Source of the DNA: Marihabitans asiaticum
GTDB lineage: Bacteria; Actinomycetota; Actinomycetes; Actinomycetales; Dermatophilaceae
DNA: 64,000 nt
NCBI RefSeq assembly: GCF_007828725.1
Contig: NZ_VIUW01000001.1
Location: forward strand, 496,001-560,000
Reading direction: 5' to 3'
Below the pieces are notes generated by a model. The model had not been told where the DNA came from. It did not search any database and worked only from the letters and a program-made list of their open reading frames with translations. Below, piece after piece: positions 1 to 64,000 of this stretch. The translations under genes and the position numbers were made by a program. Within the stretch, counting starts at the first letter, position 1; each line of letters opens with the position of its first letter.

Positions 1-59
1 CCTGGCTGGGTTTCGAGACCCAGCCAGGTCCACGAAACCCAGCCGGCTGGGGTTTGTGG
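1..59. repeat. Two adjacent inverted repeats
   Basis: Positions 1-11 and 18-28 form a perfect 11-bp stem with a 6-base loop. Positions 30-44 and 45-59 form a second, imperfect 15-bp palindrome, and the segment 4-13 can also pair with 33-42, so alternative folds exist. The element lies just 3' of the regulator gene that ends at 78 on the minus strand, so it could act as its terminator. No T-run follows. Confidence 0.6.
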
Positions 60-77
60 AGCGAGGGGGAGTCGGCG

Positions 78-650
78 TCAGGGCCCGGGAAGCTCACGCG
101 CCGGGAGCATGAAGAGGTGGATGTCCCACGGTCGCGCCCCCTGCGGGTGGTCGGACCGGTTGCGGCCGGCGTACTCGTCGTAGATCTCGCGGAGGCGCTC
201 GCGCAGCTCGCGCGCCTCGGCGTCGGTGAGCCAACGCCGGCCGCGGCTCGCCGTGCCGACCTCGTCCTCGCCGGCGGCAATCGCGCGCGCCTGTCGAGTG
301 AGTCCCTCCTGCAGATCGGCGACGAGGCCGAGCAGGTACTCCTCGCTGAGCTCCGGTCCTGCCGCGCGGTGGCCCTCCGGGACGACCGAGATGCTCTCGG
401 CGGCTGCCCGCCAGGGCCGTTCCCGAGCGTCTCCCGCGGCCTCGCTGCGCACGACGATGCCGGCCTTCTCCAGCGCCCGGAGGTGGTAGCTCGTGGCCGA
501 AGGGGTGAGCCCGACGATCCCCGCCGCCTCGGTCGCGGTGAGCACTTCGCCGGAGAACAGTTCGGTGATGAGGCGTTGGCGAGCCGGGTGCGCGAGCGCT
601 CGCAGCGTGCGTAGGTCGCTGATCCGCAGCTCGGTACGTCGTCGTGCCAT
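78..650 (-). CDS. ArsR/HTH_20-type winged-helix transcriptional regulator
   Basis: This 190-residue protein has an N-terminal winged helix. Helix-turn-helix residues run from about 15 to 75, with the pattern ALAHPARQRLI, then TATEAAGIVGLTPSATSYHLRALEKAGIV split across the recognition helix. This is the ArsR-like arrangement that senses a ligand and represses a neighbour. The ATG at 650 was chosen because the reading frame upstream of it lies antisense to the divergent transporter and has no conserved content. It is transcribed away from the MFS gene at 702, and a near-perfect dyad between them is the probable operator. The C-terminal half is a helical effector/dimer region with no recognisable ligand motif. 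Confidence 0.88.
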   Translation of the reverse strand: MARRRTELRISDLRTLRALAHPARQRLITELFSGEVLTATEAAGIVGLTPSATSYHLRALEKAGIVVRSEAAGDARERPWRAAAESISVVPEGHRAAGPELSEEYLLGLVADLQEGLTRQARAIAAGEDEVGTASRGRRWLTDAEARELRERLREIYDEYAGRNRSDHPQGARPWDIHLFMLPARELPGP

Positions 651-680
651 GACCTTGATTCTAGGTGGCGCGATACATCG

Positions 681-718
681 TGAAGCAGTACCTTCACATA
701 TATGAAGGGACTGCTTCA
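681..718. promoter_or_regulatory. Operator-like dyad between regulator and MFS pump
   Basis: The arms TGAAGCAGTACCTTCA (681-696) and TGAAGGGACTGCTTCA (703-718) are inverted repeats with 15 of 16 positions matching and a 6-base spacer. The dyad covers the ATG (702) of the MFS gene and is 31 bp from the regulator start. It is the natural binding site for the ArsR-type product and would block both initiation and elongation. Confidence 0.72.
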
Positions 719-1916
719 TGATATCGGCGCAGTCCTCGGCGTCCGCCGGGCGAGGTGGGTACTCCTCGCCCTCGCCGCCTCGGTCGTGGGGGACGGTGCA
801 GCCCGCGTCGGACTGCTGCTTCGGGTGCACGAGCAGGGCGGGGGCTCGCCCACCCTCGCCGTCCTGCTCGTCCTCTTCGCGCTCCCTCTCGTCTTCCTCG
901 CCGGAGTCGCCGGCCGGCTCGCCGAGCTGTCCGACGTCCGGCCCGTCGTGCTCGCCGCGGCCGCCACCCAGCTGCTCGCGGCCCTTGCGCTCGCCTGGCA
1001 CGAGAACCTGGTGTGGACCGGAGGCGCGGTGCTCGTGCTCCAGTGCGGCTTCGCACTAGCCAACCCTGCGTGGGTGGTCGCCCTGCCTCGTCTGGTGCCC
1101 GAGAAGCGCGTCGGAACCCTGGTCTCCCTTCATCACGGTGTGCTCGCCATCGCGGCCCCTGCCGGGGCCGCCGCCGGCGGACTCCTCATGGAGTACGCCG
1201 GTGGCTGGTCCCCCTTCGCCCTCGACGCGCTCAGCTGCATCCCGCTGATCCTCGCCGGGCTCCTCCTCACCGGCGAAGGGGGTGAGCAGCCCGGGGGCGC
1301 GGCCGGGAGGGGGGTGCTGCGCACGCTCCTTCCGCTCGACGGAGTCGCTGCGCTGCGCGCGCAGCCGGTCCTTGCGACGTTGACCTTCGCCGTGCTGCCC
1401 TTCGTCGTCGTGCTCGAGTCGGTCAACGCGGTCGAGGTCTTCCTCGTACGGGACGTGCTCGGAGGGAGCGCCGCCGCCTTCGGTTTGTCCGAGGGCGTAG
1501 CCGGAGCGGCCGCCGTGGTCGGCGCGCTGTGGGCGGGCGCGGCTAGGGTCCTGCACGCCCGGGTGACCGGGATCCTCGTGGCACTCGGCGGTGTCGCGGC
1601 TGCGCAGCTCGCGCAGGGCCTCGCGCCCACGATGGCCGTCTACGTCACCCTCGCGGCGAGCGTCGGCCTGCTCATGGGGCGGCTCAACGCGCTCATCATG
1701 ACGCTGATGGTCACCGCGACCGACCCGGCGACGCGAGGGCGGGTGGTCGCCTTCGTCGGTGGGGCCGCGCGCTCGTGCACGGTCCTGGCGATGGCTCTCG
1801 GGGGAGTGCTCGGGACGTTCCTCGGGCCGCGCGCCAGCTTCATCGTCGTCGGGGTGGTCGGGCTGGGTATCTGCGGGTGGGCGACGCGCGCCGTTCGCCT
1901 CGAGTTGGCCCGGTAG
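702..1916 (+). CDS. MFS transporter (drug efflux type)
   Basis: A 404-residue integral membrane protein with about 12 hydrophobic segments separated by short charged loops, as expected for the major facilitator superfamily. It resembles the MFS_1/MFS_3 (MefA-like) efflux group; no substrate can be read from the sequence. The ATG at 702 sits inside the right side of the operator dyad and has no Shine-Dalgarno sequence, so the message may be leaderless. It is divergent from an ArsR-type regulator that probably represses it. This pump-plus-regulator arrangement is typical of inducible resistance modules. Confidence 0.87.
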   Translation: MKGLLHDIGAVLGVRRARWVLLALAASVVGDGAARVGLLLRVHEQGGGSPTLAVLLVLFALPLVFLAGVAGRLAELSDVRPVVLAAAATQLLAALALAWHENLVWTGGAVLVLQCGFALANPAWVVALPRLVPEKRVGTLVSLHHGVLAIAAPAGAAAGGLLMEYAGGWSPFALDALSCIPLILAGLLLTGEGGEQPGGAAGRGVLRTLLPLDGVAALRAQPVLATLTFAVLPFVVVLESVNAVEVFLVRDVLGGSAAAFGLSEGVAGAAAVVGALWAGAARVLHARVTGILVALGGVAAAQLAQGLAPTMAVYVTLAASVGLLMGRLNALIMTLMVTATDPATRGRVVAFVGGAARSCTVLAMALGGVLGTFLGPRASFIVVGVVGLGICGWATRAVRLELAR

Positions 1917-1967
1917 TCACTCGCGAGGGCCCTGTGACGGCGTCGCGGGTCGATACCGTCTGGTGCC

Positions 1968-2579
1968 ATGAGTGCGCCCGATGGCGAAGGGCGGGGCCGG
2001 CGCGAGCGCGTCCCCTCCGAGTTCGACGACGCCTTCCGGGCGAAGGGGGAGAGCCGCCGCGTCGAGCGGCCAGCCTCCTCGCGGTGGACCCAAGACGCGC
2101 CGAGCACAGGCTTCTGGGACCCGCGCGGGCCGACGCCCGAGGCGCGACGGGACGCGCACGAGCGTGATCTGCGTTTGGTCGGTGGCGGTGGTGGGTGGGC
2201 CCGGGGTCTCCTCCTCGTCCTGCTGGCCGCGCAGCTCACCTTCGCGTTCATGCGCACCGGTGTTGCCTCCCCGGCACCCTGGGGTATCGCCTGGCTGCTC
2301 GGGAACGCGGTGCTCGCCTCGTCGCTTCTCCGGCGCCATCGCCGAGAGATCCTCGGTGGCGACCCGGAGCAACCCCTCGAGCAGTGGCTAGAGCGAAGTC
2401 GACGGCGGATGCGCGCGGTGCTCGGCCCGTGGCTCACCGTGCTCAACGCCCTCTCCGTCGTCGCGGCGGGGGTCGCCGCGACCTGGGTGGACCGCGGCTT
2501 CGTCTGGGTGGCGGTGGCCGCCGCTGCCCTGGTCTCGACAGCGGCATGGTGGTGCCGAACCGGCGCGGTATCAGAGTGA
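1968..2579 (+). CDS. Hypothetical membrane protein with charged N-terminal tail
   Basis: A 203-residue protein. The first 70 residues are hydrophilic and rich in Arg, Glu and Pro. Four hydrophobic segments follow at about 76-96, 101-116, 143-163 and 167-185, with a basic loop between the second and third. No family was recognised. It starts 51 bp after the MFS gene and its stop codon lies within the palindrome in front of the downstream antitoxin gene. The frame has strongly GC-rich third positions, which supports real coding. Confidence 0.7.
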   Translation: MSAPDGEGRGRRERVPSEFDDAFRAKGESRRVERPASSRWTQDAPSTGFWDPRGPTPEARRDAHERDLRLVGGGGGWARGLLLVLLAAQLTFAFMRTGVASPAPWGIAWLLGNAVLASSLLRRHRREILGGDPEQPLEQWLERSRRRMRAVLGPWLTVLNALSVVAAGVAATWVDRGFVWVAVAAAALVSTAAWWCRTGAVSE

Positions 2580-2583
2580 TACC
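2567..2583. promoter_or_regulatory. Candidate autoregulatory operator of the toxin-antitoxin pair
   Basis: A perfect palindrome, GGTATCA-GAG-TGATACC, ends 8 bases before the ATG of the ribbon-helix-helix antitoxin. Such proteins bind short inverted repeats over their own start region. It overlaps the stop codon of the upstream membrane protein gene. Confidence 0.65.
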
Positions 2584-2591
2584 ATCTCCTC

Positions 2592-2795
2592 ATGGCTCTC
2601 ACCCTGCGTACCGACAGCGAGCTCGAGAAGGCACTGGATGCCCTGGTCGAGGCCGAAGGGGTGTCCCGCCAGGAGGTCATCCGGCGGGCCGTCATCGACC
2701 GGGCCGAGCGGGGCACGAGGCGTCATGATCTCGACGTCGTCCTCGACGCCGAGCTGCCGCGCTACGCCGAGGCGCTCGAGCGGCTCGGGCAGTGA
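2592..2795 (+). CDS. Ribbon-helix-helix (CopG-like) antitoxin
   Basis: A 67-residue protein. A short beta strand (residues 2-7, LTLRTD type) and two helices (about 9-20 and 25-39) have the spacing of a CopG/Arc ribbon-helix-helix fold, in which paired strands insert in the DNA major groove. The C-terminal acidic tail (about 44-67) is the likely toxin-binding part. Its stop overlaps the GTG of the Doc-like gene by 4 bases, which implies translational coupling, and a perfect palindrome precedes it. Pairing of an RHH antitoxin with a Doc toxin is a known variant of the Phd-Doc arrangement. Confidence 0.85.
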   Translation: MALTLRTDSELEKALDALVEAEGVSRQEVIRRAVIDRAERGTRRHDLDVVLDAELPRYAEALERLGQ

Positions 2796-3169
2796 TCGAC
2801 CTCGACCTCGACGATCTCCTGCACATCGCGCACCGGGTGCTTCCTGAGGTGCAGGTACGGGATGCCGGTCTTCTTGCGTCGGCGGCGGCTCGCCCGGCGA
2901 CGACAGTCTTCGGGGCCGACGCCTACGCCAGCCTGCACCTGCGGGTCGCTGCGCTGGCCCAGTCGATCGCACGCAACCATGCCCTCGTCGATGGCAACAA
3001 GCGTCTCACCCTCGCTGCGATCATCGCCGCCTACGGCCTCAACGGTCGCCGGCTCACCTTGACCAACGACGAGGCGTACGACCTGATCATCGCGATCTCG
3101 ACCGGCGCCCTCGACGAGGTCGCCGACATCGCCGCCGCACTCGAGGCGGGGAGCGAGAGCCGGGGCTGA
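2792..3169 (+). CDS. doc: Doc-like death-on-curing toxin (Fic fold)
   Basis: A 125-residue all-helical protein. Residues 63-71 (HALVDGNKR) match the Fic/Doc active-site loop HxFx(D/E)(A/G)N(K/G)R with Leu in the Phe position, a substitution often seen in Doc proteins. P1 Doc phosphorylates EF-Tu and stops translation; that activity is known for the family and inferred here. Length matches Doc (about 120-130) rather than the larger AMPylating Fic proteins. The GTG start overlaps the antitoxin stop. No inhibitory helix motif is visible, so inhibition must come from the antitoxin. Confidence 0.88.
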   Translation: MIDLDLDDLLHIAHRVLPEVQVRDAGLLASAAARPATTVFGADAYASLHLRVAALAQSIARNHALVDGNKRLTLAAIIAAYGLNGRRLTLTNDEAYDLIIAISTGALDEVADIAAALEAGSESRG

Positions 3170-3331
3170 CTCGGTCGAAGGGTGCATTGTCGTCGAAGCC
3201 ATGCTCGACCGAAGATCCGTGACCCTGCGAGCTGCTGGTCCGCGACGGGCCCGACGGCGGCGGGGATCTGGCCGGGCGCGGGTACCCTCGAGCATCGAGG
3301 CCACCAGCATCCAGTGAAGGTGTAACAGCAC

Positions 3332-6001
3332 ATGAGTCCCATCCGCAGGGCGTTCAGGTCGACCACCTCCCCGCTGCGGCAGCACCTCAAGAAGGTCCTG
3401 AGGCCTGCAGCTACCCGGGCGATGCCCACCATTGCCCGCATGGCCGGTGCCAGCGAGAAGACGACGCCAGCGGCCGACGCCAAGGCCTTTGCTGACGCCT
3501 ACAGGGCCCTTGAGCGCGAGTTCCCCGAGGCGTGCTCGCCTGGCAATGGCACGGGGTCAACTCCGCCGACCAAGGCAGCCGTCCAGCAGAAGGTCAAGGC
3601 TGCGCGAACTGCGAGGTCCCGGACGGTGAACTCCGATCAACTGGCTCGCGGCACTGCTCTGGACGACGCCGTCCTGACCGAGGTGCGGACACTGATCAAG
3701 AATGGTGAGAAGGACAAGGCGCTCGCCCTTGGGCACGCGCTCCGAGGCAGGCCCGCGACGCGGAGCACCGGTTGTGCGGTCCTGGGTATCGCCCTGCTGA
3801 ACAGTTCCGGCCCCGCCAGCGCCTGGACGGTCTTCAGCGAGATCGCCGGCACGGACGACGCCGACCTGGTCGCGAATGACCTCTACGCAGCGGCGTTCGG
3901 CGCCCTGGGTGACGACGCATCTGAGGTCCTGGACGCCGACCTTGCGTCAGGTCGTTTCCACAGTTGGAGTGGCGTGACGCTGCTCCGCGTTGCGCAGAAG
4001 GCTCTGGCTCGCGGGTTGAGCGATCAGGCCGAGGTCCTCATCCGGACGGCCCAGGGGCGGCCCGAGGCCTCGATGACCGAGAACGTCCGCAAGGAGCTCG
4101 CACGTCTGGCTAGCTGGCTCCCAGGAGGGTCGAAGAGGGCAGAGATCCCGCAGGTCGCGGGGGCGATCCCCTTCGGCGTGATCGGGTACGACCAGCCAGA
4201 CATCGCGTCCCGCAATATCGGTGACTACATCCAGACCGTGGCGTCGATGGGACATCTGGTACGCCAACAGAACTTCACCTTCACCGGTGACCCGGATCTC
4301 GTCGAGCTGGCCGAGGAGCTGCGTGGGTCGACGAAGACCGAACGCCTCGTCGACGGCGAGTCCGTCTCTCTCAATCTCTTCCAGCTCAACCGGGACGGCA
4401 GCCCCTTGCAGGCGGTACCAGAGGGCACGTGGGCGCTGACGTTCGGCTGGTTCATGCATCACATGTTTGGCCAGGGTTTCGCGTTCCCGTTCCACGACAA
4501 CGTGCGACCGATCATCCTGTCCTTCCACGTCCGCTTCCCGGCCATGCTGACACCTGAGGCTCTCGACTACCTGCGCCGGTACTCCCCGGTGGGGTGCCGG
4601 GACTGGCAGACCGTCGCCCTGCTGCGGTCCGTTGGTGTCCCCGCATTCTTCTCCGGCTGCCTCACCACGACGGTCGACACGGTGTTCCGACGAGACGGCG
4701 AGGACACTCGAGATGCCACTGTGTATGTCGACTCGCCGCAGACGGGGCCCGGGACGTCACGGATGCAGGAGCAGATGAGTGTCCGGAGCCTAACCTTCGT
4801 CGAGAACCTCCGGCTCGCGCGCGACTGGGTGCGCGACTACCACCTAAAGTACGACAAGGTCGTCACGTCGCGGCTGCACTGTTTCCTGCCAGCGCGCTCG
4901 GTTGGGTCGCAGGTCACCTTCCTACCGAAGAACAGGTCCAACAACCGCTTCGGCGGTCTCATTGACACCAGCGACGCGGATTTCGAGCGGATCCGCCAGG
5001 GCATCCTCGACAAGGCCTCGCGCATCCTCCAGGTCATCGCATCGGGCGCCGACGAGGATGACGTGTATGCGAGATGGCGTGAGATCTGCGCTCCGGCTAT
5101 GGCCGAAGCCGACGAGTTCCTCGCAGCAAGGGAGCTGCCGGTCCTCACGGCCGAGGCGGTGACGGCTCTCGTGCCGGCGCAGGGCAGCGGTGAGCACGGA
5201 GGCTCGGACCCTGCCGCTGTCCACGTCGTGGTCGACGTTCGTCGCGGCGAGGCGAAGCACCTCCCCCGGCTTATCCGGTCGATCGATGCGCACACCTCGG
5301 CCCCGGTGGAGATCTTGGCGGTCGGAGCGACGACTACCGAGGGTGAGCGGCAGAGCCTTCGCTCCGACGATCTGCCGCTGCCTGTGCGCTGGATCACGGT
5401 CGACGAGGTTGCCGTCCGAAGCCTGGGCGACGTCACGCCGAACCGTCAGCACGAGCTGAGCCTTGCACTCGCGGCGCCTGCACTGCCGCACGCACGGCAT
5501 GCGGTCTTCCTTCCCGCCTCGGCCCTGGTGCGGGACGATCTCACCAGGTTGGCGACCGTCCTGCCAGAGGAGGGGGCACTGGTCACGGCGACCGCCGAGC
5601 GCCATCGGGGCCGGGAAAGCGGCCTGGAACTTATCCGGCGCATCTCTGGTCGGCAGGGGGACGACAACGCCAGGGCTCTCGACTTCCTCATCGCGGCACA
5701 CCGACGGCACCCGGGCGAGTTCTCGACCTTCGACACCAACGTGATGGTCATCGATCTGGAGGCGGCCCGACGTGCGAACCTCGCGGGGCATCTCCTACCT
5801 CTTATCCTCAAGTACGGGATGAGCTTCGGTGAGGCCATGAACATCTACGCCGGTCCTCACCGCACAGAGCTCGATGGCGTTTGGAACCACGCCCCCGGTT
5901 ACGAGGTGCGGAGCGATCCGGGGGTCGTGAATTGGCGGGACACCTCCAAGCCGTGGTCTGCCTGGGTTACCCCCTTCGCCGAGGAGTGGGCGAACTACTG
6001 A
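3332..6001 (+). CDS. Polysaccharide pyruvyl transferase / GT8 glycosyltransferase fusion
   Basis: An 889-residue protein. Residues about 1-270 are a helical, repeat-like region. About 280-560 match the polysaccharide pyruvyl transferase family (GxxNxGDYIQT-like start, the FSGCLTTT region and the VTSRLHCFLPA segment), which adds ketal pyruvate from phosphoenolpyruvate to sugars. About 620-889 look like a family 8 glycosyltransferase, with FDTNVMVIDL late in the fold and WNHAPGY near the end. Combining both in one chain suggests glycosylation and pyruvylation of one surface polymer. The ATG at 3332 follows AAGGTG. It stands alone, 100 bp upstream of purS, away from the main glycopolymer locus. 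Confidence 0.72.
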   Translation: MSPIRRAFRSTTSPLRQHLKKVLRPAATRAMPTIARMAGASEKTTPAADAKAFADAYRALEREFPEACSPGNGTGSTPPTKAAVQQKVKAARTARSRTVNSDQLARGTALDDAVLTEVRTLIKNGEKDKALALGHALRGRPATRSTGCAVLGIALLNSSGPASAWTVFSEIAGTDDADLVANDLYAAAFGALGDDASEVLDADLASGRFHSWSGVTLLRVAQKALARGLSDQAEVLIRTAQGRPEASMTENVRKELARLASWLPGGSKRAEIPQVAGAIPFGVIGYDQPDIASRNIGDYIQTVASMGHLVRQQNFTFTGDPDLVELAEELRGSTKTERLVDGESVSLNLFQLNRDGSPLQAVPEGTWALTFGWFMHHMFGQGFAFPFHDNVRPIILSFHVRFPAMLTPEALDYLRRYSPVGCRDWQTVALLRSVGVPAFFSGCLTTTVDTVFRRDGEDTRDATVYVDSPQTGPGTSRMQEQMSVRSLTFVENLRLARDWVRDYHLKYDKVVTSRLHCFLPARSVGSQVTFLPKNRSNNRFGGLIDTSDADFERIRQGILDKASRILQVIASGADEDDVYARWREICAPAMAEADEFLAARELPVLTAEAVTALVPAQGSGEHGGSDPAAVHVVVDVRRGEAKHLPRLIRSIDAHTSAPVEILAVGATTTEGERQSLRSDDLPLPVRWITVDEVAVRSLGDVTPNRQHELSLALAAPALPHARHAVFLPASALVRDDLTRLATVLPEEGALVTATAERHRGRESGLELIRRISGRQGDDNARALDFLIAAHRRHPGEFSTFDTNVMVIDLEAARRANLAGHLLPLILKYGMSFGEAMNIYAGPHRTELDGVWNHAPGYEVRSDPGVVNWRDTSKPWSAWVTPFAEEWANY

Positions 6002-6101
6002 CGCGCAGCCAGCTGCCCTCGCCTGTCGACCGCGAGGAACTGTCTCGGGCAGTCCAACTAGACTCCGCTGCGGAAGAACCCCTTCGCTCCAGGAGACCCC
6101 C

Positions 6102-6410
6102 GTGGGACGCATCGTCGTCGACGTCATGCTCAAGCCCGAGATCCTCGACCCCCAAGGGCAGGCCGTCCGGGGCGCTCTCCCGCGGCTGGGCTTCGAGGAC
6201 TTCACCGACGTCCGGCAGGGCAAGCGCTTCGTCCTCTCCGTCGACGGCCCGGTCACCGACGACCACCTCGCCCAGGCCCGTGAGGCCGCGCAGACCCTGC
6301 TGTCCAACCCCGTCATCGAAGACGTCGTCGACGTCCACGAGCTGACCCACGACGAGCCCGAGCAGGCGCCGATCACCGGGGCGACGGGGAGCAGCGGAGG
6401 CGCCGCGTGA
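6102..6410 (+). CDS. purS: Phosphoribosylformylglycinamidine synthase subunit PurS
   Basis: A 102-residue protein whose first 82 residues match Pur[15 protein letters not shown], the GF..V..VRQGK segment and LLSNPVIED. PurS bridges PurQ and PurL in the FGAM synthase complex and passes ammonia between them. The GTG start at 6102 has AGGAG seven bases upstream. The last 20 residues are a low-complexity extension beyond the usual length. The stop overlaps the purQ start by 4 bases, so the three genes are co-translated in complex order. Confidence 0.95.
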
Positions 6411-7074
6411 GGATCGGTGTCGTCACCTTCCCCGGCTCCCTCGACGACCACGACGCCCGCCGCGCCGTCGACCTCTGCGGAGGGGAGTCGGTAGCCCTCT
6501 GGCACCGCGACGCCGACCTCAGGGGCGTCGACGCCGTCGTCATCCCCGGCGGCTTCTCGTACGGCGACTATCTGCGCGCCGGGGCCATCTCCCGCTTCGC
6601 CCCGGTCATGACCGAGGTGATCCGCGCCGCGGCCGGTGGCATGCCGGTGCTCGGCATCTGCAACGGCTTCCAGATCCTCTGCGAGTCCCACCTCCTGCCC
6701 GGCGCGATGATCCAGAACGACCACCGCACCTTTATCTGCCGCGACCAGCGCCTCCGCGTCGAGAGCACCGCCACCGCGTGGACCAGCCAGTTCGAGCAGG
6801 GCGAGGAGATCACCATCGTGCTGAAGAACCAGGACGGCCAGTTCGTCGCCGACGAGCCCACCCTCGACCGGCTCGAAGGCGAGGGCCGCGTCGCCTTCCG
6901 CTACCTGGGCGAGAACCCCAACGGCAGCTACCGCGACATCGCCGGCATCACCGACGAGCGCGGCACCGTCGTCGGCCTCATGCCGCACCCGGAGCACTGC
7001 GTCGAGACCGGCTTCGGCCCAAGCCTGGACGGGCGCCGCTTCTTCACCTCGGTCATCGAGCGTGTGGTGTCAGC

Positions 7075-7078
<4 letters not shown>
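6407..7078 (+). CDS. purQ: FGAM synthase glutaminase subunit PurQ
   Basis: A 223-residue class I glutamine amidotransferase. The nucleophile is Cys85 in GICNGFQ, and the His/Glu pair sits in MPHPEHCVE near residue 200. [13 protein letters not shown] (47-59) is the PurQ-specific oxyanion region. It hydrolyses glutamine and feeds ammonia to PurL. The GTG start overlaps the purS stop, and its own stop overlaps the purL ATG, which gives tight stoichiometric coupling. Confidence 0.96.
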
Positions 7079-9348
<2,270 letters not shown>

Positions 9349-9406
9349 CCCGGGTCGCCCCTTTCGCCCGGGGCGCTCCTTTCGCCCGGACGCACCCCCG
9401 ACGCGA

Positions 9407-9440
9407 GAAGCCCCCCGGCCGGGATCGGCCGGGGGGCTTC
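9407..9440. terminator. Strong GC hairpin, probable bidirectional terminator
   Basis: GAAGCCCCCCGGCC (9407-9420) pairs perfectly with GGCCGGGGGGCTTC (9427-9440) around a 6-base loop. It lies between the convergent purL (+) and the 29-codon ORF (-), so it can serve both. There is no long U tract, which is usual in high-GC actinobacteria. Confidence 0.8.
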
Positions 9441-9457
9441 GTCGTGAGGTCCAGTCG

Positions 9458-9547
9458 TCAGCGGATGTGCTCGATGGGGCCCCAGCTCTGACCGAGCTCA
9501 CGGATGACGGAGATCGTGCTGCGGACTGCGCGGGAGATAGCGGTCAT
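9458..9547 (-). CDS. Small ORF (29 aa) next to a LysR regulator
   Basis: The frame starts at ATG 9547, ends at TGA 9458 and encodes an amphipathic, basic 29-residue peptide (MTAISRAVRST, then ending GPIEHIR). AAAGGTGG lies 6-13 bases before the ATG, a good ribosome binding site, and the strong hairpin at 9407-9440 follows the stop. The approximately 130 bases upstream are unusually AT-rich for this window and contain TTGCAA followed by candidate -10 boxes. It is divergent from the LysR gene, so it may be its target or a leader peptide. No family was recognised. Confidence 0.5.
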   Translation of the reverse strand: MTAISRAVRSTISVIRELGQSWGPIEHIR

Positions 9548-9678
9548 GGTGGAACCACCTTTCTTCGGGTCGATGTCTGACAGGTACCAGCATGGTGCTT
9601 GCAAACGCTTAGCACAAATGGACGTTTCTTAACGATACGTGTAAGGATCACTGCATGTTCACTGCACCTCGAATCCCG

Positions 9679-9729
9679 CGCTACCACGCAGTAGTGGCTG
9701 TGATCACGACCAGTACTGCGTGGTAGCGG
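9679..9729. repeat. Palindromic repeat, copy A
   Basis: A nearly symmetrical 50-bp element: CGCTACCACGCAGTA on the left, TACTGCGTGGTAGCG on the right, centred on TGTGATCACG. It ends directly at the GTG start of the LysR gene. A copy in opposite orientation with about one mismatch lies at 41823-41873. The stem would place a stable RNA hairpin or a protein site right at the start codon. Confidence 0.85.
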
Positions 9730-10641
9730 GTGTTCACACCGGAGCATCTCGTCTCGCTCAAGGCCGTCGTCGAGGAGGGGACCCTCCTTGCGGCGGCGGA
9801 CCGGCTCGGCCTCACCCCGTCCGCGGTGAGTCAGCAGCTGGCCCGGCTGCAGCGCGAGGTCGGCCAGCCGGTCCTCGTGCGCCAGGGCCGCGGCTTGCGC
9901 CCCACCGACGCGGCCGCGGTCCTCGTCGGGATGGCCGAGGAGATCGAGCGGCTCGACGAGTCGACGCGCGCCGAGCTGGAGCGGCTCGACCAGGACGTCG
10001 CCGGTCCGCTGACCTGGGCGTCCTTCCCGACCGGCCTCGTCGGCCTCCTGGCCCCGGCGACCCGCCTGCTCGCCGAGCGGCACGCCGACCTGTCCCTGAC
10101 CTTCCACGAGCTCGACCCTGACCTCTCCCTCGAGCCGCTGCGGCGGGGCGAGATCGACGTCGCCCTCGTGCACGACTGGACCGACCGCCACCTCGCCCTG
10201 CCCGACGGGGTGGTCAGCGAGGTGCTCGGCACCGACGAGGTCGAGCTCGTCGCCCGCGCGGACCACGACCTGGTCATCGGGGCGAAGGGGGTGGAGCCGG
10301 AGAGCCTGGACGGGCGGACCTGGATCGACGACACCCCGGGCGTCTTCAGCGACTGGCTGATCACGGCGCTGCGCGAGCGGGGCTACGGCTACCGGATCGC
10401 GGCCCACGTCGACCACTACCCCGGCAAGCTGGCGCTCGTCGCCGCCGGGGTCGGCGTCGCCCTCGTCCCGAAGCTTGGCCGGCCCGAGCTGCCCCCCGAG
10501 GTCGTGGCCCTCCCCCTTCGCCGCTCGCCGACCCGACGCATCATCATGGTGCACCGTGAGGCCAGCCACCGCCGCCCGGCGATCGAGGCTGCCCTCGCAG
10601 CGGTCCGGGAGGTCTGGGCCGAGCTCGAGGCGAAGGGGTGA
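9730..10641 (+). CDS. LysR-family transcriptional regulator
   Basis: A 303-residue protein. The N-terminal winged helix (about 3-62) has the family pattern: LVSLKAVVEEGTLLAAADRL, then PSAVSQQLARLQREVGQPVLVR. A periplasmic-binding-like effector domain follows (about 90-295). The GTG at 9730 was chosen because it gives the family-standard N-terminus; it has no Shine-Dalgarno sequence and directly follows the 50-bp palindrome. The ligand is not evident. It is divergent from a 29-codon ORF across a region suited to LysR control, and only 3 bp separate it from the HAD phosphatase gene downstream, so the two are probably co-transcribed. Confidence 0.9.
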   Translation: MFTPEHLVSLKAVVEEGTLLAAADRLGLTPSAVSQQLARLQREVGQPVLVRQGRGLRPTDAAAVLVGMAEEIERLDESTRAELERLDQDVAGPLTWASFPTGLVGLLAPATRLLAERHADLSLTFHELDPDLSLEPLRRGEIDVALVHDWTDRHLALPDGVVSEVLGTDEVELVARADHDLVIGAKGVEPESLDGRTWIDDTPGVFSDWLITALRERGYGYRIAAHVDHYPGKLALVAAGVGVALVPKLGRPELPPEVVALPLRRSPTRRIIMVHREASHRRPAIEAALAAVREVWAELEAKG

Positions 10642-10644
10642 ACG

Positions 10645-11325
10645 ATGGTGGCACCAGGACGAGGCACGGGAGCGGGATGGCTCGTCGTCCTCGACTGCGA
10701 CGGGGTGCTCGTCGACAGCGAACGGCTGAACCTGCGCACCTGGCAGAGCATGCTTGCCGAGCTGGGTCAGGAGTGGAGCGACGAGGACGTGATCGCCACC
10801 TTCATCGGCAAGGCCTACGCCGACAACCGTCCCCGCATCGCCGAGCTCGCCGGCGGCGAGATCGACCCCGAGCAGGAGCGACTCTGGCGCGGCCGGTTCC
10901 GCGAGAGCCACGAGCACCTCGAGGTCATCGACGGCGCGCGTGAGGCGATCGAGCAGCTCGTCGGTCACGGCTATGCCGTGTGCGTCGCGTCGGGCTCGAT
11001 CCGCCGGGCCCTGGAGTACAAGCTCGAGCGCACCGGTCTGGCTGACCTGCTGCCCCCGGAGGCGCGATTCAGCTCCGAGCAGGTCGAGCGCGGCAAGCCC
11101 GCACCCGACGTCTTCCTGCTCGCGGCCGAGCAGATGGGCGTCGACCCCGCGCGCTGCGTCGTCGTCGAGGACAGCCTCTCCGGGGTGCAGGCGGGGCGCG
11201 CCGCGGGCATGCAGGTCATCGGCTACGAGACCGACATGACCCTGCACGACTGGTTTGCCGACGCGACCGCGGTGATCCACACCATGGCCGACCTGCCCCG
11301 TGCGGTGCAGGACCTCACCGCCTGA
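10645..11325 (+). CDS. HAD-superfamily phosphatase / phosphoglucomutase-like
   Basis: A 226-residue HAD subfamily IA protein. The DxD nucleophile motif is in LDCDGVLVDSE (about 16-26), the Ser of motif II in VASGS, the Lys in RGKPAPDVF and the acidic motif in VVVEDSLSGVQAG. The helical cap lies between motifs I and II, as in beta-phosphoglucomutase, phosphoglycolate phosphatase and related sugar phosphatases. The substrate cannot be assigned. It begins 3 bp after the LysR gene. Confidence 0.88.
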   Translation: MVAPGRGTGAGWLVVLDCDGVLVDSERLNLRTWQSMLAELGQEWSDEDVIATFIGKAYADNRPRIAELAGGEIDPEQERLWRGRFRESHEHLEVIDGAREAIEQLVGHGYAVCVASGSIRRALEYKLERTGLADLLPPEARFSSEQVERGKPAPDVFLLAAEQMGVDPARCVVVEDSLSGVQAGRAAGMQVIGYETDMTLHDWFADATAVIHTMADLPRAVQDLTA

Positions 11326-11348
11326 GAGTCACGCCCTACGCTTGCCAG

Positions 11349-11987
11349 ATGGCGCGCTGGGCAGGGGTCACGGGGGCGGCGCTGCTGACGCTGACCGCGT
11401 GCGGTATGTCGGGAGCCGAGCGGCCGGGCGAGGACTCGGCCGACCGCAGGGCCGCCACGACATCGGTGGAGCGCTTCGGACCGCAGGCCTGGGGCCTGGG
11501 TGAGCCGATCGCCCGCGCCCGCAAGGACGTGTGCCAGGAAGGCCAGCGGAACTGGAAGGTCACCGAGGCGCGGTACGCCTGCACGGTGGGGTACTCGTGG
11601 GTCCTGGACGGAGCCAGCGGTCCGGACGAGGTCTCCGCAGTCCTGAGCACGCTGCACCAGACGGCGCGCGATCTTGGCTGCAAGGCCAGGCCCAAGAGCG
11701 ACCTGACCCGGGCCCAGCGGTACTGGCGTGAGGAGATCCAGACCGAGCCGGCCTCCCTGCCTTCAGGCCGCTACGAGTGCGAAGGGGTAACCCTTGAGCT
11801 CAGTCCTCTCGGTCCCGAAGACCCCTACGTCGAGCCGATCAGCCTCGTCGGGTCGCTCACCGGAGGGGACGTGGCGACGCGGGTGCTCGACGAGTTCCCC
11901 GACGACCTGGAGAGGCGGGTCGAGAGCAGCGCCCAGGTCATGCTGGTGCAGGTGAGCGCGACGGCCACGTACGACGTGCAGGACTGA
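11349..11987 (+). CDS. Hypothetical lipoprotein
   Basis: A 212-residue protein with a short signal peptide (about 1-17) ending in the lipobox LTAC, so Cys18 is the likely acylated residue and the protein is anchored outside the membrane. The mature part is about 195 residues, with Cys pairs near 58/76 and 112/141 that could form disulfides. No domain was recognised. It starts 23 bp after the HAD gene and converges on the spermidine-synthase-like gene. Confidence 0.75.
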   Translation: MARWAGVTGAALLTLTACGMSGAERPGEDSADRRAATTSVERFGPQAWGLGEPIARARKDVCQEGQRNWKVTEARYACTVGYSWVLDGASGPDEVSAVLSTLHQTARDLGCKARPKSDLTRAQRYWREEIQTEPASLPSGRYECEGVTLELSPLGPEDPYVEPISLVGSLTGGDVATRVLDEFPDDLERRVESSAQVMLVQVSATATYDVQD

Positions 11988-12015
11988 CCGCCGGATCCCT
12001 TGGACCCTCGGTGGG

Positions 12016-12837
12016 TCAGCGCACCCGCCAGGAGCCGCCTTCGGGCGCCTGAGGGGTCTGCACGCCGTCAGCATCGCCGATCGGTCTTGCCCCGGCGCCG
12101 CGCCGGGCCAGCTCGCCCGGTCCGAGCACACCCGAGGGGAAGGGCCACCGGCGCACCTGGCGGTCGACCTCCGCGACGTCGAGAGCACCGCGGGTGCCGA
12201 CAAGCACGCCGTTGCCGAAGCGGCGCCCCTTGAGCACGTCGCGCATCGCGACGAAGGCGACCTCACCCCCTTCGCCCAGGGCCTCTCGCACCCCCGCGGC
12301 CACGCGCGCCACGAACCGCAGCCCCGGCTCGTCCGGGCAGTTCATGAGCAGCACCCCACCCGGGGCGAGGACCCGGGCGACCTCTGCGAAGAACTCGACG
12401 GTCGCGAGGTCGTCCGGCACGCGGCCCCCGGCGAAGGCGTCGACGACCACGACGTCGGCGCTGCCGTCGGCCAGGGCCGACACCCCTTCGCGTCCGGGCT
12501 GTGGCCGCACCCGGATCCGGTGGCCGCGCGGCAGCGGCAGCTCGCGACGGACCAGGTCGGTGAGCCGCTCGTCGGGCTCGAGCACGATCTGCGGCGAGCC
12601 CGGCCGCGTCGCCTCGACCCAGCGCGGGAGGGTCAGGCCCGCGCCGCCGACGTGGGTGGCGCGCAGCCGAGGATGCCGGCCTCGGGGGAGCAGCGCGTCG
12701 ATCGCCGCCGCGAAGTGCTGGACGTACTCGAAGACCAGCCCCTCCGGGTCATCAACGTCGACGTAGGACTGCGGCTGGCCGTCGACGACGACGGTGACGC
12801 CGCCGTGCTCGTCGCTCACCAGCTCGATCTCGCTCAC
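12016..12837 (-). CDS. Spermidine-synthase-like methyltransferase-fold protein
   Basis: A 273-residue protein with a Rossmann core of the polyamine aminopropyltransferase family: THVGGAGLTLPRW (about 60-72) is the glycine-rich loop, VVLEPDERL the acidic strand end and VVVVDAFAGGRVPDDL the region where true spermidine synthases carry the catalytic Asp. Many actinobacterial members of this 'spermidine synthase-like' group are spermine/spermidine synthase domain proteins of unknown reaction. No polyamine genes are nearby. The ATG at 12837 gives a start typical of the group. Confidence 0.78.
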   Translation of the reverse strand: MSEIELVSDEHGGVTVVVDGQPQSYVDVDDPEGLVFEYVQHFAAAIDALLPRGRHPRLRATHVGGAGLTLPRWVEATRPGSPQIVLEPDERLTDLVRRELPLPRGHRIRVRPQPGREGVSALADGSADVVVVDAFAGGRVPDDLATVEFFAEVARVLAPGGVLLMNCPDEPGLRFVARVAAGVREALGEGGEVAFVAMRDVLKGRRFGNGVLVGTRGALDVAEVDRQVRRWPFPSGVLGPGELARRGAGARPIGDADGVQTPQAPEGGSWRVR

Positions 12838-12859
12838 CCACTCAGCCTAGAGAGCGAAG

Positions 12860-12891
12860 GGGGGCCGCCCACCGTCGCGGTGGACGGCCCC
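12860..12891 (-). terminator. GC hairpin between gene remnant and spermidine-synthase-like gene
   Basis: GGGGCCG..CACCG pairs with CGGTG..CGGCCCC around a short loop, with a 2-base internal mismatch. On the minus strand it follows the stop of the coding remnant at 12911, where a terminator would be expected. Confidence 0.6.
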
Positions 12892-12910
12892 TCCTGCGGC
12901 TGGCTCGGGT

Positions 12911-13023
12911 TAGTCGACGAGGTCGGTCTCGACGATCGGGCCGGTCGGGGTCTCACCCTGGTCGTCGTCCTCGCCGGCCGCGGCGGTGACCTCGACCGGG
13001 AAGGCGACCTCGGCGGCCTGCGG
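12911..13023 (-). pseudogene. 3' remnant of an unidentified gene
   Basis: About 35 sense codons with very strong GC third-position bias read on the minus strand to a TAA at 12911-12913, ending in the acidic tail GPIVETDLVD. An in-frame TGA lies just upstream and the frame contains no start codon, so only the C-terminus remains or a frameshift separates it from its start. A hairpin terminator follows. No family was recognised. Confidence 0.4.
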
Positions 13024-13122
13024 TCACTGTGCCCCAGGTCGGCGTCTCACGGGTGTTCGTCGGGCGACGAATCGGTGAACGGTGCCCGGGTGGCGGGTGT
13101 GGCGGGCTGAGAGGATCGACCC

Positions 13123-13485
13123 GTGGCGAGACGGCTGAGTGCAGACGACGGGCGAGCGGCGGTGGAGGCCGTCCTGGCCGGCGAGCGGGATCGGACGAGC
13201 ACCGCCACCGCGGTTCGCTGGACCTTGCAGCTGCTCGCCGACCGGGCACCGGGCCGGTCCGTCGAGGTGCGGGTTCCCCCCTTCGGCGCCGTCCAGTGCA
13301 TCGAGGGGACCGTTCACACCCGGGGCACCCCGCCGGCGGTGGTCGAGACCGACCCGCAGACCTGGGTGCGGCTGGCCGCCGGCCAGCTCGCGTGGTCGGA
13401 CGCGGTCGGCGAAGGGGGGTTGCGTGTCAGCGGTCGTCGGGCCGACCTCTCCGCCCACCTTCCGCTCTACGCCCCTCCCGGCTAG
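13123..13485 (+). CDS. Sterol carrier-like (SCP2-fold) family protein
   Basis: A 120-residue protein resembling the actinobacterial 'sterol carrier family protein' commonly found beside purF/purM. A helix is followed by strands with VEVRVPPFGAVQCIEG and VETDPQTWVRLAAGQLAWSDA, the last being the SCP2-type helical lid. These proteins may bind a hydrophobic ligand; none is known here. The GTG start at 13123 is the first in frame. The 3' end overlaps the convergent oxidoreductase gene by 4 bases. Confidence 0.72.
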   Translation: MARRLSADDGRAAVEAVLAGERDRTSTATAVRWTLQLLADRAPGRSVEVRVPPFGAVQCIEGTVHTRGTPPAVVETDPQTWVRLAAGQLAWSDAVGEGGLRVSGRRADLSAHLPLYAPPG

Positions 13486-14576
13486 GGGTGGATCTGCGCC
13501 AGCGCCGAGTCGATGACCTCCATGAGGGCCACGCTCTCGTCGAGCGGCATGAGCGGGGACTCGGTCTCGCCGGCGTGGACGCGAAGGGCGACCTCGCAGG
13601 CCTCGTGCCGCAGGCCGCGGTGCTTCTCGGCGGGATCACCGGGCAGCTCGTCGAGCACGGTGTCGTCGGAGTCGAGCAGGCGCACCGTCGTCGGGGTGTA
13701 GAAGTCGGCGTCGAGCTCGAGCCGGGCCTCGGTGCCGATGACCGTCGCGGTCGTCGGCGTGCGCGCCGACATGTCGCATGACAGCGCACCGACCGCTCCC
13801 GACGGCCCCCGCACCGACATCGCGGCGCGAGCATCCACCCCTTCGTCGGTCAAGGCGCCCGTCGCCGCCACCGCCTCGATCTCGCCGAGGACCATCGCCG
13901 CGAAGGAGAGCGGGTAGATCCCGAGGTCGAGCAGCGCGCCGCCGGCCAGTGCCGGGTCCGACAGCCGCCGTGGACCGCCCGGCCACAGCCGCTGCCCGTG
14001 GTCGGCGAGCACGGTGACCACCTCGCCGAGCAGGCCCGCCGCGAGCGCCTGACGGATGACGTCGTAGTGGGGCAGGAAGCGGCTCCACATCGCCTCCATG
14101 CCAAAGACCCCGGCCTCCCGGATCGCCGCGACGAGCTCGCGGGCCTGGGCGGCGTCGGCGGTGAAGGCCTTCTCGACGAGCACGTGCTTGCCGGCCCGCA
14201 CCGCCATCCGGGCATGCTCGAGGTGCTCGCTGTGCGGTGTCGCGACATAGACCGCGTCGACCCGCTCGTCGGTGACCAGCTCTTCGTAGCTGCCGTGCGC
14301 ACGGACCGGTCCGTGGTCCCGGGCATGTGCGCCGCAGTGCTCGGCGACGAAGGCCTGCGCCCGGCCCAGGTCGCGCGACCCGACCGCGACGACCTGCTGC
14401 TCGGTGCTGCCGAGCTCGCTGCGCTCCAGCGCATGGACCATCTGCCCGGCGATCCACCCGGCACCGAGCACCCCCCAACGCAGCCCGGGCACCTGCGCCG
14501 GGTCCGGGCGGGTGGACGCGGGCAGCGTCAGCTGCGAGACGTCGGTGCTGGGACGGTCGGTCGAGGTCATCGTCAC
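13482..14576 (-). CDS. Gfo/Idh/MocA-family oxidoreductase
   Basis: A 364-residue protein. The N-terminal NAD(P)-binding Rossmann fold has GVLGAGWIAGQM (about 35-46), and YVATPHSEHLEHA plus the EKAFTADAAQA segment contain the conserved EKP-type lysine region (here EKA). The C-terminal alpha/beta domain follows from about residue 155. The family oxidises or reduces sugars and similar substrates; the exact one cannot be read. The first 30 residues are a Ser/Thr/Asp-rich extension. It lies alone between purine genes. Confidence 0.85.
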   Translation of the reverse strand: MTMTSTDRPSTDVSQLTLPASTRPDPAQVPGLRWGVLGAGWIAGQMVHALERSELGSTEQQVVAVGSRDLGRAQAFVAEHCGAHARDHGPVRAHGSYEELVTDERVDAVYVATPHSEHLEHARMAVRAGKHVLVEKAFTADAAQARELVAAIREAGVFGMEAMWSRFLPHYDVIRQALAAGLLGEVVTVLADHGQRLWPGGPRRLSDPALAGGALLDLGIYPLSFAAMVLGEIEAVAATGALTDEGVDARAAMSVRGPSGAVGALSCDMSARTPTTATVIGTEARLELDADFYTPTTVRLLDSDDTVLDELPGDPAEKHRGLRHEACEVALRVHAGETESPLMPLDESVALMEVIDSALAQIHP

Positions 14577-14666
14577 CCTCTGCGGTCAGCGGCGGTCGGG
14601 GGGCGGGTCCGGTGCGCCCGCTCCGTGAGTCTTCTCGACGCTACCCCCGGGTGAGACGATGGTGGG

Positions 14667-14927
14667 GTGAGCGACCCCCAGACCCGGCAGACCCCCCTTC
14701 GCCGTCGCCGCGCACCGCGCCCCTGGCGGTGGATCGCGACCGGCGCCATCCTCGGCTTCGCGCTCCTCGGCGGCTGGGCGCTCTTCACCCCGAACAAGGA
14801 CACCGCGACCGGCGCGGCCTACACCGCCACGACGACTGTCGGCTTCATGGGCATCTTCGGTGCCTTCCTCGGGGCGCTCGTCGCGGCCTTCGTCCTCGCC
14901 CTGGTGGTGGGGCGGAACCGCGACTGA
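14667..14927 (+). CDS. Small two-helix membrane protein
   Basis: An 86-residue protein. A basic N-terminus (about 8-21) is followed by hydrophobic segments at about 22-40 and 56-80 with a polar TPNKDTATG loop between, so both ends probably face the cytoplasm. The GTG start at 14667 is used. No function was recognised. It lies upstream of purF across a 130-bp gap containing a long inverted repeat. Confidence 0.65.
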   Translation: MSDPQTRQTPLRRRRAPRPWRWIATGAILGFALLGGWALFTPNKDTATGAAYTATTTVGFMGIFGAFLGALVAAFVLALVVGRNRD

Positions 14928-14936
14928 CGCCCGCCC

Positions 14937-15025
14937 CCCCTTCGCCCCGCCCCTCGGGTAGAGGTAGGTCTGGGGTCTCCCCCCGGGCGCGTATACCTCG
15001 AGCCAGCGGGGCGAAGGGGGACGGG
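14937..15025. repeat. Inverted copies of the CCCCTTCGC motif in front of purF
   Basis: The stretch at 14937-14951 (CCCCTTCGCCCCGCC type) is the reverse complement of 15007-15020 (GCGGGGCGAAGGGG type), about 55 bases apart. This could close a long stem over the region between the small membrane protein gene and purF. It may be a terminator or simply two chance copies of the abundant genomic 9-mer. Confidence 0.4.
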
Positions 15026-15056
15026 GGACCTGGACCGCTGTGGGAGGATGAGCCCC

Positions 15057-16664
15057 GTGCCACGCGGAGACGGACAGCTCTCGCACGAGCTCGACCCCAC
15101 GGACAAGGCCCCCCAGGACGCCTGCGGTGTCTTCGGGGTGTGGGCGCCGGGCGAGGAGGTCGCCAAGCTGACCTACTACGGGCTCTACGCGATCCAGCAC
15201 CGCGGCCAGGAGTCGGCCGGCATCGCCACCTCCGACGGCGACAGCATCCTCGTCTACAAGGACATGGGCCTGGTCAGCCAGGTCTTCGACGAGCGGGCGC
15301 TGAGCGTGCTGCGCGGCCACCTCGCCGTCGGCCACTGCCGCTACTCGACCACCGGCGGCTCGACCTGGGAGAACGCCCAGCCGACCCTCGGCGGCCACGA
15401 CGACGGCACGGTGGCGCTCGCGCACAACGGCAACCTCATCAACTCCGCCGAGCTGCGCGACCTCGTGCAGGAGCGGCTGGAGGCGAAGGGGGAGAGCCAG
15501 CCGGACGGGACGTGGCGCTCGGCCCAGCCCAAGGGTGAGCTGCGCTACGGCAACACCACCGACACCGCCCTGGTCACCGCGCTCCTCGCCGACAACCCCG
15601 ACACCTCGCTCGAGGCCGCCGCGCTGGAGGTGCTGCCGCGCTGCCGCGGCGCCTTCTGCTTCGTCTTCATGGACGAGCGCACCCTCTACGCCGCCCGCGA
15701 CCCGCAGGGTCTGCGCCCGCTCGTTCTCGGCCGCCTCGAGCGCGGCTGGGTGGTCGCCTCGGAGACCGCGGCGCTCGACATCGTCGGCGCGTCCTTCGTC
15801 CGCGAGGTCGAGCCCGGCGAGCTGATCGCCATCGACGAGGAGGGCGTGCGCAGTCACCGCTTCGCCGAGGCCGCGCCGAAGGGCTGCGTCTTCGAGTACG
15901 TCTACCTCGCCCGGCCGGACACCTCGATCAACGGGCGCGTCGTCCACGAGGCGCGGGTCGAGATGGGACGCGCGCTCGCCCGCGAGCACCCGGTCGAGGC
16001 CGACCTCGTCATCCCCACCCCGGAGTCGGGCACGCCGGCGGCGATCGGCTACGCCCAGGAGTCGGGCATCCCCTACGGCCAGGGCTTGGTGAAGAACGCC
16101 TACGTCGGGCGGACCTTCATCCAGCCGAGCCAGACGATCCGCCAGCTCGGCATCCGGCTCAAGCTCAACCCGCTCAAGGAGGTCATCAAGGGCAAGCGCC
16201 TCGTCGTCGTCGACGACTCGATCGTGCGCGGCAACACCCAGCGTGCCCTGGTGCGGATGCTCCGCGAGGCGGGCGCGGCGGAGGTGCACGTGCGGATCTC
16301 GAGCCCGCCGGTGCGCTGGCCCTGCTTCTTCGGCATCGACTTCGCCACCCGGGCCGAGCTCATCGCGACCGGCGCCGGCCCGGCCGAGATCTGCTCGGTG
16401 ATCGGCGCCGACAGCCTGGGCTACATCAGCGAGGACGGGATGATCGAGGCGAGCGGCCAGCCGCGCGAGCAGCTCTGCCACGCCTGCTTCTCGGGGGAGT
16501 ACCCGATCGAGCTGCCCGCCGAGGACCGCCTCGGCAAGGGCGTGCTCGAGCTGCAGCTCGGCATCGACGACGACGCCGACGTCACCGAGGTGGGCACCCT
16601 CGACGTCGAGCGGGTCGCGGCCACGGCGAGCGCCGGTGGCGCCGACGCCGTGCACCGTCCGTGA
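15057..16664 (+). CDS. purF: Amidophosphoribosyltransferase PurF
   Basis: The first committed step of purine synthesis: PRPP plus glutamine gives phosphoribosylamine. The chain is about 535 residues. A short propeptide precedes the catalytic Cys in DACGVFGVW, which becomes the N-terminus after self-cleavage, and an Ntn-type glutaminase domain follows. The PRTase domain contains the PRPP motif VVVDDSIVRGNT. A Cys-containing segment near the C-terminus (LCHACFSGEYP) fits the Fe-S type enzyme. GTG 15057 was preferred because GGGAGG lies 9 bases before it; the upstream ATG at 15048 directly abuts that site. The stop overlaps purM by 4 bases. Confidence 0.95.
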   Translation: MPRGDGQLSHELDPTDKAPQDACGVFGVWAPGEEVAKLTYYGLYAIQHRGQESAGIATSDGDSILVYKDMGLVSQVFDERALSVLRGHLAVGHCRYSTTGGSTWENAQPTLGGHDDGTVALAHNGNLINSAELRDLVQERLEAKGESQPDGTWRSAQPKGELRYGNTTDTALVTALLADNPDTSLEAAALEVLPRCRGAFCFVFMDERTLYAARDPQGLRPLVLGRLERGWVVASETAALDIVGASFVREVEPGELIAIDEEGVRSHRFAEAAPKGCVFEYVYLARPDTSINGRVVHEARVEMGRALAREHPVEADLVIPTPESGTPAAIGYAQESGIPYGQGLVKNAYVGRTFIQPSQTIRQLGIRLKLNPLKEVIKGKRLVVVDDSIVRGNTQRALVRMLREAGAAEVHVRISSPPVRWPCFFGIDFATRAELIATGAGPAEICSVIGADSLGYISEDGMIEASGQPREQLCHACFSGEYPIELPAEDRLGKGVLELQLGIDDDADVTEVGTLDVERVAATASAGGADAVHRP

Positions 16665-17815
16665 CCGCGCCTGCGGGCGGTGACGGGGCACGGTCTACCC
16701 TGTCCGGCGTGAGCGAGCCCTTCACCTACGCAGCCTCCGGGGTCGACGTCGAGGCCGGTGACCGGGCCGTGGAGCTGATGAAGGAGTCGGTGCGCCGGGC
16801 GCAGCGGCCAGAGGTGCTCGGCGGGCTCGGCGGATTCGCCGGGATGTTCGACGCCTCCGCGCTGGTGGGGATGCGCTCCCCGGTCCTTGCGACGAGTACC
16901 GACGGGGTCGGCACCAAGGTCGCGGTCGCCCAGGCGATGGACGTGCACGACACGATCGGGCAGGACCTCGTCGCGATGGTCGTCGACGACATCGTCGTGT
17001 GCGGCGCGGAGCCGCTCTTCATGACCGACTACATCGCGACCGGGTCGGTGGTGCCCGAGCGGGTGGCGGCGATCGTCAGCGGCATCGCGAAGGGGTGCGA
17101 GCTGGCCCGGGTCGCCCTCGTCGGCGGCGAGACCGCCGAGCACCCGGGCCTGCTGGAGCCCGACGAGTACGACGTGGCGGGTGCCGCGACGGGAGTTGTC
17201 GAGCGCGACGAGGTGATCGGGGCGCACGCGGTGCTCCCCGGCGACGTCGTCATCGGCGTCGGGTCCTCCGGCCTGCACTCCAACGGCTACTCCCTCGTGC
17301 GCGGTGTGCTCGACCGTGCCGGCTGGGGGTACGAGCGGGATGTCCCAGAGCTGGGCCGCACGCTCGGGGAGGAGCTGCTCGAGCCGACCCGCATCTACAC
17401 CCTCGACCTGCTCGACCTCATCCGCTCCGACGTCGACGTGCACGGCCTGAGCCACGTGACCGGCGGCGGGCTGGCCGCCAACCTCGCCCGCGTGCTCCCG
17501 GCGGGCACGGTGGCCCGGGTGGACCGCTCGACGTGGAGCCCTGCGCCGATCTTCGGGATCGTCGCCGAGCTGGGCCGAGTGCCGCGCCCCGACCTGGAGC
17601 GCACGCTGAACATGGGGGTCGGCTTCGTCGTCGTCGTGCCGGCCGCACAGGCCGATGCGGCGGTCGCGCACCTGACGGGTCGGGGTCTGTTGGCGTGGGT
17701 GCTGGGGGAGGTCGAGGTGAGGGAGTCCGCGCGGCTCGACCCGGGCGTCGAGGTGGTCCAGGGGGCGAAGGGGGTCGACGGCGGGGGAGTGCAGGTCGTC
17801 GGGGAGCATCGGTGA
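16661..17815 (+). CDS. purM: Phosphoribosylformylglycinamidine cyclo-ligase PurM
   Basis: AIR synthetase, which closes the imidazole ring after the PurSQL step. YAASGVDVEAGDRAVELMK is the family N-terminus, and ATSTDGVGTKVAVA and VGGETAEHPG are the nucleotide-binding segments. The GTG at 16661 overlaps the purF stop. A second GTG at 16709 would give the family-typical start and has TACCCT about 15 bases upstream, so an internal promoter is possible. The stop overlaps the start of a response-regulator-like gene by 4 bases. Confidence 0.95.
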   Translation: MTAPAGGDGARSTLSGVSEPFTYAASGVDVEAGDRAVELMKESVRRAQRPEVLGGLGGFAGMFDASALVGMRSPVLATSTDGVGTKVAVAQAMDVHDTIGQDLVAMVVDDIVVCGAEPLFMTDYIATGSVVPERVAAIVSGIAKGCELARVALVGGETAEHPGLLEPDEYDVAGAATGVVERDEVIGAHAVLPGDVVIGVGSSGLHSNGYSLVRGVLDRAGWGYERDVPELGRTLGEELLEPTRIYTLDLLDLIRSDVDVHGLSHVTGGGLAANLARVLPAGTVARVDRSTWSPAPIFGIVAELGRVPRPDLERTLNMGVGFVVVVPAAQADAAVAHLTGRGLLAWVLGEVEVRESARLDPGVEVVQGAKGVDGGGVQVVGEHR

Positions 17816-18432
17816 CCATCCGAGTGGTCGTCGCCGACCCCGACCCGTGCTCGCGTCGCGGCTGGATCGCGCTGCTCGAGGCGGAGAAGGGCATCGAGCC
17901 GATCGGGGTCGGCGATGTGGGCGACGTGCTGGAGCGGTCGGGCGAGGCGTCGTGCGCGATGCTCGTGCGAGACCCCGCGACCGACCTGCCCCACGAGCTG
18001 ATCGGCACGCTGAAGACTGACTTCTCGGTGCCGACCCTCGTCGTGATCTGCGAGTCGGACCCGTCGCATGCGGCCGAGGCGCTCGACGCCGGAGCGGCCG
18101 GTGTGCTCGTCGCCGACGCCACCCCGACGCAGGTCGTCGACGCCGTCCGCGCCGCTTGCGCCGGCCGGAGCGTCGAGGGAGACACCGGGCTCATCCCGGT
18201 GACCGGGCCGTTGGTGGCGACCAGGGCGCACGAGGCGAGTCCCCTGACCGAGCGCGAGCTGCAGATCCTCGCGCTCGCCGACGAAGGACTGACCAACCCG
18301 CAGATCGCAGGGCGGACCTACCTCAGCCTCTCGGCGGTGAAGTCGCACCTCACCCACGCCTTCGGGCGGCTCGGGGTGCGTCACCGCGCGGCGGCGATCG
18401 CCGAGGCTCGGCGTCGAGGGCTGCTGCCCTGA
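17812..18432 (+). CDS. LuxR-type response regulator with degenerate receiver domain
   Basis: A 206-residue protein. Residues 1-120 follow the receiver fold, but the usual phosphorylation Asp position reads Arg53-Asp54 after the hydrophobic strand (CAMLVRDP), and the conserved Lys after strand 5 is Ala101 (VLVADATP). Acidic residues Asp9 and Asp11 remain. A LuxR/NarL helix-turn-helix follows (about 145-190: LTERELQILALADEGLTNPQIA). The GTG start overlaps the purM stop. No histidine kinase is adjacent. It is probably not controlled by ordinary phosphorylation; a link to purine state is speculation from the coupling. Confidence 0.82.
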   Translation: MTIRVVVADPDPCSRRGWIALLEAEKGIEPIGVGDVGDVLERSGEASCAMLVRDPATDLPHELIGTLKTDFSVPTLVVICESDPSHAAEALDAGAAGVLVADATPTQVVDAVRAACAGRSVEGDTGLIPVTGPLVATRAHEASPLTERELQILALADEGLTNPQIAGRTYLSLSAVKSHLTHAFGRLGVRHRAAAIAEARRRGLLP

Positions 18433-18481
18433 CCTGTCCGGACGAGCGACCGACCCGCTCTGCGCCGGCCGGGGGATCAGA

Positions 18482-18673
18482 TCACCGGTCTCCAGGGGCC
18501 CAGCGGTCGTCGTCCTCGTCCTCGTCCCAGCGGGAGTCCTCGGCGGGCCCGTGCTGCTGGCCCGACTGCTGGTGGAGTTCCTGCTCAAGCGCGCGCAGGT
18601 CGGTGTCGGGCGAGTAGTACTTCAGCTCGCGGGCAACCTTGGTCTGCTTGGCTTTCGCTCGGCCGCGCCCCAT
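18482..18673 (-). CDS. DUF3073 family protein
   Basis: A 63-residue protein matching DUF3073: MGRGRAKAKQTKVARELKYYSPDTD at the N-terminus, followed by a Gln-rich and then acidic C-terminal tail. The basic start suggests nucleic-acid contact, but no function is established. It is conserved next to purM in many actinobacteria and here is convergent with the response-regulator gene. Confidence 0.88.
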   Translation of the reverse strand: MGRGRAKAKQTKVARELKYYSPDTDLRALEQELHQQSGQQHGPAEDSRWDEDEDDDRWAPGDR

Positions 18674-18826
18674 GGCGAGACCCCCTCGTTACGTTAGTGC
18701 GGGACGGCAGGCAGCGCGTGAGGTGCTCACGTGCTGGTGCGGTCCCGGATCCTGGTATCTGTCGTGGGCCCCACGGTACATGGTCAACGGCCGGTACGCC
18801 CCATCCGGTCTGCCGTCCGAGACCGC

Positions 18827-20557
18827 TCACACAGCGGGTCGAGAGACGAGCTCGCCGAGCTCGGCGCGCACGGTGGGCGGCAGTGCTGAGACGAGGCCGC
18901 AGACGACGATCTCGGAGGGCTGGAGACTGCGCAGGCTCTCGATGACGACCCGGGGCAGCGTGGCGTCGGTGACGACCACCGGGGTACCGGTGACCGCGGA
19001 GACCGTCGTGGCGGTGAGGAGCTCCACGACGTTGGGGGCGCTGACGATGACCCGCCCCCCCGGCGCGACGTCCCCCCACAGCCCGGCCGCCAGCGCCATG
19101 GGCCCAGGGTCGGTGAGATACGACAGCTCTGCCCCGGTCGATTGCTGGAGCGCCTCGACGACGCTTGCCGGCCACTCCTCGGGGTGCCCGGCCAGCGCGA
19201 GTCGCTCAGGTGCCAGTCGTGAGAGTGTCTCGAGGAGCCGAGCATCGACGCGAGACCCGCCGATGGCGACATGGGCCCTCTCCTGCCGCGCCGCGACGAG
19301 GGAGAGCACTGTCTCCCGCGGGGCATTTGCAGCGCGAGTGACATAGATGACTGAGGTGTCCGCTGGCGGGAAGGCCTCGAGGAGGTCGGCGGCGGTCCCG
19401 CCGAGGTCACGGCTCTCAAGGTGCTCACCTGTCGTGGAGACGACCTGGCCGATCTGGTGGTCGAGGTCCGACGGGGCCTCACGCTCACCGGAGACGACGA
19501 CCACACGGCGGGGGGCGAGCCGGTCGAGCTCGGCGAGAGACGATGGGGGGAGCCCGTTGGCGTTCATCCAGAGGATCGGCCAGCCTGCTCGGGCCGCGAT
19601 CGGGGTGACCATCCTCGCCGTCGCTACCGCGTTGACGCTCACGACGAAGCAACCCTCGACGCCGGGTTCCCAGGTCTCGCGTCCGGCGGATCGGGCAATC
19701 TGGATGCGGTTCTCGCCAGACCACCGGCGCGTCCCAGGAACCTCAGACTCGGCGACGGGCACCTTCTTCGCCGGCTTTGGTTTCTTCGGGAGGGTCGCCT
19801 CGTAGGCCTGCATGACCTCTTCGGTAGGTCCGTCCATGATGAGGCGACCCCGGTTCATCCACAGCACCCGGTCGCAGATCTGCCGGACGGTGGAGTTGGA
19901 GTGCGAGACGAGGAAGACGGTGCCCGCCGCCCGCCGGATCTCGGCGATCCGCTTGGCGCTGCGCTGGCGGAAGGCGGCGTCGCCGGTGGCCAGGGCCTCG
20001 TCGATCATCAGTACATCCGGGGTGGCGGCGGTCGAGATCGCGAAGCGGAGCCTGGCGCCCATCCCCGAGGAGTAGGTGCTCATCGGCAGGTAGACCGCAT
20101 CGCCGATCCCGGAGAACTCGACGATGTCGTCGAACTTCGCGTCGATCTCGGCCTTGCTCAGCCCGAGGGCCTGACCCCCGACGTAGATGTTCCGCTTGCC
20201 GCTCAGCTTGTTGATGAGCACGGCGTTGACCCCGAGCAGGGCGGGCTCGCCGGAGACCCACAGCCGCCCCTTCGACGGCGGGATCAGGCCGGCGACGGCC
20301 CGTAGCAGGGTCGACTTGCCCGAGCCGTTGTGCCCGACGACCCCGATGGACTCACCGTGCCGGGCGACGAAGCTCACGCCCTTGACCGCGTGGACCTCGC
20401 GGATCCGCTCGGTCCCCTCCTTGCGCAGGAGACGGCGAAGGGGGCCGGCGCCCTCCTTGTCCTCGGGCGTCCCTCGGCGGTCACCGCCGAGGACCTTGTA
20501 GGTGATGCTCAGGTCGTGCACGACGACCGTCGGGGTGCGCTCGCTCTGCTCAGCCAA
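18827..20557 (-). CDS. tagH: Teichoic acid/polysaccharide ABC exporter ATPase with C-terminal cell-wall-binding-like domain
   Basis: A 576-residue protein. Residues 1-260 are a Wzt/TagH-type ATPase: Walker A GHNGSGKS (75-82), signature YSSGMGARL (162-170), Walker B LMIDEA (183-188), VSHSNS switch His. A linker with KPKPAKK follows. Residues about 280-576 resemble a putative cell-wall-binding repeat 2 region (GENRIQIARSAG, GWPILWMN..LPPSSLAELDRL, and repeating VIYVTRAAN, VVVTDATLP). That domain is normally outside the cell, so its presence on a cytosolic ATPase is odd; it may instead recognise the polymer, as the C-terminal domain of Wzt does. TTG start; overlaps the permease gene by 8 bases. 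Confidence 0.86.
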   Translation of the reverse strand: MAEQSERTPTVVVHDLSITYKVLGGDRRGTPEDKEGAGPLRRLLRKEGTERIREVHAVKGVSFVARHGESIGVVGHNGSGKSTLLRAVAGLIPPSKGRLWVSGEPALLGVNAVLINKLSGKRNIYVGGQALGLSKAEIDAKFDDIVEFSGIGDAVYLPMSTYSSGMGARLRFAISTAATPDVLMIDEALATGDAAFRQRSAKRIAEIRRAAGTVFLVSHSNSTVRQICDRVLWMNRGRLIMDGPTEEVMQAYEATLPKKPKPAKKVPVAESEVPGTRRWSGENRIQIARSAGRETWEPGVEGCFVVSVNAVATARMVTPIAARAGWPILWMNANGLPPSSLAELDRLAPRRVVVVSGEREAPSDLDHQIGQVVSTTGEHLESRDLGGTAADLLEAFPPADTSVIYVTRAANAPRETVLSLVAARQERAHVAIGGSRVDARLLETLSRLAPERLALAGHPEEWPASVVEALQQSTGAELSYLTDPGPMALAAGLWGDVAPGGRVIVSAPNVVELLTATTVSAVTGTPVVVTDATLPRVVIESLRSLQPSEIVVCGLVSALPPTVRAELGELVSRPAV

Positions 20558-21425
20558 GGCCGTACCTCGCCTCTGCGCGCCAGAAGATGATCAGGCCCAG
20601 CCCACCGACGCCTAGCGCCCAGGCGGTCATCACCAGCCAGTCGGTGAGCGCCAGCGGGGTGCCCTCGAGCAGCGCCTGCCGCCCCGTGGTGAGCATGAGG
20701 GCGAAGGGTTGCTTGGTGAGGACCTCCTGGATGATGACCGGTGCTCCCTGCACGTAGTGCGCGATGGGGAAGAACACCCCGGAGATGTAGCGCAGCAGCC
20801 GGACGATGACCGGCACGAGGTTGGCCAGGTCGGGGGAGGCGTTGACCAGCCGCGCGGTGATGAAGGTGAAGCCGAGCAGGGTGACCCCCTGCAGCGCTAC
20901 CGCGACGGGGAAGAGCAGCCACTTCAGCTGCGGGCTCTCACCGGTCGCGATCATGAGGACCAGGAGCAGGGCGAAGCCGGGGATCGAGGCGAGTAGCTCG
21001 GTGAGCGTCACCGACATGGGCAGGATCGCCCGGGGGAAGTGCAGGGTCCTCACCATGCTCATCCGGCCGAGGATGGCGCGCGCCCCGCGGGTGACCGCCG
21101 CCGAGGTGAAGGTGAACATCACGACGCCGATGCTGAGGAAGGCGACGAAGTTCTCGACCCCGCCGCGGGTGCGTAGCAGGAGGCCGAAGATGAGGTAGTA
21201 GCTGCCGATGAGCAGGGCCGGGTTGAGCACCGCCCAGAGCTGGCCGAGCCGGTTGGTCTCGTTCTCGGCCCGTGACTCGGCCGAGGCGAGGGTCCACAGG
21301 AAGGAGCGTCGCTCCCAGAGGTCGCGGAGGTAGCGGCCCAGCGGGGGGCGCTCGCTCAGGGCCCGTAGGCCGTGCCGGGCTGCCAGGGCCTGCGCGTCCT
21401 CGGCGCTCGTCGCGACGTCAGCCAC
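20550..21425 (-). CDS. tagG: Teichoic acid/polysaccharide ABC exporter permease
   Basis: An ABC-2 type membrane permease of about 291 residues with six hydrophobic segments in the C-terminal 230 residues. An N-terminal amphipathic stretch ends in LWERRSFLWTLASAESRAENETNRLGQLW, as in TagG/Wzm proteins. It pairs with the downstream ATPase to flip lipid-linked teichoic acid across the membrane. GTG 21425 was chosen because AGAAGGGA lies 5 bases upstream; an in-frame GTG at 21461 has no such site. It is divergent from the TagF-GT4 gene. Confidence 0.9.
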   Translation of the reverse strand: MADVATSAEDAQALAARHGLRALSERPPLGRYLRDLWERRSFLWTLASAESRAENETNRLGQLWAVLNPALLIGSYYLIFGLLLRTRGGVENFVAFLSIGVVMFTFTSAAVTRGARAILGRMSMVRTLHFPRAILPMSVTLTELLASIPGFALLLVLMIATGESPQLKWLLFPVAVALQGVTLLGFTFITARLVNASPDLANLVPVIVRLLRYISGVFFPIAHYVQGAPVIIQEVLTKQPFALMLTTGRQALLEGTPLALTDWLVMTAWALGVGGLGLIIFWRAEARYGLG

Positions 21426-21574
21426 ACTCGTCCCTTCTCGGTCGACTCCCGCGGACGCCACAGGGGGCGGGCGGGTCCAGGCCGCTCGCGACCCGCGGTG
21501 ATCATACCGACCGGGTAGCCGGCGGCCTCGCGCCTAGACTGGCGCGCCGGGAGACGGGCGGACAGGAGAAGCGC

Positions 21575-24100
21575 ATGGCGGGCCTGGGACGGGCGGTCGG
21601 GCTGCTGGCTCGCGCCCGCCGCGTGCCGCGGGCGCAGTGGGTGGCCCACTGGCGGTCCCGACCGGTGCGGCGCGACGTCGTCTTCTACCAGTCCGGCTTC
21701 GGGGCGGGCCTGACCGGCCACCCGAACGCCATCTTCGAGCGGCTCCTCGCCGAGCCCGACCAGGCCCACCTGCACCACGTGTGGGTGGTCGCCGACGCCG
21801 AGCGGCGCCGCCGCGCCCGCGAGCACCTGCTCTCGCGTGGGGTTAGCGCGCAGCAGGTGAGCGTGATCGGGTACCGCACGCCGTCCTACTTCCGCCACCT
21901 GGCAACCGCGGGTTACCTCGTCGCCGATGCCACCTTCCCCGCGGAGATGGGCAAGCGGCCCGGGCAGGTCTACCTCAACACCTGGCACGGCACGCCGCTG
22001 AAGTCGATGGGCTACGACACCCCGGGCGGCGCGCTGGAGTCGGCGAACGTGCTGCGCACCTTCCTCGCGGCCGACTACCTCCTCTCCTCCGGTCCGTACA
22101 TGACCGACACGATGTACCGCCGCGCCTACCGGCTGGAGGGTCTGGCGCCGGGGTCGGTGCTCGAGGTCGGCTCACCGCGCACCGATGTGCAGACCGCAGC
22201 GGACGAGGCGGAGCGCGAGCGGGTGCGTACCCGGCTGCGCGGGCTCGGGGTGAGGATCGAGGCTGGCCGGCCGGTGCTGCTTCTCGCACCGACCTGGCGG
22301 GGTGAGCGCTTCGCCGACCCGCGCCTCGGTGCCGACCTGGCACCCCTTGTCGCGACGCTCCGTGAGCGCCTGCCGGGCTGGCAGGTCCTGCTCAAGCCGC
22401 ACCCAGCGGTGGCCGAGCGGGCCGGCGCCGATCCCACCTTCGCCGGTGCCGTCGTCCCCGCCGAGGTGCCGGCCAACGAGGTCCTCACGATCGCCGACCA
22501 CCTCGTCACCGACTACTCGAGCATCCTCTTCGACGCCCTCGCCGACCCGCACCTCGATCTGACCTTCTGGGTGCCGGACCAGGACGACTACGAGAGCTCG
22601 CGCCCCCTCTACCTGCCAGTGGAGGAGCTGCCGGGCCGGGTCTGCCGAACCGTCGAGGAGGTGGTTGACGACGTGGCCGAAGGGGGGATCGCCGGCCCGC
22701 AGCGGACCGACTTCGCCGCGCGCTACGCCCCCTTCGACGACGGTGACGCGACGGCCCGGGTGGTCGACGTGGTCTGGCGCGGGCGGTCTCCCGAGGTCGG
22801 TCGGGTGGTGCCGCTGGCACCGGCGGAGGGCGAAGGGGGCAAGCCGCGCCTGATGATCCATGCGGGGTCGTTGCAGCGCAACGGGGTGACCTCGGCTCTC
22901 ATCGCGCTGCTCGGCGGGCTGGACCTCGACCGGCTCGACGTGACGGTGACCTGGGGTCCGGCAAGGGCCGCGGACCCGGCGGGCTTCGTCGCCGCGATCG
23001 ACCCGCGGGTGCGCCTGCTGCCGCGTGTCGGCGGGATCAACGGGCACCGCCCGGTGGTGTGGTCGCGGCATCTGCTGGAGCGGCTCGGGCCGGACAGTCG
23101 CCGGGTGCCGATGGCGGCGCTGGTGGCCTTGCTCCGGGAGGAGTGGGTGCGGTGCTACGCCACGACCCGCTTCGACCACGTCATCGACTTCGGCGGGTAC
23201 TCCCCGTACTGGGCGCTGCTCATGTCGCGCGGGGTGGCGCCCGGGCCGGTGCGCACCCACGCGATCTGGCTGCACAACGACCTGGCCGCGGAGGTCGCGA
23301 GCGCCGCACGGCACGGCGGGCGGCGGGCCCGGCACCTCCGGCAGGTCTTCGGGCTGTACCGCCGCTTCGACCGGCTCGTCTCGGTATCGGAGCCGCTCTC
23401 CCGGGTCAACGAGCGGTCCTTCGCCGCGATCTGCGGGGAGGCGTCCTTCCGCTACGCCCGCAACCTCGTCGATGCCGAGCGGGTGCGGCGGCTGGCCGGT
23501 GAGCCGCTCGAGCAGCTTGGGCTGTCGCAGGAGGTGCTGTCTGCGCTGCAGGACCCCGCGCGGCCGACCATCGTCACCGCCGGTCGGCTGACCCGGGAGA
23601 AGCACCAGGCGAGGCTCATCCGTGCGGCCGCACGGACCAAGGCGACGGGTCGCCCCTTCGCCGTGGTCGTCATGGGCGACGGTCCGCTGGCGTCCGACCT
23701 GGCCGACCTCGTCGAGCAGCTCGGGCTGACCGGCGCCGTGCACCTGACCGGGCACCTGAGCAACCCCTTCCCTGTGGTCGCGGCGGCGGACTGCTTCGCC
23801 CTGACCAGCGAGCACGAAGGGCTGCCGATGGTCATCCTCGAGGCGCTCGCCCTGGGCACCCCCGTGCTCACCACCGCCTTCTCCTCCGTCGAGGGCGTCG
23901 TCCCTCCGGGCTGCGGGGTCGTCGTCGGCAACGACGACGAGGAGGTGGCCCGTGCGATGATTGAGCTGGTCTCGAGCCGGCCCGCCTTCGGCACCTTCGA
24001 CGTGGCGGCGTACAACGACACGGCGCTGCGGGAGTTCGCAGAGGCGATCGGCCTGGACGAGACCGACCGACCCGGTCCACCACCCTCAGGACGCCCGTGA
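21575..24100 (+). CDS. CDP-glycerol glycerophosphotransferase / GT4 glycosyltransferase fusion
   Basis: An 841-residue protein. Residues about 30-400 match the TagB/TagF polymerase family (His138 in TWHGTP; LKPHP; VTDYSSILFD), which transfers glycerol phosphate from CDP-glycerol. Residues about 430-830 are a GT-B family 4 glycosyltransferase (AGRLTREKHQ; SEHEGLPMVILEALALGTPV, with the donor-binding Glu pair). The fusion suggests polymer growth and sugar decoration in one enzyme. The ATG at 21575 follows GGAGAA; the frame upstream is antisense to tagG. The stop overlaps the CDP-alcohol transferase gene by 4 bases. A close paralogue lies at 35429 and a broken copy at 34791. Confidence 0.88.
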   Translation: MAGLGRAVGLLARARRVPRAQWVAHWRSRPVRRDVVFYQSGFGAGLTGHPNAIFERLLAEPDQAHLHHVWVVADAERRRRAREHLLSRGVSAQQVSVIGYRTPSYFRHLATAGYLVADATFPAEMGKRPGQVYLNTWHGTPLKSMGYDTPGGALESANVLRTFLAADYLLSSGPYMTDTMYRRAYRLEGLAPGSVLEVGSPRTDVQTAADEAERERVRTRLRGLGVRIEAGRPVLLLAPTWRGERFADPRLGADLAPLVATLRERLPGWQVLLKPHPAVAERAGADPTFAGAVVPAEVPANEVLTIADHLVTDYSSILFDALADPHLDLTFWVPDQDDYESSRPLYLPVEELPGRVCRTVEEVVDDVAEGGIAGPQRTDFAARYAPFDDGDATARVVDVVWRGRSPEVGRVVPLAPAEGEGGKPRLMIHAGSLQRNGVTSALIALLGGLDLDRLDVTVTWGPARAADPAGFVAAIDPRVRLLPRVGGINGHRPVVWSRHLLERLGPDSRRVPMAALVALLREEWVRCYATTRFDHVIDFGGYSPYWALLMSRGVAPGPVRTHAIWLHNDLAAEVASAARHGGRRARHLRQVFGLYRRFDRLVSVSEPLSRVNERSFAAICGEASFRYARNLVDAERVRRLAGEPLEQLGLSQEVLSALQDPARPTIVTAGRLTREKHQARLIRAAARTKATGRPFAVVVMGDGPLASDLADLVEQLGLTGAVHLTGHLSNPFPVVAAADCFALTSEHEGLPMVILEALALGTPVLTTAFSSVEGVVPPGCGVVVGNDDEEVARAMIELVSSRPAFGTFDVAAYNDTALREFAEAIGLDETDRPGPPPSGRP

Positions 24101-24912
24101 CCCAGCCTGCCCCCCGTACCAACCACCCCTCCATCGAGGAGCTGCGCGCGGTCGCCCAGCCGCCGTCGGTCGTCGGCCGGCGCAACTCGGAGCACTGGGC
24201 TGGGACCCTGTACCTGCGACGGATGTCGCTGTACTTCACCCGGATGATCCTGCCCACCGGCATCTCCGCGAACGGCGTGACCTGGCTGATGATCGTCGTC
24301 GGGGCGATCGGGGCCGCCGTCCTCATGATCCCGACCTGGTGGGCGGTGCTGGCCTGCGCGGTGCTCATGCAGGTGCAGATCCTCATCGACTGCTCCGACG
24401 GCGAGGTCGCCCGCTGGCGCGGCACGTCCTCCCCGATGGGGGTGTACCTGGACCGGGTGGGCCACTACGTCACCGAGGCCGCGCTGCCGATCGCGCTCGG
24501 GGTCCACGTCGACGGCGGGCTCGGCTCGGTCGGCGGCTGGACCACCCTCGGCGCGCTCACCGGCTGCCTCGTGCTGCTGAAGAAGTCGTTCGGGGACCTC
24601 GTCTTCGTTGCCCGCCTCTACGCGGGGCTGCCGAAGCCGCAGGAGAGCGCCGAGGTCGCCGCCTCGCGCTCTTCCGGTCTGCGCTCGGCGCGCAGCGCCC
24701 TGCGCTTCTTCCCCTTCTTCCGCGCCTTCGTGGCGATCGAGTACTCGCTCCTCACCCTCGCGGCCGCGACCCTCGACGTCGTCCTCGACGCAGCCGGCGT
24801 CACCGACGCCGGGGCGGTCCTGCGCGGGTGGGCCCTGCTCTCGTTGCCGCTCGCGCTCGCCACCGCCGGCGGGTTCCTGCTGATGATCGTGACGTCTCGA
24901 CGCTTCGAGTAG
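24097..24912 (+). CDS. CDP-alcohol phosphatidyltransferase-family membrane protein
   Basis: A 271-residue protein with about six membrane segments. The CDP-alcohol phosphotransferase motif is present as Asp98, Asp101-Gly102, Ala105-Arg106, Gly115 and Asp119, but the last Asp, usually catalytic, is His123. The family joins a CDP-linked alcohol to an acceptor alcohol, so this could make the linkage lipid or a polyol-phosphate for teichoic acid. The His change makes activity uncertain, or marks a subfamily. It is translationally coupled (GTGA overlap) to the TagF-GT4 gene, and a C-terminal remnant of a second copy survives at 35168-35299. Confidence 0.82.
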   Translation: MTQPAPRTNHPSIEELRAVAQPPSVVGRRNSEHWAGTLYLRRMSLYFTRMILPTGISANGVTWLMIVVGAIGAAVLMIPTWWAVLACAVLMQVQILIDCSDGEVARWRGTSSPMGVYLDRVGHYVTEAALPIALGVHVDGGLGSVGGWTTLGALTGCLVLLKKSFGDLVFVARLYAGLPKPQESAEVAASRSSGLRSARSALRFFPFFRAFVAIEYSLLTLAAATLDVVLDAAGVTDAGAVLRGWALLSLPLALATAGGFLLMIVTSRRFE

Positions 24913-24994
24913 ATCGTGGGCACCATGCGATGCGCTTGAATGGTTATCTCGGTACGGCCGACGCGACCATGCAGCTCTCGATGAGAGGGAGACA

Positions 24995-25378
24995 GTGAAG
25001 GCACAGGTAGTTCTGGACGCGCTCCACCTTCTGCCCGATGGGCAGATCGAGGTCGAGCTGCGGTTCGTCGCGGCCGCCGATTCGCCGCGACTCACCGACC
25101 CGGGCGTGCGCCTGGTCCCGCGTGGGTCATCCGACGAGATGCTGGTCGATGCGCGCATCCTGCGCTCATCGCCGGGAGAATGGGCCGTCGGCTGCACGAT
25201 TCCGCCTGATGCTCTGGCTGTACTCGAGAGGGGACCTGACCTGGTCGACGTCTACGCTGTGGCATCTCTCGGTGGAGAACTCCTGAGTCGTCGTCTTCGG
25301 TGGGCGGGTAGCGGGGAAAGATGGCTGCCCCAGCCCACGCCGTCGCGCAAGCTCTCATGGGCGAGGGTCTCCTCGTGA
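24995..25378 (+). CDS. Small beta-rich protein of the teichoic acid locus
   Basis: A 127-residue protein of alternating hydrophobic residues, consistent with a beta sandwich, ending in GERWLPQPTPSRKLSWARVSS-type residues. The end resembles the C-terminus of the next gene's product (GREPWLPYST). Similar beta-rich regions sit at the front of the 1152-residue TagF protein. It may bind the polymer or dock on its glycosyltransferase partner. GTG start with AGGGAGA upstream; the stop overlaps the next GTG by 4 bases. No named family was recognised. Confidence 0.6.
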   Translation: MKAQVVLDALHLLPDGQIEVELRFVAAADSPRLTDPGVRLVPRGSSDEMLVDARILRSSPGEWAVGCTIPPDALAVLERGPDLVDVYAVASLGGELLSRRLRWAGSGERWLPQPTPSRKLSWARVSS

Positions 25379-27261
25379 GAATGCGCAGGCCTCGCGTGCG
25401 CCCACGCCGCGCGGACCGCGGTCAGTCGGCCGAGCGGATCTTCATGGTGACCTGGGGAATCGCCGACGACTTCGGAGGCATGACGACGGTGTGCCTTCAG
25501 CGTGCTCGCATGTTCAGCGAGCACGCTGATGTCGTGACGCCGGTGCTCACCTTCGAGCCGATCGGCGGGTACCGAAGGACCATGGAGTCGTTGCGGAACT
25601 CTGGACACGGTTTCGACCAACTCGAGATCTGGAACGTGTACCACTACTACCGCTCCGCTGACCTCACCCCGCTCCTGGGCGCCGACGAAGTGCTAGAAGC
25701 TGCGCCGGAGGTGCCCGAGGAGTGCTCTGTAAGCGAGATCGTCGATGACGACGGCTTGCTTTTCTGCCGAGTCACCAAACTTCCGCAGTCGGACACGGTG
25801 ATCCTGCGTGAGTACGTGCGACCGGACGGGTCGACGTACCTCGTCGACCAGTCTCCGGTCGACGAGGATGGTCGCAAACTCCGCCGTACCCTGACGATGC
25901 TCACCAAGGACGGCCGCATTGCGGGGCGATGGGCCGGGGCCACAAGCCTTTACCACGAATGGCTGCGCACCCTGGCCTCGGGGGGGCCGACGGCCTTGAT
26001 CATCGACAGCATCTTCACTGCTCGGCTGCTGACGTCATTCGAGGAGCCCAACATCGTCAAGCTGGCGGTTCTGCACAATAGCCACGCCGTCCCTGGCCAG
26101 GATCCGCTCTCGGGCTCGCTTTCTCCACGCCAGCGACCCGTATCAGCCAACACCTCTGCTTGGGATGCCGTGGTCTTCCTCACCGATGGGCAACGGGACG
26201 ACTTCGTGCGCGCCTTCGGTGGCTCCGACAACATGTACGCCATCTCGAACGCGCGCCAGAGAGTTAGTCCCGAACCGGCTTTCGACGGTCGCAGTCGCAC
26301 CAACGGTGCGATGGCATGCTCGCTCTCCGAGCGGAAGAACGTCGAGGCGGCGATCCGGATCATCCATCGAGCATCGGCGACGGTGCCAGACGTGCACTTG
26401 GATGTCTACGGTGGAGGCCCGGAGGAGCAGCGGCTCCGAGACCTCATCGACGAGCTCGGTGCCCATGACCATGTCACCCTTCGTGGTCCAACTCCCCAGG
26501 CTTCTCGTGCGTTCGAGTCCGCAGCCTTCTCTCTTCTCACCAGCAGGAAAGAGGGGCAGCCGCTGGTCCTGATGGAGAGTCTGGGCCGTGGATGCCCCCC
26601 CGTCGCGTTCGACATCAGGTATGGCCCGAGCTCGCTCATCACGGACGGAGAGAACGGTTTCCTCGTTCAGGAGGGGGACCATGCAGCCGCAGCCGAGAGG
26701 ATCGTCCAGATCTGCACGGACGAGGCGCTGGCGCGACGCCTCGGGCAGGCTGCGTGGCAAGGGAGCAACGCGTTCGCGGAGCGAGCGGTCCTTGATCGGT
26801 GGCTGGCTGCGATCGCGGAGTGCTTCACACGCAAGAACGCTCGCCTGGTCGTCAGGGACCTGACGTTCGACATCACGAGGACAACTTTGTGGGGGTCCGG
26901 AGCGGTCGAGGTACTCGGAGATATCACGTGGACTCAGTCATGCGGGCCACCCGCTGTGGAGCTGATCGAGCCATATCTCGCAGTGCGTCGGCGCGCTGTC
27001 GGACCGCCGACCTTCCTCCCTGTGAAGGTGCGCGAGCGTCGGCCCGGCCGCCTGTCGGTCGTCATCGCGTTTGCACCCGATGACTGCGCCCCCACGAGTG
27101 GGCCGACGGGCAAGTTCCTGGACCTCTCGGTCGGTGTCCGCGCGAACAACCTGCGTCAAGAGATCCGGGTGAGCTTCGGCGCTGGTCGGGAACCCTGGCT
27201 GCCGTACTCGACCGCGCACGGATCGGTGAGTATCCAACGTCGACTTCGTGCACCTGCCTGA
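25375..27261 (+). CDS. TagE/TarM-like GT4 glycosyltransferase
   Basis: About 628 residues. The N-terminal region has the DUF1975-like start of TarM/TagE enzymes (RIFMVTWGIADDFGGMT) and a beta-rich insertion with YLVDQSPVDEDG. The C-terminal GT-B half carries SERKNVEAAIRI, VYGGGPEEQRL and SRKEGQPLVLMESLGRG, the EX7E-type donor site. A last beta-rich domain of about 130 residues follows. Relatives add GlcNAc or glucose to poly(polyol phosphate) teichoic acid. The start overlaps the preceding small gene. Base composition is visibly less GC-rich than the surrounding core genes, hinting at transfer. Confidence 0.82.
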   Translation: MRMRRPRVRPRRADRGQSAERIFMVTWGIADDFGGMTTVCLQRARMFSEHADVVTPVLTFEPIGGYRRTMESLRNSGHGFDQLEIWNVYHYYRSADLTPLLGADEVLEAAPEVPEECSVSEIVDDDGLLFCRVTKLPQSDTVILREYVRPDGSTYLVDQSPVDEDGRKLRRTLTMLTKDGRIAGRWAGATSLYHEWLRTLASGGPTALIIDSIFTARLLTSFEEPNIVKLAVLHNSHAVPGQDPLSGSLSPRQRPVSANTSAWDAVVFLTDGQRDDFVRAFGGSDNMYAISNARQRVSPEPAFDGRSRTNGAMACSLSERKNVEAAIRIIHRASATVPDVHLDVYGGGPEEQRLRDLIDELGAHDHVTLRGPTPQASRAFESAAFSLLTSRKEGQPLVLMESLGRGCPPVAFDIRYGPSSLITDGENGFLVQEGDHAAAAERIVQICTDEALARRLGQAAWQGSNAFAERAVLDRWLAAIAECFTRKNARLVVRDLTFDITRTTLWGSGAVEVLGDITWTQSCGPPAVELIEPYLAVRRRAVGPPTFLPVKVRERRPGRLSVVIAFAPDDCAPTSGPTGKFLDLSVGVRANNLRQEIRVSFGAGREPWLPYSTAHGSVSIQRRLRAPA

Positions 27262-27320
27262 CGACCCGACATCGCTGAGGAAGGTGGGACTAGTCAGACA
27301 CGACATCGGAGCAAACGGTC

Positions 27321-29516
27321 GTGCGATTATCATCGGCTATGGGCGCGACGCGGGATGCTGTCGGCGCCAGAGTCGATCACATCGAGGCGTGGCCCGGCTT
27401 TCACCCCCTGGAGGACCCGATCTCAACAAGTTCTGAGAGCGCCCGGCCCGCCGACCCCCCACGATCTTCAGAAACCCCGTCTTCTCGGGGGTTTCGGCGC
27501 GACATTCAGGGTTTGCGGGCCGTGGCGGTCTCGCTGGTGGTGGTGTTCCACATCTGGCCACAGGTGTTGGCGGGCGGGTATGTGGGGGTCGATGTCTTCT
27601 TCGTGATCTCGGGGTTCTTGATCACGTCGCATCTATTGTCGCGGCCGCCGAAGGGGGTCGGTGATCTGGGCGTGTTCTGGGCGCGGCGGGTGCATCGGCT
27701 GCTCCCCGCTGCGTTGACGGTGCTGGCGGTGACGGTCGTGGCGACCCGGCTGTTGGCGCCGAGTACGCAGTGGGCGGGGACGGCGAAGGAGATCATCGCG
27801 TCGGCGTTCTACGTGCAGAACTGGGTGCTGGCGTCGTCCTCGGTGGACTATCTGGCCGAGGGGGAGGCGCCTAGCCCGGTCCAACATTACTGGTCGCTCT
27901 CGATCGAGGAGCAGTTCTACCTGATCTGGCCGATTCTGATCTTGGCTGTCTTTGTCGTCGCTGGGCGGTGTCGCTGGCGTGCGGCAAGTGTCGCGCGGGT
28001 GGTCATCGGTGGGATGGTCGCTCTCTCGTTGGGGGTCTCGGTCTGGCAGACGACGGTCTCGCCGGCGAGTGCGTACTTCATCACTCCGACCCGGATGTGG
28101 GAGCTGGCGGTCGGTGGTCTGGTTGCGACGGTGGGGAGCATGTCGGGCTCGCCGCGTCTGAGGGCCTTGGCGGTGCCGGTGGCGTGGGTGGGTCTGGGGG
28201 CGGTGGTCATCGCCGGGGTGACCTACTCCGGTGATACGCCGTTCCCTGGATACACCGCGTTGCTACCGGTCCTGGGTACGGCGGCGGTGATCTGGGCCGG
28301 GACGCAGTCCGCGGCATCGCCGACCGGGGTGCTGCAGGCCCGGCCGGTGCAGTGGCTCGGTGATGTGTCGTACTCGGTGTACCTGTGGCACTGGCCGCTG
28401 GTGGTGCTGCTGCCGTATGCCAGCGGTGGCAGTCTGGGGGTCCTGGATCAGGTGGTGATCGTCGTGACCACCCTGGTCCTGGCAGGGTTGACCAAGACCT
28501 ACGTCGAGGACCGCTACCGTCATCCGCGGCCTGGGGCGCGTCTGCGCCGCAGCTACGCAGCCGCGGCGGCCGGGATGGCAGTCATCGCCGCTGTGGGGAC
28601 CGTGCAGATCGCCGAGTCCACCTACCGCACGGATCAGGCGGAAGGTGAGCTGGCGAGCGCGCTGGGGAGTGCGGATCCCTGCCTCGGCGCCGGTGCGCTG
28701 CGTGAGGGACAGGGCCAATGCACGATCGATCCGGGCGCGACGCTTGTCCCCTCTGTCGACCTGGCAGCCGAAGACAAGTCGGATGCTTACGCCGACGGCT
28801 GCTGGACCAATCAGCCGTTCACCGATCGCGCCACGTGCACCTACGGAGACGGCCCCACCCGGATCGCCCTCGTCGGAAATTCCCACGCCGGGCACTGGCT
28901 ACCCGCGCTGCAGATCATCGCCGAGAAGAACGACTGGGCCATCACCACGTTTCTCGTGTCGCGGTGTGCGGTGACTGATGCCCGGCAGCGGTTCGACACC
29001 GAGCAGATGACCCAGAACTGCTACGACTACGGGCAGTGGGTCCAGGAGCAGACCTCTGGGGACACCTTCGACCTCGTCATCACCTCGGAACGACAGTCCG
29101 TGCCGGTGCTCGGGACCACCATGGCGACCACCGGCCCGAAGGCCGTCACCGGGTACACCAGCTATCTGCGCGACTGGGCCGCCGGAGGCACGAAGATCCT
29201 CGCGATCAAGGACCCGACCTTCCCCGGCATCGACGTCCCCGAATGCCTCGCCGAGAACCCGGGCGACCACAGTCGATGTTCGGCTCCGCGCTCGGAGTGG
29301 ATCATCGACGATCCGCTGATGGCAGCCGTCGAGATGGTGGACCTGCCGACAGTCACCTCGGTGAGCTTCGACGACTTCGTTTGCGGGCCGACCACCTGCG
29401 ACGGGGCGATCGGTGGCGTCGTCGCCTACTTCGACAGCTCCCACCTCACGGCCACCTATGTGGCGACGATGGCGCCATTCATGGAGCAGCCGATCCTCGC
29501 GGCTCTCGAGGGCTGA
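27321..29516 (+). CDS. OatA-like acyltransferase 3 with SGNH domain
   Basis: About 731 residues. An acyltransferase_3 membrane domain begins at RRDIQGLRAVAVSLVVVFH (about residue 57) and includes YVGVDVFFVISGFLIT and SLSIEEQFYLIWP, with about 10 membrane segments. A C-terminal SGNH esterase-like domain starts near residue 500, with the Ser motif VGNSHAGHW at about 517 and a late DSSHLTATY His. Such enzymes acetylate peptidoglycan, teichoic acid or sugars. The N-terminal 55 residues are low-complexity and contain a terminator-like hairpin in the DNA, so the true start is unsure. The 3' end overlaps the convergent gene by 38 bp. Confidence 0.86.
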   Translation: MRLSSAMGATRDAVGARVDHIEAWPGFHPLEDPISTSSESARPADPPRSSETPSSRGFRRDIQGLRAVAVSLVVVFHIWPQVLAGGYVGVDVFFVISGFLITSHLLSRPPKGVGDLGVFWARRVHRLLPAALTVLAVTVVATRLLAPSTQWAGTAKEIIASAFYVQNWVLASSSVDYLAEGEAPSPVQHYWSLSIEEQFYLIWPILILAVFVVAGRCRWRAASVARVVIGGMVALSLGVSVWQTTVSPASAYFITPTRMWELAVGGLVATVGSMSGSPRLRALAVPVAWVGLGAVVIAGVTYSGDTPFPGYTALLPVLGTAAVIWAGTQSAASPTGVLQARPVQWLGDVSYSVYLWHWPLVVLLPYASGGSLGVLDQVVIVVTTLVLAGLTKTYVEDRYRHPRPGARLRRSYAAAAAGMAVIAAVGTVQIAESTYRTDQAEGELASALGSADPCLGAGALREGQGQCTIDPGATLVPSVDLAAEDKSDAYADGCWTNQPFTDRATCTYGDGPTRIALVGNSHAGHWLPALQIIAEKNDWAITTFLVSRCAVTDARQRFDTEQMTQNCYDYGQWVQEQTSGDTFDLVITSERQSVPVLGTTMATTGPKAVTGYTSYLRDWAAGGTKILAIKDPTFPGIDVPECLAENPGDHSRCSAPRSEWIIDDPLMAAVEMVDLPTVTSVSFDDFVCGPTTCDGAIGGVVAYFDSSHLTATYVATMAPFMEQPILAALEG
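27471..27495. terminator. Terminator-like hairpin inside the acyltransferase 5' region
   Basis: GAAACCCCG (27471-27479) pairs with CGGGGGTTTC (27486-27495) with a single bulge. The form AAACCCCG-loop-CGGGGTTT is typical of intrinsic terminators, but here it lies within the predicted coding frame just before the conserved domain. It may mark a recombination joint. Confidence 0.35.
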
Positions 29517-32500
29517 CCTCCCCTTCGCCTCCCCCCAGGACGGCATCGACGACACGAGCGGCAGCGTGGCCATCGTCGTGGGGCGCGTAGGTCGCGAGGA
29601 ACTCCTCGATGGTCGGGTCAGCCGACGAGCTTCTGGCCAGCGCCGTGGACAGAGCGGCGACCAGCTCGTCGTCGGTCTGGGTGACCGGCCCGGGCACGGC
29701 TGCCTCGTAGTCCAGGTAGAAGCCGCGTAGGTCGTCTCGATATGAGTCGAGGTCGTAGGCGTGGAAGATCATCGGTCGGCGGAGCAGCGCGTAGTCGAAG
29801 AACACCGAGGAGTAGTCCGTGACGAGGACGTCGCTCACGAGGTAGAGCTCCTGGATGTCTGGGTAGCGCGAGGCGTCGACGACCCGACCAGCCAGGTGCT
29901 CGGGGATCTGCAGCCGGTTTGCGATGAGGACATGCATCCTCAGCAGGAGGACGACGTCGTCAGGGAGGGCTGCGACGACCCTCTCGAGGTCGAACGGAAG
30001 GTCGAAGGAGAACCCGCGTCCGCCCTTCGCGTCATCGCGGAAGGTCGGTGCGTAGAGGACTGCTCGGGTGCCCTCGGCCAGCTGAAGGCGCTGGCGCACG
30101 GTCTCCCGTGTCGCCTCGCTGTGCGGGGCGACCAGGATGTCGTTGCGCGGATAGCCCAGCTCAAGAACCTCGCCCTCGTAGCGGAACGCGGACCGGAAGG
30201 CCCGCGTCGCGTACGGGCTCGGCGACAGCAGCGCCGTCCACTGTGAGATCGCCTGATCGACCCGCTCCACGTAGCCCTCGTCACGGCCGACGACCTCGTC
30301 GAGGTCGTGAAGCATCCGCTTGAGCGGCGTGCCGTGCCAGGTCTGGAGGTAGACGCCGTCCCGTCGGCGGCGCACGTAGTGCGGGAAGTTCTGGTTGGTG
30401 ACCCAGTACCGGGAGCGCCCGAGATGCCAGAAGTAGGCAGGAGAGAGTCGCTTGACGACGACGAGCTCGGGGTCCCAGACCGGGACGGCCCTCTCGTAGA
30501 CCCAGACCTTCGTCCTCGGGTCGCCGCGGCGGACGAGCTCCTCGTAGATCGCGCGCGGGCTGTCGCTGTACTGCTTCCCGATGCCGCTCTCGAAGAGGAC
30601 CGCGTCGCGGGCTGGGAGCAGCCGGGCTAGGGCAAGGAGTCGGCGCATCGCGGGGAAGTACCAGCGATGACGTCGCGCTCTGCGGATCAGGAGCGCTCCG
30701 AGCTCGCTGCCGGTCACGAGCTCACGTATGGAGCGCTCACGTCGCGCGCTCGTGATCGCGGCGACGACCCTCTCGTTGTTGCCGAGGTCGCGGTGGGTGA
30801 GGAAGCGCTGCGCCCGGGTGCGGTAGCGCGGTTCGATCGTCGCGCCGCGCTCCAGGGTTCGCTCGAGCTCGTCAAGGGCGGCGTCGAGGTCGTGCGAGAT
30901 GGGGCCTGGCAGCTCGGTGGCGAGATCGAGGTGGCTGCCCCAGCGCCCGAGGAAGGGGCGTACGTCGAACTGGAAGTAGATGACCGGCTTGTCGAGGAAG
31001 GAGAAGTCGAAGCCAGGGCTGGAGTAGTCGGTGACGAGCACCGCGCTCTCCTTGAGCAGATGCTGCACGTCGACCTCACCCTGCTGGACGACCCGCACTC
31101 CCGCAACGTCGAAGTAATCCCTGAACTGCTGCATGTTGGGATGCAGGCAGAGCACGACATGCGCATCGTGGTCGCGCAGCATCTCCGCGAGCCGCGGGCT
31201 GGTCAGGAATGCCAGCCACTGCTGGAAGTAGTCGGTCTCGGTGAAGGTGTCGGGGTCCTGCAGCCAGTCCCGCCAGGTGGGCAGGACGAGGATCTGACCC
31301 GGCACGGCTGGCGTCTTCCCGTCGAGCAGGGTGTCGAAGCGGGAGAGGCCGGTGACCGCGACCTCATCGGGGCGGTAGCCGAAGTCCTGGACGATGTACT
31401 CCGCCTCCCGCTCGGAGGAGACGAGGAAGAGGTCGGTGTGGAAGGACGACACCCGTTTGCCGTAGTTCAGCGCCATCCACTTGGTCCCCATGACCCCGTG
31501 CTGGAGGAAGATCGCCGGCGCCTTCATCCGTCGTGCGAATCGGCGGGACCGGGTGGGGTAGAGGAAGTCGGGATGGTGGGTGCTGGCGAGCCGGTCGGCG
31601 CGGAAGATGACGTCGATGTGCTCGGGCGAGCGGCGGTCCAGCACGTGGTCGAGCCCGGCGAGGTTGGCGCGCTCTGGGGAGTCGTGGTCGATGACGTAGT
31701 AGGCGTCGATCTCGGGGTGGTGCTCGCGAAGGTGCCGGAAGAGGTGCAGCCCGTTGTCCTGGGCCTTCGACGGTCGCTCACCGATCAGCCACACCGGCTT
31801 GCCGCCAGGGCGACGGGGCAAAGTCAGTGCCGGCCGTTGCAGCCGGGCGTGCAGTGCGCGGTAGGCCTCGGTGCCGAAGAGCTCGAGGTGGAGCGAGGGG
31901 TACTTCGCCTTGAAGGTGTAGTAGGGCGTGACTGCGAGCGTGCGTCCGCCGACGCTTGCCGCCCCGTCGTTCGTGGCAAGACGCACGAGGTAGGGGGTGC
32001 GACCGACCCGACCCGTGACGGCTGCCCCGTCGACTGTTGTGGCCTCGATGCGCAGGTCAGCGATGGTGTCGGCGGTGAGCCGGCCCTCGAGGTCCTGCCG
32101 GAAGTCGTGGCGCGCACGCCAGGTGTACGCCCGCGATCCGTTCGCACGCAGCGAGCCGAGCGGGTCGAGGGCGACAGTTGCCGGACTCGACGAGCGGTAT
32201 CCACCGGTGCGTCCGACGAGGGTGAGCCGGACCTGATCGAGCTCCGCGCCCGAGGAGACGATCGTGCCGCTCACCTCGAGATGACCCTCGACGATCCGCA
32301 GGCGAGTGACATCGACCCGCATGCTCTGGCGCACGTCGGTATCGATCGCGAGGGAGAGGTGGCCGTTGCGGTTGACGTACGGCGTGACATCGTGCCCCAT
32401 CGGGGTGTGGACAGGGGCGAAGGTCGGAGGAGGGGTGCGCCGGAACCGGCCCAGCGGCACCCGGTACTCCAGCGTGCCCTCTCCCTCGACGATCTCGGTG

Positions 32501-32937
32501 GCGAAGCGTGGGGCGCGCTCCCGGTCCTCGCGGACCGAGGTCCACACGCTGGTGCGGGCGCCCGTCTCCGCGGCAGGTGTGGCCTCGGGGTCCGCCGTGG
32601 TCGGAGCGTCCACCGTGGGCTCCTCGGCCCGCGCAAGGTCCAGCCGGTCCACGACATGCAGGTCGACGACCGCATGGTGGAACAGCACGGCATCCCCGGC
32701 CACGACGTGCTCGGTGGTCTCCCAGGTGCCGGCCGGCTGCCACTCGTCGGCGACGAGCAGCCACAGCGTCTCCAGGTGCAGACCTGGGCCGGTCCATGCG
32801 CCCACGGTGATCTTGCTCCCCTCCTGCACCATGTCGAGCCGGAGCCGGGAGTAGGGGCCGACCTCCGGCGGCTGGGCAGCGCGCCGGTCACGACGGGCGC
32901 GCAGTGCGCGCTGGGCGAGGAGCGGGAGGGAAGGCAT
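29479..32937 (-). CDS. Double-domain CDP-glycerol glycerophosphotransferase
   Basis: An 1152-residue protein. Residues 1-370 are beta-rich (VTPYVNRNGHLSLAI; VTPYYTFKAKYPSLHLEL), like accessory domains of actinobacterial teichoic enzymes. Two TagF-type units follow. The first (about 380-720) has LQHGVMG near 480 and VTDYSSPGFD near 636. The second (about 770-1130) has TWHGTPLKRM near 866 and VTDYSSVFFD near 1040. Each contains a His in the HG motif and the TDYSS donor site. A two-unit enzyme could make an alternating or two-step polyol-phosphate chain. It ends inside the acyltransferase gene (38-bp overlap) and starts 4 bp after the Stealth gene. Confidence 0.84.
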   Translation of the reverse strand: MPSLPLLAQRALRARRDRRAAQPPEVGPYSRLRLDMVQEGSKITVGAWTGPGLHLETLWLLVADEWQPAGTWETTEHVVAGDAVLFHHAVVDLHVVDRLDLARAEEPTVDAPTTADPEATPAAETGARTSVWTSVREDRERAPRFATEIVEGEGTLEYRVPLGRFRRTPPPTFAPVHTPMGHDVTPYVNRNGHLSLAIDTDVRQSMRVDVTRLRIVEGHLEVSGTIVSSGAELDQVRLTLVGRTGGYRSSSPATVALDPLGSLRANGSRAYTWRARHDFRQDLEGRLTADTIADLRIEATTVDGAAVTGRVGRTPYLVRLATNDGAASVGGRTLAVTPYYTFKAKYPSLHLELFGTEAYRALHARLQRPALTLPRRPGGKPVWLIGERPSKAQDNGLHLFRHLREHHPEIDAYYVIDHDSPERANLAGLDHVLDRRSPEHIDVIFRADRLASTHHPDFLYPTRSRRFARRMKAPAIFLQHGVMGTKWMALNYGKRVSSFHTDLFLVSSEREAEYIVQDFGYRPDEVAVTGLSRFDTLLDGKTPAVPGQILVLPTWRDWLQDPDTFTETDYFQQWLAFLTSPRLAEMLRDHDAHVVLCLHPNMQQFRDYFDVAGVRVVQQGEVDVQHLLKESAVLVTDYSSPGFDFSFLDKPVIYFQFDVRPFLGRWGSHLDLATELPGPISHDLDAALDELERTLERGATIEPRYRTRAQRFLTHRDLGNNERVVAAITSARRERSIRELVTGSELGALLIRRARRHRWYFPAMRRLLALARLLPARDAVLFESGIGKQYSDSPRAIYEELVRRGDPRTKVWVYERAVPVWDPELVVVKRLSPAYFWHLGRSRYWVTNQNFPHYVRRRRDGVYLQTWHGTPLKRMLHDLDEVVGRDEGYVERVDQAISQWTALLSPSPYATRAFRSAFRYEGEVLELGYPRNDILVAPHSEATRETVRQRLQLAEGTRAVLYAPTFRDDAKGGRGFSFDLPFDLERVVAALPDDVVLLLRMHVLIANRLQIPEHLAGRVVDASRYPDIQELYLVSDVLVTDYSSVFFDYALLRRPMIFHAYDLDSYRDDLRGFYLDYEAAVPGPVTQTDDELVAALSTALARSSSADPTIEEFLATYAPHDDGHAAARVVDAVLGGGEGEVSPREPRGSAAP

Positions 32938-32940
32938 GCG

Positions 32941-34566
32941 TCATCCGTCCGTGTCGGGAGAGGGGTCCGGGATCTCGAAGGGGGAGGGGCACGGCAGCAA
33001 CGCTTCCAACACCCCGCGTAGGCGCTTGGCCGCGACCTCGGGGTCGGTGTCGGTGGTCTCGTTGAGGCAGAAGGAGTCGAGGTCGGCGCGGACGAGCATG
33101 CGCTCGATCCGGGCGTCGACGCCCGGATCGCCGATGTCGATGAACTCGTAGGTAGTGTCGGAGGGGACGGCCCTGCCGGTCGCATCCGCCCACCATGCCT
33201 GGAGCTGGGAGGCCAGAGAGATGTCGGTGGGCGAACGGAACCGGGCCCGGCTCGTGCGGCGAACCGCGTCGGGGCAGGCCGCCTCGATGTCTTCGAGCAC
33301 ATCACGCCGCTGAGGGTGCGGCGTGTGCCGCGGGCGCGTCGTCGGCCTCCTGCCGAGATGCTCGTCGAGCAGTGCGCGGCCGTTCTTCATGGCCTGGACG
33401 ACCGGCAGGTCGTCGGCGCGAGCCGGGCCGTCGTCGACCGGGACGTGCGATGGGAACCACCGCACGAGCCCGCTCCCGGTGAAGAAGTGCTCCGGTCGTA
33501 GCGGTCGGGCGAGGAAGACGTCGTCGTTGAGATAGAGGTAGTGCTGGGCGAGACCGGGGACTCGGTGCAGGTTGGCCTCGATCGCGTGCGAGCTGAAGGT
33601 CGGCAGGTCAGCGGTGTCGGCGAAGATCTCGTCGTGCCGGACGACCCGGACCTTCGGGTGGTCGGTGTCGAGCCACCCCGGCACCTGGCCGTTGGTGACG
33701 ATGTGGATGGTGCGCACCCAGCTCGCATAGGCGGCGATCGAGCGAAGGGAGTAGCGCAGCTCGTCGCGGTTCGTCCAGCGCGCCGTGGACCAGGCGCTGG
33801 CGTGCCCGGCTGAGGTGTCGGTGCCCGCGCGGGCCGCGGCGTAGTCCTCCTGCCAGGCAGGGTCGGCGGAGTCCACCCAGGTGTAGACGACGTCGATCGG
33901 GAAGTCGACCTGCTCGAGCGGTGTGCCGGTGGGCGGGTCGAGCGAGGCTGCGAGGGTGCCCGGGGGGATGGAGCGGACGAAGGGGTTTGGCCGGGGCGCG
34001 ACCAGGGTGCCGGTGGGTCGCTCGGGGCCGTCGGGGGACGCCTGCGTTGCGGCCAGCTCGGTCCAGACTTCTACGTCCACGCCGAGCGAGCGGGTCGGGA
34101 GCATGCGGCCCGCGGGAGAGACCTGTGGTGACCAGACCCGCACGACCGAGCCGGCGCGTAGCGCGGGGAGCGAGCGAGCCGGGCGCGACGGTCCGAGCCG
34201 GCCGCTGGCATGGAGCCCGGTGTGGAGGTGAAGGTCGGGGTCGATGTCGTTGAGCGCGACCAGGATGGACTGAGTCGCTTCGGCGTCGGAGGATGAGACG
34301 ACCACACGGTGCGGTTCCGCGCCGAGGGCGGGCAGCACCCGATGCTCGATACCGGCGCGGGTCAGTGCCTCGACCGTGACATCCCGGCAGCGATCTCGTA
34401 GGGCCCACGCGTCGAAGGTGTCGACAAGGACAGCCGTGAGCAAGGAGCGCCCTCGGCGCACGGAGACGGTCCCCCCGGGGGCCAGCCCTTGGATGTCGAT
34501 CGGCCTGGTGCCGTCGCGCAGCGCCCGCGCGTGCAGCCGGGCGCGGGCACTCAGGACGCTGAGCAC
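32941..34566 (-). CDS. Stealth-family sugar-phosphate transferase
   Basis: A 541-residue protein. The last 330 residues match the Stealth family, which transfers hexose-1-phosphate in capsule synthesis: IDVVYTWVDS (conserved region 1, about 222), RDELRYSLRSI with HIVTNGQVPGWL (region 2), and HTPHP (region 3). The NDDVFL metal-binding motif is present. The first 210 residues are a separate region with no family recognised. It begins at a GTG and lies 4 bp upstream of the double TagF gene on the same strand, so both are likely one transcription unit. Confidence 0.88.
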   Translation of the reverse strand: MLSVLSARARLHARALRDGTRPIDIQGLAPGGTVSVRRGRSLLTAVLVDTFDAWALRDRCRDVTVEALTRAGIEHRVLPALGAEPHRVVVSSSDAEATQSILVALNDIDPDLHLHTGLHASGRLGPSRPARSLPALRAGSVVRVWSPQVSPAGRMLPTRSLGVDVEVWTELAATQASPDGPERPTGTLVAPRPNPFVRSIPPGTLAASLDPPTGTPLEQVDFPIDVVYTWVDSADPAWQEDYAAARAGTDTSAGHASAWSTARWTNRDELRYSLRSIAAYASWVRTIHIVTNGQVPGWLDTDHPKVRVVRHDEIFADTADLPTFSSHAIEANLHRVPGLAQHYLYLNDDVFLARPLRPEHFFTGSGLVRWFPSHVPVDDGPARADDLPVVQAMKNGRALLDEHLGRRPTTRPRHTPHPQRRDVLEDIEAACPDAVRRTSRARFRSPTDISLASQLQAWWADATGRAVPSDTTYEFIDIGDPGVDARIERMLVRADLDSFCLNETTDTDPEVAAKRLRGVLEALLPCPSPFEIPDPSPDTDG

Positions 34567-34630
34567 AGGTCGAGGCCGCGCGCCGGGCGCGGCGGAACGG
34601 TGCTGGTCGTCATGAGAGCCGATCCTGTCA

Positions 34631-34797
34631 GATGACCGGCGGCTGCCCGAGCCGCGCCAGCCGGAGCACGGTGCGCCACAGCATCGGCCGACGACCGCCA
34701 GGGTCGGTCGTCAGTCCCTCATGAAGTCCGCGCAGCCACAGTCTCAGCTCCTGCGGTCGTTGCCAGGTGCGCAGCACCATGAGGGCGGTCCTGGCGC
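34631..34797 (-). pseudogene. 3' fragment of a GT2 glycosyltransferase
   Basis: The minus-strand reading gives an LRTWQRPQELRLWLRGL..GLTTDPGGRRPM segment ending in RLGQPPVI and a stop. It matches the last 50 residues of the glycosyltransferase at 38800-39678 almost residue for residue (LRTWRRPADLRLW; TTDPGGRRPM; RLGQPPII). The rest of the gene is missing. The break at about 34797 abuts a fragment on the other strand. Confidence 0.75.
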
Positions 34798-35174
34798 GGC
34801 TGATCCGCGCGTCCGGGACCCCACGGGCGACGGGTGCCCAGCTTCGCCGTCGTCGTCGTGGGCGACGGGCCGCTGGTCGCCGAGCTGGCCGAGCTGGTCG
34901 ATCGGCTCGGGCTGAGCGGGGCGGTGCACCTCACCGGTCGCCTGGACACCCCTTTCCGGTGCTCACGACGGCATTCTCGTCGGTCGAGGGCGTGGTCCCT
35001 CCCGGGTGCGGGCTCGTCGTCGAGCAGGACGACGATGCCGTCGCCCGTGCGATGATGCAGGTCATCTCGGACCGGCCTCGATTCGGCACCTTCGACGTCG
35101 CCGCGTACAACGCGGCGGCTCTGGCCGAGCTCGCCGAGGCGACCGACCTCGCCGGCGTGTCGGGGCGGTGCTGA
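34791..35174 (+). pseudogene. C-terminal fragment of a TagF-GT4 fusion gene
   Basis: The translated pieces RLIRASGTPRATG, then (after a frameshift) PSFAVVVVGDGPLVAELAEL to HLTGRLDTPF, then (after a further deletion and shift) LTTAFSSVEGVVPPG to FGTFDVAAYNAAALAELAEA. They line up with residues about 690-830 of the protein encoded at 21575-24100. About 35 residues containing the EX7E donor motif are deleted, so it cannot be functional. The two are much closer to each other than to the GT4 part encoded at 35429. Confidence 0.8.
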
Positions 35175-35299
35175 GGGGCCTCGGGGTGCTCGAGCCCGGA
35201 ACGGTCCTTTCGTGGTGGCTCGCGGCCGCGCTGCCGCTGGCGCTGGCCACCGCCTGCGGCTTCTTGGCGATGATCGTGACCTCGAGCCGGTTCGAGTAG
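35168..35299 (+). pseudogene. C-terminal fragment of a CDP-alcohol transferase gene
   Basis: The frame AVLRGLGVLEPG to LPLALATACGFLAMIVTSSRFE ends in TAG at 35297-35299. It matches the last helix of the protein encoded at 24097-24912 (LPLALATAGGFLLMIVTSRRFE). It directly follows the TagF-GT4 fragment, in the same order as the intact pair at 21575-24912. Confidence 0.8.
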
Positions 35300-35428
35300 T
35301 TCGGTGCGGCGAGGTCGCGCAGGCGGCGCGCTGGTGGTATCGAGGGTTCCTGAGCACCGGCATAATTGCCCGTCGACCGTGGCCAGGGCGCCTCTAGCGA
35401 GGTGTCGTGATGGAGGAGGTTGTGCCGC

Positions 35429-38029
35429 ATGCGCGTATCGGACGCAGTGAAGTCGCTCAAGCGAGCCCGCCGAGTCGGCTCCCAAGAGTGGCGAGCTCAC
35501 TGGCGCGAGCGTCCGGTCGAGCGCGACACCGTCTTCTACGAGTCGTTCGCGGGCAACGGGATGCTCTGCAACCCCGAGGCCATCTTCCGCGAACTCCTGG
35601 ACGATCCGGACTTCGCTCACCTCGAGCACGTCTGGTGCCTGTCGCCGGCGATGTGGGAGTCGGGGGTGCGCCGCGAGTTCGACGGCCACCCGCGGGTGCG
35701 TTTCGTGCGGTACAAGTCGCCCCAGTACTTCCGCGCCCTGGCGACGTCGCGGTACCTCTTCAACAACGCCACCTTCCCGCCGGAGTTCGCCAAGCGGGAC
35801 GAGCAGGTGTACGTCAACACCTGGCACGGAACCCCGTTCAAGCAGATGGGGTACGACGAGCCCGGCGGCGGCCCCGGGGCACGCAACGTCATCCGGAACT
35901 TCCTCTCCGCCGACTATCTGCTCGCCGCGAATGATTTCATGGCCGAGCAGATGTACGAGGACGCCTACCGGCTGACCAACATCGCGACCGGGCAGATCGT
36001 CACCGAGGGCTCGCCCAGGGTCGACCGGCAGTTCCTCGACGAGTCGGCTCGTGCTCGGGTCCGCCGTCGCCTTGAGCGGGCCGGTGTTGCGCTGCAGGCG
36101 GACCAGAAGGTGATCCTCTACGCCCCCACCTGGCGGGGGGAGTCCTTCCAGAAGCCGTCGAACGACGTCGTGCTGCTCGCTCAACGCGTCAGGGAGCTCA
36201 AGCGGCAACTGCCCGAGGGACACCAGGTGCTCCTGCGGGTGCACCAGCAGGTCTACACCTTCGCGCTGCAGCACCCGGAGCTGGCCGACATCCTCATCCC
36301 CGACGAGATACCCAGCAACGAGGTGCTCGGTATCACCGACGTCCTGGTGACGGACTACTCGAGCATCTTCTTCGACTTCCTCGCGACGGGCCGCCCGGTG
36401 GTGTTCTTCACCCCGGATCTGCGCTCTTACGACGACTACCGCGGCTTGTACCTCGACCCGGGTGAGCTGCCCGGTCCGGTCGTCGGCACCGTCGGCGAGC
36501 TCGCGCGAGTCCTGGTGGCAGAGGGATCGGGTGAAGGGGACGACCCCCGTGTCACCCACCGGGACGCCTACGCCTCTGCCCGTGAGCGCTTCGCATCCCG
36601 AGAGGACGGCGGAGCCACGCAGCGGGTCATCGACGTGGTCCTGCGCGGCAGGCGAGACGATCGTGACGTCCGCGATGTCCGCTCGGACGGGCGCACCCGC
36701 CTGCTGCTCTACCTCGGTGGGATGCGGCCCAACGGGATCACGACCTCCGCGCTGAGCCTGCTCAACAACATCGATCACGACCGTTTCGACGTCTCGGTGC
36801 TCTACCAGTACTCCAGCTCCGCGGAGGTCCGCGCGACGGAGGCGAAGGTCCACCCGCGGGTACGGGTCCTGCCGCGCATCGGAGGGATGCTCTGGTCGTT
36901 GCGCGCGGGGAAGGAGCGGGGGCAGGCGCTGCACGGAGGGGAACGGTCCGGCGAGGAGACCCCGGAGCGGGTCCGTCACCAGTTCGCTCACGAGTGGCGG
37001 CGCTGCTTCGGTCTAGCCGAGTTCGACCACATCGTCGACTTCAGCGGCTACGCCGCGTTCTGGGCACTGCTGCTGCAGGCGGGGCCGGCCTCGAGCCACT
37101 CGATCTGGCTGCACAACGACCTCAAGGCCGATCAGATGCGCGAGGTCGACGGCCACCGCCCGCACGAGGCGAACCTGGGTTCGGTCTTCCGGACGTACCG
37201 CGACTTCGACCACCTGGTGTCCGTCTCAGAAGTGCTCATGGAGATCAACCGGGAGAACCTGGCGGACATGGCGCCCCCGGAGCGTCACACCTTCGCGCGG
37301 AACACGATCGACGCGGGCTACATCACGCGGAACGCCCCCGGGGACCACTCGACGGTCGCGCCCGTGACCGATGACGCGGACGTCTCGGTCCCGGCGCGGG
37401 ACCTGCCAGCAGCGGTGCGCGCCCTCGGTGACCTGCACGGCGCGCAGGCACTGGAAGGCGAAGTCGAGCGGTATCGCACGATCAGCGAGGTGATCCCTCC
37501 CGCCCCCGGGGTCCGCACCTTCGTGACCGTGGGAAGGCTATCGCCGGAGAAGAACCACGAGCGGCTTGTCCGAGCCTTCGACCTGGTCCACCAGGTGGAT
37601 CCCGCGACGCGACTGGTGATCATCGGGGGAGGCCCGCTCGAGGCCCGGCTGCGCGACGTCGTGCTCGACCTGGGTCTGGGTGACGCGGTCACGGTCGCCG
37701 GCCAGCGCAGCAACCCGCACGTGGTGCTCGCCAAGGCCGACACCTTCGTCCTGTCCAGCGACTACGAGGGCCAGCCCATGGTGATCCTCGAGGCGCGTGT
37801 CCTAGGGCTGCCGGTCGTCTCGACGAGGTTCGCCTCGGCCGCCGGGGCGCTGCCTGATGGGGTCGGGCTCGTGGTCGACCGCGACGAGGCCGCCCTCGCC
37901 GACGGGATGCTAGCTGCGCTGCGGGGAGAGGTGCCGAACCCTGCGTTCGACGCGGCGGAGTACAACCTCGAGGCGACGCAGGACTTCTACCGCGTTCTCA
38001 GCCCCGGGAGCGCGGCAGCCACGAGCTGA
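35429..38029 (+). CDS. CDP-glycerol glycerophosphotransferase / GT4 glycosyltransferase fusion (second copy)
   Basis: About 866 residues with the same architecture as the protein encoded at 21575: a TagF-type N-terminal half (VYVNTWHGTPFKQMGYDEPGG; DVLVTDYSSIFFDF) and a GT-B family 4 C-terminal half (VTVGRLSPEKNHERLV; GGGPLEARL; SSDYEGQPMVILEARVLGLPV). The ATG at 35429 was chosen because GGAGGAGGT ends 8 bases before it. The two fusion enzymes differ widely in the GT4 half, so they may add different sugars. The 3' end overlaps the convergent sulfotransferase gene by 32 bp. Confidence 0.88.
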   Translation: MRVSDAVKSLKRARRVGSQEWRAHWRERPVERDTVFYESFAGNGMLCNPEAIFRELLDDPDFAHLEHVWCLSPAMWESGVRREFDGHPRVRFVRYKSPQYFRALATSRYLFNNATFPPEFAKRDEQVYVNTWHGTPFKQMGYDEPGGGPGARNVIRNFLSADYLLAANDFMAEQMYEDAYRLTNIATGQIVTEGSPRVDRQFLDESARARVRRRLERAGVALQADQKVILYAPTWRGESFQKPSNDVVLLAQRVRELKRQLPEGHQVLLRVHQQVYTFALQHPELADILIPDEIPSNEVLGITDVLVTDYSSIFFDFLATGRPVVFFTPDLRSYDDYRGLYLDPGELPGPVVGTVGELARVLVAEGSGEGDDPRVTHRDAYASARERFASREDGGATQRVIDVVLRGRRDDRDVRDVRSDGRTRLLLYLGGMRPNGITTSALSLLNNIDHDRFDVSVLYQYSSSAEVRATEAKVHPRVRVLPRIGGMLWSLRAGKERGQALHGGERSGEETPERVRHQFAHEWRRCFGLAEFDHIVDFSGYAAFWALLLQAGPASSHSIWLHNDLKADQMREVDGHRPHEANLGSVFRTYRDFDHLVSVSEVLMEINRENLADMAPPERHTFARNTIDAGYITRNAPGDHSTVAPVTDDADVSVPARDLPAAVRALGDLHGAQALEGEVERYRTISEVIPPAPGVRTFVTVGRLSPEKNHERLVRAFDLVHQVDPATRLVIIGGGPLEARLRDVVLDLGLGDAVTVAGQRSNPHVVLAKADTFVLSSDYEGQPMVILEARVLGLPVVSTRFASAAGALPDGVGLVVDRDEAALADGMLAALRGEVPNPAFDAAEYNLEATQDFYRVLSPGSAAATS

Positions 38030-38726
38030 GGCGTGAACGCACCTTGGTCGCCGTGTCCCTGCCGATGGCCGCGCGACGTGCCGCCGGGGCTGGGGCAGGT
38101 GCGGTGTAGCCGAACCTCTCGTAGTCCTCGCGGTAGAAGTCGGACACGAGCCGTTCCAGCCCGTCGGTGACCTCCACGTCCTTGCTGGCGTACCTCGTGG
38201 CGGAGGTTCCCTCACGCACCCGTGGAAGGGTAGGCGCCAGCCCGAGGTCCCAGCGCTCGTTCAGGGTCGTGGCCATCTGCTCCAGACCGTCCTCGAACCG
38301 GAAGACCGAGACACCGTCGACCAGGAAGTCGACCTGTGGGCGGATGTGGTTGTCGAACATGAACGGGTGCCGCGGGTAGGCGGCGAAGGCCTTCTCCGCC
38401 CACTGCTCCACGGACGCTCCGTCGATCTCGAAGTCCTGGTCCCGGTGACGCCACAGATACTCGGAGCGCAATCGCGCCATCGGGTCCCGCACGACGGTGA
38501 AGATGCCGTCGAACTTGTGGATCTTGAAGATGGCCTCGAGCTGGTCACGATGCATGTGCTGCGGCGTGCAGCGGCGCACCGTGTTCCACGACGTGGCACT
38601 CACCCTGCCGTCCTGGTACTCCATGTCCATGCCCGCATCGGTGAAGGCCCGCTCGATGCTGGAGCCACCCGTCTTGGGGATATGGATGTACAAGAACTTG
38701 CGTTCGCCTTGTCGGAAGACAGGCAC
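37998..38726 (-). CDS. Sulfotransferase family 2-like protein
   Basis: About 242 residues. The PAPS phosphosulfate site is KFLYIHIPKTGGSSIERAF near residue 10 and the 3'-phosphate site is FTVVRDPMARLRSEYLW near 80, as in the carbohydrate (Sulfotransfer_2) family. It probably sulfates a surface sugar. GTG 38726 is preceded by GAGGGA at a spacing of 5; the longer upstream frame has no conserved content. No PAPS synthesis genes are in the window. Confidence 0.8.
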   Translation of the reverse strand: MPVFRQGERKFLYIHIPKTGGSSIERAFTDAGMDMEYQDGRVSATSWNTVRRCTPQHMHRDQLEAIFKIHKFDGIFTVVRDPMARLRSEYLWRHRDQDFEIDGASVEQWAEKAFAAYPRHPFMFDNHIRPQVDFLVDGVSVFRFEDGLEQMATTLNERWDLGLAPTLPRVREGTSATRYASKDVEVTDGLERLVSDFYREDYERFGYTAPAPAPAARRAAIGRDTATKVRSRLSSWLPRSRG

Positions 38727-38799
38727 CGTGATCCCTCGCTCGGCTCTATGCGCGTCCCAGGGGTAGGCGCGCAGTGCCTCCGGACTATACCGAGGAGCC

Positions 38800-39678
38800 T
38801 CAGATGATCGGAGGCTGGCCGAGACGGGCCAGGCGCAGCACGGTTCGCCACCGCATCGGCCGGCGGCCACCGGGGTCGGTGGTCAGCCCTTCGCGCAACC
38901 CGTTCAGCCAGAGGCGCAGGTCGGCAGGACGCCGCCACGTGCGCAGGATCATCAGCACGGTCCAGGCGCAGACGTAGACCACTGCGACGGGCCACGGCAG
39001 GTTGCGGCGGGCGACCCACACGCGGTTGCGGGCGTTGAGCCGGAAGAAGACGTCATGCCGATCGGGTGACGTCGCTGGGTGGTAGATGTGCAGCGACGGG
39101 TCGTAGACCAGCTCCCAGCCCCGGTCCCGCATCCGCCAGGCCAGCTCCACCCCTTCGTTGCCGAAGAAGAACGAGCCCGGGAACCCGCCCGCGTCCTGGT
39201 AGGCCGCGCGACGGATCAGCACCACTCCTTCGCAGACCGCAAAGGCGGGACCGCCGACAGCCGGGTCGCCGACCCGCGCCCGGGGCACCCAGCGCCGCTC
39301 GGTCACCCCGCTCGGGTCCGAGACCCGGGCGTGGATCAGGCCGAGGCCGGGCTCGGCGCGGAATCGGGCGACCGCGCGCTCCAGTGCGTCGGCATCGCGC
39401 AGCCAGGCGTCGTTGTCGAGGAAGAGGATGAACTCGCCCGAGCCACGGGCGGCGGCGATGTTGCGACCCTCGGGCGGGCCGACGTTCTCCCGGACGTACA
39501 TGGTCTGCACGTCCGCGTCGAAGCCCTCCGGCTGCCAGCCGTTGCCGAGCAGGATGAGCGTGGTCTGGACCCCGGTCTGGACCCTGGCCGACTCGAGAGC
39601 CCGGCGCGTCTCTGCCTGGCGGTCGCCCTGGCTGAGCACGACGACGTCGACCGTTGGGGTCGCGTCCTGCTCCGGCAT
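38800..39678 (-). CDS. GT2 family glycosyltransferase (rhamnosyl/galactofuranosyl type)
   Basis: A 292-residue GT-A protein: VDVVVLSQGDR start, ENVGPPEGRNIAAARGSGEFILFLDNDAWL with the metal-binding DND, FFGNEGVELAWRMRDRGWEL acceptor-side motif, then a C-terminal membrane-proximal helix. It resembles rhamnosyl- and galactofuranosyl-type transferases. The ATG at 39678 is preceded by GGAGAGG. A truncated copy of its 3' end lies at 34631-34797 and a related enzyme at 44721-45629. Confidence 0.85.
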   Translation of the reverse strand: MPEQDATPTVDVVVLSQGDRQAETRRALESARVQTGVQTTLILLGNGWQPEGFDADVQTMYVRENVGPPEGRNIAAARGSGEFILFLDNDAWLRDADALERAVARFRAEPGLGLIHARVSDPSGVTERRWVPRARVGDPAVGGPAFAVCEGVVLIRRAAYQDAGGFPGSFFFGNEGVELAWRMRDRGWELVYDPSLHIYHPATSPDRHDVFFRLNARNRVWVARRNLPWPVAVVYVCAWTVLMILRTWRRPADLRLWLNGLREGLTTDPGGRRPMRWRTVLRLARLGQPPII

Positions 39679-39822
39679 CGGCCTCTCCTTGGTCTGGCTG
39701 AACCTGACCCTACGACGAAGAGAAGGTGAACGCCGCACGGACTGTTGGTGAACGCCCAGCGCGCGGAGACCTAGACTCGGGTGCGTCAATCCCCCACCTG
39801 ACGCGCGAGGTTGCATCTCCTA

Positions 39823-40284
39823 ATGGGTAAGACCGTCATCACCTACGGAACGTTCGACCTCTTCCACATCGGGCACCTGAACATCATCAAGCGGCTGCGT
39901 GAGCACGGCGACCGGCTCATCGTCGGGGTGTCCACCGACGAGTTCAACGCGATCAAGGGCAAGAAGCCGATCGTCCCCTTCGAGCAGCGCATGGAGATCG
40001 TCGAGAGCATCAAGTACGTCGACCTGGCCATCCCCGAGGACCGGTGGAGCCAGAAGCCTGAGGACATCGAGACCTACGACGTCGACATTCTCGGCATGGG
40101 CGCGGACTGGCAGGGCAAGTTCGACGACCTCTCCGACCAGGTCGAGCTGGTCTACCTGCCGCGTACCGACGGGATCTCGACCACGGAGATGAAGCGGATC
40201 CTCAGCGAGTTCGACGCCCGGCACGTCGAGGAGCTCAAGCGCACCATCGACACCATCGGGCAGATCGTCAAGGAGCTGAGCTAG
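39823..40284 (+). CDS. tagD: Glycerol-3-phosphate cytidylyltransferase
   Basis: About 153 residues. Nucleotidyltransferase fold with YGTFDLFHIGHLNIIKRL (HxGH at residues 15-18) and the RTDGISTTEMKR segment (ISTT KMSKS-like loop) near 113-123, together specific for TagD/CTP:glycerol-3-phosphate cytidylyltransferases. It makes CDP-glycerol, the donor for the TagF-type enzymes in this locus. The ATG at 39823 matches the family start. It is the only nucleotide-sugar supply gene in the block. Confidence 0.93.
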   Translation: MGKTVITYGTFDLFHIGHLNIIKRLREHGDRLIVGVSTDEFNAIKGKKPIVPFEQRMEIVESIKYVDLAIPEDRWSQKPEDIETYDVDILGMGADWQGKFDDLSDQVELVYLPRTDGISTTEMKRILSEFDARHVEELKRTIDTIGQIVKELS

Positions 40285-40348
40285 CGGAATCCGCCTGGTC
40301 GCTAGGCCCGAGCCGGCGCGGTCGCGCGCAAGGCGAAGGGGGAGAAGG

Positions 40349-40422
40349 TGGCCAGGGGCGGGGTCGAACCGCCGACCTTCCGATTTTCAGTCGGACGCTC
40401 GTACCAACTGAGCTACCTGGCC
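40349..40422 (-). tRNA. tRNA-Phe (GAA)
   Basis: On the minus strand a full cloverleaf with a 7-bp acceptor stem GGCCAGG/CCTGGCC, discriminator A, anticodon loop CTGAAAA giving GAA, and a GGTTCGA T-loop. CCA is not encoded. It is the first of three clustered tRNAs. Confidence 0.95.
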
Positions 40423-40447
40423 GAGTCACGTCTGCTGACGTGACGAG

Positions 40448-40521
40448 CGACCCTGACGGGACTCGAACCCGCGACCTCCGCCGTGACAGGGCGGCGCGCT
40501 AACCAACTGCGCTACAGGGCC
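40448..40521 (-). tRNA. tRNA-Asp (GTC)
   Basis: Acceptor stem GGCCCTG with CAGGGTC (one G-U pair), discriminator G typical of tRNA-Asp, anticodon loop CTGTCAC giving GTC, T-loop GGTTCGA. It sits 25 bp from tRNA-Phe, so they are probably one transcript. Confidence 0.95.
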
Positions 40522-40543
40522 TTGTGGTGCAAGGCTTCTTGCG

Positions 40544-40616
40544 TATCCCCAACGGGATTCGAACCCGTGCTACCGCCGTGAAAGGGCGGGGTCCTAGGCC
40601 GCTAGACGATGGGGAC
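40544..40616 (-). tRNA. tRNA-Glu (TTC)
   Basis: Acceptor stem GTCCCCA with TGGGGAT (terminal G-U pair), anticodon loop CTTTCAC giving TTC, T-loop GGTTCGA. It is first in transcription order in the Glu-Asp-Phe cluster. Confidence 0.95.
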
Positions 40617-40733
40617 CTGATCTCCGACCAGATCCTCGCCACGCAGCAGGCAGCGCCCGGATCCGTCGAGGACGAGCAGGACTATACGGGAGTGACGAGC
40701 CGCCGACCAAACCGGCTTCGATCGTCGGCTCGC

Positions 40734-41801
40734 TCACCCCCTTCGCCGCTCCTCGGACCACTCGAGGAGGCGCTCCGCCGACCAGGTCGTGATGACCCGG
40801 TCGGCCTCGATCCCGAGGCGGTGAGCGCGCTCGCAGCCGTACGCCTTCATCTCGAGCTGGCCGGGGGCGTGCGCGTCGGAGTCGATGGCGAAGAGGCACC
40901 CGAGGTCACGCGCCAGCTCGATCAGCTCGTCCGGCGGGTCGCACCGCTCGGGCCGGGAGTTGATCTCCACCGCGACGCCGTTCTCCGCGCAGGCGGTGAA
41001 GACCGCCTCGGCGTCGAACTCGCTCTGGGGTCGGGTGCCGCGCCCGCCGGTGACGAGCCGGCCGGTGCAGTGCCCGAGCACGTCCACCCTCGGGTTGGTC
41101 ACCGCGCCGATCATCCTGGCTGTCATCGCGCCCTTGGGCATCTTCAGCTTGCTGTGCACGCTCGCGGTGACGATGTCGAGCTGGCCGAGCATCTCCTCGC
41201 TCTGGTCGAGCCCGCCGTCGTCGAGGATGTCGACCTCGATGCCCTTGAGCAGGCGGAACTGTCCACCCAGCGAGGCGTTGATCGCCTCGACGAGGCGCAG
41301 CTGCTTGGCCAGGCGCTCGGCCGACAGCCCGTTGGCGATGCGCAGGCGGGGGGAGTGGTCGGTGAGCACCTGCCACTCCTGGCCGAGCTCGACGGCGGTG
41401 AGCACCATCTCCTGCACCGGCGAGCCGCCGTCGGACCAGTCGGAGTGGGTGTGGCAGTCGCCGATGACCGCCTCGATGAGGGCCGCTGTGCCCTCTCCTG
41501 CCTCGACCAGCGGGCCGCCGTGCTCCTCCTGTTGACGGGCGAGGTAGTCGGGCAGCTCGCCGGCGACGGCCTGCTCGATGACCCCGGCCGTCGAGGACCC
41601 GATCCCGGCGAGCTCGCGCAGCGTGCCCGCCTGGACGCGCGCCGCGACCTCCTCCTCGCCGAGCTCGGCGACCACCGCCGCCGCCCCGCGGAAGGCCTCG
41701 ACCCGACGGCTGTGCTGCCGCCCCCGCTCGAGGAGGAAGGCGGTACGCCGCAACGCCTCGGCCGGGCTCACCACTTCGCCCAACGGCTCTAGCGAGTGCA
41801 T
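40734..41801 (-). CDS. PHP-domain phosphoesterase related to the C-terminal part of DNA polymerase X
   Basis: A 355-residue protein. The first 90 residues are helix-hairpin-helix-like (GTLRELAGIGSSTAGVIEQAVAG). The rest is a PHP domain with metal ligands in DCHTHSDWSDGG, LTDHS, GIEVDIL, TASVHS, GHCTGR and IDSDAHAP. It resembles the PolX PHP 3'-5' exonuclease but lacks the polymerase part, so a repair nuclease or small phosphoesterase is possible. A copy of the 50-bp palindrome lies 21 bp before its ATG. Confidence 0.83.
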   Translation of the reverse strand: MHSLEPLGEVVSPAEALRRTAFLLERGRQHSRRVEAFRGAAAVVAELGEEEVAARVQAGTLRELAGIGSSTAGVIEQAVAGELPDYLARQQEEHGGPLVEAGEGTAALIEAVIGDCHTHSDWSDGGSPVQEMVLTAVELGQEWQVLTDHSPRLRIANGLSAERLAKQLRLVEAINASLGGQFRLLKGIEVDILDDGGLDQSEEMLGQLDIVTASVHSKLKMPKGAMTARMIGAVTNPRVDVLGHCTGRLVTGGRGTRPQSEFDAEAVFTACAENGVAVEINSRPERCDPPDELIELARDLGCLFAIDSDAHAPGQLEMKAYGCERAHRLGIEADRVITTWSAERLLEWSEERRRG

Positions 41802-41822
41802 GCCCCACCCCCAAACCCGCCT

Positions 41823-41873
41823 GCTACCACGCAGTACTGGTTGTGATCACAGCCACTACTGCGTGGTAGCGGG
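41823..41873. repeat. Palindromic repeat, copy B
   Basis: GCTACCACGCAGTAC on the left and CACTACTGCGTGGTAGC on the right around TTGTGATCACAG. It is the reverse complement of the element at 9679-9729 with about one mismatch in the core. It lies 21 bp upstream of the start of the PHP gene (minus strand) and 13 bp past the guaB1 stop. Confidence 0.85.
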
Positions 41874-41886
41874 CGCGCTAGCGAGG

Positions 41887-43353
<1,467 letters not shown>

Positions 43354-43398
43354 TCACCCCGGGAAGCCTCGGGCCAGCGATGCGGTTGGATCATCATC

Positions 43399-44655
43399 GT
43401 GAGCTTCCTCATCGAGACCCCGGCCGACCAGGCCCGCCGCGACGGGCTGCGCCGCATGCGCATCGTCGCGACCTCGGCTCTGCTCGTCGCCGCGGTCGTC
43501 TACCTGCTCACCCTGCGGCTCCCGCACGACGGTGTCTGGGGCTTCGTCAACACCGCCTCCGAGGCCGCGATGGTCGGCGCGCTCGCGGACTGGTTCGCCG
43601 TGACCGCCCTCTTCAAGCACCCGCTCGGGCTGCCGATCCCGCACACCGCGCTGGTCAAGCGGCGCAAGGACGAGCTCGGGCGGAGCCTGCAGGAGTTCGT
43701 CGCCTCGAACTTCCTCACCGAGGAGATCGCGCGCGAGCGGCTCGCCTCGGCCCAGGTCGGGCTGCGGCTCGGCCGCTGGCTGGAGCGGCCCGAGAGCCGG
43801 GAGCGGGTCATGCGCGAGTCGGTGACGGCGCTGCGGGCGGGGCTGAACCGGATGCAGGACTCCGACGTCGAGGACTTCCTCACCGACCTGTTGCTGCCGC
43901 GGCTGGCTCGCGAGCCGATCAGCCCGATCGCCGGGTCGTTGCTGGAGAAGGTCGTCGAGGAGCGCACCCACGACGGGCTCGTCGACCTCGGGCTGGACCA
44001 GGTGCTGCTGTGGCTGCGCGACAACCCCGAGATCTTCGCCGAGGTGATGGTCGACAAGGCGCCGTGGTGGACACCGAACTGGGTCGACGATCGCGTCATC
44101 GCCTGGGCCTACGAGCAGGCCGTGACCTGGCTGCGCGAGATGCGTGCCGACACCAGTCACCCGGCGCGCACCGCGGTCGATGACCTGCTGCGCCGGCTCG
44201 CGCACGACCTGCAGCACGATGAGGAGGTGCAGGCCTCCGCCGAGCGGATCAAGGAGCGCCTGCTCGCCCACCCGCAGGTTTCGCGCAGCGCGGTGGCGGT
44301 CTGGCAGTCGATCCGCTCCGCCCTGCTGTCCGCGATGGATGACCGGGACAGCTATTTCTGGCGAAGGGGGGACGAGCTGCTCTCACACGTCGGCGAGCAC
44401 CTCGTGAACGACCCGCGCTGGCGCGACCGGCTCGAGACCCACCTCGGGGAGGGCGTCGCCTTCGCCGTGAACACCTACGGCGACGAGCTGGCCGAGGTGA
44501 TCTCGGTGACCGTGGAGCGCTGGGACGCCGACGAGGCCAGCAAGCGGATCGAGCTCTACGTCGGGCGCGACCTGCAGTTCATCCGGATCAACGGCACCGT
44601 CATCGGCGCTCTCGCCGGGCTCGTCATCCACACCGTGAGCGTCCTGCTCACCTAG
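43399..44655 (+). CDS. DUF445 family membrane protein
   Basis: About 418 residues. An N-terminal membrane helix (about 22-41) is followed by the conserved EAAMVGALADWFAVTALFKHPLGLPIPHTALV block, a long helical cytoplasmic or periplasmic part, and a C-terminal membrane segment (about 400-417), as in DUF445 proteins. The function is unknown. The GTG at 43399 gives the typical start; the upstream frame is antisense to guaB1. Confidence 0.86.
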   Translation: MSFLIETPADQARRDGLRRMRIVATSALLVAAVVYLLTLRLPHDGVWGFVNTASEAAMVGALADWFAVTALFKHPLGLPIPHTALVKRRKDELGRSLQEFVASNFLTEEIARERLASAQVGLRLGRWLERPESRERVMRESVTALRAGLNRMQDSDVEDFLTDLLLPRLAREPISPIAGSLLEKVVEERTHDGLVDLGLDQVLLWLRDNPEIFAEVMVDKAPWWTPNWVDDRVIAWAYEQAVTWLREMRADTSHPARTAVDDLLRRLAHDLQHDEEVQASAERIKERLLAHPQVSRSAVAVWQSIRSALLSAMDDRDSYFWRRGDELLSHVGEHLVNDPRWRDRLETHLGEGVAFAVNTYGDELAEVISVTVERWDADEASKRIELYVGRDLQFIRINGTVIGALAGLVIHTVSVLLT

Positions 44656-44720
44656 CGTCCCGTCGGGACTCTCCCGTCGAGGCTCCTTCGTCGCACCTCA
44701 GGGAGCGCGGGCGTGGCCGG

Positions 44721-45629
44721 CTAGACGACCGGGGGGCGGCCCAGCCGGGTCATCCGGGCGATGGTGCGCCAGTGCAGCGGCCGACGCTCCGGGCGATCCG
44801 CGGACGCCTCGCGGTAGCCGGCGATCACCTCACGAACCGGCTCCTGGCGGGCGGCCGGGACAAGGGTCCAGGTGAGCAGGTAACCGGCGAGCAGAGGCGT
44901 CGGCAGCGACCGCCATGCCATCCAGAAGCGGTTGCGCGCCTGCAGCCGCACGCAGTCGGCGTGACGCGTCGGAGCGGTCCGCGGGTGGTAGGCGGTGAGG
45001 TCCGCCGAGTACCAGATGGACCAGCCGCGGTCCATGAGCCGCCAGGCGAGGTCAGACTCCTCCATCGCGTAGAAGAACCTCGGGTCGAAGCCCTGCACAT
45101 CGGTGAAGGCCTCGGAGCGCACCGCGCAGCAGGCCCCGATGAAGTGGGTGACGTCCCCGGCCCGCTCGGCCGAGCCACCGCCGACCCGGGGGACGTGACG
45201 GCGCTGGGTCTGGCCCTCATGGTCGACGATCCGCACCGCCATCGCCCCGACACGGGGATCGGCGTCAAAGCGTGCCGCGATCGTGGCCAGGTGGTCGCTG
45301 CCCTGCAGCTCGGCGTCGTCGTCGAGGAAGAGCACGATCTCGGCGTCGCAGGCCGCCGCCCCGATGTTGCGCCCGGCGGGGATGCCGACGTTCTCCGGCA
45401 GCACGATGAGCTGGTCCGAGGGGTCGGGCACCGGCGGCTCGGCGCCGTTGACGACGAGCACCAGCCGGTAGTCCACCCCGACCTGCGCCCGGACCGAGGC
45501 CAGGGCGCGGTCTAGCTCGGCAGGGCGGGTGCACTGGGTCAGCACGACCACCGACACCCGGGGGCGCGACGGTACGGGCAGGGGCGCGTCGGCGGGCGTG
45601 GCGTCGGTGATGGGGATGTCCATGATCAT
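44721..45629 (-). CDS. GT2 family glycosyltransferase
   Basis: A 302-residue GT-A enzyme: VVLTQCTRPAELDRALASV, ENVGIPAGRNIGAAACDAEIVLFLDDDAEL with DDD metal site, FFYAMEESDLAWRLMDRGW acceptor motif and a hydrophobic helix near 230-250. It shares its architecture and the ending RLGRPPVV with the glycosyltransferase at 38800 (RLGQPPII). Its ATG overlaps the stop of the upstream GT2 gene, so both are co-translated. Confidence 0.85.
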   Translation of the reverse strand: MIMDIPITDATPADAPLPVPSRPRVSVVVLTQCTRPAELDRALASVRAQVGVDYRLVLVVNGAEPPVPDPSDQLIVLPENVGIPAGRNIGAAACDAEIVLFLDDDAELQGSDHLATIAARFDADPRVGAMAVRIVDHEGQTQRRHVPRVGGGSAERAGDVTHFIGACCAVRSEAFTDVQGFDPRFFYAMEESDLAWRLMDRGWSIWYSADLTAYHPRTAPTRHADCVRLQARNRFWMAWRSLPTPLLAGYLLTWTLVPAARQEPVREVIAGYREASADRPERRPLHWRTIARMTRLGRPPVV

Positions 45630-46555
45630 CCGGTCAGCTCCACTGCTCGAGGGATGAGGGCGCCGCAGCGGGCGGCCTCGCGTGCCTGGTGGCCGGCGGC
45701 GCTCCAGTCCCCGGCGCGGGCCCGGCGCAGCGCGGTGGACCCGGCGAAGTAGACCGAGTACGCCAGGGCGCGCCGCACGGTCGCGGCGCGGCGCTCGGCG
45801 GGCACGTGCGCGCAGACCGTGCCGATCGCCTCGACCCGCTCCCGCACGTTGGCCCCGGTGCGCACCAGCTCGGAGGTGTGCGAGCCGTCGTGGCGGCGGT
45901 AGCGGGCGAGGACCTCGTCGACGAAGACGATCGGGCCGTGAGCGGCGAGACGGGTCCACATCTCCCAGTCCGCGGCGTGCGGCAGGTCGAGCCGGTAGCC
46001 GCCGACCTCCTCGTAGGCGCGGCGTCGCACGACGATGCCGGGGGTCCGCACCCGGTTGGAGACGGCGAAGGTGGGGAGGGCGTCGGCCCATACGCCGGTT
46101 CCCTCTCGGTAGGACCGGGTCGTGTAGAGCGTCGTGCCGCCGGCGTCGATGTCCTGGGCGCGACAGACTGCGGCGACCGCCGCGGGGTCTTCCATCGCCT
46201 CTTCCATCGCCCGGTAGAAGCCCGGGAGCACCTCGTCGTCCCCGTGGAGGAGGTGCACCAGATCCCCCTTCGCCTCGGTCACGCACCGGTTGAAGGTCGC
46301 GATCGCGCCGAGATTGCGCTCGCCCCGCACCAGGCGGACCCGACCCTCGCCGAGCGCGTCGACGACCCGCTCGGGGTGGTCGTTCGAGGCGTCGTCGACG
46401 ACGACGATCTCGGCGTCGTCCCGGTCGCCCAGCTGGTCGAGCACCTCGGGCAGCGCCCGCGCGAGGAAGTCGGCACAGTTGTACGCAGGGATGACCACCG
46501 ACCACCGGGGTCGGTCGGCCGCCCCCGCCGGTGGGATCGTCGGGACCTGCGCCAT
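45626..46555 (-). CDS. GT2 family glycosyltransferase
   Basis: About 309 residues. WSVVIPAYNCADFLARALPEVL start, VVVDDASNDHPERVV, LVHLLHGDDEVLPGFY metal-binding region and the HAADWEMWTRLAAHG acceptor motif define a GT-A inverting transferase. The C-terminal 70 residues are helical. ATG 46555 is preferred over a TTG at 46582 because GAGGA precedes it at normal spacing. It is divergent from the UDP-galactopyranose mutase gene. Confidence 0.85.
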   Translation of the reverse strand: MAQVPTIPPAGAADRPRWSVVIPAYNCADFLARALPEVLDQLGDRDDAEIVVVDDASNDHPERVVDALGEGRVRLVRGERNLGAIATFNRCVTEAKGDLVHLLHGDDEVLPGFYRAMEEAMEDPAAVAAVCRAQDIDAGGTTLYTTRSYREGTGVWADALPTFAVSNRVRTPGIVVRRRAYEEVGGYRLDLPHAADWEMWTRLAAHGPIVFVDEVLARYRRHDGSHTSELVRTGANVRERVEAIGTVCAHVPAERRAATVRRALAYSVYFAGSTALRRARAGDWSAAGHQAREAARCGALIPRAVELTG

Positions 46556-46770
46556 GAGGCCAACGTCCTCGAAGACGGCCAACTCCTGGTGAACTGAGAT
46601 GGTGGGTCAGGTGTAGTTCTCGCGACGCCTTGGTGCGACGCCCGATCTGCTGCGGTAGACCGCGAGGATGCTGCGTACGGTGCCCACGTGCTCAGATCAG
46701 ATCGTGCCGACGTCACCCCCTTCGCGCTGCCCGTGCACCCCCGGGCCGACCTGCGGGCGGAGGTGGCCCG

Positions 46771-47913
46771 GTGAGGTTCGGCATCGCCGGCGCCGGCTTC
46801 TCCGGAGCGGTCATCGGACGCGAGCTGGCCGAGGCCGGCCACGACGTCGTGATCTTCGAGACCCGCGACCACATCGCCGGCAACTGTCACACCGAGCGTG
46901 ACCCGCAGACCGGGGTGATGATCCACCGCTACGGGCCGCACATCTTCCACACCGACGACGAGCGGGTCTGGGAGTACGTGAACCGCTTCGGCGTGATGAT
47001 GCCGTACAACCACCGGGTGCGGACCACCGTCGGCGGGCAGACCTACCTGTTGCCGGTCAACCTGCTGACGATCAACCAGATCTTCGGCACCGCGATGCGA
47101 CCGGACGAGGCCCGCGCCTTCATCGCCGAGCAGGCCGACTCCTCGATCGAGGACCCGCAGAACTTCGAGGAGCAGGCGCTGAAGTTCATGGGCCGCACCC
47201 TCTACGACGCCTTCTTCCACGGCTACACCCGCAAGCAGTGGGGTCTGCCGCCGACCGAGATCCCCGCGTCGGTGCTCAAGCGGCTCCCCCTTCGCTTCAG
47301 CTACGAGGACTCCTACTTCAACCACCCGCACCAGGCGATCCCGCGGGACGGCTACACCGAGATCGTCGCGGGCATCATCGACCACCCGCGGATCGAGGTG
47401 CGGCTCTCGACGCCCTACACCGAGGCCGACCGGGGCGACTTCGACCACTCCATCTGGACCGGCCAGCTGGATGCGTGGTTCGGGCACGAGCTCGGCCACC
47501 TGCGGTACCGGACGTTGGACTTCGAGGAGATCCGGGCGAAGGGGGACTACCTCGGCTGCTCGGTGATGAACTTCGGCGACGTCGACGTGCCGTACACCCG
47601 GATCGCTGAGCACAAGCACTTCGCGCCGTGGGAGGAGCACGAGGACACCGTCTGCTTCCGCGAGTACAGCCGGTTGGCCGAGGACGGCGACATCCCGTAC
47701 TACCCGATCCGGATGACGAACGACAAGACCGTGCTCACCCGGTACGCCGACGCCGCTCGGCGCGAGACGGGCGTGACCTTCGTCGGCCGGCTCGGCACCT
47801 ACCGCTACCTCGACATGGACGTCACGATCGGCGAGGCGCTCACCGCCGCCGACGGGATCCTGGAGGCGATCCGCGAAGGGCGCGACATCCCTTCGCTCTT
47901 CGTCGACGCCTGA
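46771..47913 (+). CDS. glf: UDP-galactopyranose mutase
   Basis: About 380 residues. FAD-binding FGIAGAGFSGAVIGRELAEAG start, ETRDHIAGNCHTERD, GPHIFHTDDERVW, and the C-terminal GRLGTYRYLDMDVTIGEAL with conserved Arg/Tyr residues are diagnostic of Glf. It isomerises UDP-galactopyranose to UDP-galactofuranose. GTG 46771 follows GGAGGT. It sits between divergent and convergent GT2 genes, so the cluster probably builds a galactofuranose-containing surface glycan. Confidence 0.95.
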   Translation: MRFGIAGAGFSGAVIGRELAEAGHDVVIFETRDHIAGNCHTERDPQTGVMIHRYGPHIFHTDDERVWEYVNRFGVMMPYNHRVRTTVGGQTYLLPVNLLTINQIFGTAMRPDEARAFIAEQADSSIEDPQNFEEQALKFMGRTLYDAFFHGYTRKQWGLPPTEIPASVLKRLPLRFSYEDSYFNHPHQAIPRDGYTEIVAGIIDHPRIEVRLSTPYTEADRGDFDHSIWTGQLDAWFGHELGHLRYRTLDFEEIRAKGDYLGCSVMNFGDVDVPYTRIAEHKHFAPWEEHEDTVCFREYSRLAEDGDIPYYPIRMTNDKTVLTRYADAARRETGVTFVGRLGTYRYLDMDVTIGEALTAADGILEAIREGRDIPSLFVDA

Positions 47914-47920
47914 CCGGGGG

Positions 47921-49207
47921 TCAGGCGGGGCGGTCGCCGTCGCGGCCGCCCTCGAAGGACGCGAGGCGCCGCTCCACGGAGTCGAGCTGCTGCTCCATCC
48001 GCGCGAGCCGCTTCTCGATGACGACGAGGCCGAACATCACGTCCCGGCCTCCGGCGTCGCTGCGGCGGCTGCGGATGCGGTTGGCGTAGCTCGCGACCTG
48101 CCCGCCCGCGATCGCGTTGCGCGCGTAACGCCTGGTGAGGGACGCGGTGTGGCGCACGCCGGAGTGGCGTAGGTGGAAGGCCGCGGTGACGAGGGGGTTG
48201 TCGGACCCGGGACGGGTCGAGAGGCACCGTGCGAAGCTGCCGAACTCGCGCTTCGCGACCGCCTTGGCGAGCCGGTGCGTCGCCGCGCCCTTGTTGTTCT
48301 CCTGGAGCGCCCGCGCGATGGTCTGCTCGGAGTACTCGCCGAAGATCGGGACGAGGATGTCGAAGAGCCGCCGCCGCAGCTCCGGCGGGGTGCGGCGGGA
48401 GATCCACTCCATCTGCGAGATGACCCAACCCAGCAGTGGGATCTGGTACAGGTCGAGGAGCCCCCGCGAGGCCAGCCAGGTGTGGATCGTGTCGTGGTGG
48501 TGGAAGATGTGGAAGAGCCGCTCGTCCGCCGTCGCCATCGTCTGCCCGGCGCGCGCCACCCGGTGGTAGCACAGCACCTCCGGCACGACGGCGATCGAGT
48601 CCGCCGAGACCAGCGCGAACCAGTGGAACGGGTTGTCCTCGAAGAAGCCGTCGCTCACGGGAAAGCGGATCGACTCACGCTCGAGCAGCTCGCGCCGGTA
48701 GAGCTTGCGCCACGGCACGGCGATGAAGCGCAGGAAGGTGTGTGTCGTGGGCACGTCGAGGACGTAGTGAGGATCGCTCAGCTGCGCCCACCGGTGGGCG
48801 TCGGCCGGCGCGCGGCGCTCGCCGGTGCCGTCGACCTCTTCCTGGTACTCGCACATCGCCAGGTCGGCGCCATGGGTGAGCGCGGCGGAGTGCAGCTTCT
48901 CGAACATCGTCGGCTCGACGTAGTCGTCACCGTCGACGAACCCCACCCAGGTGCCCGTCGCCCGGTCCAGGCCGGCGTTCGCCGCCGTGGCCACCCCGCC
49001 CGGGCTGTTCTCCTCGAGGAGGACGGGGACGAACCGGGGGTCGCCCGCGCAGAAGTCGGCGATCTTCTGCGGCGTCGAGTCCGAGGACCCGTCGTCGACG
49101 ACGAGCACCTCGATGTCGCTCAGGGTCTGCGCCGCGACGCTCGCCAGCGACTGCTCCACGTAGTCCTCGATGTTGTACGTGGTGACGATGATGCTGACCT
49201 CGGCCAT
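47921..49207 (-). CDS. GT2 family glycosyltransferase with C-terminal extension
   Basis: A 428-residue protein. GT-A domain of about 230 residues (VSIIVTTYNIEDYVEQSL; VVDDGSSDSTPQKI; WVGFVDGDDYVEPTMF; FEDNPFHWFALV), then a helical region with a putative short coiled coil at the end (IEKRLARMEQQLDSVERRLASF). The coiled coil may mediate assembly. The ATG at 49207 is preceded by AAGGAGC. It lies 17 bp after a similar GT2 gene. Confidence 0.85.
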   Translation of the reverse strand: MAEVSIIVTTYNIEDYVEQSLASVAAQTLSDIEVLVVDDGSSDSTPQKIADFCAGDPRFVPVLLEENSPGGVATAANAGLDRATGTWVGFVDGDDYVEPTMFEKLHSAALTHGADLAMCEYQEEVDGTGERRAPADAHRWAQLSDPHYVLDVPTTHTFLRFIAVPWRKLYRRELLERESIRFPVSDGFFEDNPFHWFALVSADSIAVVPEVLCYHRVARAGQTMATADERLFHIFHHHDTIHTWLASRGLLDLYQIPLLGWVISQMEWISRRTPPELRRRLFDILVPIFGEYSEQTIARALQENNKGAATHRLAKAVAKREFGSFARCLSTRPGSDNPLVTAAFHLRHSGVRHTASLTRRYARNAIAGGQVASYANRIRSRRSDAGGRDVMFGLVVIEKRLARMEQQLDSVERRLASFEGGRDGDRPA

Positions 49208-49224
49208 GTCGGTGCTCCTTCTGC

Positions 49225-50184
49225 TCAGGCCTGCGTGCGGCGCACGATGCGGTTGGCGAGTCCCGGGTTCTGCTTGAACCGGATGCGGTGGAAGTCGCCC
49301 AGGTCGATACGGAAGAGGTGCTCCTGGACCCGGTAGCTGAACTTGTCGCGCACCTCGGGCGTGATCCGCCCGGACGCCCACTCGATGACGCGCAGCGCCA
49401 GGTCCCAGTAATGGTTGGCGTACCGGCGCCGCTTCTCGGGGCGGGCACAGAGCTCGGTGTAGGTCTCGTCCAGCGCGTCGAGCAGGTTCAGCCGCGCGCG
49501 GCTCTCCCGGTTGGTGAGGTTCTTGCCGCCCTCCTGGACGACGTGCGTGCACAGCGGCTGGTCGAGCAGGAGCACGGTCTCCGCGTCGACCAGGGTGAGC
49601 CAGTGGCCCAGGATGTCGTTGTGCACCTGGGTCGAGCCGAAGCGCAGCCCGGTCCGCCGATAGTGCTCGGTACGCACGACCTTGTTCCACGGGTAGTTGG
49701 TGAAGCCGAGCAGCCGCGGCACCTCGTCCAGCCGAGCGAGACGGCGCGGCCCCGCGACGTACTTCTCCCACACCGCGATGTCGTAAGAGTTCATCCCTTC
49801 GCCGACCGTCCCGGGGCGCCGGTAGCGGTACGGCATCATCGCGACGCTCGCTCCGGTGTCGTCGAGCGCTCCCAGTGTCGCGGTGAGGCTCTCGGGATGG
49901 ATCTCGTCGTCGGCGTCGAAGAACAGGCTGTACCGCCCGCCCGCCTTCGCGAAGCCGTGGTTCCTCGCCTGGCCGGCGCCGTGGTTGAGGGTGAGCGGCA
50001 GGAGGACGACCCGCGGGTCGTCGAGCTCGCGGACCCGCTCGACGGAGTCGTCGGTGGAGGCATCGTCGACGACGACGACCTCGATGCCAGCGGAGTCGAT
50101 CGCGAGAAAGGACTCGATGACGGGCACGACGGTCCCGCTCGCGTTGTGCATGGGGATGATGACGGACAGGTCCGGCTGGCTCAT
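49225..50184 (-). CDS. GT2 family glycosyltransferase
   Basis: A 319-residue GT-A enzyme: LSVIIPMHNASGTVVPVIESFL, VVVDDASTDDSVERV, ARNHGFAKAGGRYSLFFDADDEIHPES (DxDD-type metal site) and VHNDILGHWLTLV. The C-terminal third resembles that of its downstream neighbour (YANHYWDLALRVIEWASG; FKQNPGLANRIVRR). The two genes run in tandem 17 bp apart and may act in successive transfers. ATG 50184 chosen over a longer frame. Confidence 0.85.
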   Translation of the reverse strand: MSQPDLSVIIPMHNASGTVVPVIESFLAIDSAGIEVVVVDDASTDDSVERVRELDDPRVVLLPLTLNHGAGQARNHGFAKAGGRYSLFFDADDEIHPESLTATLGALDDTGASVAMMPYRYRRPGTVGEGMNSYDIAVWEKYVAGPRRLARLDEVPRLLGFTNYPWNKVVRTEHYRRTGLRFGSTQVHNDILGHWLTLVDAETVLLLDQPLCTHVVQEGGKNLTNRESRARLNLLDALDETYTELCARPEKRRRYANHYWDLALRVIEWASGRITPEVRDKFSYRVQEHLFRIDLGDFHRIRFKQNPGLANRIVRRTQA

Positions 50185-50425
50185 CTGCTTCGGTCGACGC
50201 TTCCTGATCGTGTGTGCCGCGGGCTGGGCGCGGTCAGGATAGCCACAGCGACGGCGCACAGATCCAGGTCTACGGGCCTGTCGGCGGGCCGGCGCCAGGG
50301 GTTAATCAAGCGGCCACCGAAAGGTCATCTGCGGTCCACCCGCTGGTCGCTGAACGGGCGCCTGCCGGTTCCTTCCGCGGGTTACCGTCGACCCCCCCAT
50401 CGTCGATCCACGGGACCCCCTTGAC

Positions 50426-51169
50426 ATGCCCCTGCCCAACCTGCTCGTCGTCGGTAGCCAGAAGAGCGGCACCAGCTGGCTGCACCACTGCCTCGCGCGC
50501 TCGCGTCACATCTACGCGTCGAAGGTCAAGGAGCTGAACTTCTTCAACCAGCCGAACTTCGACGCGCCCGAGAAGGTGGCCGCCTTCCGGGCGCACTTCC
50601 CCGAGGAGGACCTGCCGGGGGTGCGCTACTACCTGGAGAGCACGCCGCACTACTTCCGGGCGACCTCGCCCACGGCGCAGAACATCCGGTCGATGCTCGG
50701 CGCGCCCGCGATGCTGGCCGTCTTCCGGCACCCGGTGGACCGGTACGAGTCGGCGTACATCCACCACATGATGCAGGGACGCTTCGCCTACACACCGGTC
50801 ATCGACGACCTCAGCGACGAGTACTCCATGCTCACCTTCGGGCGCTATGCCGAGGCCCTGGAGCGGTGGTGGGAGGTCCATCCCCAGCTCAAGCCGATGA
50901 TCTACGACGACCTGGCCGCCGACCCCTTGGCCTTCGTCACCGAGATCATGGAGCACCTCGGGCTCGACTCCGACCTCGGCGTCGACGACGTCACCTTCCG
51001 CGCCAACGACAAGACGAAGAAGACCTCGAAGCTGCGACTCGGGGAGGAGTGGCAGCAGATGCCGGTGCTGAGCCCGCAGCTGCGCAGCCGGCTGCACGAG
51101 GAGTACGACCCGCACACCCGCCGCCTCGAAGAGATGCTGGGCCGGGACCTGCGCGCCTGGCGGTCCTGA
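50426..51169 (+). CDS. Sulfotransferase (PAPS-dependent) domain protein
   Basis: A 247-residue protein. PAPS-binding loop VVGSQKSGTSWLHHCL (about 8-23), VKELNFFN, and VFRHPVDRYESAYIHHM (3'-phosphate motif, about 99-115) match bacterial heparan-sulfate-type sulfotransferases. It probably sulfates a glycan. It follows the glycosyltransferase cluster on the opposite strand and is the last core gene before the tRNA-Lys island. Confidence 0.85.
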   Translation: MPLPNLLVVGSQKSGTSWLHHCLARSRHIYASKVKELNFFNQPNFDAPEKVAAFRAHFPEEDLPGVRYYLESTPHYFRATSPTAQNIRSMLGAPAMLAVFRHPVDRYESAYIHHMMQGRFAYTPVIDDLSDEYSMLTFGRYAEALERWWEVHPQLKPMIYDDLAADPLAFVTEIMEHLGLDSDLGVDDVTFRANDKTKKTSKLRLGEEWQQMPVLSPQLRSRLHEEYDPHTRRLEEMLGRDLRAWRS

Positions 51170-51226
51170 GCGGATTCCGGCGAAGGGGGGGAGGAGCCTC
51201 CCCCTGATCTACGCTGGGGCCCGCCA

Positions 51227-51299
51227 GGGCCTCTAGCTCAACTGGCAGAGCTGCGGACTTTTAATCCGTAGGTTGTGGGTTCGAGCCCCACGGGGCCCA
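51227..51299 (+). tRNA. tRNA-Lys (TTT)
   Basis: Acceptor stem GGGCCTC with GGGGCCC (G-U pairs included), discriminator A, anticodon loop ACTTTTAAT giving TTT, T arm GTGGG-TTCGAGC-CCCAC. Its 3' end borders a decayed integrative element, and tRNA 3' ends are common integration sites. Confidence 0.95.
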
Positions 51300-51745
51300 C
51301 CCCGCCCACAAGGCTCGAACCATTGCCAACGGAAACGTTGGTCGAGGTTCGGGCTTGTGTGCGTCTGCGGCCCAGGTCAGAGCGTTGGCGTTGACCTGCG
51401 GATCGAGCAGAGCCTCGAAGGGCCGGTTGTGCTCGACACGCAGTTCGTTGTCTCGTCGATTAAGACCTCCGTGAAGAAGGCCTGATTGCACAGTCGCCGG
51501 TTCGTGTCGTCGCACCTGCGGTACATGTCGGCGCAGTTGGCCAGCAGTCCGAGCGCATCGTCGAGGTGGGCGCGGGCGTCGGAGTAGTCACCGAAGTGGG
51601 CGTTGATGCGGCGAGTCACCTGGTCGAGTTCGACGACGATCCGGTCTTGCTCACGCTTGAGCACCTACGGCGGGATCGCATCGGCGTAGTGCGCCAGCAT
51701 GAGACCGTCGTGCTCGCCTTCGAGCCGGTCGCGGGGCAGGCTCTG
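51261..51745 (-). pseudogene. Serine recombinase C-terminal fragment
   Basis: The segment VLKREQDRIVVELDQVTRR, then ARAHLDDALGLLANCADMYRRCDDTNRRLCNQAFF, matches the C-terminal zinc-ribbon/coiled-coil part of large serine recombinases. An in-frame TAG precedes VLKREQ (the related segment is IPPEVLKREQ-like), and a frameshift separates the last part (VEHNRPFEALLDPQ). The catalytic N-terminus is gone. It lies beside tRNA-Lys, as an integrase gene would. Confidence 0.75.
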
Positions 51746-52583
51746 GAGTTCGGTGCGGGCCTTTCCTTCCCAGAACCCGCCGGACTCGACCGCTCCAGCA
51801 CTGAGGCCAGTAGCGGCAGCGAGGCCGTTGGCGCGGATCATCGCGGTCCGCGGATCGTCACAACCGCGAACGGGTGACCAGCGCAGCCAAGATGGGTACC
51901 TTCAGCCAGGTGTTGGGGGTCGAACACGGCGAACGACCCGCCCCTTCGGCGTCGGGCGCGGAGCGTGGCGGTGAGGTTGTCGGGCTTCGTGCCGACCGCG
52001 CCGGAGCGTCGAGGATCGCGTTGATGGCGACGTGCAGGCCCTTGCCGGAGCGGGGCGGTCCGATCAGCAGGATCGAGTCCTCAACCGATGCCCAGACCTT
52101 CGTTCCACGACTCGCCCCCAGCAGGTAGCCGATATCCTGCGGCGCTGGCGACGCCAAGGAAGGCCCGCAGCGAGGCCGCGCGGTGAAGCAGTGCCTTCGC
52201 GGATGCCGCGGTCTTGACCTCATGGCTGGTCGCGATCCCCGCCAGTCGGTGCGGGTCGGTCTCTGTCTTCCGCGTGTGTCGGCGCAGCACGATCCACACC
52301 CAGACGATCCCGGCGCCAGGCCGCCGAGCAGTGCCGTGCTGACGAGCCCGTAGACGGCCGGGTTTAGCCCGTCGGCACCGAGCGCGGTCGCCGGGTCGCC
52401 GGGGTTGAACAGCACGGCGAGCCCCGCCGCTACGCCCGCTTCGGGCTGCGTTGTGCCGGTGAGGAACGCGGCGACGCTGCCAGCGGCACGGAGGACGAGA
52501 GCGATCCCGAACATCCCGACCAGGCCAATGAGGGCCGCGTTGGTGAGTTCGTCGCCCATCCCCCCGGCCCGCCGCTGGTTCAT
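51745..52583 (-). pseudogene. Broken type IV coupling protein (conjugation ATPase)
   Basis: Starts MNQRRAGGMGDELTNAALIG with a membrane segment (about 25-55), then frameshifts at about 52300 and 52150. Later parts read DIGYLLGASRGTKVWASVEDSILLIGPPRSGKGLHVAIN (Walker A), DNLTATLRARRR and FDPQHLAEG before reaching the recombinase fragment at GFWEGKARTEL. The architecture fits actinobacterial TraG/VirD4-type ATPases. Its ATG overlaps the stop of an upstream remnant (ATGA), so the original coupling is still visible. Confidence 0.75.
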
Positions 52584-52672
52584 ATCAGCCGCCGCACCGC
52601 GAGCGTGCCCGAGATACGCCCGAACAGGATCACCTCGAGGGTGCCATCGGGCAGGTCGTCGAGGTCGAGCAT
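52580..52672 (-). pseudogene. C-terminal remnant of a conjugation-module gene
   Basis: The minus-strand frame MLDLDDLPDGTLEVILFGRISGTLAVRRLI ends in a TGA that overlaps the start of the coupling-protein gene. The reading continues upstream for a few more codons but has no start. The family is unknown. The stretch from 52673 to 53005 holds no recognisable gene. Confidence 0.4.
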
Positions 52673-53005
52673 CGCCCGCGCCTCGCAGGTCCCGGTTGCA
52701 TCGGTGTGGGACCACTGGCGCTGGGATCGTGCATGAAGTCTGCTCCGGTGACGGTCGTCCCCGGCATCCGTGCCTCATCGAGAACTGATGCCGAGCTGGT
52801 CACCGGTCAGGTGCACGACTCCGCCACGCACCGGCCGTCCGAACCGAGTCGCCCGAGCAAGACCGCCGACGCTGCCGCCTCCGTCCTTCGGTCCGATCGG
52901 CGTTCGAGGTCACAGGCGTCTTGCAGATCGAGGCAATGTCGCCACTGAGGCGGCGCGCTGGTCGTAGGCTGACACCCAACGACGAACGGGCCTTGAGGAG
53001 CGAGA

Positions 53006-54253
53006 GTGGGCAGAGGCGGGTTGTACTCAGGTTTTGAGGCGTACCGCGTCCTCACGGCGGAAGACATCAAGAGAGCGCTCCAGCACGGCGTCGTTGCCCT
53101 TGACACCAATGTGTTGCTGAATCTTTACCGGTACAACGAGAAGACTGTCGATGACTTGCTGCGCGTGGCCGAGGCTGCCGAAGAGCGCCTCTTCGTACCG
53201 CACCAGGTGGTCCGGGAGTTCTGGCGTAATCGCCAGTCGGTCATCGCGAGCCTAGGCAGCGCGTCCAGGGACGCCCAGGCAGCGCTGGCGAAGAACTCGA
53301 CCTCAACGAAGGACGCGATAATCCGTTGGGCCAAGAGTGTTGCCCTTCCTAGCGAGGAAAGGGTCAACCTGACCGAGGAAGTGGACGACTTCTACGAGGG
53401 TTTGCGGGAGCGCGTCGGTGAGGAGCCCATCAGAGTCTCTGCTCACGCGCCCACGTCTGAGGATAGGTTGTTGGCGCGACTGGAAAAGTTGCTGGAGGAC
53501 TCGGTTGGCCCCGCGCTCTCGGAAGTGGATTGGAAGACGGCGGTCGAGGAGGGTGAACGACGGGTAGAGAACTCGATCCCTCCTGGCTATATGGATGTCG
53601 AGAAGCTCGAGTCTGACCTCCCGGAAGGGGCATCGGGAGACTATCTCGTCTGGCATCAATTGCTTCTTGAGGGCGGTGGGCGTGGGGCTGACTTGGTGCT
53701 TGTGACCGCGGACACGAAAGAAGATTGGTGGAACCGGGCAGATCGAGGGTCGATCATTGGTGCCCGCCACGAGCTGATTGACGAGTACCTCCAAGCGACG
53801 GGGCGCCGGTTCTTTCTTCTCGAACCAGCGGACCTGATCAAGCACTCTTCGGTGCTGGGCGTTGGAACCAGCCCTGAATCCGTCCAGGACATCGAACGTG
53901 TGCGTGACGAATCACCAGAGCATGTCCCGTGGAGCGCTGACGCGGCGAGAGCAGTTCTGAAGGAACTCGATTCTCAGGGTCATACACAAGCTGACGTTAT
54001 TAGAGAAGCGATTGCGAATGGCGGCAGAATCCCGCGTGCGCGCGTCTACGAACTGGATAATCGTGACGAGAGCCAGATGCTGCGTGGATTCACGCGCCCC
54101 GTCAAGCGCGTCACGGCTGAACTTCAAGCAAAGGGGGATGTGCCATACGGCGTTGCCGCTTTGCTCGACGCCGTATATGAGACCGGCGTGAAGTCGTCTC
54201 ACTTTGCGGTACCCCATGAGGTCGTGGAATTGCTCGGACCGGAGCCCACCTAA
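53006..54253 (+). CDS. PIN-like domain protein (PIN_8 type)
   Basis: A 415-residue intact protein of lower GC than its surroundings. The N-terminal ribonuclease-like PIN domain has VVALDTNVLLNLYRYNE (Asp33 metal ligand), FVPHQVVREFWRNR, LVTADTKEDWWN and the LVWHQLLLEGG region of the larger PIN_8 class. Residues about 310-415 are a separate small domain (MLRGFTRPVKRVTAELQAKG, FAVPHEVVELLG). PIN_8 proteins occur in phage-defence and toxin settings; that role is inference. The GTG at 53006 follows GAGGAG. It stands alone inside a decayed mobile element. Confidence 0.82.
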   Translation: MGRGGLYSGFEAYRVLTAEDIKRALQHGVVALDTNVLLNLYRYNEKTVDDLLRVAEAAEERLFVPHQVVREFWRNRQSVIASLGSASRDAQAALAKNSTSTKDAIIRWAKSVALPSEERVNLTEEVDDFYEGLRERVGEEPIRVSAHAPTSEDRLLARLEKLLEDSVGPALSEVDWKTAVEEGERRVENSIPPGYMDVEKLESDLPEGASGDYLVWHQLLLEGGGRGADLVLVTADTKEDWWNRADRGSIIGARHELIDEYLQATGRRFFLLEPADLIKHSSVLGVGTSPESVQDIERVRDESPEHVPWSADAARAVLKELDSQGHTQADVIREAIANGGRIPRARVYELDNRDESQMLRGFTRPVKRVTAELQAKGDVPYGVAALLDAVYETGVKSSHFAVPHEVVELLGPEPT

Positions 54254-54287
54254 TAGCTCCTCGAAGCGAGTCGCGTACCTGCGTGGT

Positions 54288-55760
54288 GTGACGGTCTCGA
54301 TGCGAGTAATGAGCGCGGGGGATGGCTACAAGTACCTGCTGCGCACTGCCGCGGCCGTGGATGGCGACCGTGAGTTGTCCACGCCTTTGACGAGGTATCG
54401 TGCGAAGGTGGGAACACCACCGGGCCAATGGCTCGGGTCTGGCATCGCCTCACTCGGCAAGGGTCGGCTCGCGGTGGGTGATCGGGTGTCAGAGGCTCAG
54501 CTCCAGCTCTTGATGGGGATAGGGCGTGATCCAATCAGCGGCGACCCGCTCGGGCAGGCGTTCCCGGCCTTCAAGTAGGTGCCGGTGCGGATCGAGGCTC
54601 GGATCGCTGACCTTGACCCCGAACTAAGTCCGGGCGCGAAGGGGCGAGGCGGTCGCGGCAGTTGGGGCCGAGGAGACTGAGCGCTGCAGACGGCGGGCGG
54701 TGGCCGGGTTCGACTTCACCTTCTCGGTCCCGAAGTCCGCCTCGGCGTTGTGGGCGGTCGCCGACGCCGGCACGCAGGCGCTCATCGGGCAGGTGCATCA
54801 TGCGGCGGTTGCGGAGGTGGTTGCGTTTATGGAGCGCTAGGTTTCAGCCACCCGCAGCGGTGCAACCGCCGGTGACGGGGCTGTTGCGCAGGTGGACGTG
54901 ACCGGGTTGGCGGCGACGGCGTTCGATCACTTCGACTCGCGCGCCGGCGACCCCCACCTGCACACACATGTCGTCATCAGCAACAAGGTGCAGACCGTGC
55001 TGGACGGGAAGTGGCGGAGGCTGGATGGGCGACCGATGCATGCCGCGGTGGTCGCGCTGTCGGAGTCGCACGAGCGGTGTTCGCCGACCACATGGCACGC
55101 ATCTTCGGCGTCGAATGGGAAGCGCGCGACATCGGCCGCAACCATAGATCACCACGAAGCCTGACGGTGAGGGGCTGATGCTCGGTAAGGACCAGGACGA
55201 CGCTCTGATGAAGATAGCCGAATCCGGCCGGCTGCTCGATGTGCTCGTCGGGCCCGGCTGGCGCCGGGAAGACCACCGCCATGAACGCGCTTCGCCGGGC
55301 GTGGGAGAAGGAACACGGCGAGAGCTCAGTGGTCGGGCGTGCACCGCCAGCGATGGCCGCGCGGATCCTCGCCGAAGACCTGCGCATCGCGACGGAGAAC
55401 ACGGCGAGGTAGTGGCAGAACCACCTCATCCACGGCGAAGACTTCCGGGTATGTCAGCTCGTCATCATCGATGAAGCCTCCCTCGCCGGCACCCTCTCTC
55501 TGGATCGCATCACCCACTTGGCCGGACGAGCCGGGGCCAAGGTGCTACTCGTGGGCGACTTCGCCCAGCTCCAATCCGTGGACGCCGGCGGCGTCTTCGG
55601 ACTCCTCGTGGGCGACCGAGACGACGCGCCCGGGCACGCCCGCACCGTCGCCGCCTACCGCGACCGATATGGCATCACCGAGGACACGTCTCTCGGCCCG
55701 GTGCCGGAGAACACGGCACGGAAGGTCGACCGCGCCAGAGCCGAGATCGCGCTCCGCTAG
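54288..55760 (+). pseudogene. Degraded MobF-type relaxase/helicase (TraA-like)
   Basis: The start MTVSMRVMSAGDGYKYLL to QLLMGIGRDP is the relaxase N-terminus, followed by an in-frame TAG at 54576, frameshifts and a second TAG at 54838. Later fragments still show FDFTFSVPKSASALWAV, the three-His metal site FDHFDSRAGDPHLHTHVV, and the helicase segment IIDEASLAGTLSLDRITHL with VGDFAQLQSVDAGG (motifs II and III). The Walker A region is scrambled by a frameshift. It cannot encode a working enzyme. Confidence 0.85.
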
Positions 55761-55989
55761 CTCGCCGACCAGCCCGAACAGCGCCAGTAACACCGACTAC
55801 CTGCCCCGGCAGGGGCCGAGCCTGTGAGACGCACGGCTGGCGGGAGCAACCGCGAGGTGCTCCTCGCCGACGACCGCTCTATGCCTGCTGCGCCGTGGTT
55901 GCCGAGCACCTTTCGTCAGCCGGTTCGGGTTCTCCTGCGTGAACGTGCGACCCCGGCCACCCGTCAGCCGTTGGAGTTGGTGTCGAGCA

Positions 55990-57471
55990 TCATCCGCGGC
56001 GCCAGGAACGGCCAGGCTGCTTGTCCGGCATCGTGGAAGGTCGGGCGAGGCGATGCTCGGCAGCGTCGGCAAACCAGCCGATCCAACGGTCGAGAAACTC
56101 GGTGGGGTCCGCACGGTCCAACTCTTCGACAGGCCACGCGAGCTGCATCGTGCCGATGACGTTCTGGAACGCAACCTGTCCTTGTGCGGGCGAGCACGAG
56201 AATGGTTCGACCGATGGATGGCCGCTGCCGAACGGTGAGTCCATGAACGCTGTTTCGTACCAGGCGAAGCGGCCCTGCTTGTGGGCGTCGCAGAACCACA
56301 GCGAGTGACTTCGGCCTTCCCAACCCATTCGGTTCCGTCCTCCCAAGTTGACTGCGACGTTCGCGAACGCGATGACGCTGAACGGGCCTTGCCAAGCGGG
56401 TGATGGTTGGGGCTGACTGACACCGAGTTTGGCACCGGAAAGTTCTGCCATGAACCGCATCTTTCCGTGGCCCCGACCGACCTCGATCCGTGCCGTGGGA
56501 GCGTTGTCTTCGATGGCCTGCAACAGTGGCTGCGAGAACGATTCGAATGATTGCTCGGCCGCCGCGAACATCTGAGCGCGCCGTTCGGATTCTTCGCGGC
56601 GCGCCACGTCATGCGCATGGCTCTGCGCTTGGCGCTGCACTTCCGAGTGGCTCACCTGCGCAAGCCGGGTTAGTCCCGGACGGGAAGGTTCCTCGGCAGC
56701 GATAGCCAGCCGGGCAAGGACGTTGGCGGCGTTGGGTCGTGCTTGAGGCGCTTTGTAGAGGCATTCTTCGATGAGTGTCCGAAGCCGAGCGGTCCCTGTA
56801 GTGAGTGAAGGAGGGCTGCCCGTGAGGTGTTGCTCTCTGTAACTGGCAGCATCCGGCCCGTCGAACGGGAGTGTGCCGGACAGCAACCGGAAGGCGATGA
56901 CGCCGAAGGCATAGATGTCCGTTGCGCTCGTCGCGCGCTCACTTCGCCACTGCTCGGGGGCCCCGTAAGGGGGCGTGAGGCTGAACTTGCGCGTGTCGTC
57001 TGCGGTAGTCGCCTCGGCATATCTGGCGATGCCGAAGTCCGCGACACACCATGTGCCGTCAAGGAGCAATACGTTCTGTGGCTTCAAGTCCCGATGGACA
57101 ACAGCACCGTCGATGTCAGAGAGAGCCGTGGCGATGTCGCTGAGGATGGACACGACTTCGGAGAGATCCAACGGGGCGTGAGCCTCTTCCAGGTGCCGCG
57201 CCAGTGACTTCTCGGCTCGAGGCATCACCAGAACCCAGGAGTTCTCGTGTTCGCCCCGGTCGATCACGGGCACGACGTTCCGGAACTCCGCAGCATGAAG
57301 CGAGTCGCCGATGAGGAGTTCACGCTCGGCGCCCGGTGCCTTGGGGACAAACTTGGCCACCGCTGGGGAGCCGTCGCCTGCCTGGACCTCGTACACCGTC
57401 CCGAAACCGCCTTCGCCGTCGGCCAGAGGCTCACCCCTCGTCCACGCGCCGCGCTCCAACTCGATCTTCAT
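55990..57471 (-). CDS. Cytosolic serine/threonine protein kinase
   Basis: A 493-residue protein. Kinase domain about 10-270: glycine loop ADGEGGFGTVYEV (18-30), Lys40, catalytic loop HRDLKPQN (126-133), DFG (145-147), APEQW, a complete active site. No membrane segment follows, unlike PknB-type receptors. Residues about 330-493 form an unrecognised, aromatic-rich domain (WEGRSHSLWFCDAHKQGRFAWYE). ATG 57471 gives the first structured residue; a longer start 24 codons upstream is less likely. It is intact within the degenerate element. A link to defence is possible but unsupported by any recognised partner. Confidence 0.85.
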   Translation of the reverse strand: MKIELERGAWTRGEPLADGEGGFGTVYEVQAGDGSPAVAKFVPKAPGAERELLIGDSLHAAEFRNVVPVIDRGEHENSWVLVMPRAEKSLARHLEEAHAPLDLSEVVSILSDIATALSDIDGAVVHRDLKPQNVLLLDGTWCVADFGIARYAEATTADDTRKFSLTPPYGAPEQWRSERATSATDIYAFGVIAFRLLSGTLPFDGPDAASYREQHLTGSPPSLTTGTARLRTLIEECLYKAPQARPNAANVLARLAIAAEEPSRPGLTRLAQVSHSEVQRQAQSHAHDVARREESERRAQMFAAAEQSFESFSQPLLQAIEDNAPTARIEVGRGHGKMRFMAELSGAKLGVSQPQPSPAWQGPFSVIAFANVAVNLGGRNRMGWEGRSHSLWFCDAHKQGRFAWYETAFMDSPFGSGHPSVEPFSCSPAQGQVAFQNVIGTMQLAWPVEELDRADPTEFLDRWIGWFADAAEHRLARPSTMPDKQPGRSWRRG

Positions 57472-57552
57472 GATCCGAGCGTACGGCTGACGCTGTCCGT
57501 CTCGTGTCGACCCGCTGCCGTGGTGTAGCCGCCGCATTGTCACCCGACGGTT

Positions 57553-58330
57553 TCAGAGTGAGGGAGTATCGCGCCCGATGTCGCGGCGTTCGGGGTCTCG
57601 GGGGAACGCTGGGCCGAGGGGTGACCGCCGTGGACTCTCGTGGAGAGCTCTTTGCATGTGGAGCATGTTGGTGATCTGCCCGGTATTGGTGACGATCCGT
57701 GCCCGAGCGTCACCGATGAGCTGGTGTGGGCCGATGCTGGCGGCGCTGGTCAACGGGCCAGGGACCGCACCGACGTCGCGACCCAAGTCGTATGCCTGGC
57801 GGGCGGTGCGCAGCGCGCAGGAGCGTGCCCCGGCCTCGATCACGATGGTCGTATTCGACAGAGCGGCCAGAAGCCGACCACGCGCGAGAAACCGGTGCCG
57901 GGTCGGCGTCGAACCCTGTGGCGTCTCGCTCACGAGCAGCCCTACGCCGGCGATCTGATCGAGCAGCTCGCGATGTCCGACAGGGTAGGGCCGGTCGACG
58001 CCCCGGCGAGGACGGCGATCGTGTCCCCACCGGCGGCAAGGGCGGCGCGGTGTGCGGCGCCCTCTATCCCGTATGCGCCGCCGGCCACGACCACCCGCCC
58101 GTCGCGTGCCAGGTCGGCGGCAAACTTGACGGCGACATGCTCGCCGTAGGAGTCGCCGCTCGTGAGCCGGTGATCGTCAGCCTCTCCGACAGCGGGCCTG
58201 ACAGGAACGACGCGGCTCCAATCCTCTACTACACGAACGGCTCTCGTTCGTCCAGTCTGTCAGGGCGGTGGGCCAGTCCCGGTCGCCGGGGATCATCACG
58301 CCGATCCTGGCCGTCTCCGCGTGGCCTGAC
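57553..58330 (-). pseudogene. DprA/Smf-like DNA-processing protein, frameshifted
   Basis: Fragments in several frames read as Dpr[56 protein letters not shown], (shift) [19 protein letters not shown], then VSETPQGSTPTRHRFLARGRLLAALSNTTIVIEAG and DVGAVPGPLTSAAS. At least two frameshifts and a stop break it. DprA homologues are common cargo of actinobacterial conjugative elements. It is the last recognisable element gene before a helix-turn-helix fragment. Confidence 0.78.
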
Positions 58331-58339
58331 CCCGAACCG

Positions 58340-58583
58340 CAACACCACCTGCATGTGCGGCAGCCGTACGTCGATGGATGCTGAACCGCTCGCCCAACTC
58401 CGCGAGTGTTGTGCCCGCCTCGTACAGGGCCACCGGCTCCTTCACGTGCGCCGGGCTCAGAAAGGTTCGAGTCATCCCAACCACCCGCACCATCGGCCCT
58501 GACGAGTCCACCATGGCCGGCTCCAACGGCCTCCGATCCCGTCGATAGACCTCTCGCGACCTGAGAGAAGCCACCGTTCTCAA
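58340..58583 (-). pseudogene. Helix-turn-helix fragment
   Basis: The segment LSPAHVKEPVALYEAGTTLAELGERFSIHRRTAAAH resembles the C-terminal HTH of resolvase-type recombinases or small plasmid regulators. It runs directly into the DprA remnant in another frame, so the C-terminus is lost. Confidence 0.45.
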
Positions 58584-58592
58584 GGCCGGGCA

Positions 58593-58621
58593 GGGTTCTC
58601 GAACTCTCTACGGAGGCCCAC
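58593..58621. other. Possible degenerate attR of the tRNA-Lys element
   Basis: GGGTTC..CGAACTC..ACGG.GGCCCAC aligns loosely with the 3' end of tRNA-Lys (GGGTTCGAGCCCCACGGGGCCCAC, split by a few extra bases). It lies where element genes end and core genes resume. The match is imperfect, so the call is weak. Confidence 0.25.
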
Positions 58622-58665
58622 TCTCTCGAGGCGCCTGCGAGCGCTCCAGCTGGTAGAGCTCGGGT

Positions 58666-58995
58666 CTACTGGGGGTGCTGACCGCCGAGCTCGAGCGCGA
58701 GGACGCCGGCGATGACCAGGCCGAGCCCGCCCACCTGCACCCAGGTCAGCCCTTCGCCGAGCAGGACCACGCCGATCACGGCGACGAGCGCGACCCCCGC
58801 CGCCGCCCACATCCCGTAGGCCACCCCGAGCGGGATCCCGCGGTCGAGGGAGAGGCTGAGCAGGTAGAAGGCGGCCGAGTACCCCGCGACGACGATGAGC
58901 GACGGGCCGAGGCGGGTGAACCCCTCGGAGAACTTCAGCGCGGTCGTGGCAGCGACCTCGCACAGCACGGCGACGGCCAGGACGAGGTAGGGCAT
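58666..58995 (-). CDS. Small multidrug resistance (SMR) efflux protein
   Basis: A 109-residue protein with four membrane helices. Glu13 in AVLCEVAATTALK is the conserved proton/drug-coupling residue of the EmrE/QacE/SugE family. Also seen: GYSAAFYLLSLSLDRGIPLGVAYGMWAAAGV and GLVIAGVLALELG. SMR proteins act as dimers exporting cationic compounds or guanidinium. The ATG at 58995 gives the standard start. First core gene after the island. Confidence 0.92.
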   Translation of the reverse strand: MPYLVLAVAVLCEVAATTALKFSEGFTRLGPSLIVVAGYSAAFYLLSLSLDRGIPLGVAYGMWAAAGVALVAVIGVVLLGEGLTWVQVGGLGLVIAGVLALELGGQHPQ

Positions 58996-59062
58996 GGGCC
59001 GATTGTCGCAGCGCTGCACTCACTCCTCTGCCCGGCGATGAGTTCCTCGTTATCCTGCAGGG

Positions 59063-59815
59063 GTGTCCCTCGCCGCGAACGCCAGCCCCGAGTCCGTCGT
59101 GCGGTACTCCGCCGCCGACGGCATCGCCCACATCGAGCTGAACCGGCCCGAGGCCGGCAACGCCCTCGACCTGCAGACCACCCATGCGCTGCGCGACGCC
59201 TTCCAGCGCGCCCTTCGCGCCCACGACGTCGACATCGTCAAGCTCACCTCGACCGGGGAGAGCTTCTGCGTCGGGACCGACACCGCCGCCGCACAGGCCT
59301 CGGAGGACCCGACGACGCACGTCTTCGAGGTCGCGGCCGCGCTCGACGAGCTCTTCGGGATCATCCACGGCTCGTCCAAGCCGGTGCTCGCCGCCGTCCA
59401 GGGTCTGGCCGCCGGGTCCGGCCTCGGTCTGGCGCTCGCGGCCGACATGGTGCTGTCCTCCCCGTCGGCCACCTTCCGCGTGGCAGCGCAGGACTCCCTC
59501 GGCGCCCCCGACCCGGGTGTCGCCTGGCTGCTGCCGAGGGCGATCGGCCAGCCGCGCGCGCTGAGCTTCGCCCTTCGGCGCCGGGTCGTGGATGCCGAGA
59601 CCGCGGCCGGGTGGGGGATGACCGAGGTCGAGTCCGGCGACCTCGGGCGCGCCCTGCACGAGCTGGCCCAGTCGCTGACCGGTGAGCACCTGTGGGCCAA
59701 CGGTGAGACCCGCCGGCTGCTGCGCACCTCCTGGGACACCTCCCGCACCGACCTCTCCCAGTCCGAGGCGGCCACCATGGTCCGCGCGATGCTTCGCCCG
59801 CGGAGCCAGGCCTGA
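59063..59815 (+). CDS. Enoyl-CoA hydratase/isomerase family protein
   Basis: A 250-residue crotonase-fold protein: IAHIELNRPEAGNALDLQT near 22-40, GSSKPVLAAVQGLAAGSGLGLALAADM (oxyanion hole), and the later PDPGVAWLLPRAIG segment. The usual catalytic Glu pair near GGG-type loops is not clearly present, so the reaction is uncertain. The GTG at 59063 is used. It is followed closely by a hypothetical gene. Confidence 0.8.
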   Translation: MSLAANASPESVVRYSAADGIAHIELNRPEAGNALDLQTTHALRDAFQRALRAHDVDIVKLTSTGESFCVGTDTAAAQASEDPTTHVFEVAAALDELFGIIHGSSKPVLAAVQGLAAGSGLGLALAADMVLSSPSATFRVAAQDSLGAPDPGVAWLLPRAIGQPRALSFALRRRVVDAETAAGWGMTEVESGDLGRALHELAQSLTGEHLWANGETRRLLRTSWDTSRTDLSQSEAATMVRAMLRPRSQA

Positions 59816-59847
59816 GCACCAGCGGACCGCGACCTCCGCGGCGCCCG

Positions 59848-60417
59848 GTGCACATGAGCCCGGACGCCATGGAGAGCCACGCCGGCGCCAGCCCGGGCCC
59901 CGACGAGCTCGCCGCCGCTGCCGACGCCGCCGCCGAGCTGCTCGTGCAAGCCGGCCGCTCCGAGGACCCGGCGGTCGCCGATCGCTTCGTCGGCCTCGTC
60001 GAGGAGGTCGGGCTGGAGACCCTCGCCGAGCTCTGGTCGCACCGCCCCGCGCGCAGCCTGCCCGGTGCCCTGTGGCGCCTCTATCTCGTGCGCGAGTGGG
60101 TGCAGCGTCAGCCCGAGGTCGCCAGCCGGGAGTACGCGAGCGGCAGCGCGATCGCCCCGGTGTCGCACGTCATCGCCGGGGTCGAGGAACCCCCCGGCCC
60201 CCGCGAGGTCCAGACCCTCCTCGACGCGGTCCTCGCCGGGCTCTATCAGCGCGACCTCGACAGCGCCCTGGATCGGTGCGCGGCCTTCTGCGCCGTGACG
60301 GCCACCGGCCGCGCCCAGGACGACCGGGCGAGTGCCGCGTCGGCGGCGGACCTCATGACCACGGCCGAGGACCTGGCCGCCGCGGCCTCCCTGTGGCGCG
60401 CCGGCGAGCTGGACTGA
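59848..60417 (+). CDS. Hypothetical helical protein
   Basis: A 189-residue, Ala-rich, mainly helical protein with no membrane segment (LAAAADAAAELLVQAG; VEEVGLETLAELWSH; LPGALWRLYLVREWVQR). Third-position GC bias supports coding. GTG 59848 and ATG 59854 are both possible starts. No family was recognised. It lies just upstream of a perfect 30-bp inverted repeat and the phosphate uptake pair. Confidence 0.65.
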   Translation: MHMSPDAMESHAGASPGPDELAAAADAAAELLVQAGRSEDPAVADRFVGLVEEVGLETLAELWSHRPARSLPGALWRLYLVREWVQRQPEVASREYASGSAIAPVSHVIAGVEEPPGPREVQTLLDAVLAGLYQRDLDSALDRCAAFCAVTATGRAQDDRASAASAADLMTTAEDLAAAASLWRAGELD

Positions 60418-60464
60418 CCCCCTTCGCCCGTCCCTACCCCTTCGCCCTGCCCGCCCCCGAGATC

Positions 60465-60536
60465 CGCAGATCCCTAGGTTCCTGTCAGGTGCCCAGGAAC
60501 TTTCCCGGGCACCTGACAGGAACCTAGGGATCTGCG
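60465..60536. repeat. Perfect 30-bp inverted repeat
   Basis: The left arm at 60465-60494 (starting CGCAGATCCCTAGG) is the exact reverse complement of 60507-60536 (ending CCTAGGGATCTGCG), separated by 12 bases. It would form a very stable hairpin between the helical protein gene and the PhoU-like gene and could terminate transcription or be a mobile palindrome. The following bases to 60827 hold no gene; TACCCT at 60785-60790 may be a -10 box. Confidence 0.85.
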
Positions 60537-60827
60537 ATGCCGTCGCCCAGCCACCTCGGGTGCGAAGGGAGGAGAGCGAAGGGGTGGGGCATGCCGGGAA
60601 TGCGATCGGGGCTGAGGGGCGTTAGCCTCGGTCGTGCGCCGGGTCGCGGTAGCCCCGGGTCCCAAATTCAGCCGCTACGAGCGGCCCTGTGCCGAGAGGC
60701 GCTCCCGGCCCGGCGCACTCTCCGGACCTCGCTCATCCGAACGCGACCCGAACGCGGGGTTACAGGTCGGGAACATCGTGGGCCTACCCTGATCCCGACA
60801 CCGCCCTCGACCCGGAGATCGACGACC

Positions 60828-61451
60828 GTGCACATCCGCCCGTTCAAGCACGACCAGGCGTTCGTCGACCTTCTCGGCGAGCTCGCCAGTCATGCCGTGA
60901 GCGCCTCGGACGAGCTGAGCCTCATGCTCGGCGACCCCGACGGTTCCTCCGCGCCGGGCCTGGCCCGGCTGCGCGACATCGAGGCCGACGCCGACTGCGT
61001 GAGCCACCGGATCGTGCGCAAGGCGCGCGAAAGCTTCGTCACCCCCTTCGACCACGGAGACCTCATCGCGCTCACCGGGGCGCTGGACCGGTGCGTCGAC
61101 GAGCTGGAGAACCTCGGCTTCACCATCGACCTGCACGGCTTCACCACGTCGTGCCCGGGCATGGTCGACATGCTGGAAATCATCGCTCGGATGGCCCAGC
61201 TGACCGTCGAGGTCATGCCCAGGCTGCGGTCCATGCGGGGCGTCGAGGAGTACTGCATCGAGATCAACCGGCTCGAGAACGACGCCGACCAGCGGTACCG
61301 GCGGATGCTGGCCGGGCTCTTCGCCGAGTGCGCGAGCGACCCGGTCGGGCTGATCCGGCGCAAGGACCTCCTCGAGCGGCTTGAGTCCGCCGCGAACTCC
61401 TTCGAGCTCGTCTCGCACCAGATCGAGCTGATCGCCGTCAAGGAGTCCTGA
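60828..61451 (+). CDS. DUF47 / PhoU-like phosphate transport regulator
   Basis: About 207 residues, all helical: VHIRPFKHDQAFVDLLGELASHAVSAS, EADADCVSHRIVRKARESFVTPFDHGDLIALTGALDRCVDELEN, and LENDADQRYRR. The D..D/E..D repeats and FDHGDLIAL are typical of the DUF47 PhoU-like proteins paired with Pit transporters. The GTG at 60828 has GGAG ten bases before it. The pit gene starts 2 bp after its stop. It probably gates or senses phosphate flux. Confidence 0.9.
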   Translation: MHIRPFKHDQAFVDLLGELASHAVSASDELSLMLGDPDGSSAPGLARLRDIEADADCVSHRIVRKARESFVTPFDHGDLIALTGALDRCVDELENLGFTIDLHGFTTSCPGMVDMLEIIARMAQLTVEVMPRLRSMRGVEEYCIEINRLENDADQRYRRMLAGLFAECASDPVGLIRRKDLLERLESAANSFELVSHQIELIAVKES

Positions 61452-61453
61452 CC

Positions 61454-62446
61454 GTGGACTGGCTGCCGGTCCTGGTGATCGTGCTGCTCGCGATGGCGTT
61501 CACGTACACCAACGGGTTCCACGACGCGGCGAACGCGATCGCCACCTCCGTCTCGACCAGGGCGCTCACCCCACGCGCCGCGGTGACGATGGCCGCGTTG
61601 GCCAACCTCGTCGGCGCCTTCTTCGGCGCCAGGGTCGCGGAGACGATCGGCGCAGGGCTGGTCGATCCGCCGTCCGGCTCGACCGGCCTCGTGCTCGCCG
61701 CCGTCGCGCTCGTCGCGGCGACCATCTGGAACCTCCTCACGTGGTGGCTCGGGATGCCGGTCTCGTCCACCCATGCCCTCATCGGGGCGCTCGGCGGCGC
61801 GGTCGTCGTCGGCGGTGGCGCGATCCACTGGGAGCAGATGACCACCCGCGTCCTCCTGCCGATGATCGCCAGCCCGGCGCTCGGGCTGGCGCTGGCCTAC
61901 CTGGGCACCTCGATCCTCCTGCGGCGGGCGTCGGCCGTCCCCGCGCACCGGGCGCGGCGCGGCTTCAGGGCTGCGCAGACCGGGTCGGCGGCGCTGGTCG
62001 CGTTCGGCCACGGGATGCAGGATGCGGCCAAGGCCGCGGGCGTCGTCGTGCTCGCCCTGGTCGTCTCGGGGCATCACGACGGAGCCGACGCGAGGATCCC
62101 CTTCTGGCTGCTCGTCCTGAGCGCCGTGGTGATCAGCGCCGGAACCCTCGCCGGAGGGTGGCGGATCGTGCGGACCCTCGGCGCGCGGATCAGCCCGCTC
62201 GGGCCGGCCGAAGGCTTCGTCGCCGAGGCGACCGCAGCCCTCATCCTCTACACGGCGACTGCGCTGCACGCTCCGATCTCGACCACGCATGCGATCACGG
62301 CATCGATCACCGGCGCCGGGCTGACCGGGGGAGCCAGGGCCGTGCGCTGGCGGGTGGTGCGCTCGATCGTCCTGGCGTGGGTGCTGACCTTCCCCGGGGC
62401 GGCGGCGTTGGCCGCGGTCGGCGCGCTGCTGGTCTCGCTGGCCTGA
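61454..62446 (+). CDS. Inorganic phosphate transporter (Pit family)
   Basis: A 330-residue membrane protein with about 10 helices. The two PHO-4 signature repeats are present: TYTNGFHDAANAIATSV near 21-37 with PVSSTHALIGALGG, and GHGMQDAAKAAGVV with PISTTHAITASITG. Pit proteins carry metal-phosphate by proton symport at low affinity. It starts at GTG 61454 directly after the PhoU-like gene and is probably co-transcribed. It is divergent in orientation from the pst operon downstream. Confidence 0.93.
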   Translation: MDWLPVLVIVLLAMAFTYTNGFHDAANAIATSVSTRALTPRAAVTMAALANLVGAFFGARVAETIGAGLVDPPSGSTGLVLAAVALVAATIWNLLTWWLGMPVSSTHALIGALGGAVVVGGGAIHWEQMTTRVLLPMIASPALGLALAYLGTSILLRRASAVPAHRARRGFRAAQTGSAALVAFGHGMQDAAKAAGVVVLALVVSGHHDGADARIPFWLLVLSAVVISAGTLAGGWRIVRTLGARISPLGPAEGFVAEATAALILYTATALHAPISTTHAITASITGAGLTGGARAVRWRVVRSIVLAWVLTFPGAAALAAVGALLVSLA

Positions 62447-62481
62447 CGGCGCGGTCCGCGCCCCCAGTTCGCCAGATCTGC

Positions 62482-62551
62482 CCTCAGGGCACAAGTGGCG
62501 GGCGTGTCGCGCGACACGCCCGCCATCTGTGACCTCAGGGCACAAGTGGCG
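62482..62551. repeat. Palindrome flanked by direct repeats
   Basis: CCTCAGGGCACAAGTGGCG occurs at 62482-62500 and again at 62533-62551. Between them is a perfect 28-base palindrome (62497-62524) built from GGCGGGCGTGTCGC and its complement. The layout resembles a palindromic element with short target-like duplications. It lies between the convergent pit and pstB genes and could act as a terminator for both. Confidence 0.8.
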
Positions 62552-62617
62552 AAGGGGGTGGGCCAGGCGCCACCCGCAGGCGAAGGGGGGCGAGGAGCTG
62601 TGGTCTGTGGTCGCCGG

Positions 62618-63397
62618 TCAGCCGAAGCGACCGGAGATGTAGTCCTCGGTGGCCTTCTCGCTCGGGTTGTTGAAGATCTTCGAGGTCTCGTCGTACTCAA
62701 CGAGCTTGCCTGGCTTGCCGGTGCCCTCGATGTTGAAGAAGCCGGTCTTGTCCGAGACCCGGGCGGCCTGCTGCATGTTGTGGGTCACGATGACGATCGT
62801 GTAGTCGTTCTTCAGCTCGGCCATGAGGTCCTCGACCGCCAGGGTCGAGATGGGGTCGAGCGCCGAGCACGGCTCGTCCATGAGCACGACCTCCGGCTTG
62901 ACCGCGATGGTCCGGGCGATGCAGAGGCGCTGCTGCTGGCCGCCGGAGAGACCCGAGCCGGGCTTGTCGAGCCGGTCCTTGACCTCGTTCCACAAGTTGG
63001 CGCCCTTAAGGCTGGACTCGACGAGCTCCTCGGCCTCGGACTTCTTGATCCGCTTGTTGTTCAGCTTCACCCCGGCGAGGACGTTCTCCTTGATCGACAT
63101 GGTGGGGAACGGGTTGGGCTTCTGGAAGACCATGCCGACCTTGCGCCGCACGAGCACCGGGTCGACCCCTCGGCCGTACATGTCCTGCCCGTCCAGCTCG
63201 ACGCTGCCCTTGACCTTGGCACCGGGGATCACCTCGTGCATCCGGTTCAGCGCCCGCAGGAAGGTCGACTTGCCACACCCTGACGGGCCGATCAGCGCGG
63301 TGATCGACCGGGGCGCGATGGTGGTGCTGACGTCCTGGACGGCGAGGAAGTCGCCGTAGTAGATGTTGAGGTCCTTGACGTCGATCTGCTTGGACAC
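62618..63397 (-). CDS. pstB: Phosphate ABC transporter ATP-binding protein PstB
   Basis: A 259-residue ATPase: Walker A GPSGCGKS near 37-44, the [12 protein letters not shown]-loop typical of Pst[14 protein letters not shown] signature and [13 protein letters not shown] Walker B. High-affinity phosphate uptake. The ATG at 63397 has AAGGAAG upstream. It follows pstA on the same strand, as in pstSCAB operons. Confidence 0.96.
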
Positions 63398-63425
63398 GTC
63401 GGTTCTTCCTTTGCGAGGTCGGTGG

Positions 63426-64000
63426 TCAGCGACCGGTCTTGGGGGCGAAGTACTTGGAGATGAGACGGGCGATGACGTTCAGCGCCATGACGATGAGCAT
63501 GAGCGTCAGCGCGGCTGCCCACATCCTCGCGAAGTACGGCTCGCGGGGGATGCCCGGGGTCGCGTAGCTGTAGTACGCGTAGACCGGCAGGGTCTGCATG
63601 CGCCCGTCGAAGGGGTTGAGGTTCGTCGAGTCCGTCGTGCCCACCGTCACCAGGAGCGGCGCGGTCTCGCCGATGACGCGGGCGATGGCCAGGGTGACCC
63701 CGGTCGCGATGCCGGCGATGGCGGTCGGGAGGACGACCTTGCTGATCGTGAGCCACTTCGGCACCCCGAGGGCGTAGCTCGCCTCGCGCAGCTCGTTGGG
63801 GACCAGGCGGAGCATCTCCTCGGTGGACTTCACGACGACCGGGATCATCAGCACGGTCAGCGCGACGGCGCCGATGATGCCCATCCGGGTGCCCGGTCCG
63901 AGGAAGAGGGTGAAGAGGGCGACCGCGAAGAGACCGGCGACGATCGAGGGGATGCCGGTCATGACGTCGACGAAGAAGGTCAGCGCCCGGGAGATCGCGT
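63426..64000 (-). CDS. pstA: Phosphate ABC transporter permease PstA (partial)
   Basis: The C-terminal part of PstA runs off the window end. Visible: [14 protein letters not shown], the cytoplasmic EAA loop region [51 protein letters not shown], and [15 protein letters not shown]. Four membrane segments remain. It ends 28 bp before pstB. The start and the upstream pstC/pstS genes lie outside the window. Confidence 0.93.

Follow-up and report, generated by a model that had tools for sequence, protein, structure and literature searches.

In Bacillus subtilis, homologous recombination at a fixed site swaps entire wall teichoic acid cassettes or parts of them (PMC8753576). In 24 clade VI strains, a second tagF survives only as its C-terminal part alongside another tagF, and the authors offer, as one possibility, that the remnant devolved because of this other tagF. 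In Vibrio cholerae, T6SS loci gain modules, perhaps by homology-facilitated illegitimate recombination, and repeated events stack the modules (PMC5361080). Staphylococcus aureus carries two copies of the tarIJL teichoic acid genes in one genome (PMC1458327).

Here we describe a surface-polymer locus of Marihabitans asiaticum that resembles each of these systems in some respects. As in B. subtilis, cassette exchange at a fixed site is combined with a C-terminal remnant of a redundant tagF; unlike that case, which concerns one subspecies and one gene, the locus holds remnants of three shared genes, keeps two different cassettes and belongs to an actinobacterium (PMC8753576). The likeness to the Vibrio loci would lie in a module that homology anchors at one end and illegitimate joining attaches at the other, with old genes shifted and pieces left behind. 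The differences are the function of the genes, the single seam, and a mechanism that rests on short shared sequence (PMC5361080). The S. aureus copies have the same genes in the same order with high similarity, and no alternative cassettes are joined there (PMC1458327). This kind of event is already documented in Bacillus teichoic acid loci (PMC8753576) and has been proposed for other genes in Vibrio (PMC5361080). It is less usual that the remnant marks the seam of two different toolkits, both surviving, and we found no description of such a remnant-marked seam for these bacteria in the open-licence literature.

The window, the whole 64,000-nucleotide stretch of DNA analysed, contains the locus between ABC-transporter genes on the left and a tRNA-Phe/Asp/Glu trio on the right. 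From left to right the genes are TagF_A, CDPAT, GT4, acyltransferase-SGNH, TarS(-), Stealth(-), a scar of gene fragments, TagF_B(+), sulfotransferase(-), GT2(-) and a cytidylyltransferase-like gene(+) (Table 1). Three window proteins contain the PF04464 domain, and PF01467 is also present, as are the ABC genes, which may encode the exporter. The cytidylyltransferase-like gene is presumably of the TagD type, which would fit a CDP-glycerol route. The Stealth and sulfotransferase genes leave room for a sugar-phosphate or sulfated polymer as a possible product instead of wall teichoic acid. The cytidylyltransferase gene is divergent from GT2 and adjoins the tRNA trio. A minus-strand gene in the gap 39817-40346 was rejected due to an internal stop: the real gene is on the plus strand, and the minus-strand ORF at 39820-40224 is not that gene. 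Elsewhere in the window, a PIN_8-domain protein (53006-54253, plus strand) lies in the kilobase of lowest G+C (0.60).

Table 1. Features of the surface-polymer locus, of the scar within it, and of the second composite locus (last row).
Feature	Position	Strand	Description	Basis
TagF_A	21272..24100 (start may be 21575)	+	intact glycerophosphotransferase (PF04464) + GT4; shared core gene	Pfam; orthologues in relatives
CDPAT	24097..24912	+	intact CDP-alcohol phosphatidyltransferase; shared core gene	Pfam
GT4 glycosyltransferase	25321..27261	+	type I cassette	Pfam; present in G088 and G091, not in G001
Acyltransferase-3/SGNH	27321..29516	+	type I cassette	Pfam; 79% to G001, 62% to G088
TarS (TarS_C1-glycerophosphotransferase protein)	29479..32937	-	type I cassette	Pfam; with G001 in unrooted tree
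Stealth-family protein	32941..34566	-	type I cassette; left edge of scar	Pfam; with G001 in unrooted tree
GT2'	34628..34797	-	3' end of second GT2, 5' side cut off	76% to 38800-38969, E 9e-30
TagF_A'	34790..35149	+	C-terminal (GT4) part of second TagF_A; 91-bp deletion and frameshift	
Breakpoint	34790..34797	.	GT2' and TagF_A' matches overlap; intact proxies share 7 bases, CCAGGCG	
CDPAT'	35150..35299	+	last 44-50 codons of second CDP-alcohol transferase; stop retained; left edge approximate	
Motif GGCATAATTGCCCGTCG	35359..35375	+	17 bases before TagF_B; candidate promoter element	
TagF_B glycerophosphotransferase-GT4	35429..38029	+	type II cassette; open	Pfam
Sulfotransferase PF03567	37998..38870	-	type II cassette; open; overlap of ORF with GT2 end, start possibly lower	Pfam
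GT2	38800..39816	-	intact; shared core gene	Pfam
Cytidylyltransferase-like gene PF01467	39811..40284	+	shared right-hand core gene; candidate homologous anchor	Pfam
tRNA-Phe, tRNA-Asp, tRNA-Glu	40347..40616	-	conserved right flank	same trio in G080, G083, G084, G085, G088, G093, G001
G084 composite (L062+L063, reversed)	TarS 18036-21401, Stealth 21540-23099, TagF_B 23383-25959			

Nucleotide alignment against the intact window copies resolved the scar (34628-35299) into three truncated genes, GT2', TagF_A' and CDPAT'. Identities are 76-81% with E-values of 4e-15 to 1e-41, far above chance, and a chance origin of the similarity is thereby rejected. GT2' has the orientation of the intact GT2 and retains its stop codon. 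TagF_A' aligns in two blocks, 34790-34972 with 23605-23787 (78%, E 1e-35) and 34956-35149 with 23861-24054 (78%, E 1e-41); 91 alignment columns are absent compared with all nine intact orthologues aligned, and the frame changes. CDPAT' matches 24842-24916 over 35229-35303 (81%, E 4e-15), and at the protein level residues 228-271 of CDPAT match 35165-35296 at 61%. The first-pass annotation had recognized, from the letters of the window, a minus-strand GT2 3' end, a TagF-GT4 C-terminal fragment with a frameshift and a deletion, and the end of a CDP-alcohol transferase following it. All three identifications hold, as do the coordinates given for them, and the homology at the nucleotide level is established for each fragment. 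Its statement that the fragments are nearer to TagF_A than to the adjacent TagF_B was also right: the similarity to TagF_B is 69% over 90 bp only, and an origin of the scar from that gene was rejected.

A DNA scan of the genome with the scar returned two short matches outside the window (28 and 35 bases); as it did not recover the GT2 match known at 38800, the scan was not exhaustive. Protein scans of the genome gave no further GT2 or CDPAT copy beyond those of the window, and no third TagF gene of this kind, the TagF_B query returning only the two TagF genes of the window at E <= 1e-40. We also scanned 15 gaps in the window for gene remnants. The scar gave 47 matches, six other gaps gave some and eight gave none. 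Three of the six are intact genes overlapping the chosen gap, one is the antisense of the cytidylyltransferase gene, one contains short repetitive matches, and one reflects an ABC gene and the start of TagF_A. No transposase or integrase Pfam domain was found at the junction among the locus proteins scanned, and a transposon or integron origin of the scar was rejected on this basis.

Nine loci were compared: that of the window, that of its congener G001, and those of seven genomes from the Janibacter genus group, a different genus within the family. Three of the seven, G083, G088 and G091, coincide in place and score with records of Janibacter corallicola, J. limosus and Janibacter sp. Soil728, respectively. 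In the eight loci that reach both sides, ABC genes lie to the left and the cytidylyltransferase gene, the tRNA trio and PHP/DUF445 lie to the right. All seven other loci that extend to the cytidylyltransferase gene carry it at 88-93% identity. Between these conserved flanks occur two middle gene sets, of which relatives mostly carry one. Type I consists of TagF_A-CDPAT, further genes, and TarS(-)-Stealth(-)-GT2(-), and is found in G001 and G088; type II, in G093, G085 and G080, reads TagF_A-CDPAT-TagF_B-sulfotransferase(-)-GT2(-). Only five of the nine loci are cleanly of one type, as G084 is composite, G083 is partial and the right end of G091 is cut by a contig end, so that its type is not assignable there. 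The partial G083 locus has Stealth-GT2, TarS was not found in the stretch read, and its TagF_B-sulfotransferase pair is located elsewhere. The locus thus has the features of an allelic polymer-cassette site, putatively of the teichoic-acid type, in that different gene sets occupy the same conserved place in the chromosome.

Several further arrangements were seen in the relatives. The CDPAT gene is present in seven of 16 Janibacter-group genomes and missing from the other nine. In G083 (L090, contig C72, 2667-5881), the TagF_B-sulfotransferase pair adjoins an orthologue of the window gene at 14586-16691, and in G084 (L062+L063 reversed, 5808-6428) a sulfotransferase alone adjoins the same orthologue, so that these genes have changed place within the neighbourhood. 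G083 (L029) also has three consecutive Stealth-family genes in both orientations at 9517-14393. In G001 (L026+L027), two acyltransferase-SGNH genes (10766-12844 and 16316-18391) lie on either side of TagF_A-CDPAT, and GT4 had no match in the 40 kb read.

The window reads type I and then type II. In G001, G083 and G088, type I natively terminates on its right with Stealth followed by the 3' end of GT2, and the same order stands on the left side of the scar. To the right, the end of CDPAT, 129 bp and TagF_B form the native interior of type II. The corresponding gaps in relatives measure 131-138 bp as delimited in this analysis, and a single alignment of 35204-35496 with G093 runs from the end of CDPAT through the intergenic part into TagF_B (66%, E 2e-10). 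The motif GGCATAATTGCCCGTCG is identical before TagF_B in G093 and G085 and has near forms in G080 and G084; the window contains one exact occurrence and one with three mismatches, compared with an average of 0.15 in shuffles. Each flank of the scar is thus shown to be a native junction. The second copies of the shared genes are all broken (3/3), and the cassette-specific genes (GT4, acyltransferase, TarS, Stealth, TagF_B and sulfotransferase) are all open (6/6). Since the two sides are native junctions of different cassettes, the haplotypes appear to have been stacked, with only the redundant shared genes eroded. We consider it probable, at roughly 0.7, that the scar is the seam of two alternative surface-polymer cassettes, type I followed by type II.

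The first-pass annotation had proposed that a single teichoic-acid cassette existed twice and that one copy was replaced or lost. That the fragments are remains of a second TagF_A-CDPAT pair and of a second GT2 is borne out. A duplicated cassette of which one copy was replaced or lost is not supported, as the scar appears to be the boundary of two cassettes with different middle genes, both sets still open. It was the comparison of locus structure in related genomes, with its two alternative cassettes mostly carried singly, that changed the reading. Recombination at a surface-polymer locus as the underlying cause, also part of the original claim, is supported.

Spelled out in full, the first-pass version is a duplication within the lineage, in which a TagF_A-CDPAT-GT2 cassette was duplicated, both copies long remained functional, one was later replaced or lost, and the middle genes were swapped separately. 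In trees, the fragments are sister to the intact copies of the window (99.2/100 for the TagF and CDPAT blocks, 360 sites; 90.4/93 for GT2, 165 sites; for TagF_A the aligned-block tree is the one used), as such a duplication would predict. Branch lengths are 0.185 for the fragment and 0.115 for the window's own copy in the TagF and CDPAT blocks, and 0.217 and 0.231, respectively, in the GT2 block. However, identity between the fragments and the intact copies is 78.5% over 525 sites, not far above that between the intact copies and other species (72.4% to G001, 75.0% to G083). A tandem duplication would show the same gene content in both copies, and the left and right sets differ in their middle genes, so that an extra replacement of these genes is required. 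Each side of the scar is also a native junction, and the two cassettes to which these junctions belong differ and occur one at a time in relatives. We consider such a duplication improbable.

The pattern of divergence bears on when the fragments lost function. Differences between fragments and intact copies fall at codon positions 1/2/3 as 24/19/70 over the 525 sites. The third-position share of 0.62 is within the range for 27 intact pairs (mean 0.573, range 0.53-0.63), in a pool from which G091, lacking a GT2 block, and a single pair showing 26 differences were omitted. The share under a neutral fragment branch, 0.453, is rejected (P 3e-4). NG86 estimates, the only ones used, give dN/dS of 0.24 for all blocks between fragments and own copies, with 0.37 for TagF, 0.15 for GT2 and 0.12 for CDPAT; one CDPAT pair gave no dS. 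The divergence is thus of the coding type, and because the third-position excess is like that between intact orthologues, most of it preceded inactivation, with at most modest later decay. A divergence of 21.5%, with 62% of the differences at third positions, argues against in-place decay of a duplicate. Judged from these substitutions, the pattern is what two haplotypes that diverged in close relatives would show; an old duplicate within the lineage would show it too, had it been functional until recently.

Recombination between repeated TagF_A or GT2 genes in an ancestral composite locus would give exactly types II and I, which raises the idea that the composite came first and that deletions between its repeated core genes produced the single types. 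However, in the trees the fragments pair with the window's own copies and not with those of other species, and in the relatives the three Stealth-GT2 and three CDPAT-TagF_B gaps gave protein matches only to the adjoining reading frames. An ancestral composite is very unlikely. Even less credible is a sequencing or assembly artefact, for which the only point is that the genome is in six contigs: at 19-24% divergence from the intact copies, the fragments are not misjoined reads of them, each flank is a native junction, and contamination is listed as 0.68.

For the seam of two cassettes, we propose that recombination linked two haplotypes head to tail, one of type I (TagF_A-CDPAT-GT4-acyltransferase-TarS-Stealth-GT2) and one of type II (TagF_A-CDPAT-TagF_B-sulfotransferase-GT2), which had diverged yet came from related lineages. 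Incoming type II DNA would have paired by homology at the right, either in GT2 or in the conserved cytidylyltransferase gene and tRNAs; with 88-93% identity over eight loci, the cytidylyltransferase gene would be a good site for homologous pairing. At the left, a short shared sequence inside the resident GT2 may have served to join that gene to the middle of the incoming TagF_A, which would truncate GT2 and TagF_A simultaneously. If a junction in these genes is placed at random, a shared run of at least seven bases arises with P 0.0013 (200,000 draws); the match was noticed after the fact and on proxies. Later deletions would have removed the 91 bp of TagF_A' as well as the TagF_A'-CDPAT' boundary. 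The strain would have retained the type-specific genes of both haplotypes, with the second copies of the shared genes free to decay. A ComEC-family gene (PF03772) is present, and the family also matches 10 of 14 control genomes, so it says little on DNA uptake.

A two-step variant of the same explanation begins with a large tandem merodiploid that contains both loci with their flanks, followed by one deletion from GT2' into TagF_A'. The final gene order would be the same, and the 7-base match at the breakpoint suits a deletion as well as a joining. Against this, the second set of flanking tRNAs and ABC genes would have to be lost without trace: a single tRNA trio was found in the window, and at E below 1e-3 nothing in the scar matched the ABC genes at the nucleotide level. 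The two-step variant is somewhat unlikely. The picture fits homology-facilitated illegitimate recombination (PMC3240628, PMC5361080), and it fits later deletion in a merodiploid equally well.

Within the stacked arrangement, type II is the likelier newcomer. TagF_B orthologues (72-78% identity) occur in five of the 16 genomes of the Janibacter group. The two congeners compared have none, the best match there being TagF_A (45% in G001), and sulfotransferase gave no match at E <= 1e-10 in these two genomes. The window TagF_B and sulfotransferase are 63-78% identical to their Janibacter-group counterparts, and in unrooted trees the window TarS and Stealth join G001. With type II genes absent from two congeners and TarS and Stealth grouping with one of them, the gene distribution and trees point to type II as the later arrival. 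The donor would have to be an unsampled near relative, as the fragments are not especially close to TagF_A or GT2 of the type II genomes sampled, nor does the window's intact GT2 group with type II GT2s in the tree (the 112-aa GT2 row of G080 was left out of GT2 identities and tree placement). When distant outgroups are included, the window TagF_B falls weakly inside the Janibacter group (90/75), and the window sulfotransferase falls outside it (77.6/73).

The composite locus of G084 has TarS-Stealth followed directly by TagF_B, with no detectable remnant between them. About 1.3 kb between TagF_B and GT2 in this genome has no gene assigned to it. Its TarS joins that of G088 (100/100, four rows) and its TagF_B joins that of G080 (99.6/96), groupings which suggest that this composite arose apart from that of the window, and the two are apparently separate in origin. 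Tentatively, cassettes in this family could be added and not only swapped, by repeated stacking at the Stealth/TagF_B boundary (with a scar in the window and without a detectable one in G084), leaving both toolkits in a strain and the shared core back at one copy.

In the window, the cell would keep the specific toolkits of both types alongside a single core set; the strain may build or decorate its polymer with both gene sets. Odd gene fragments thereby become a readable record of cassette addition rather than replacement, and the seam offers a way to find such events in other genomes. If stacking recurs, a single step would be enough for a bacterium to gain another surface polymer or decoration, with possible effects on phage susceptibility and on the diversity of cell surfaces.
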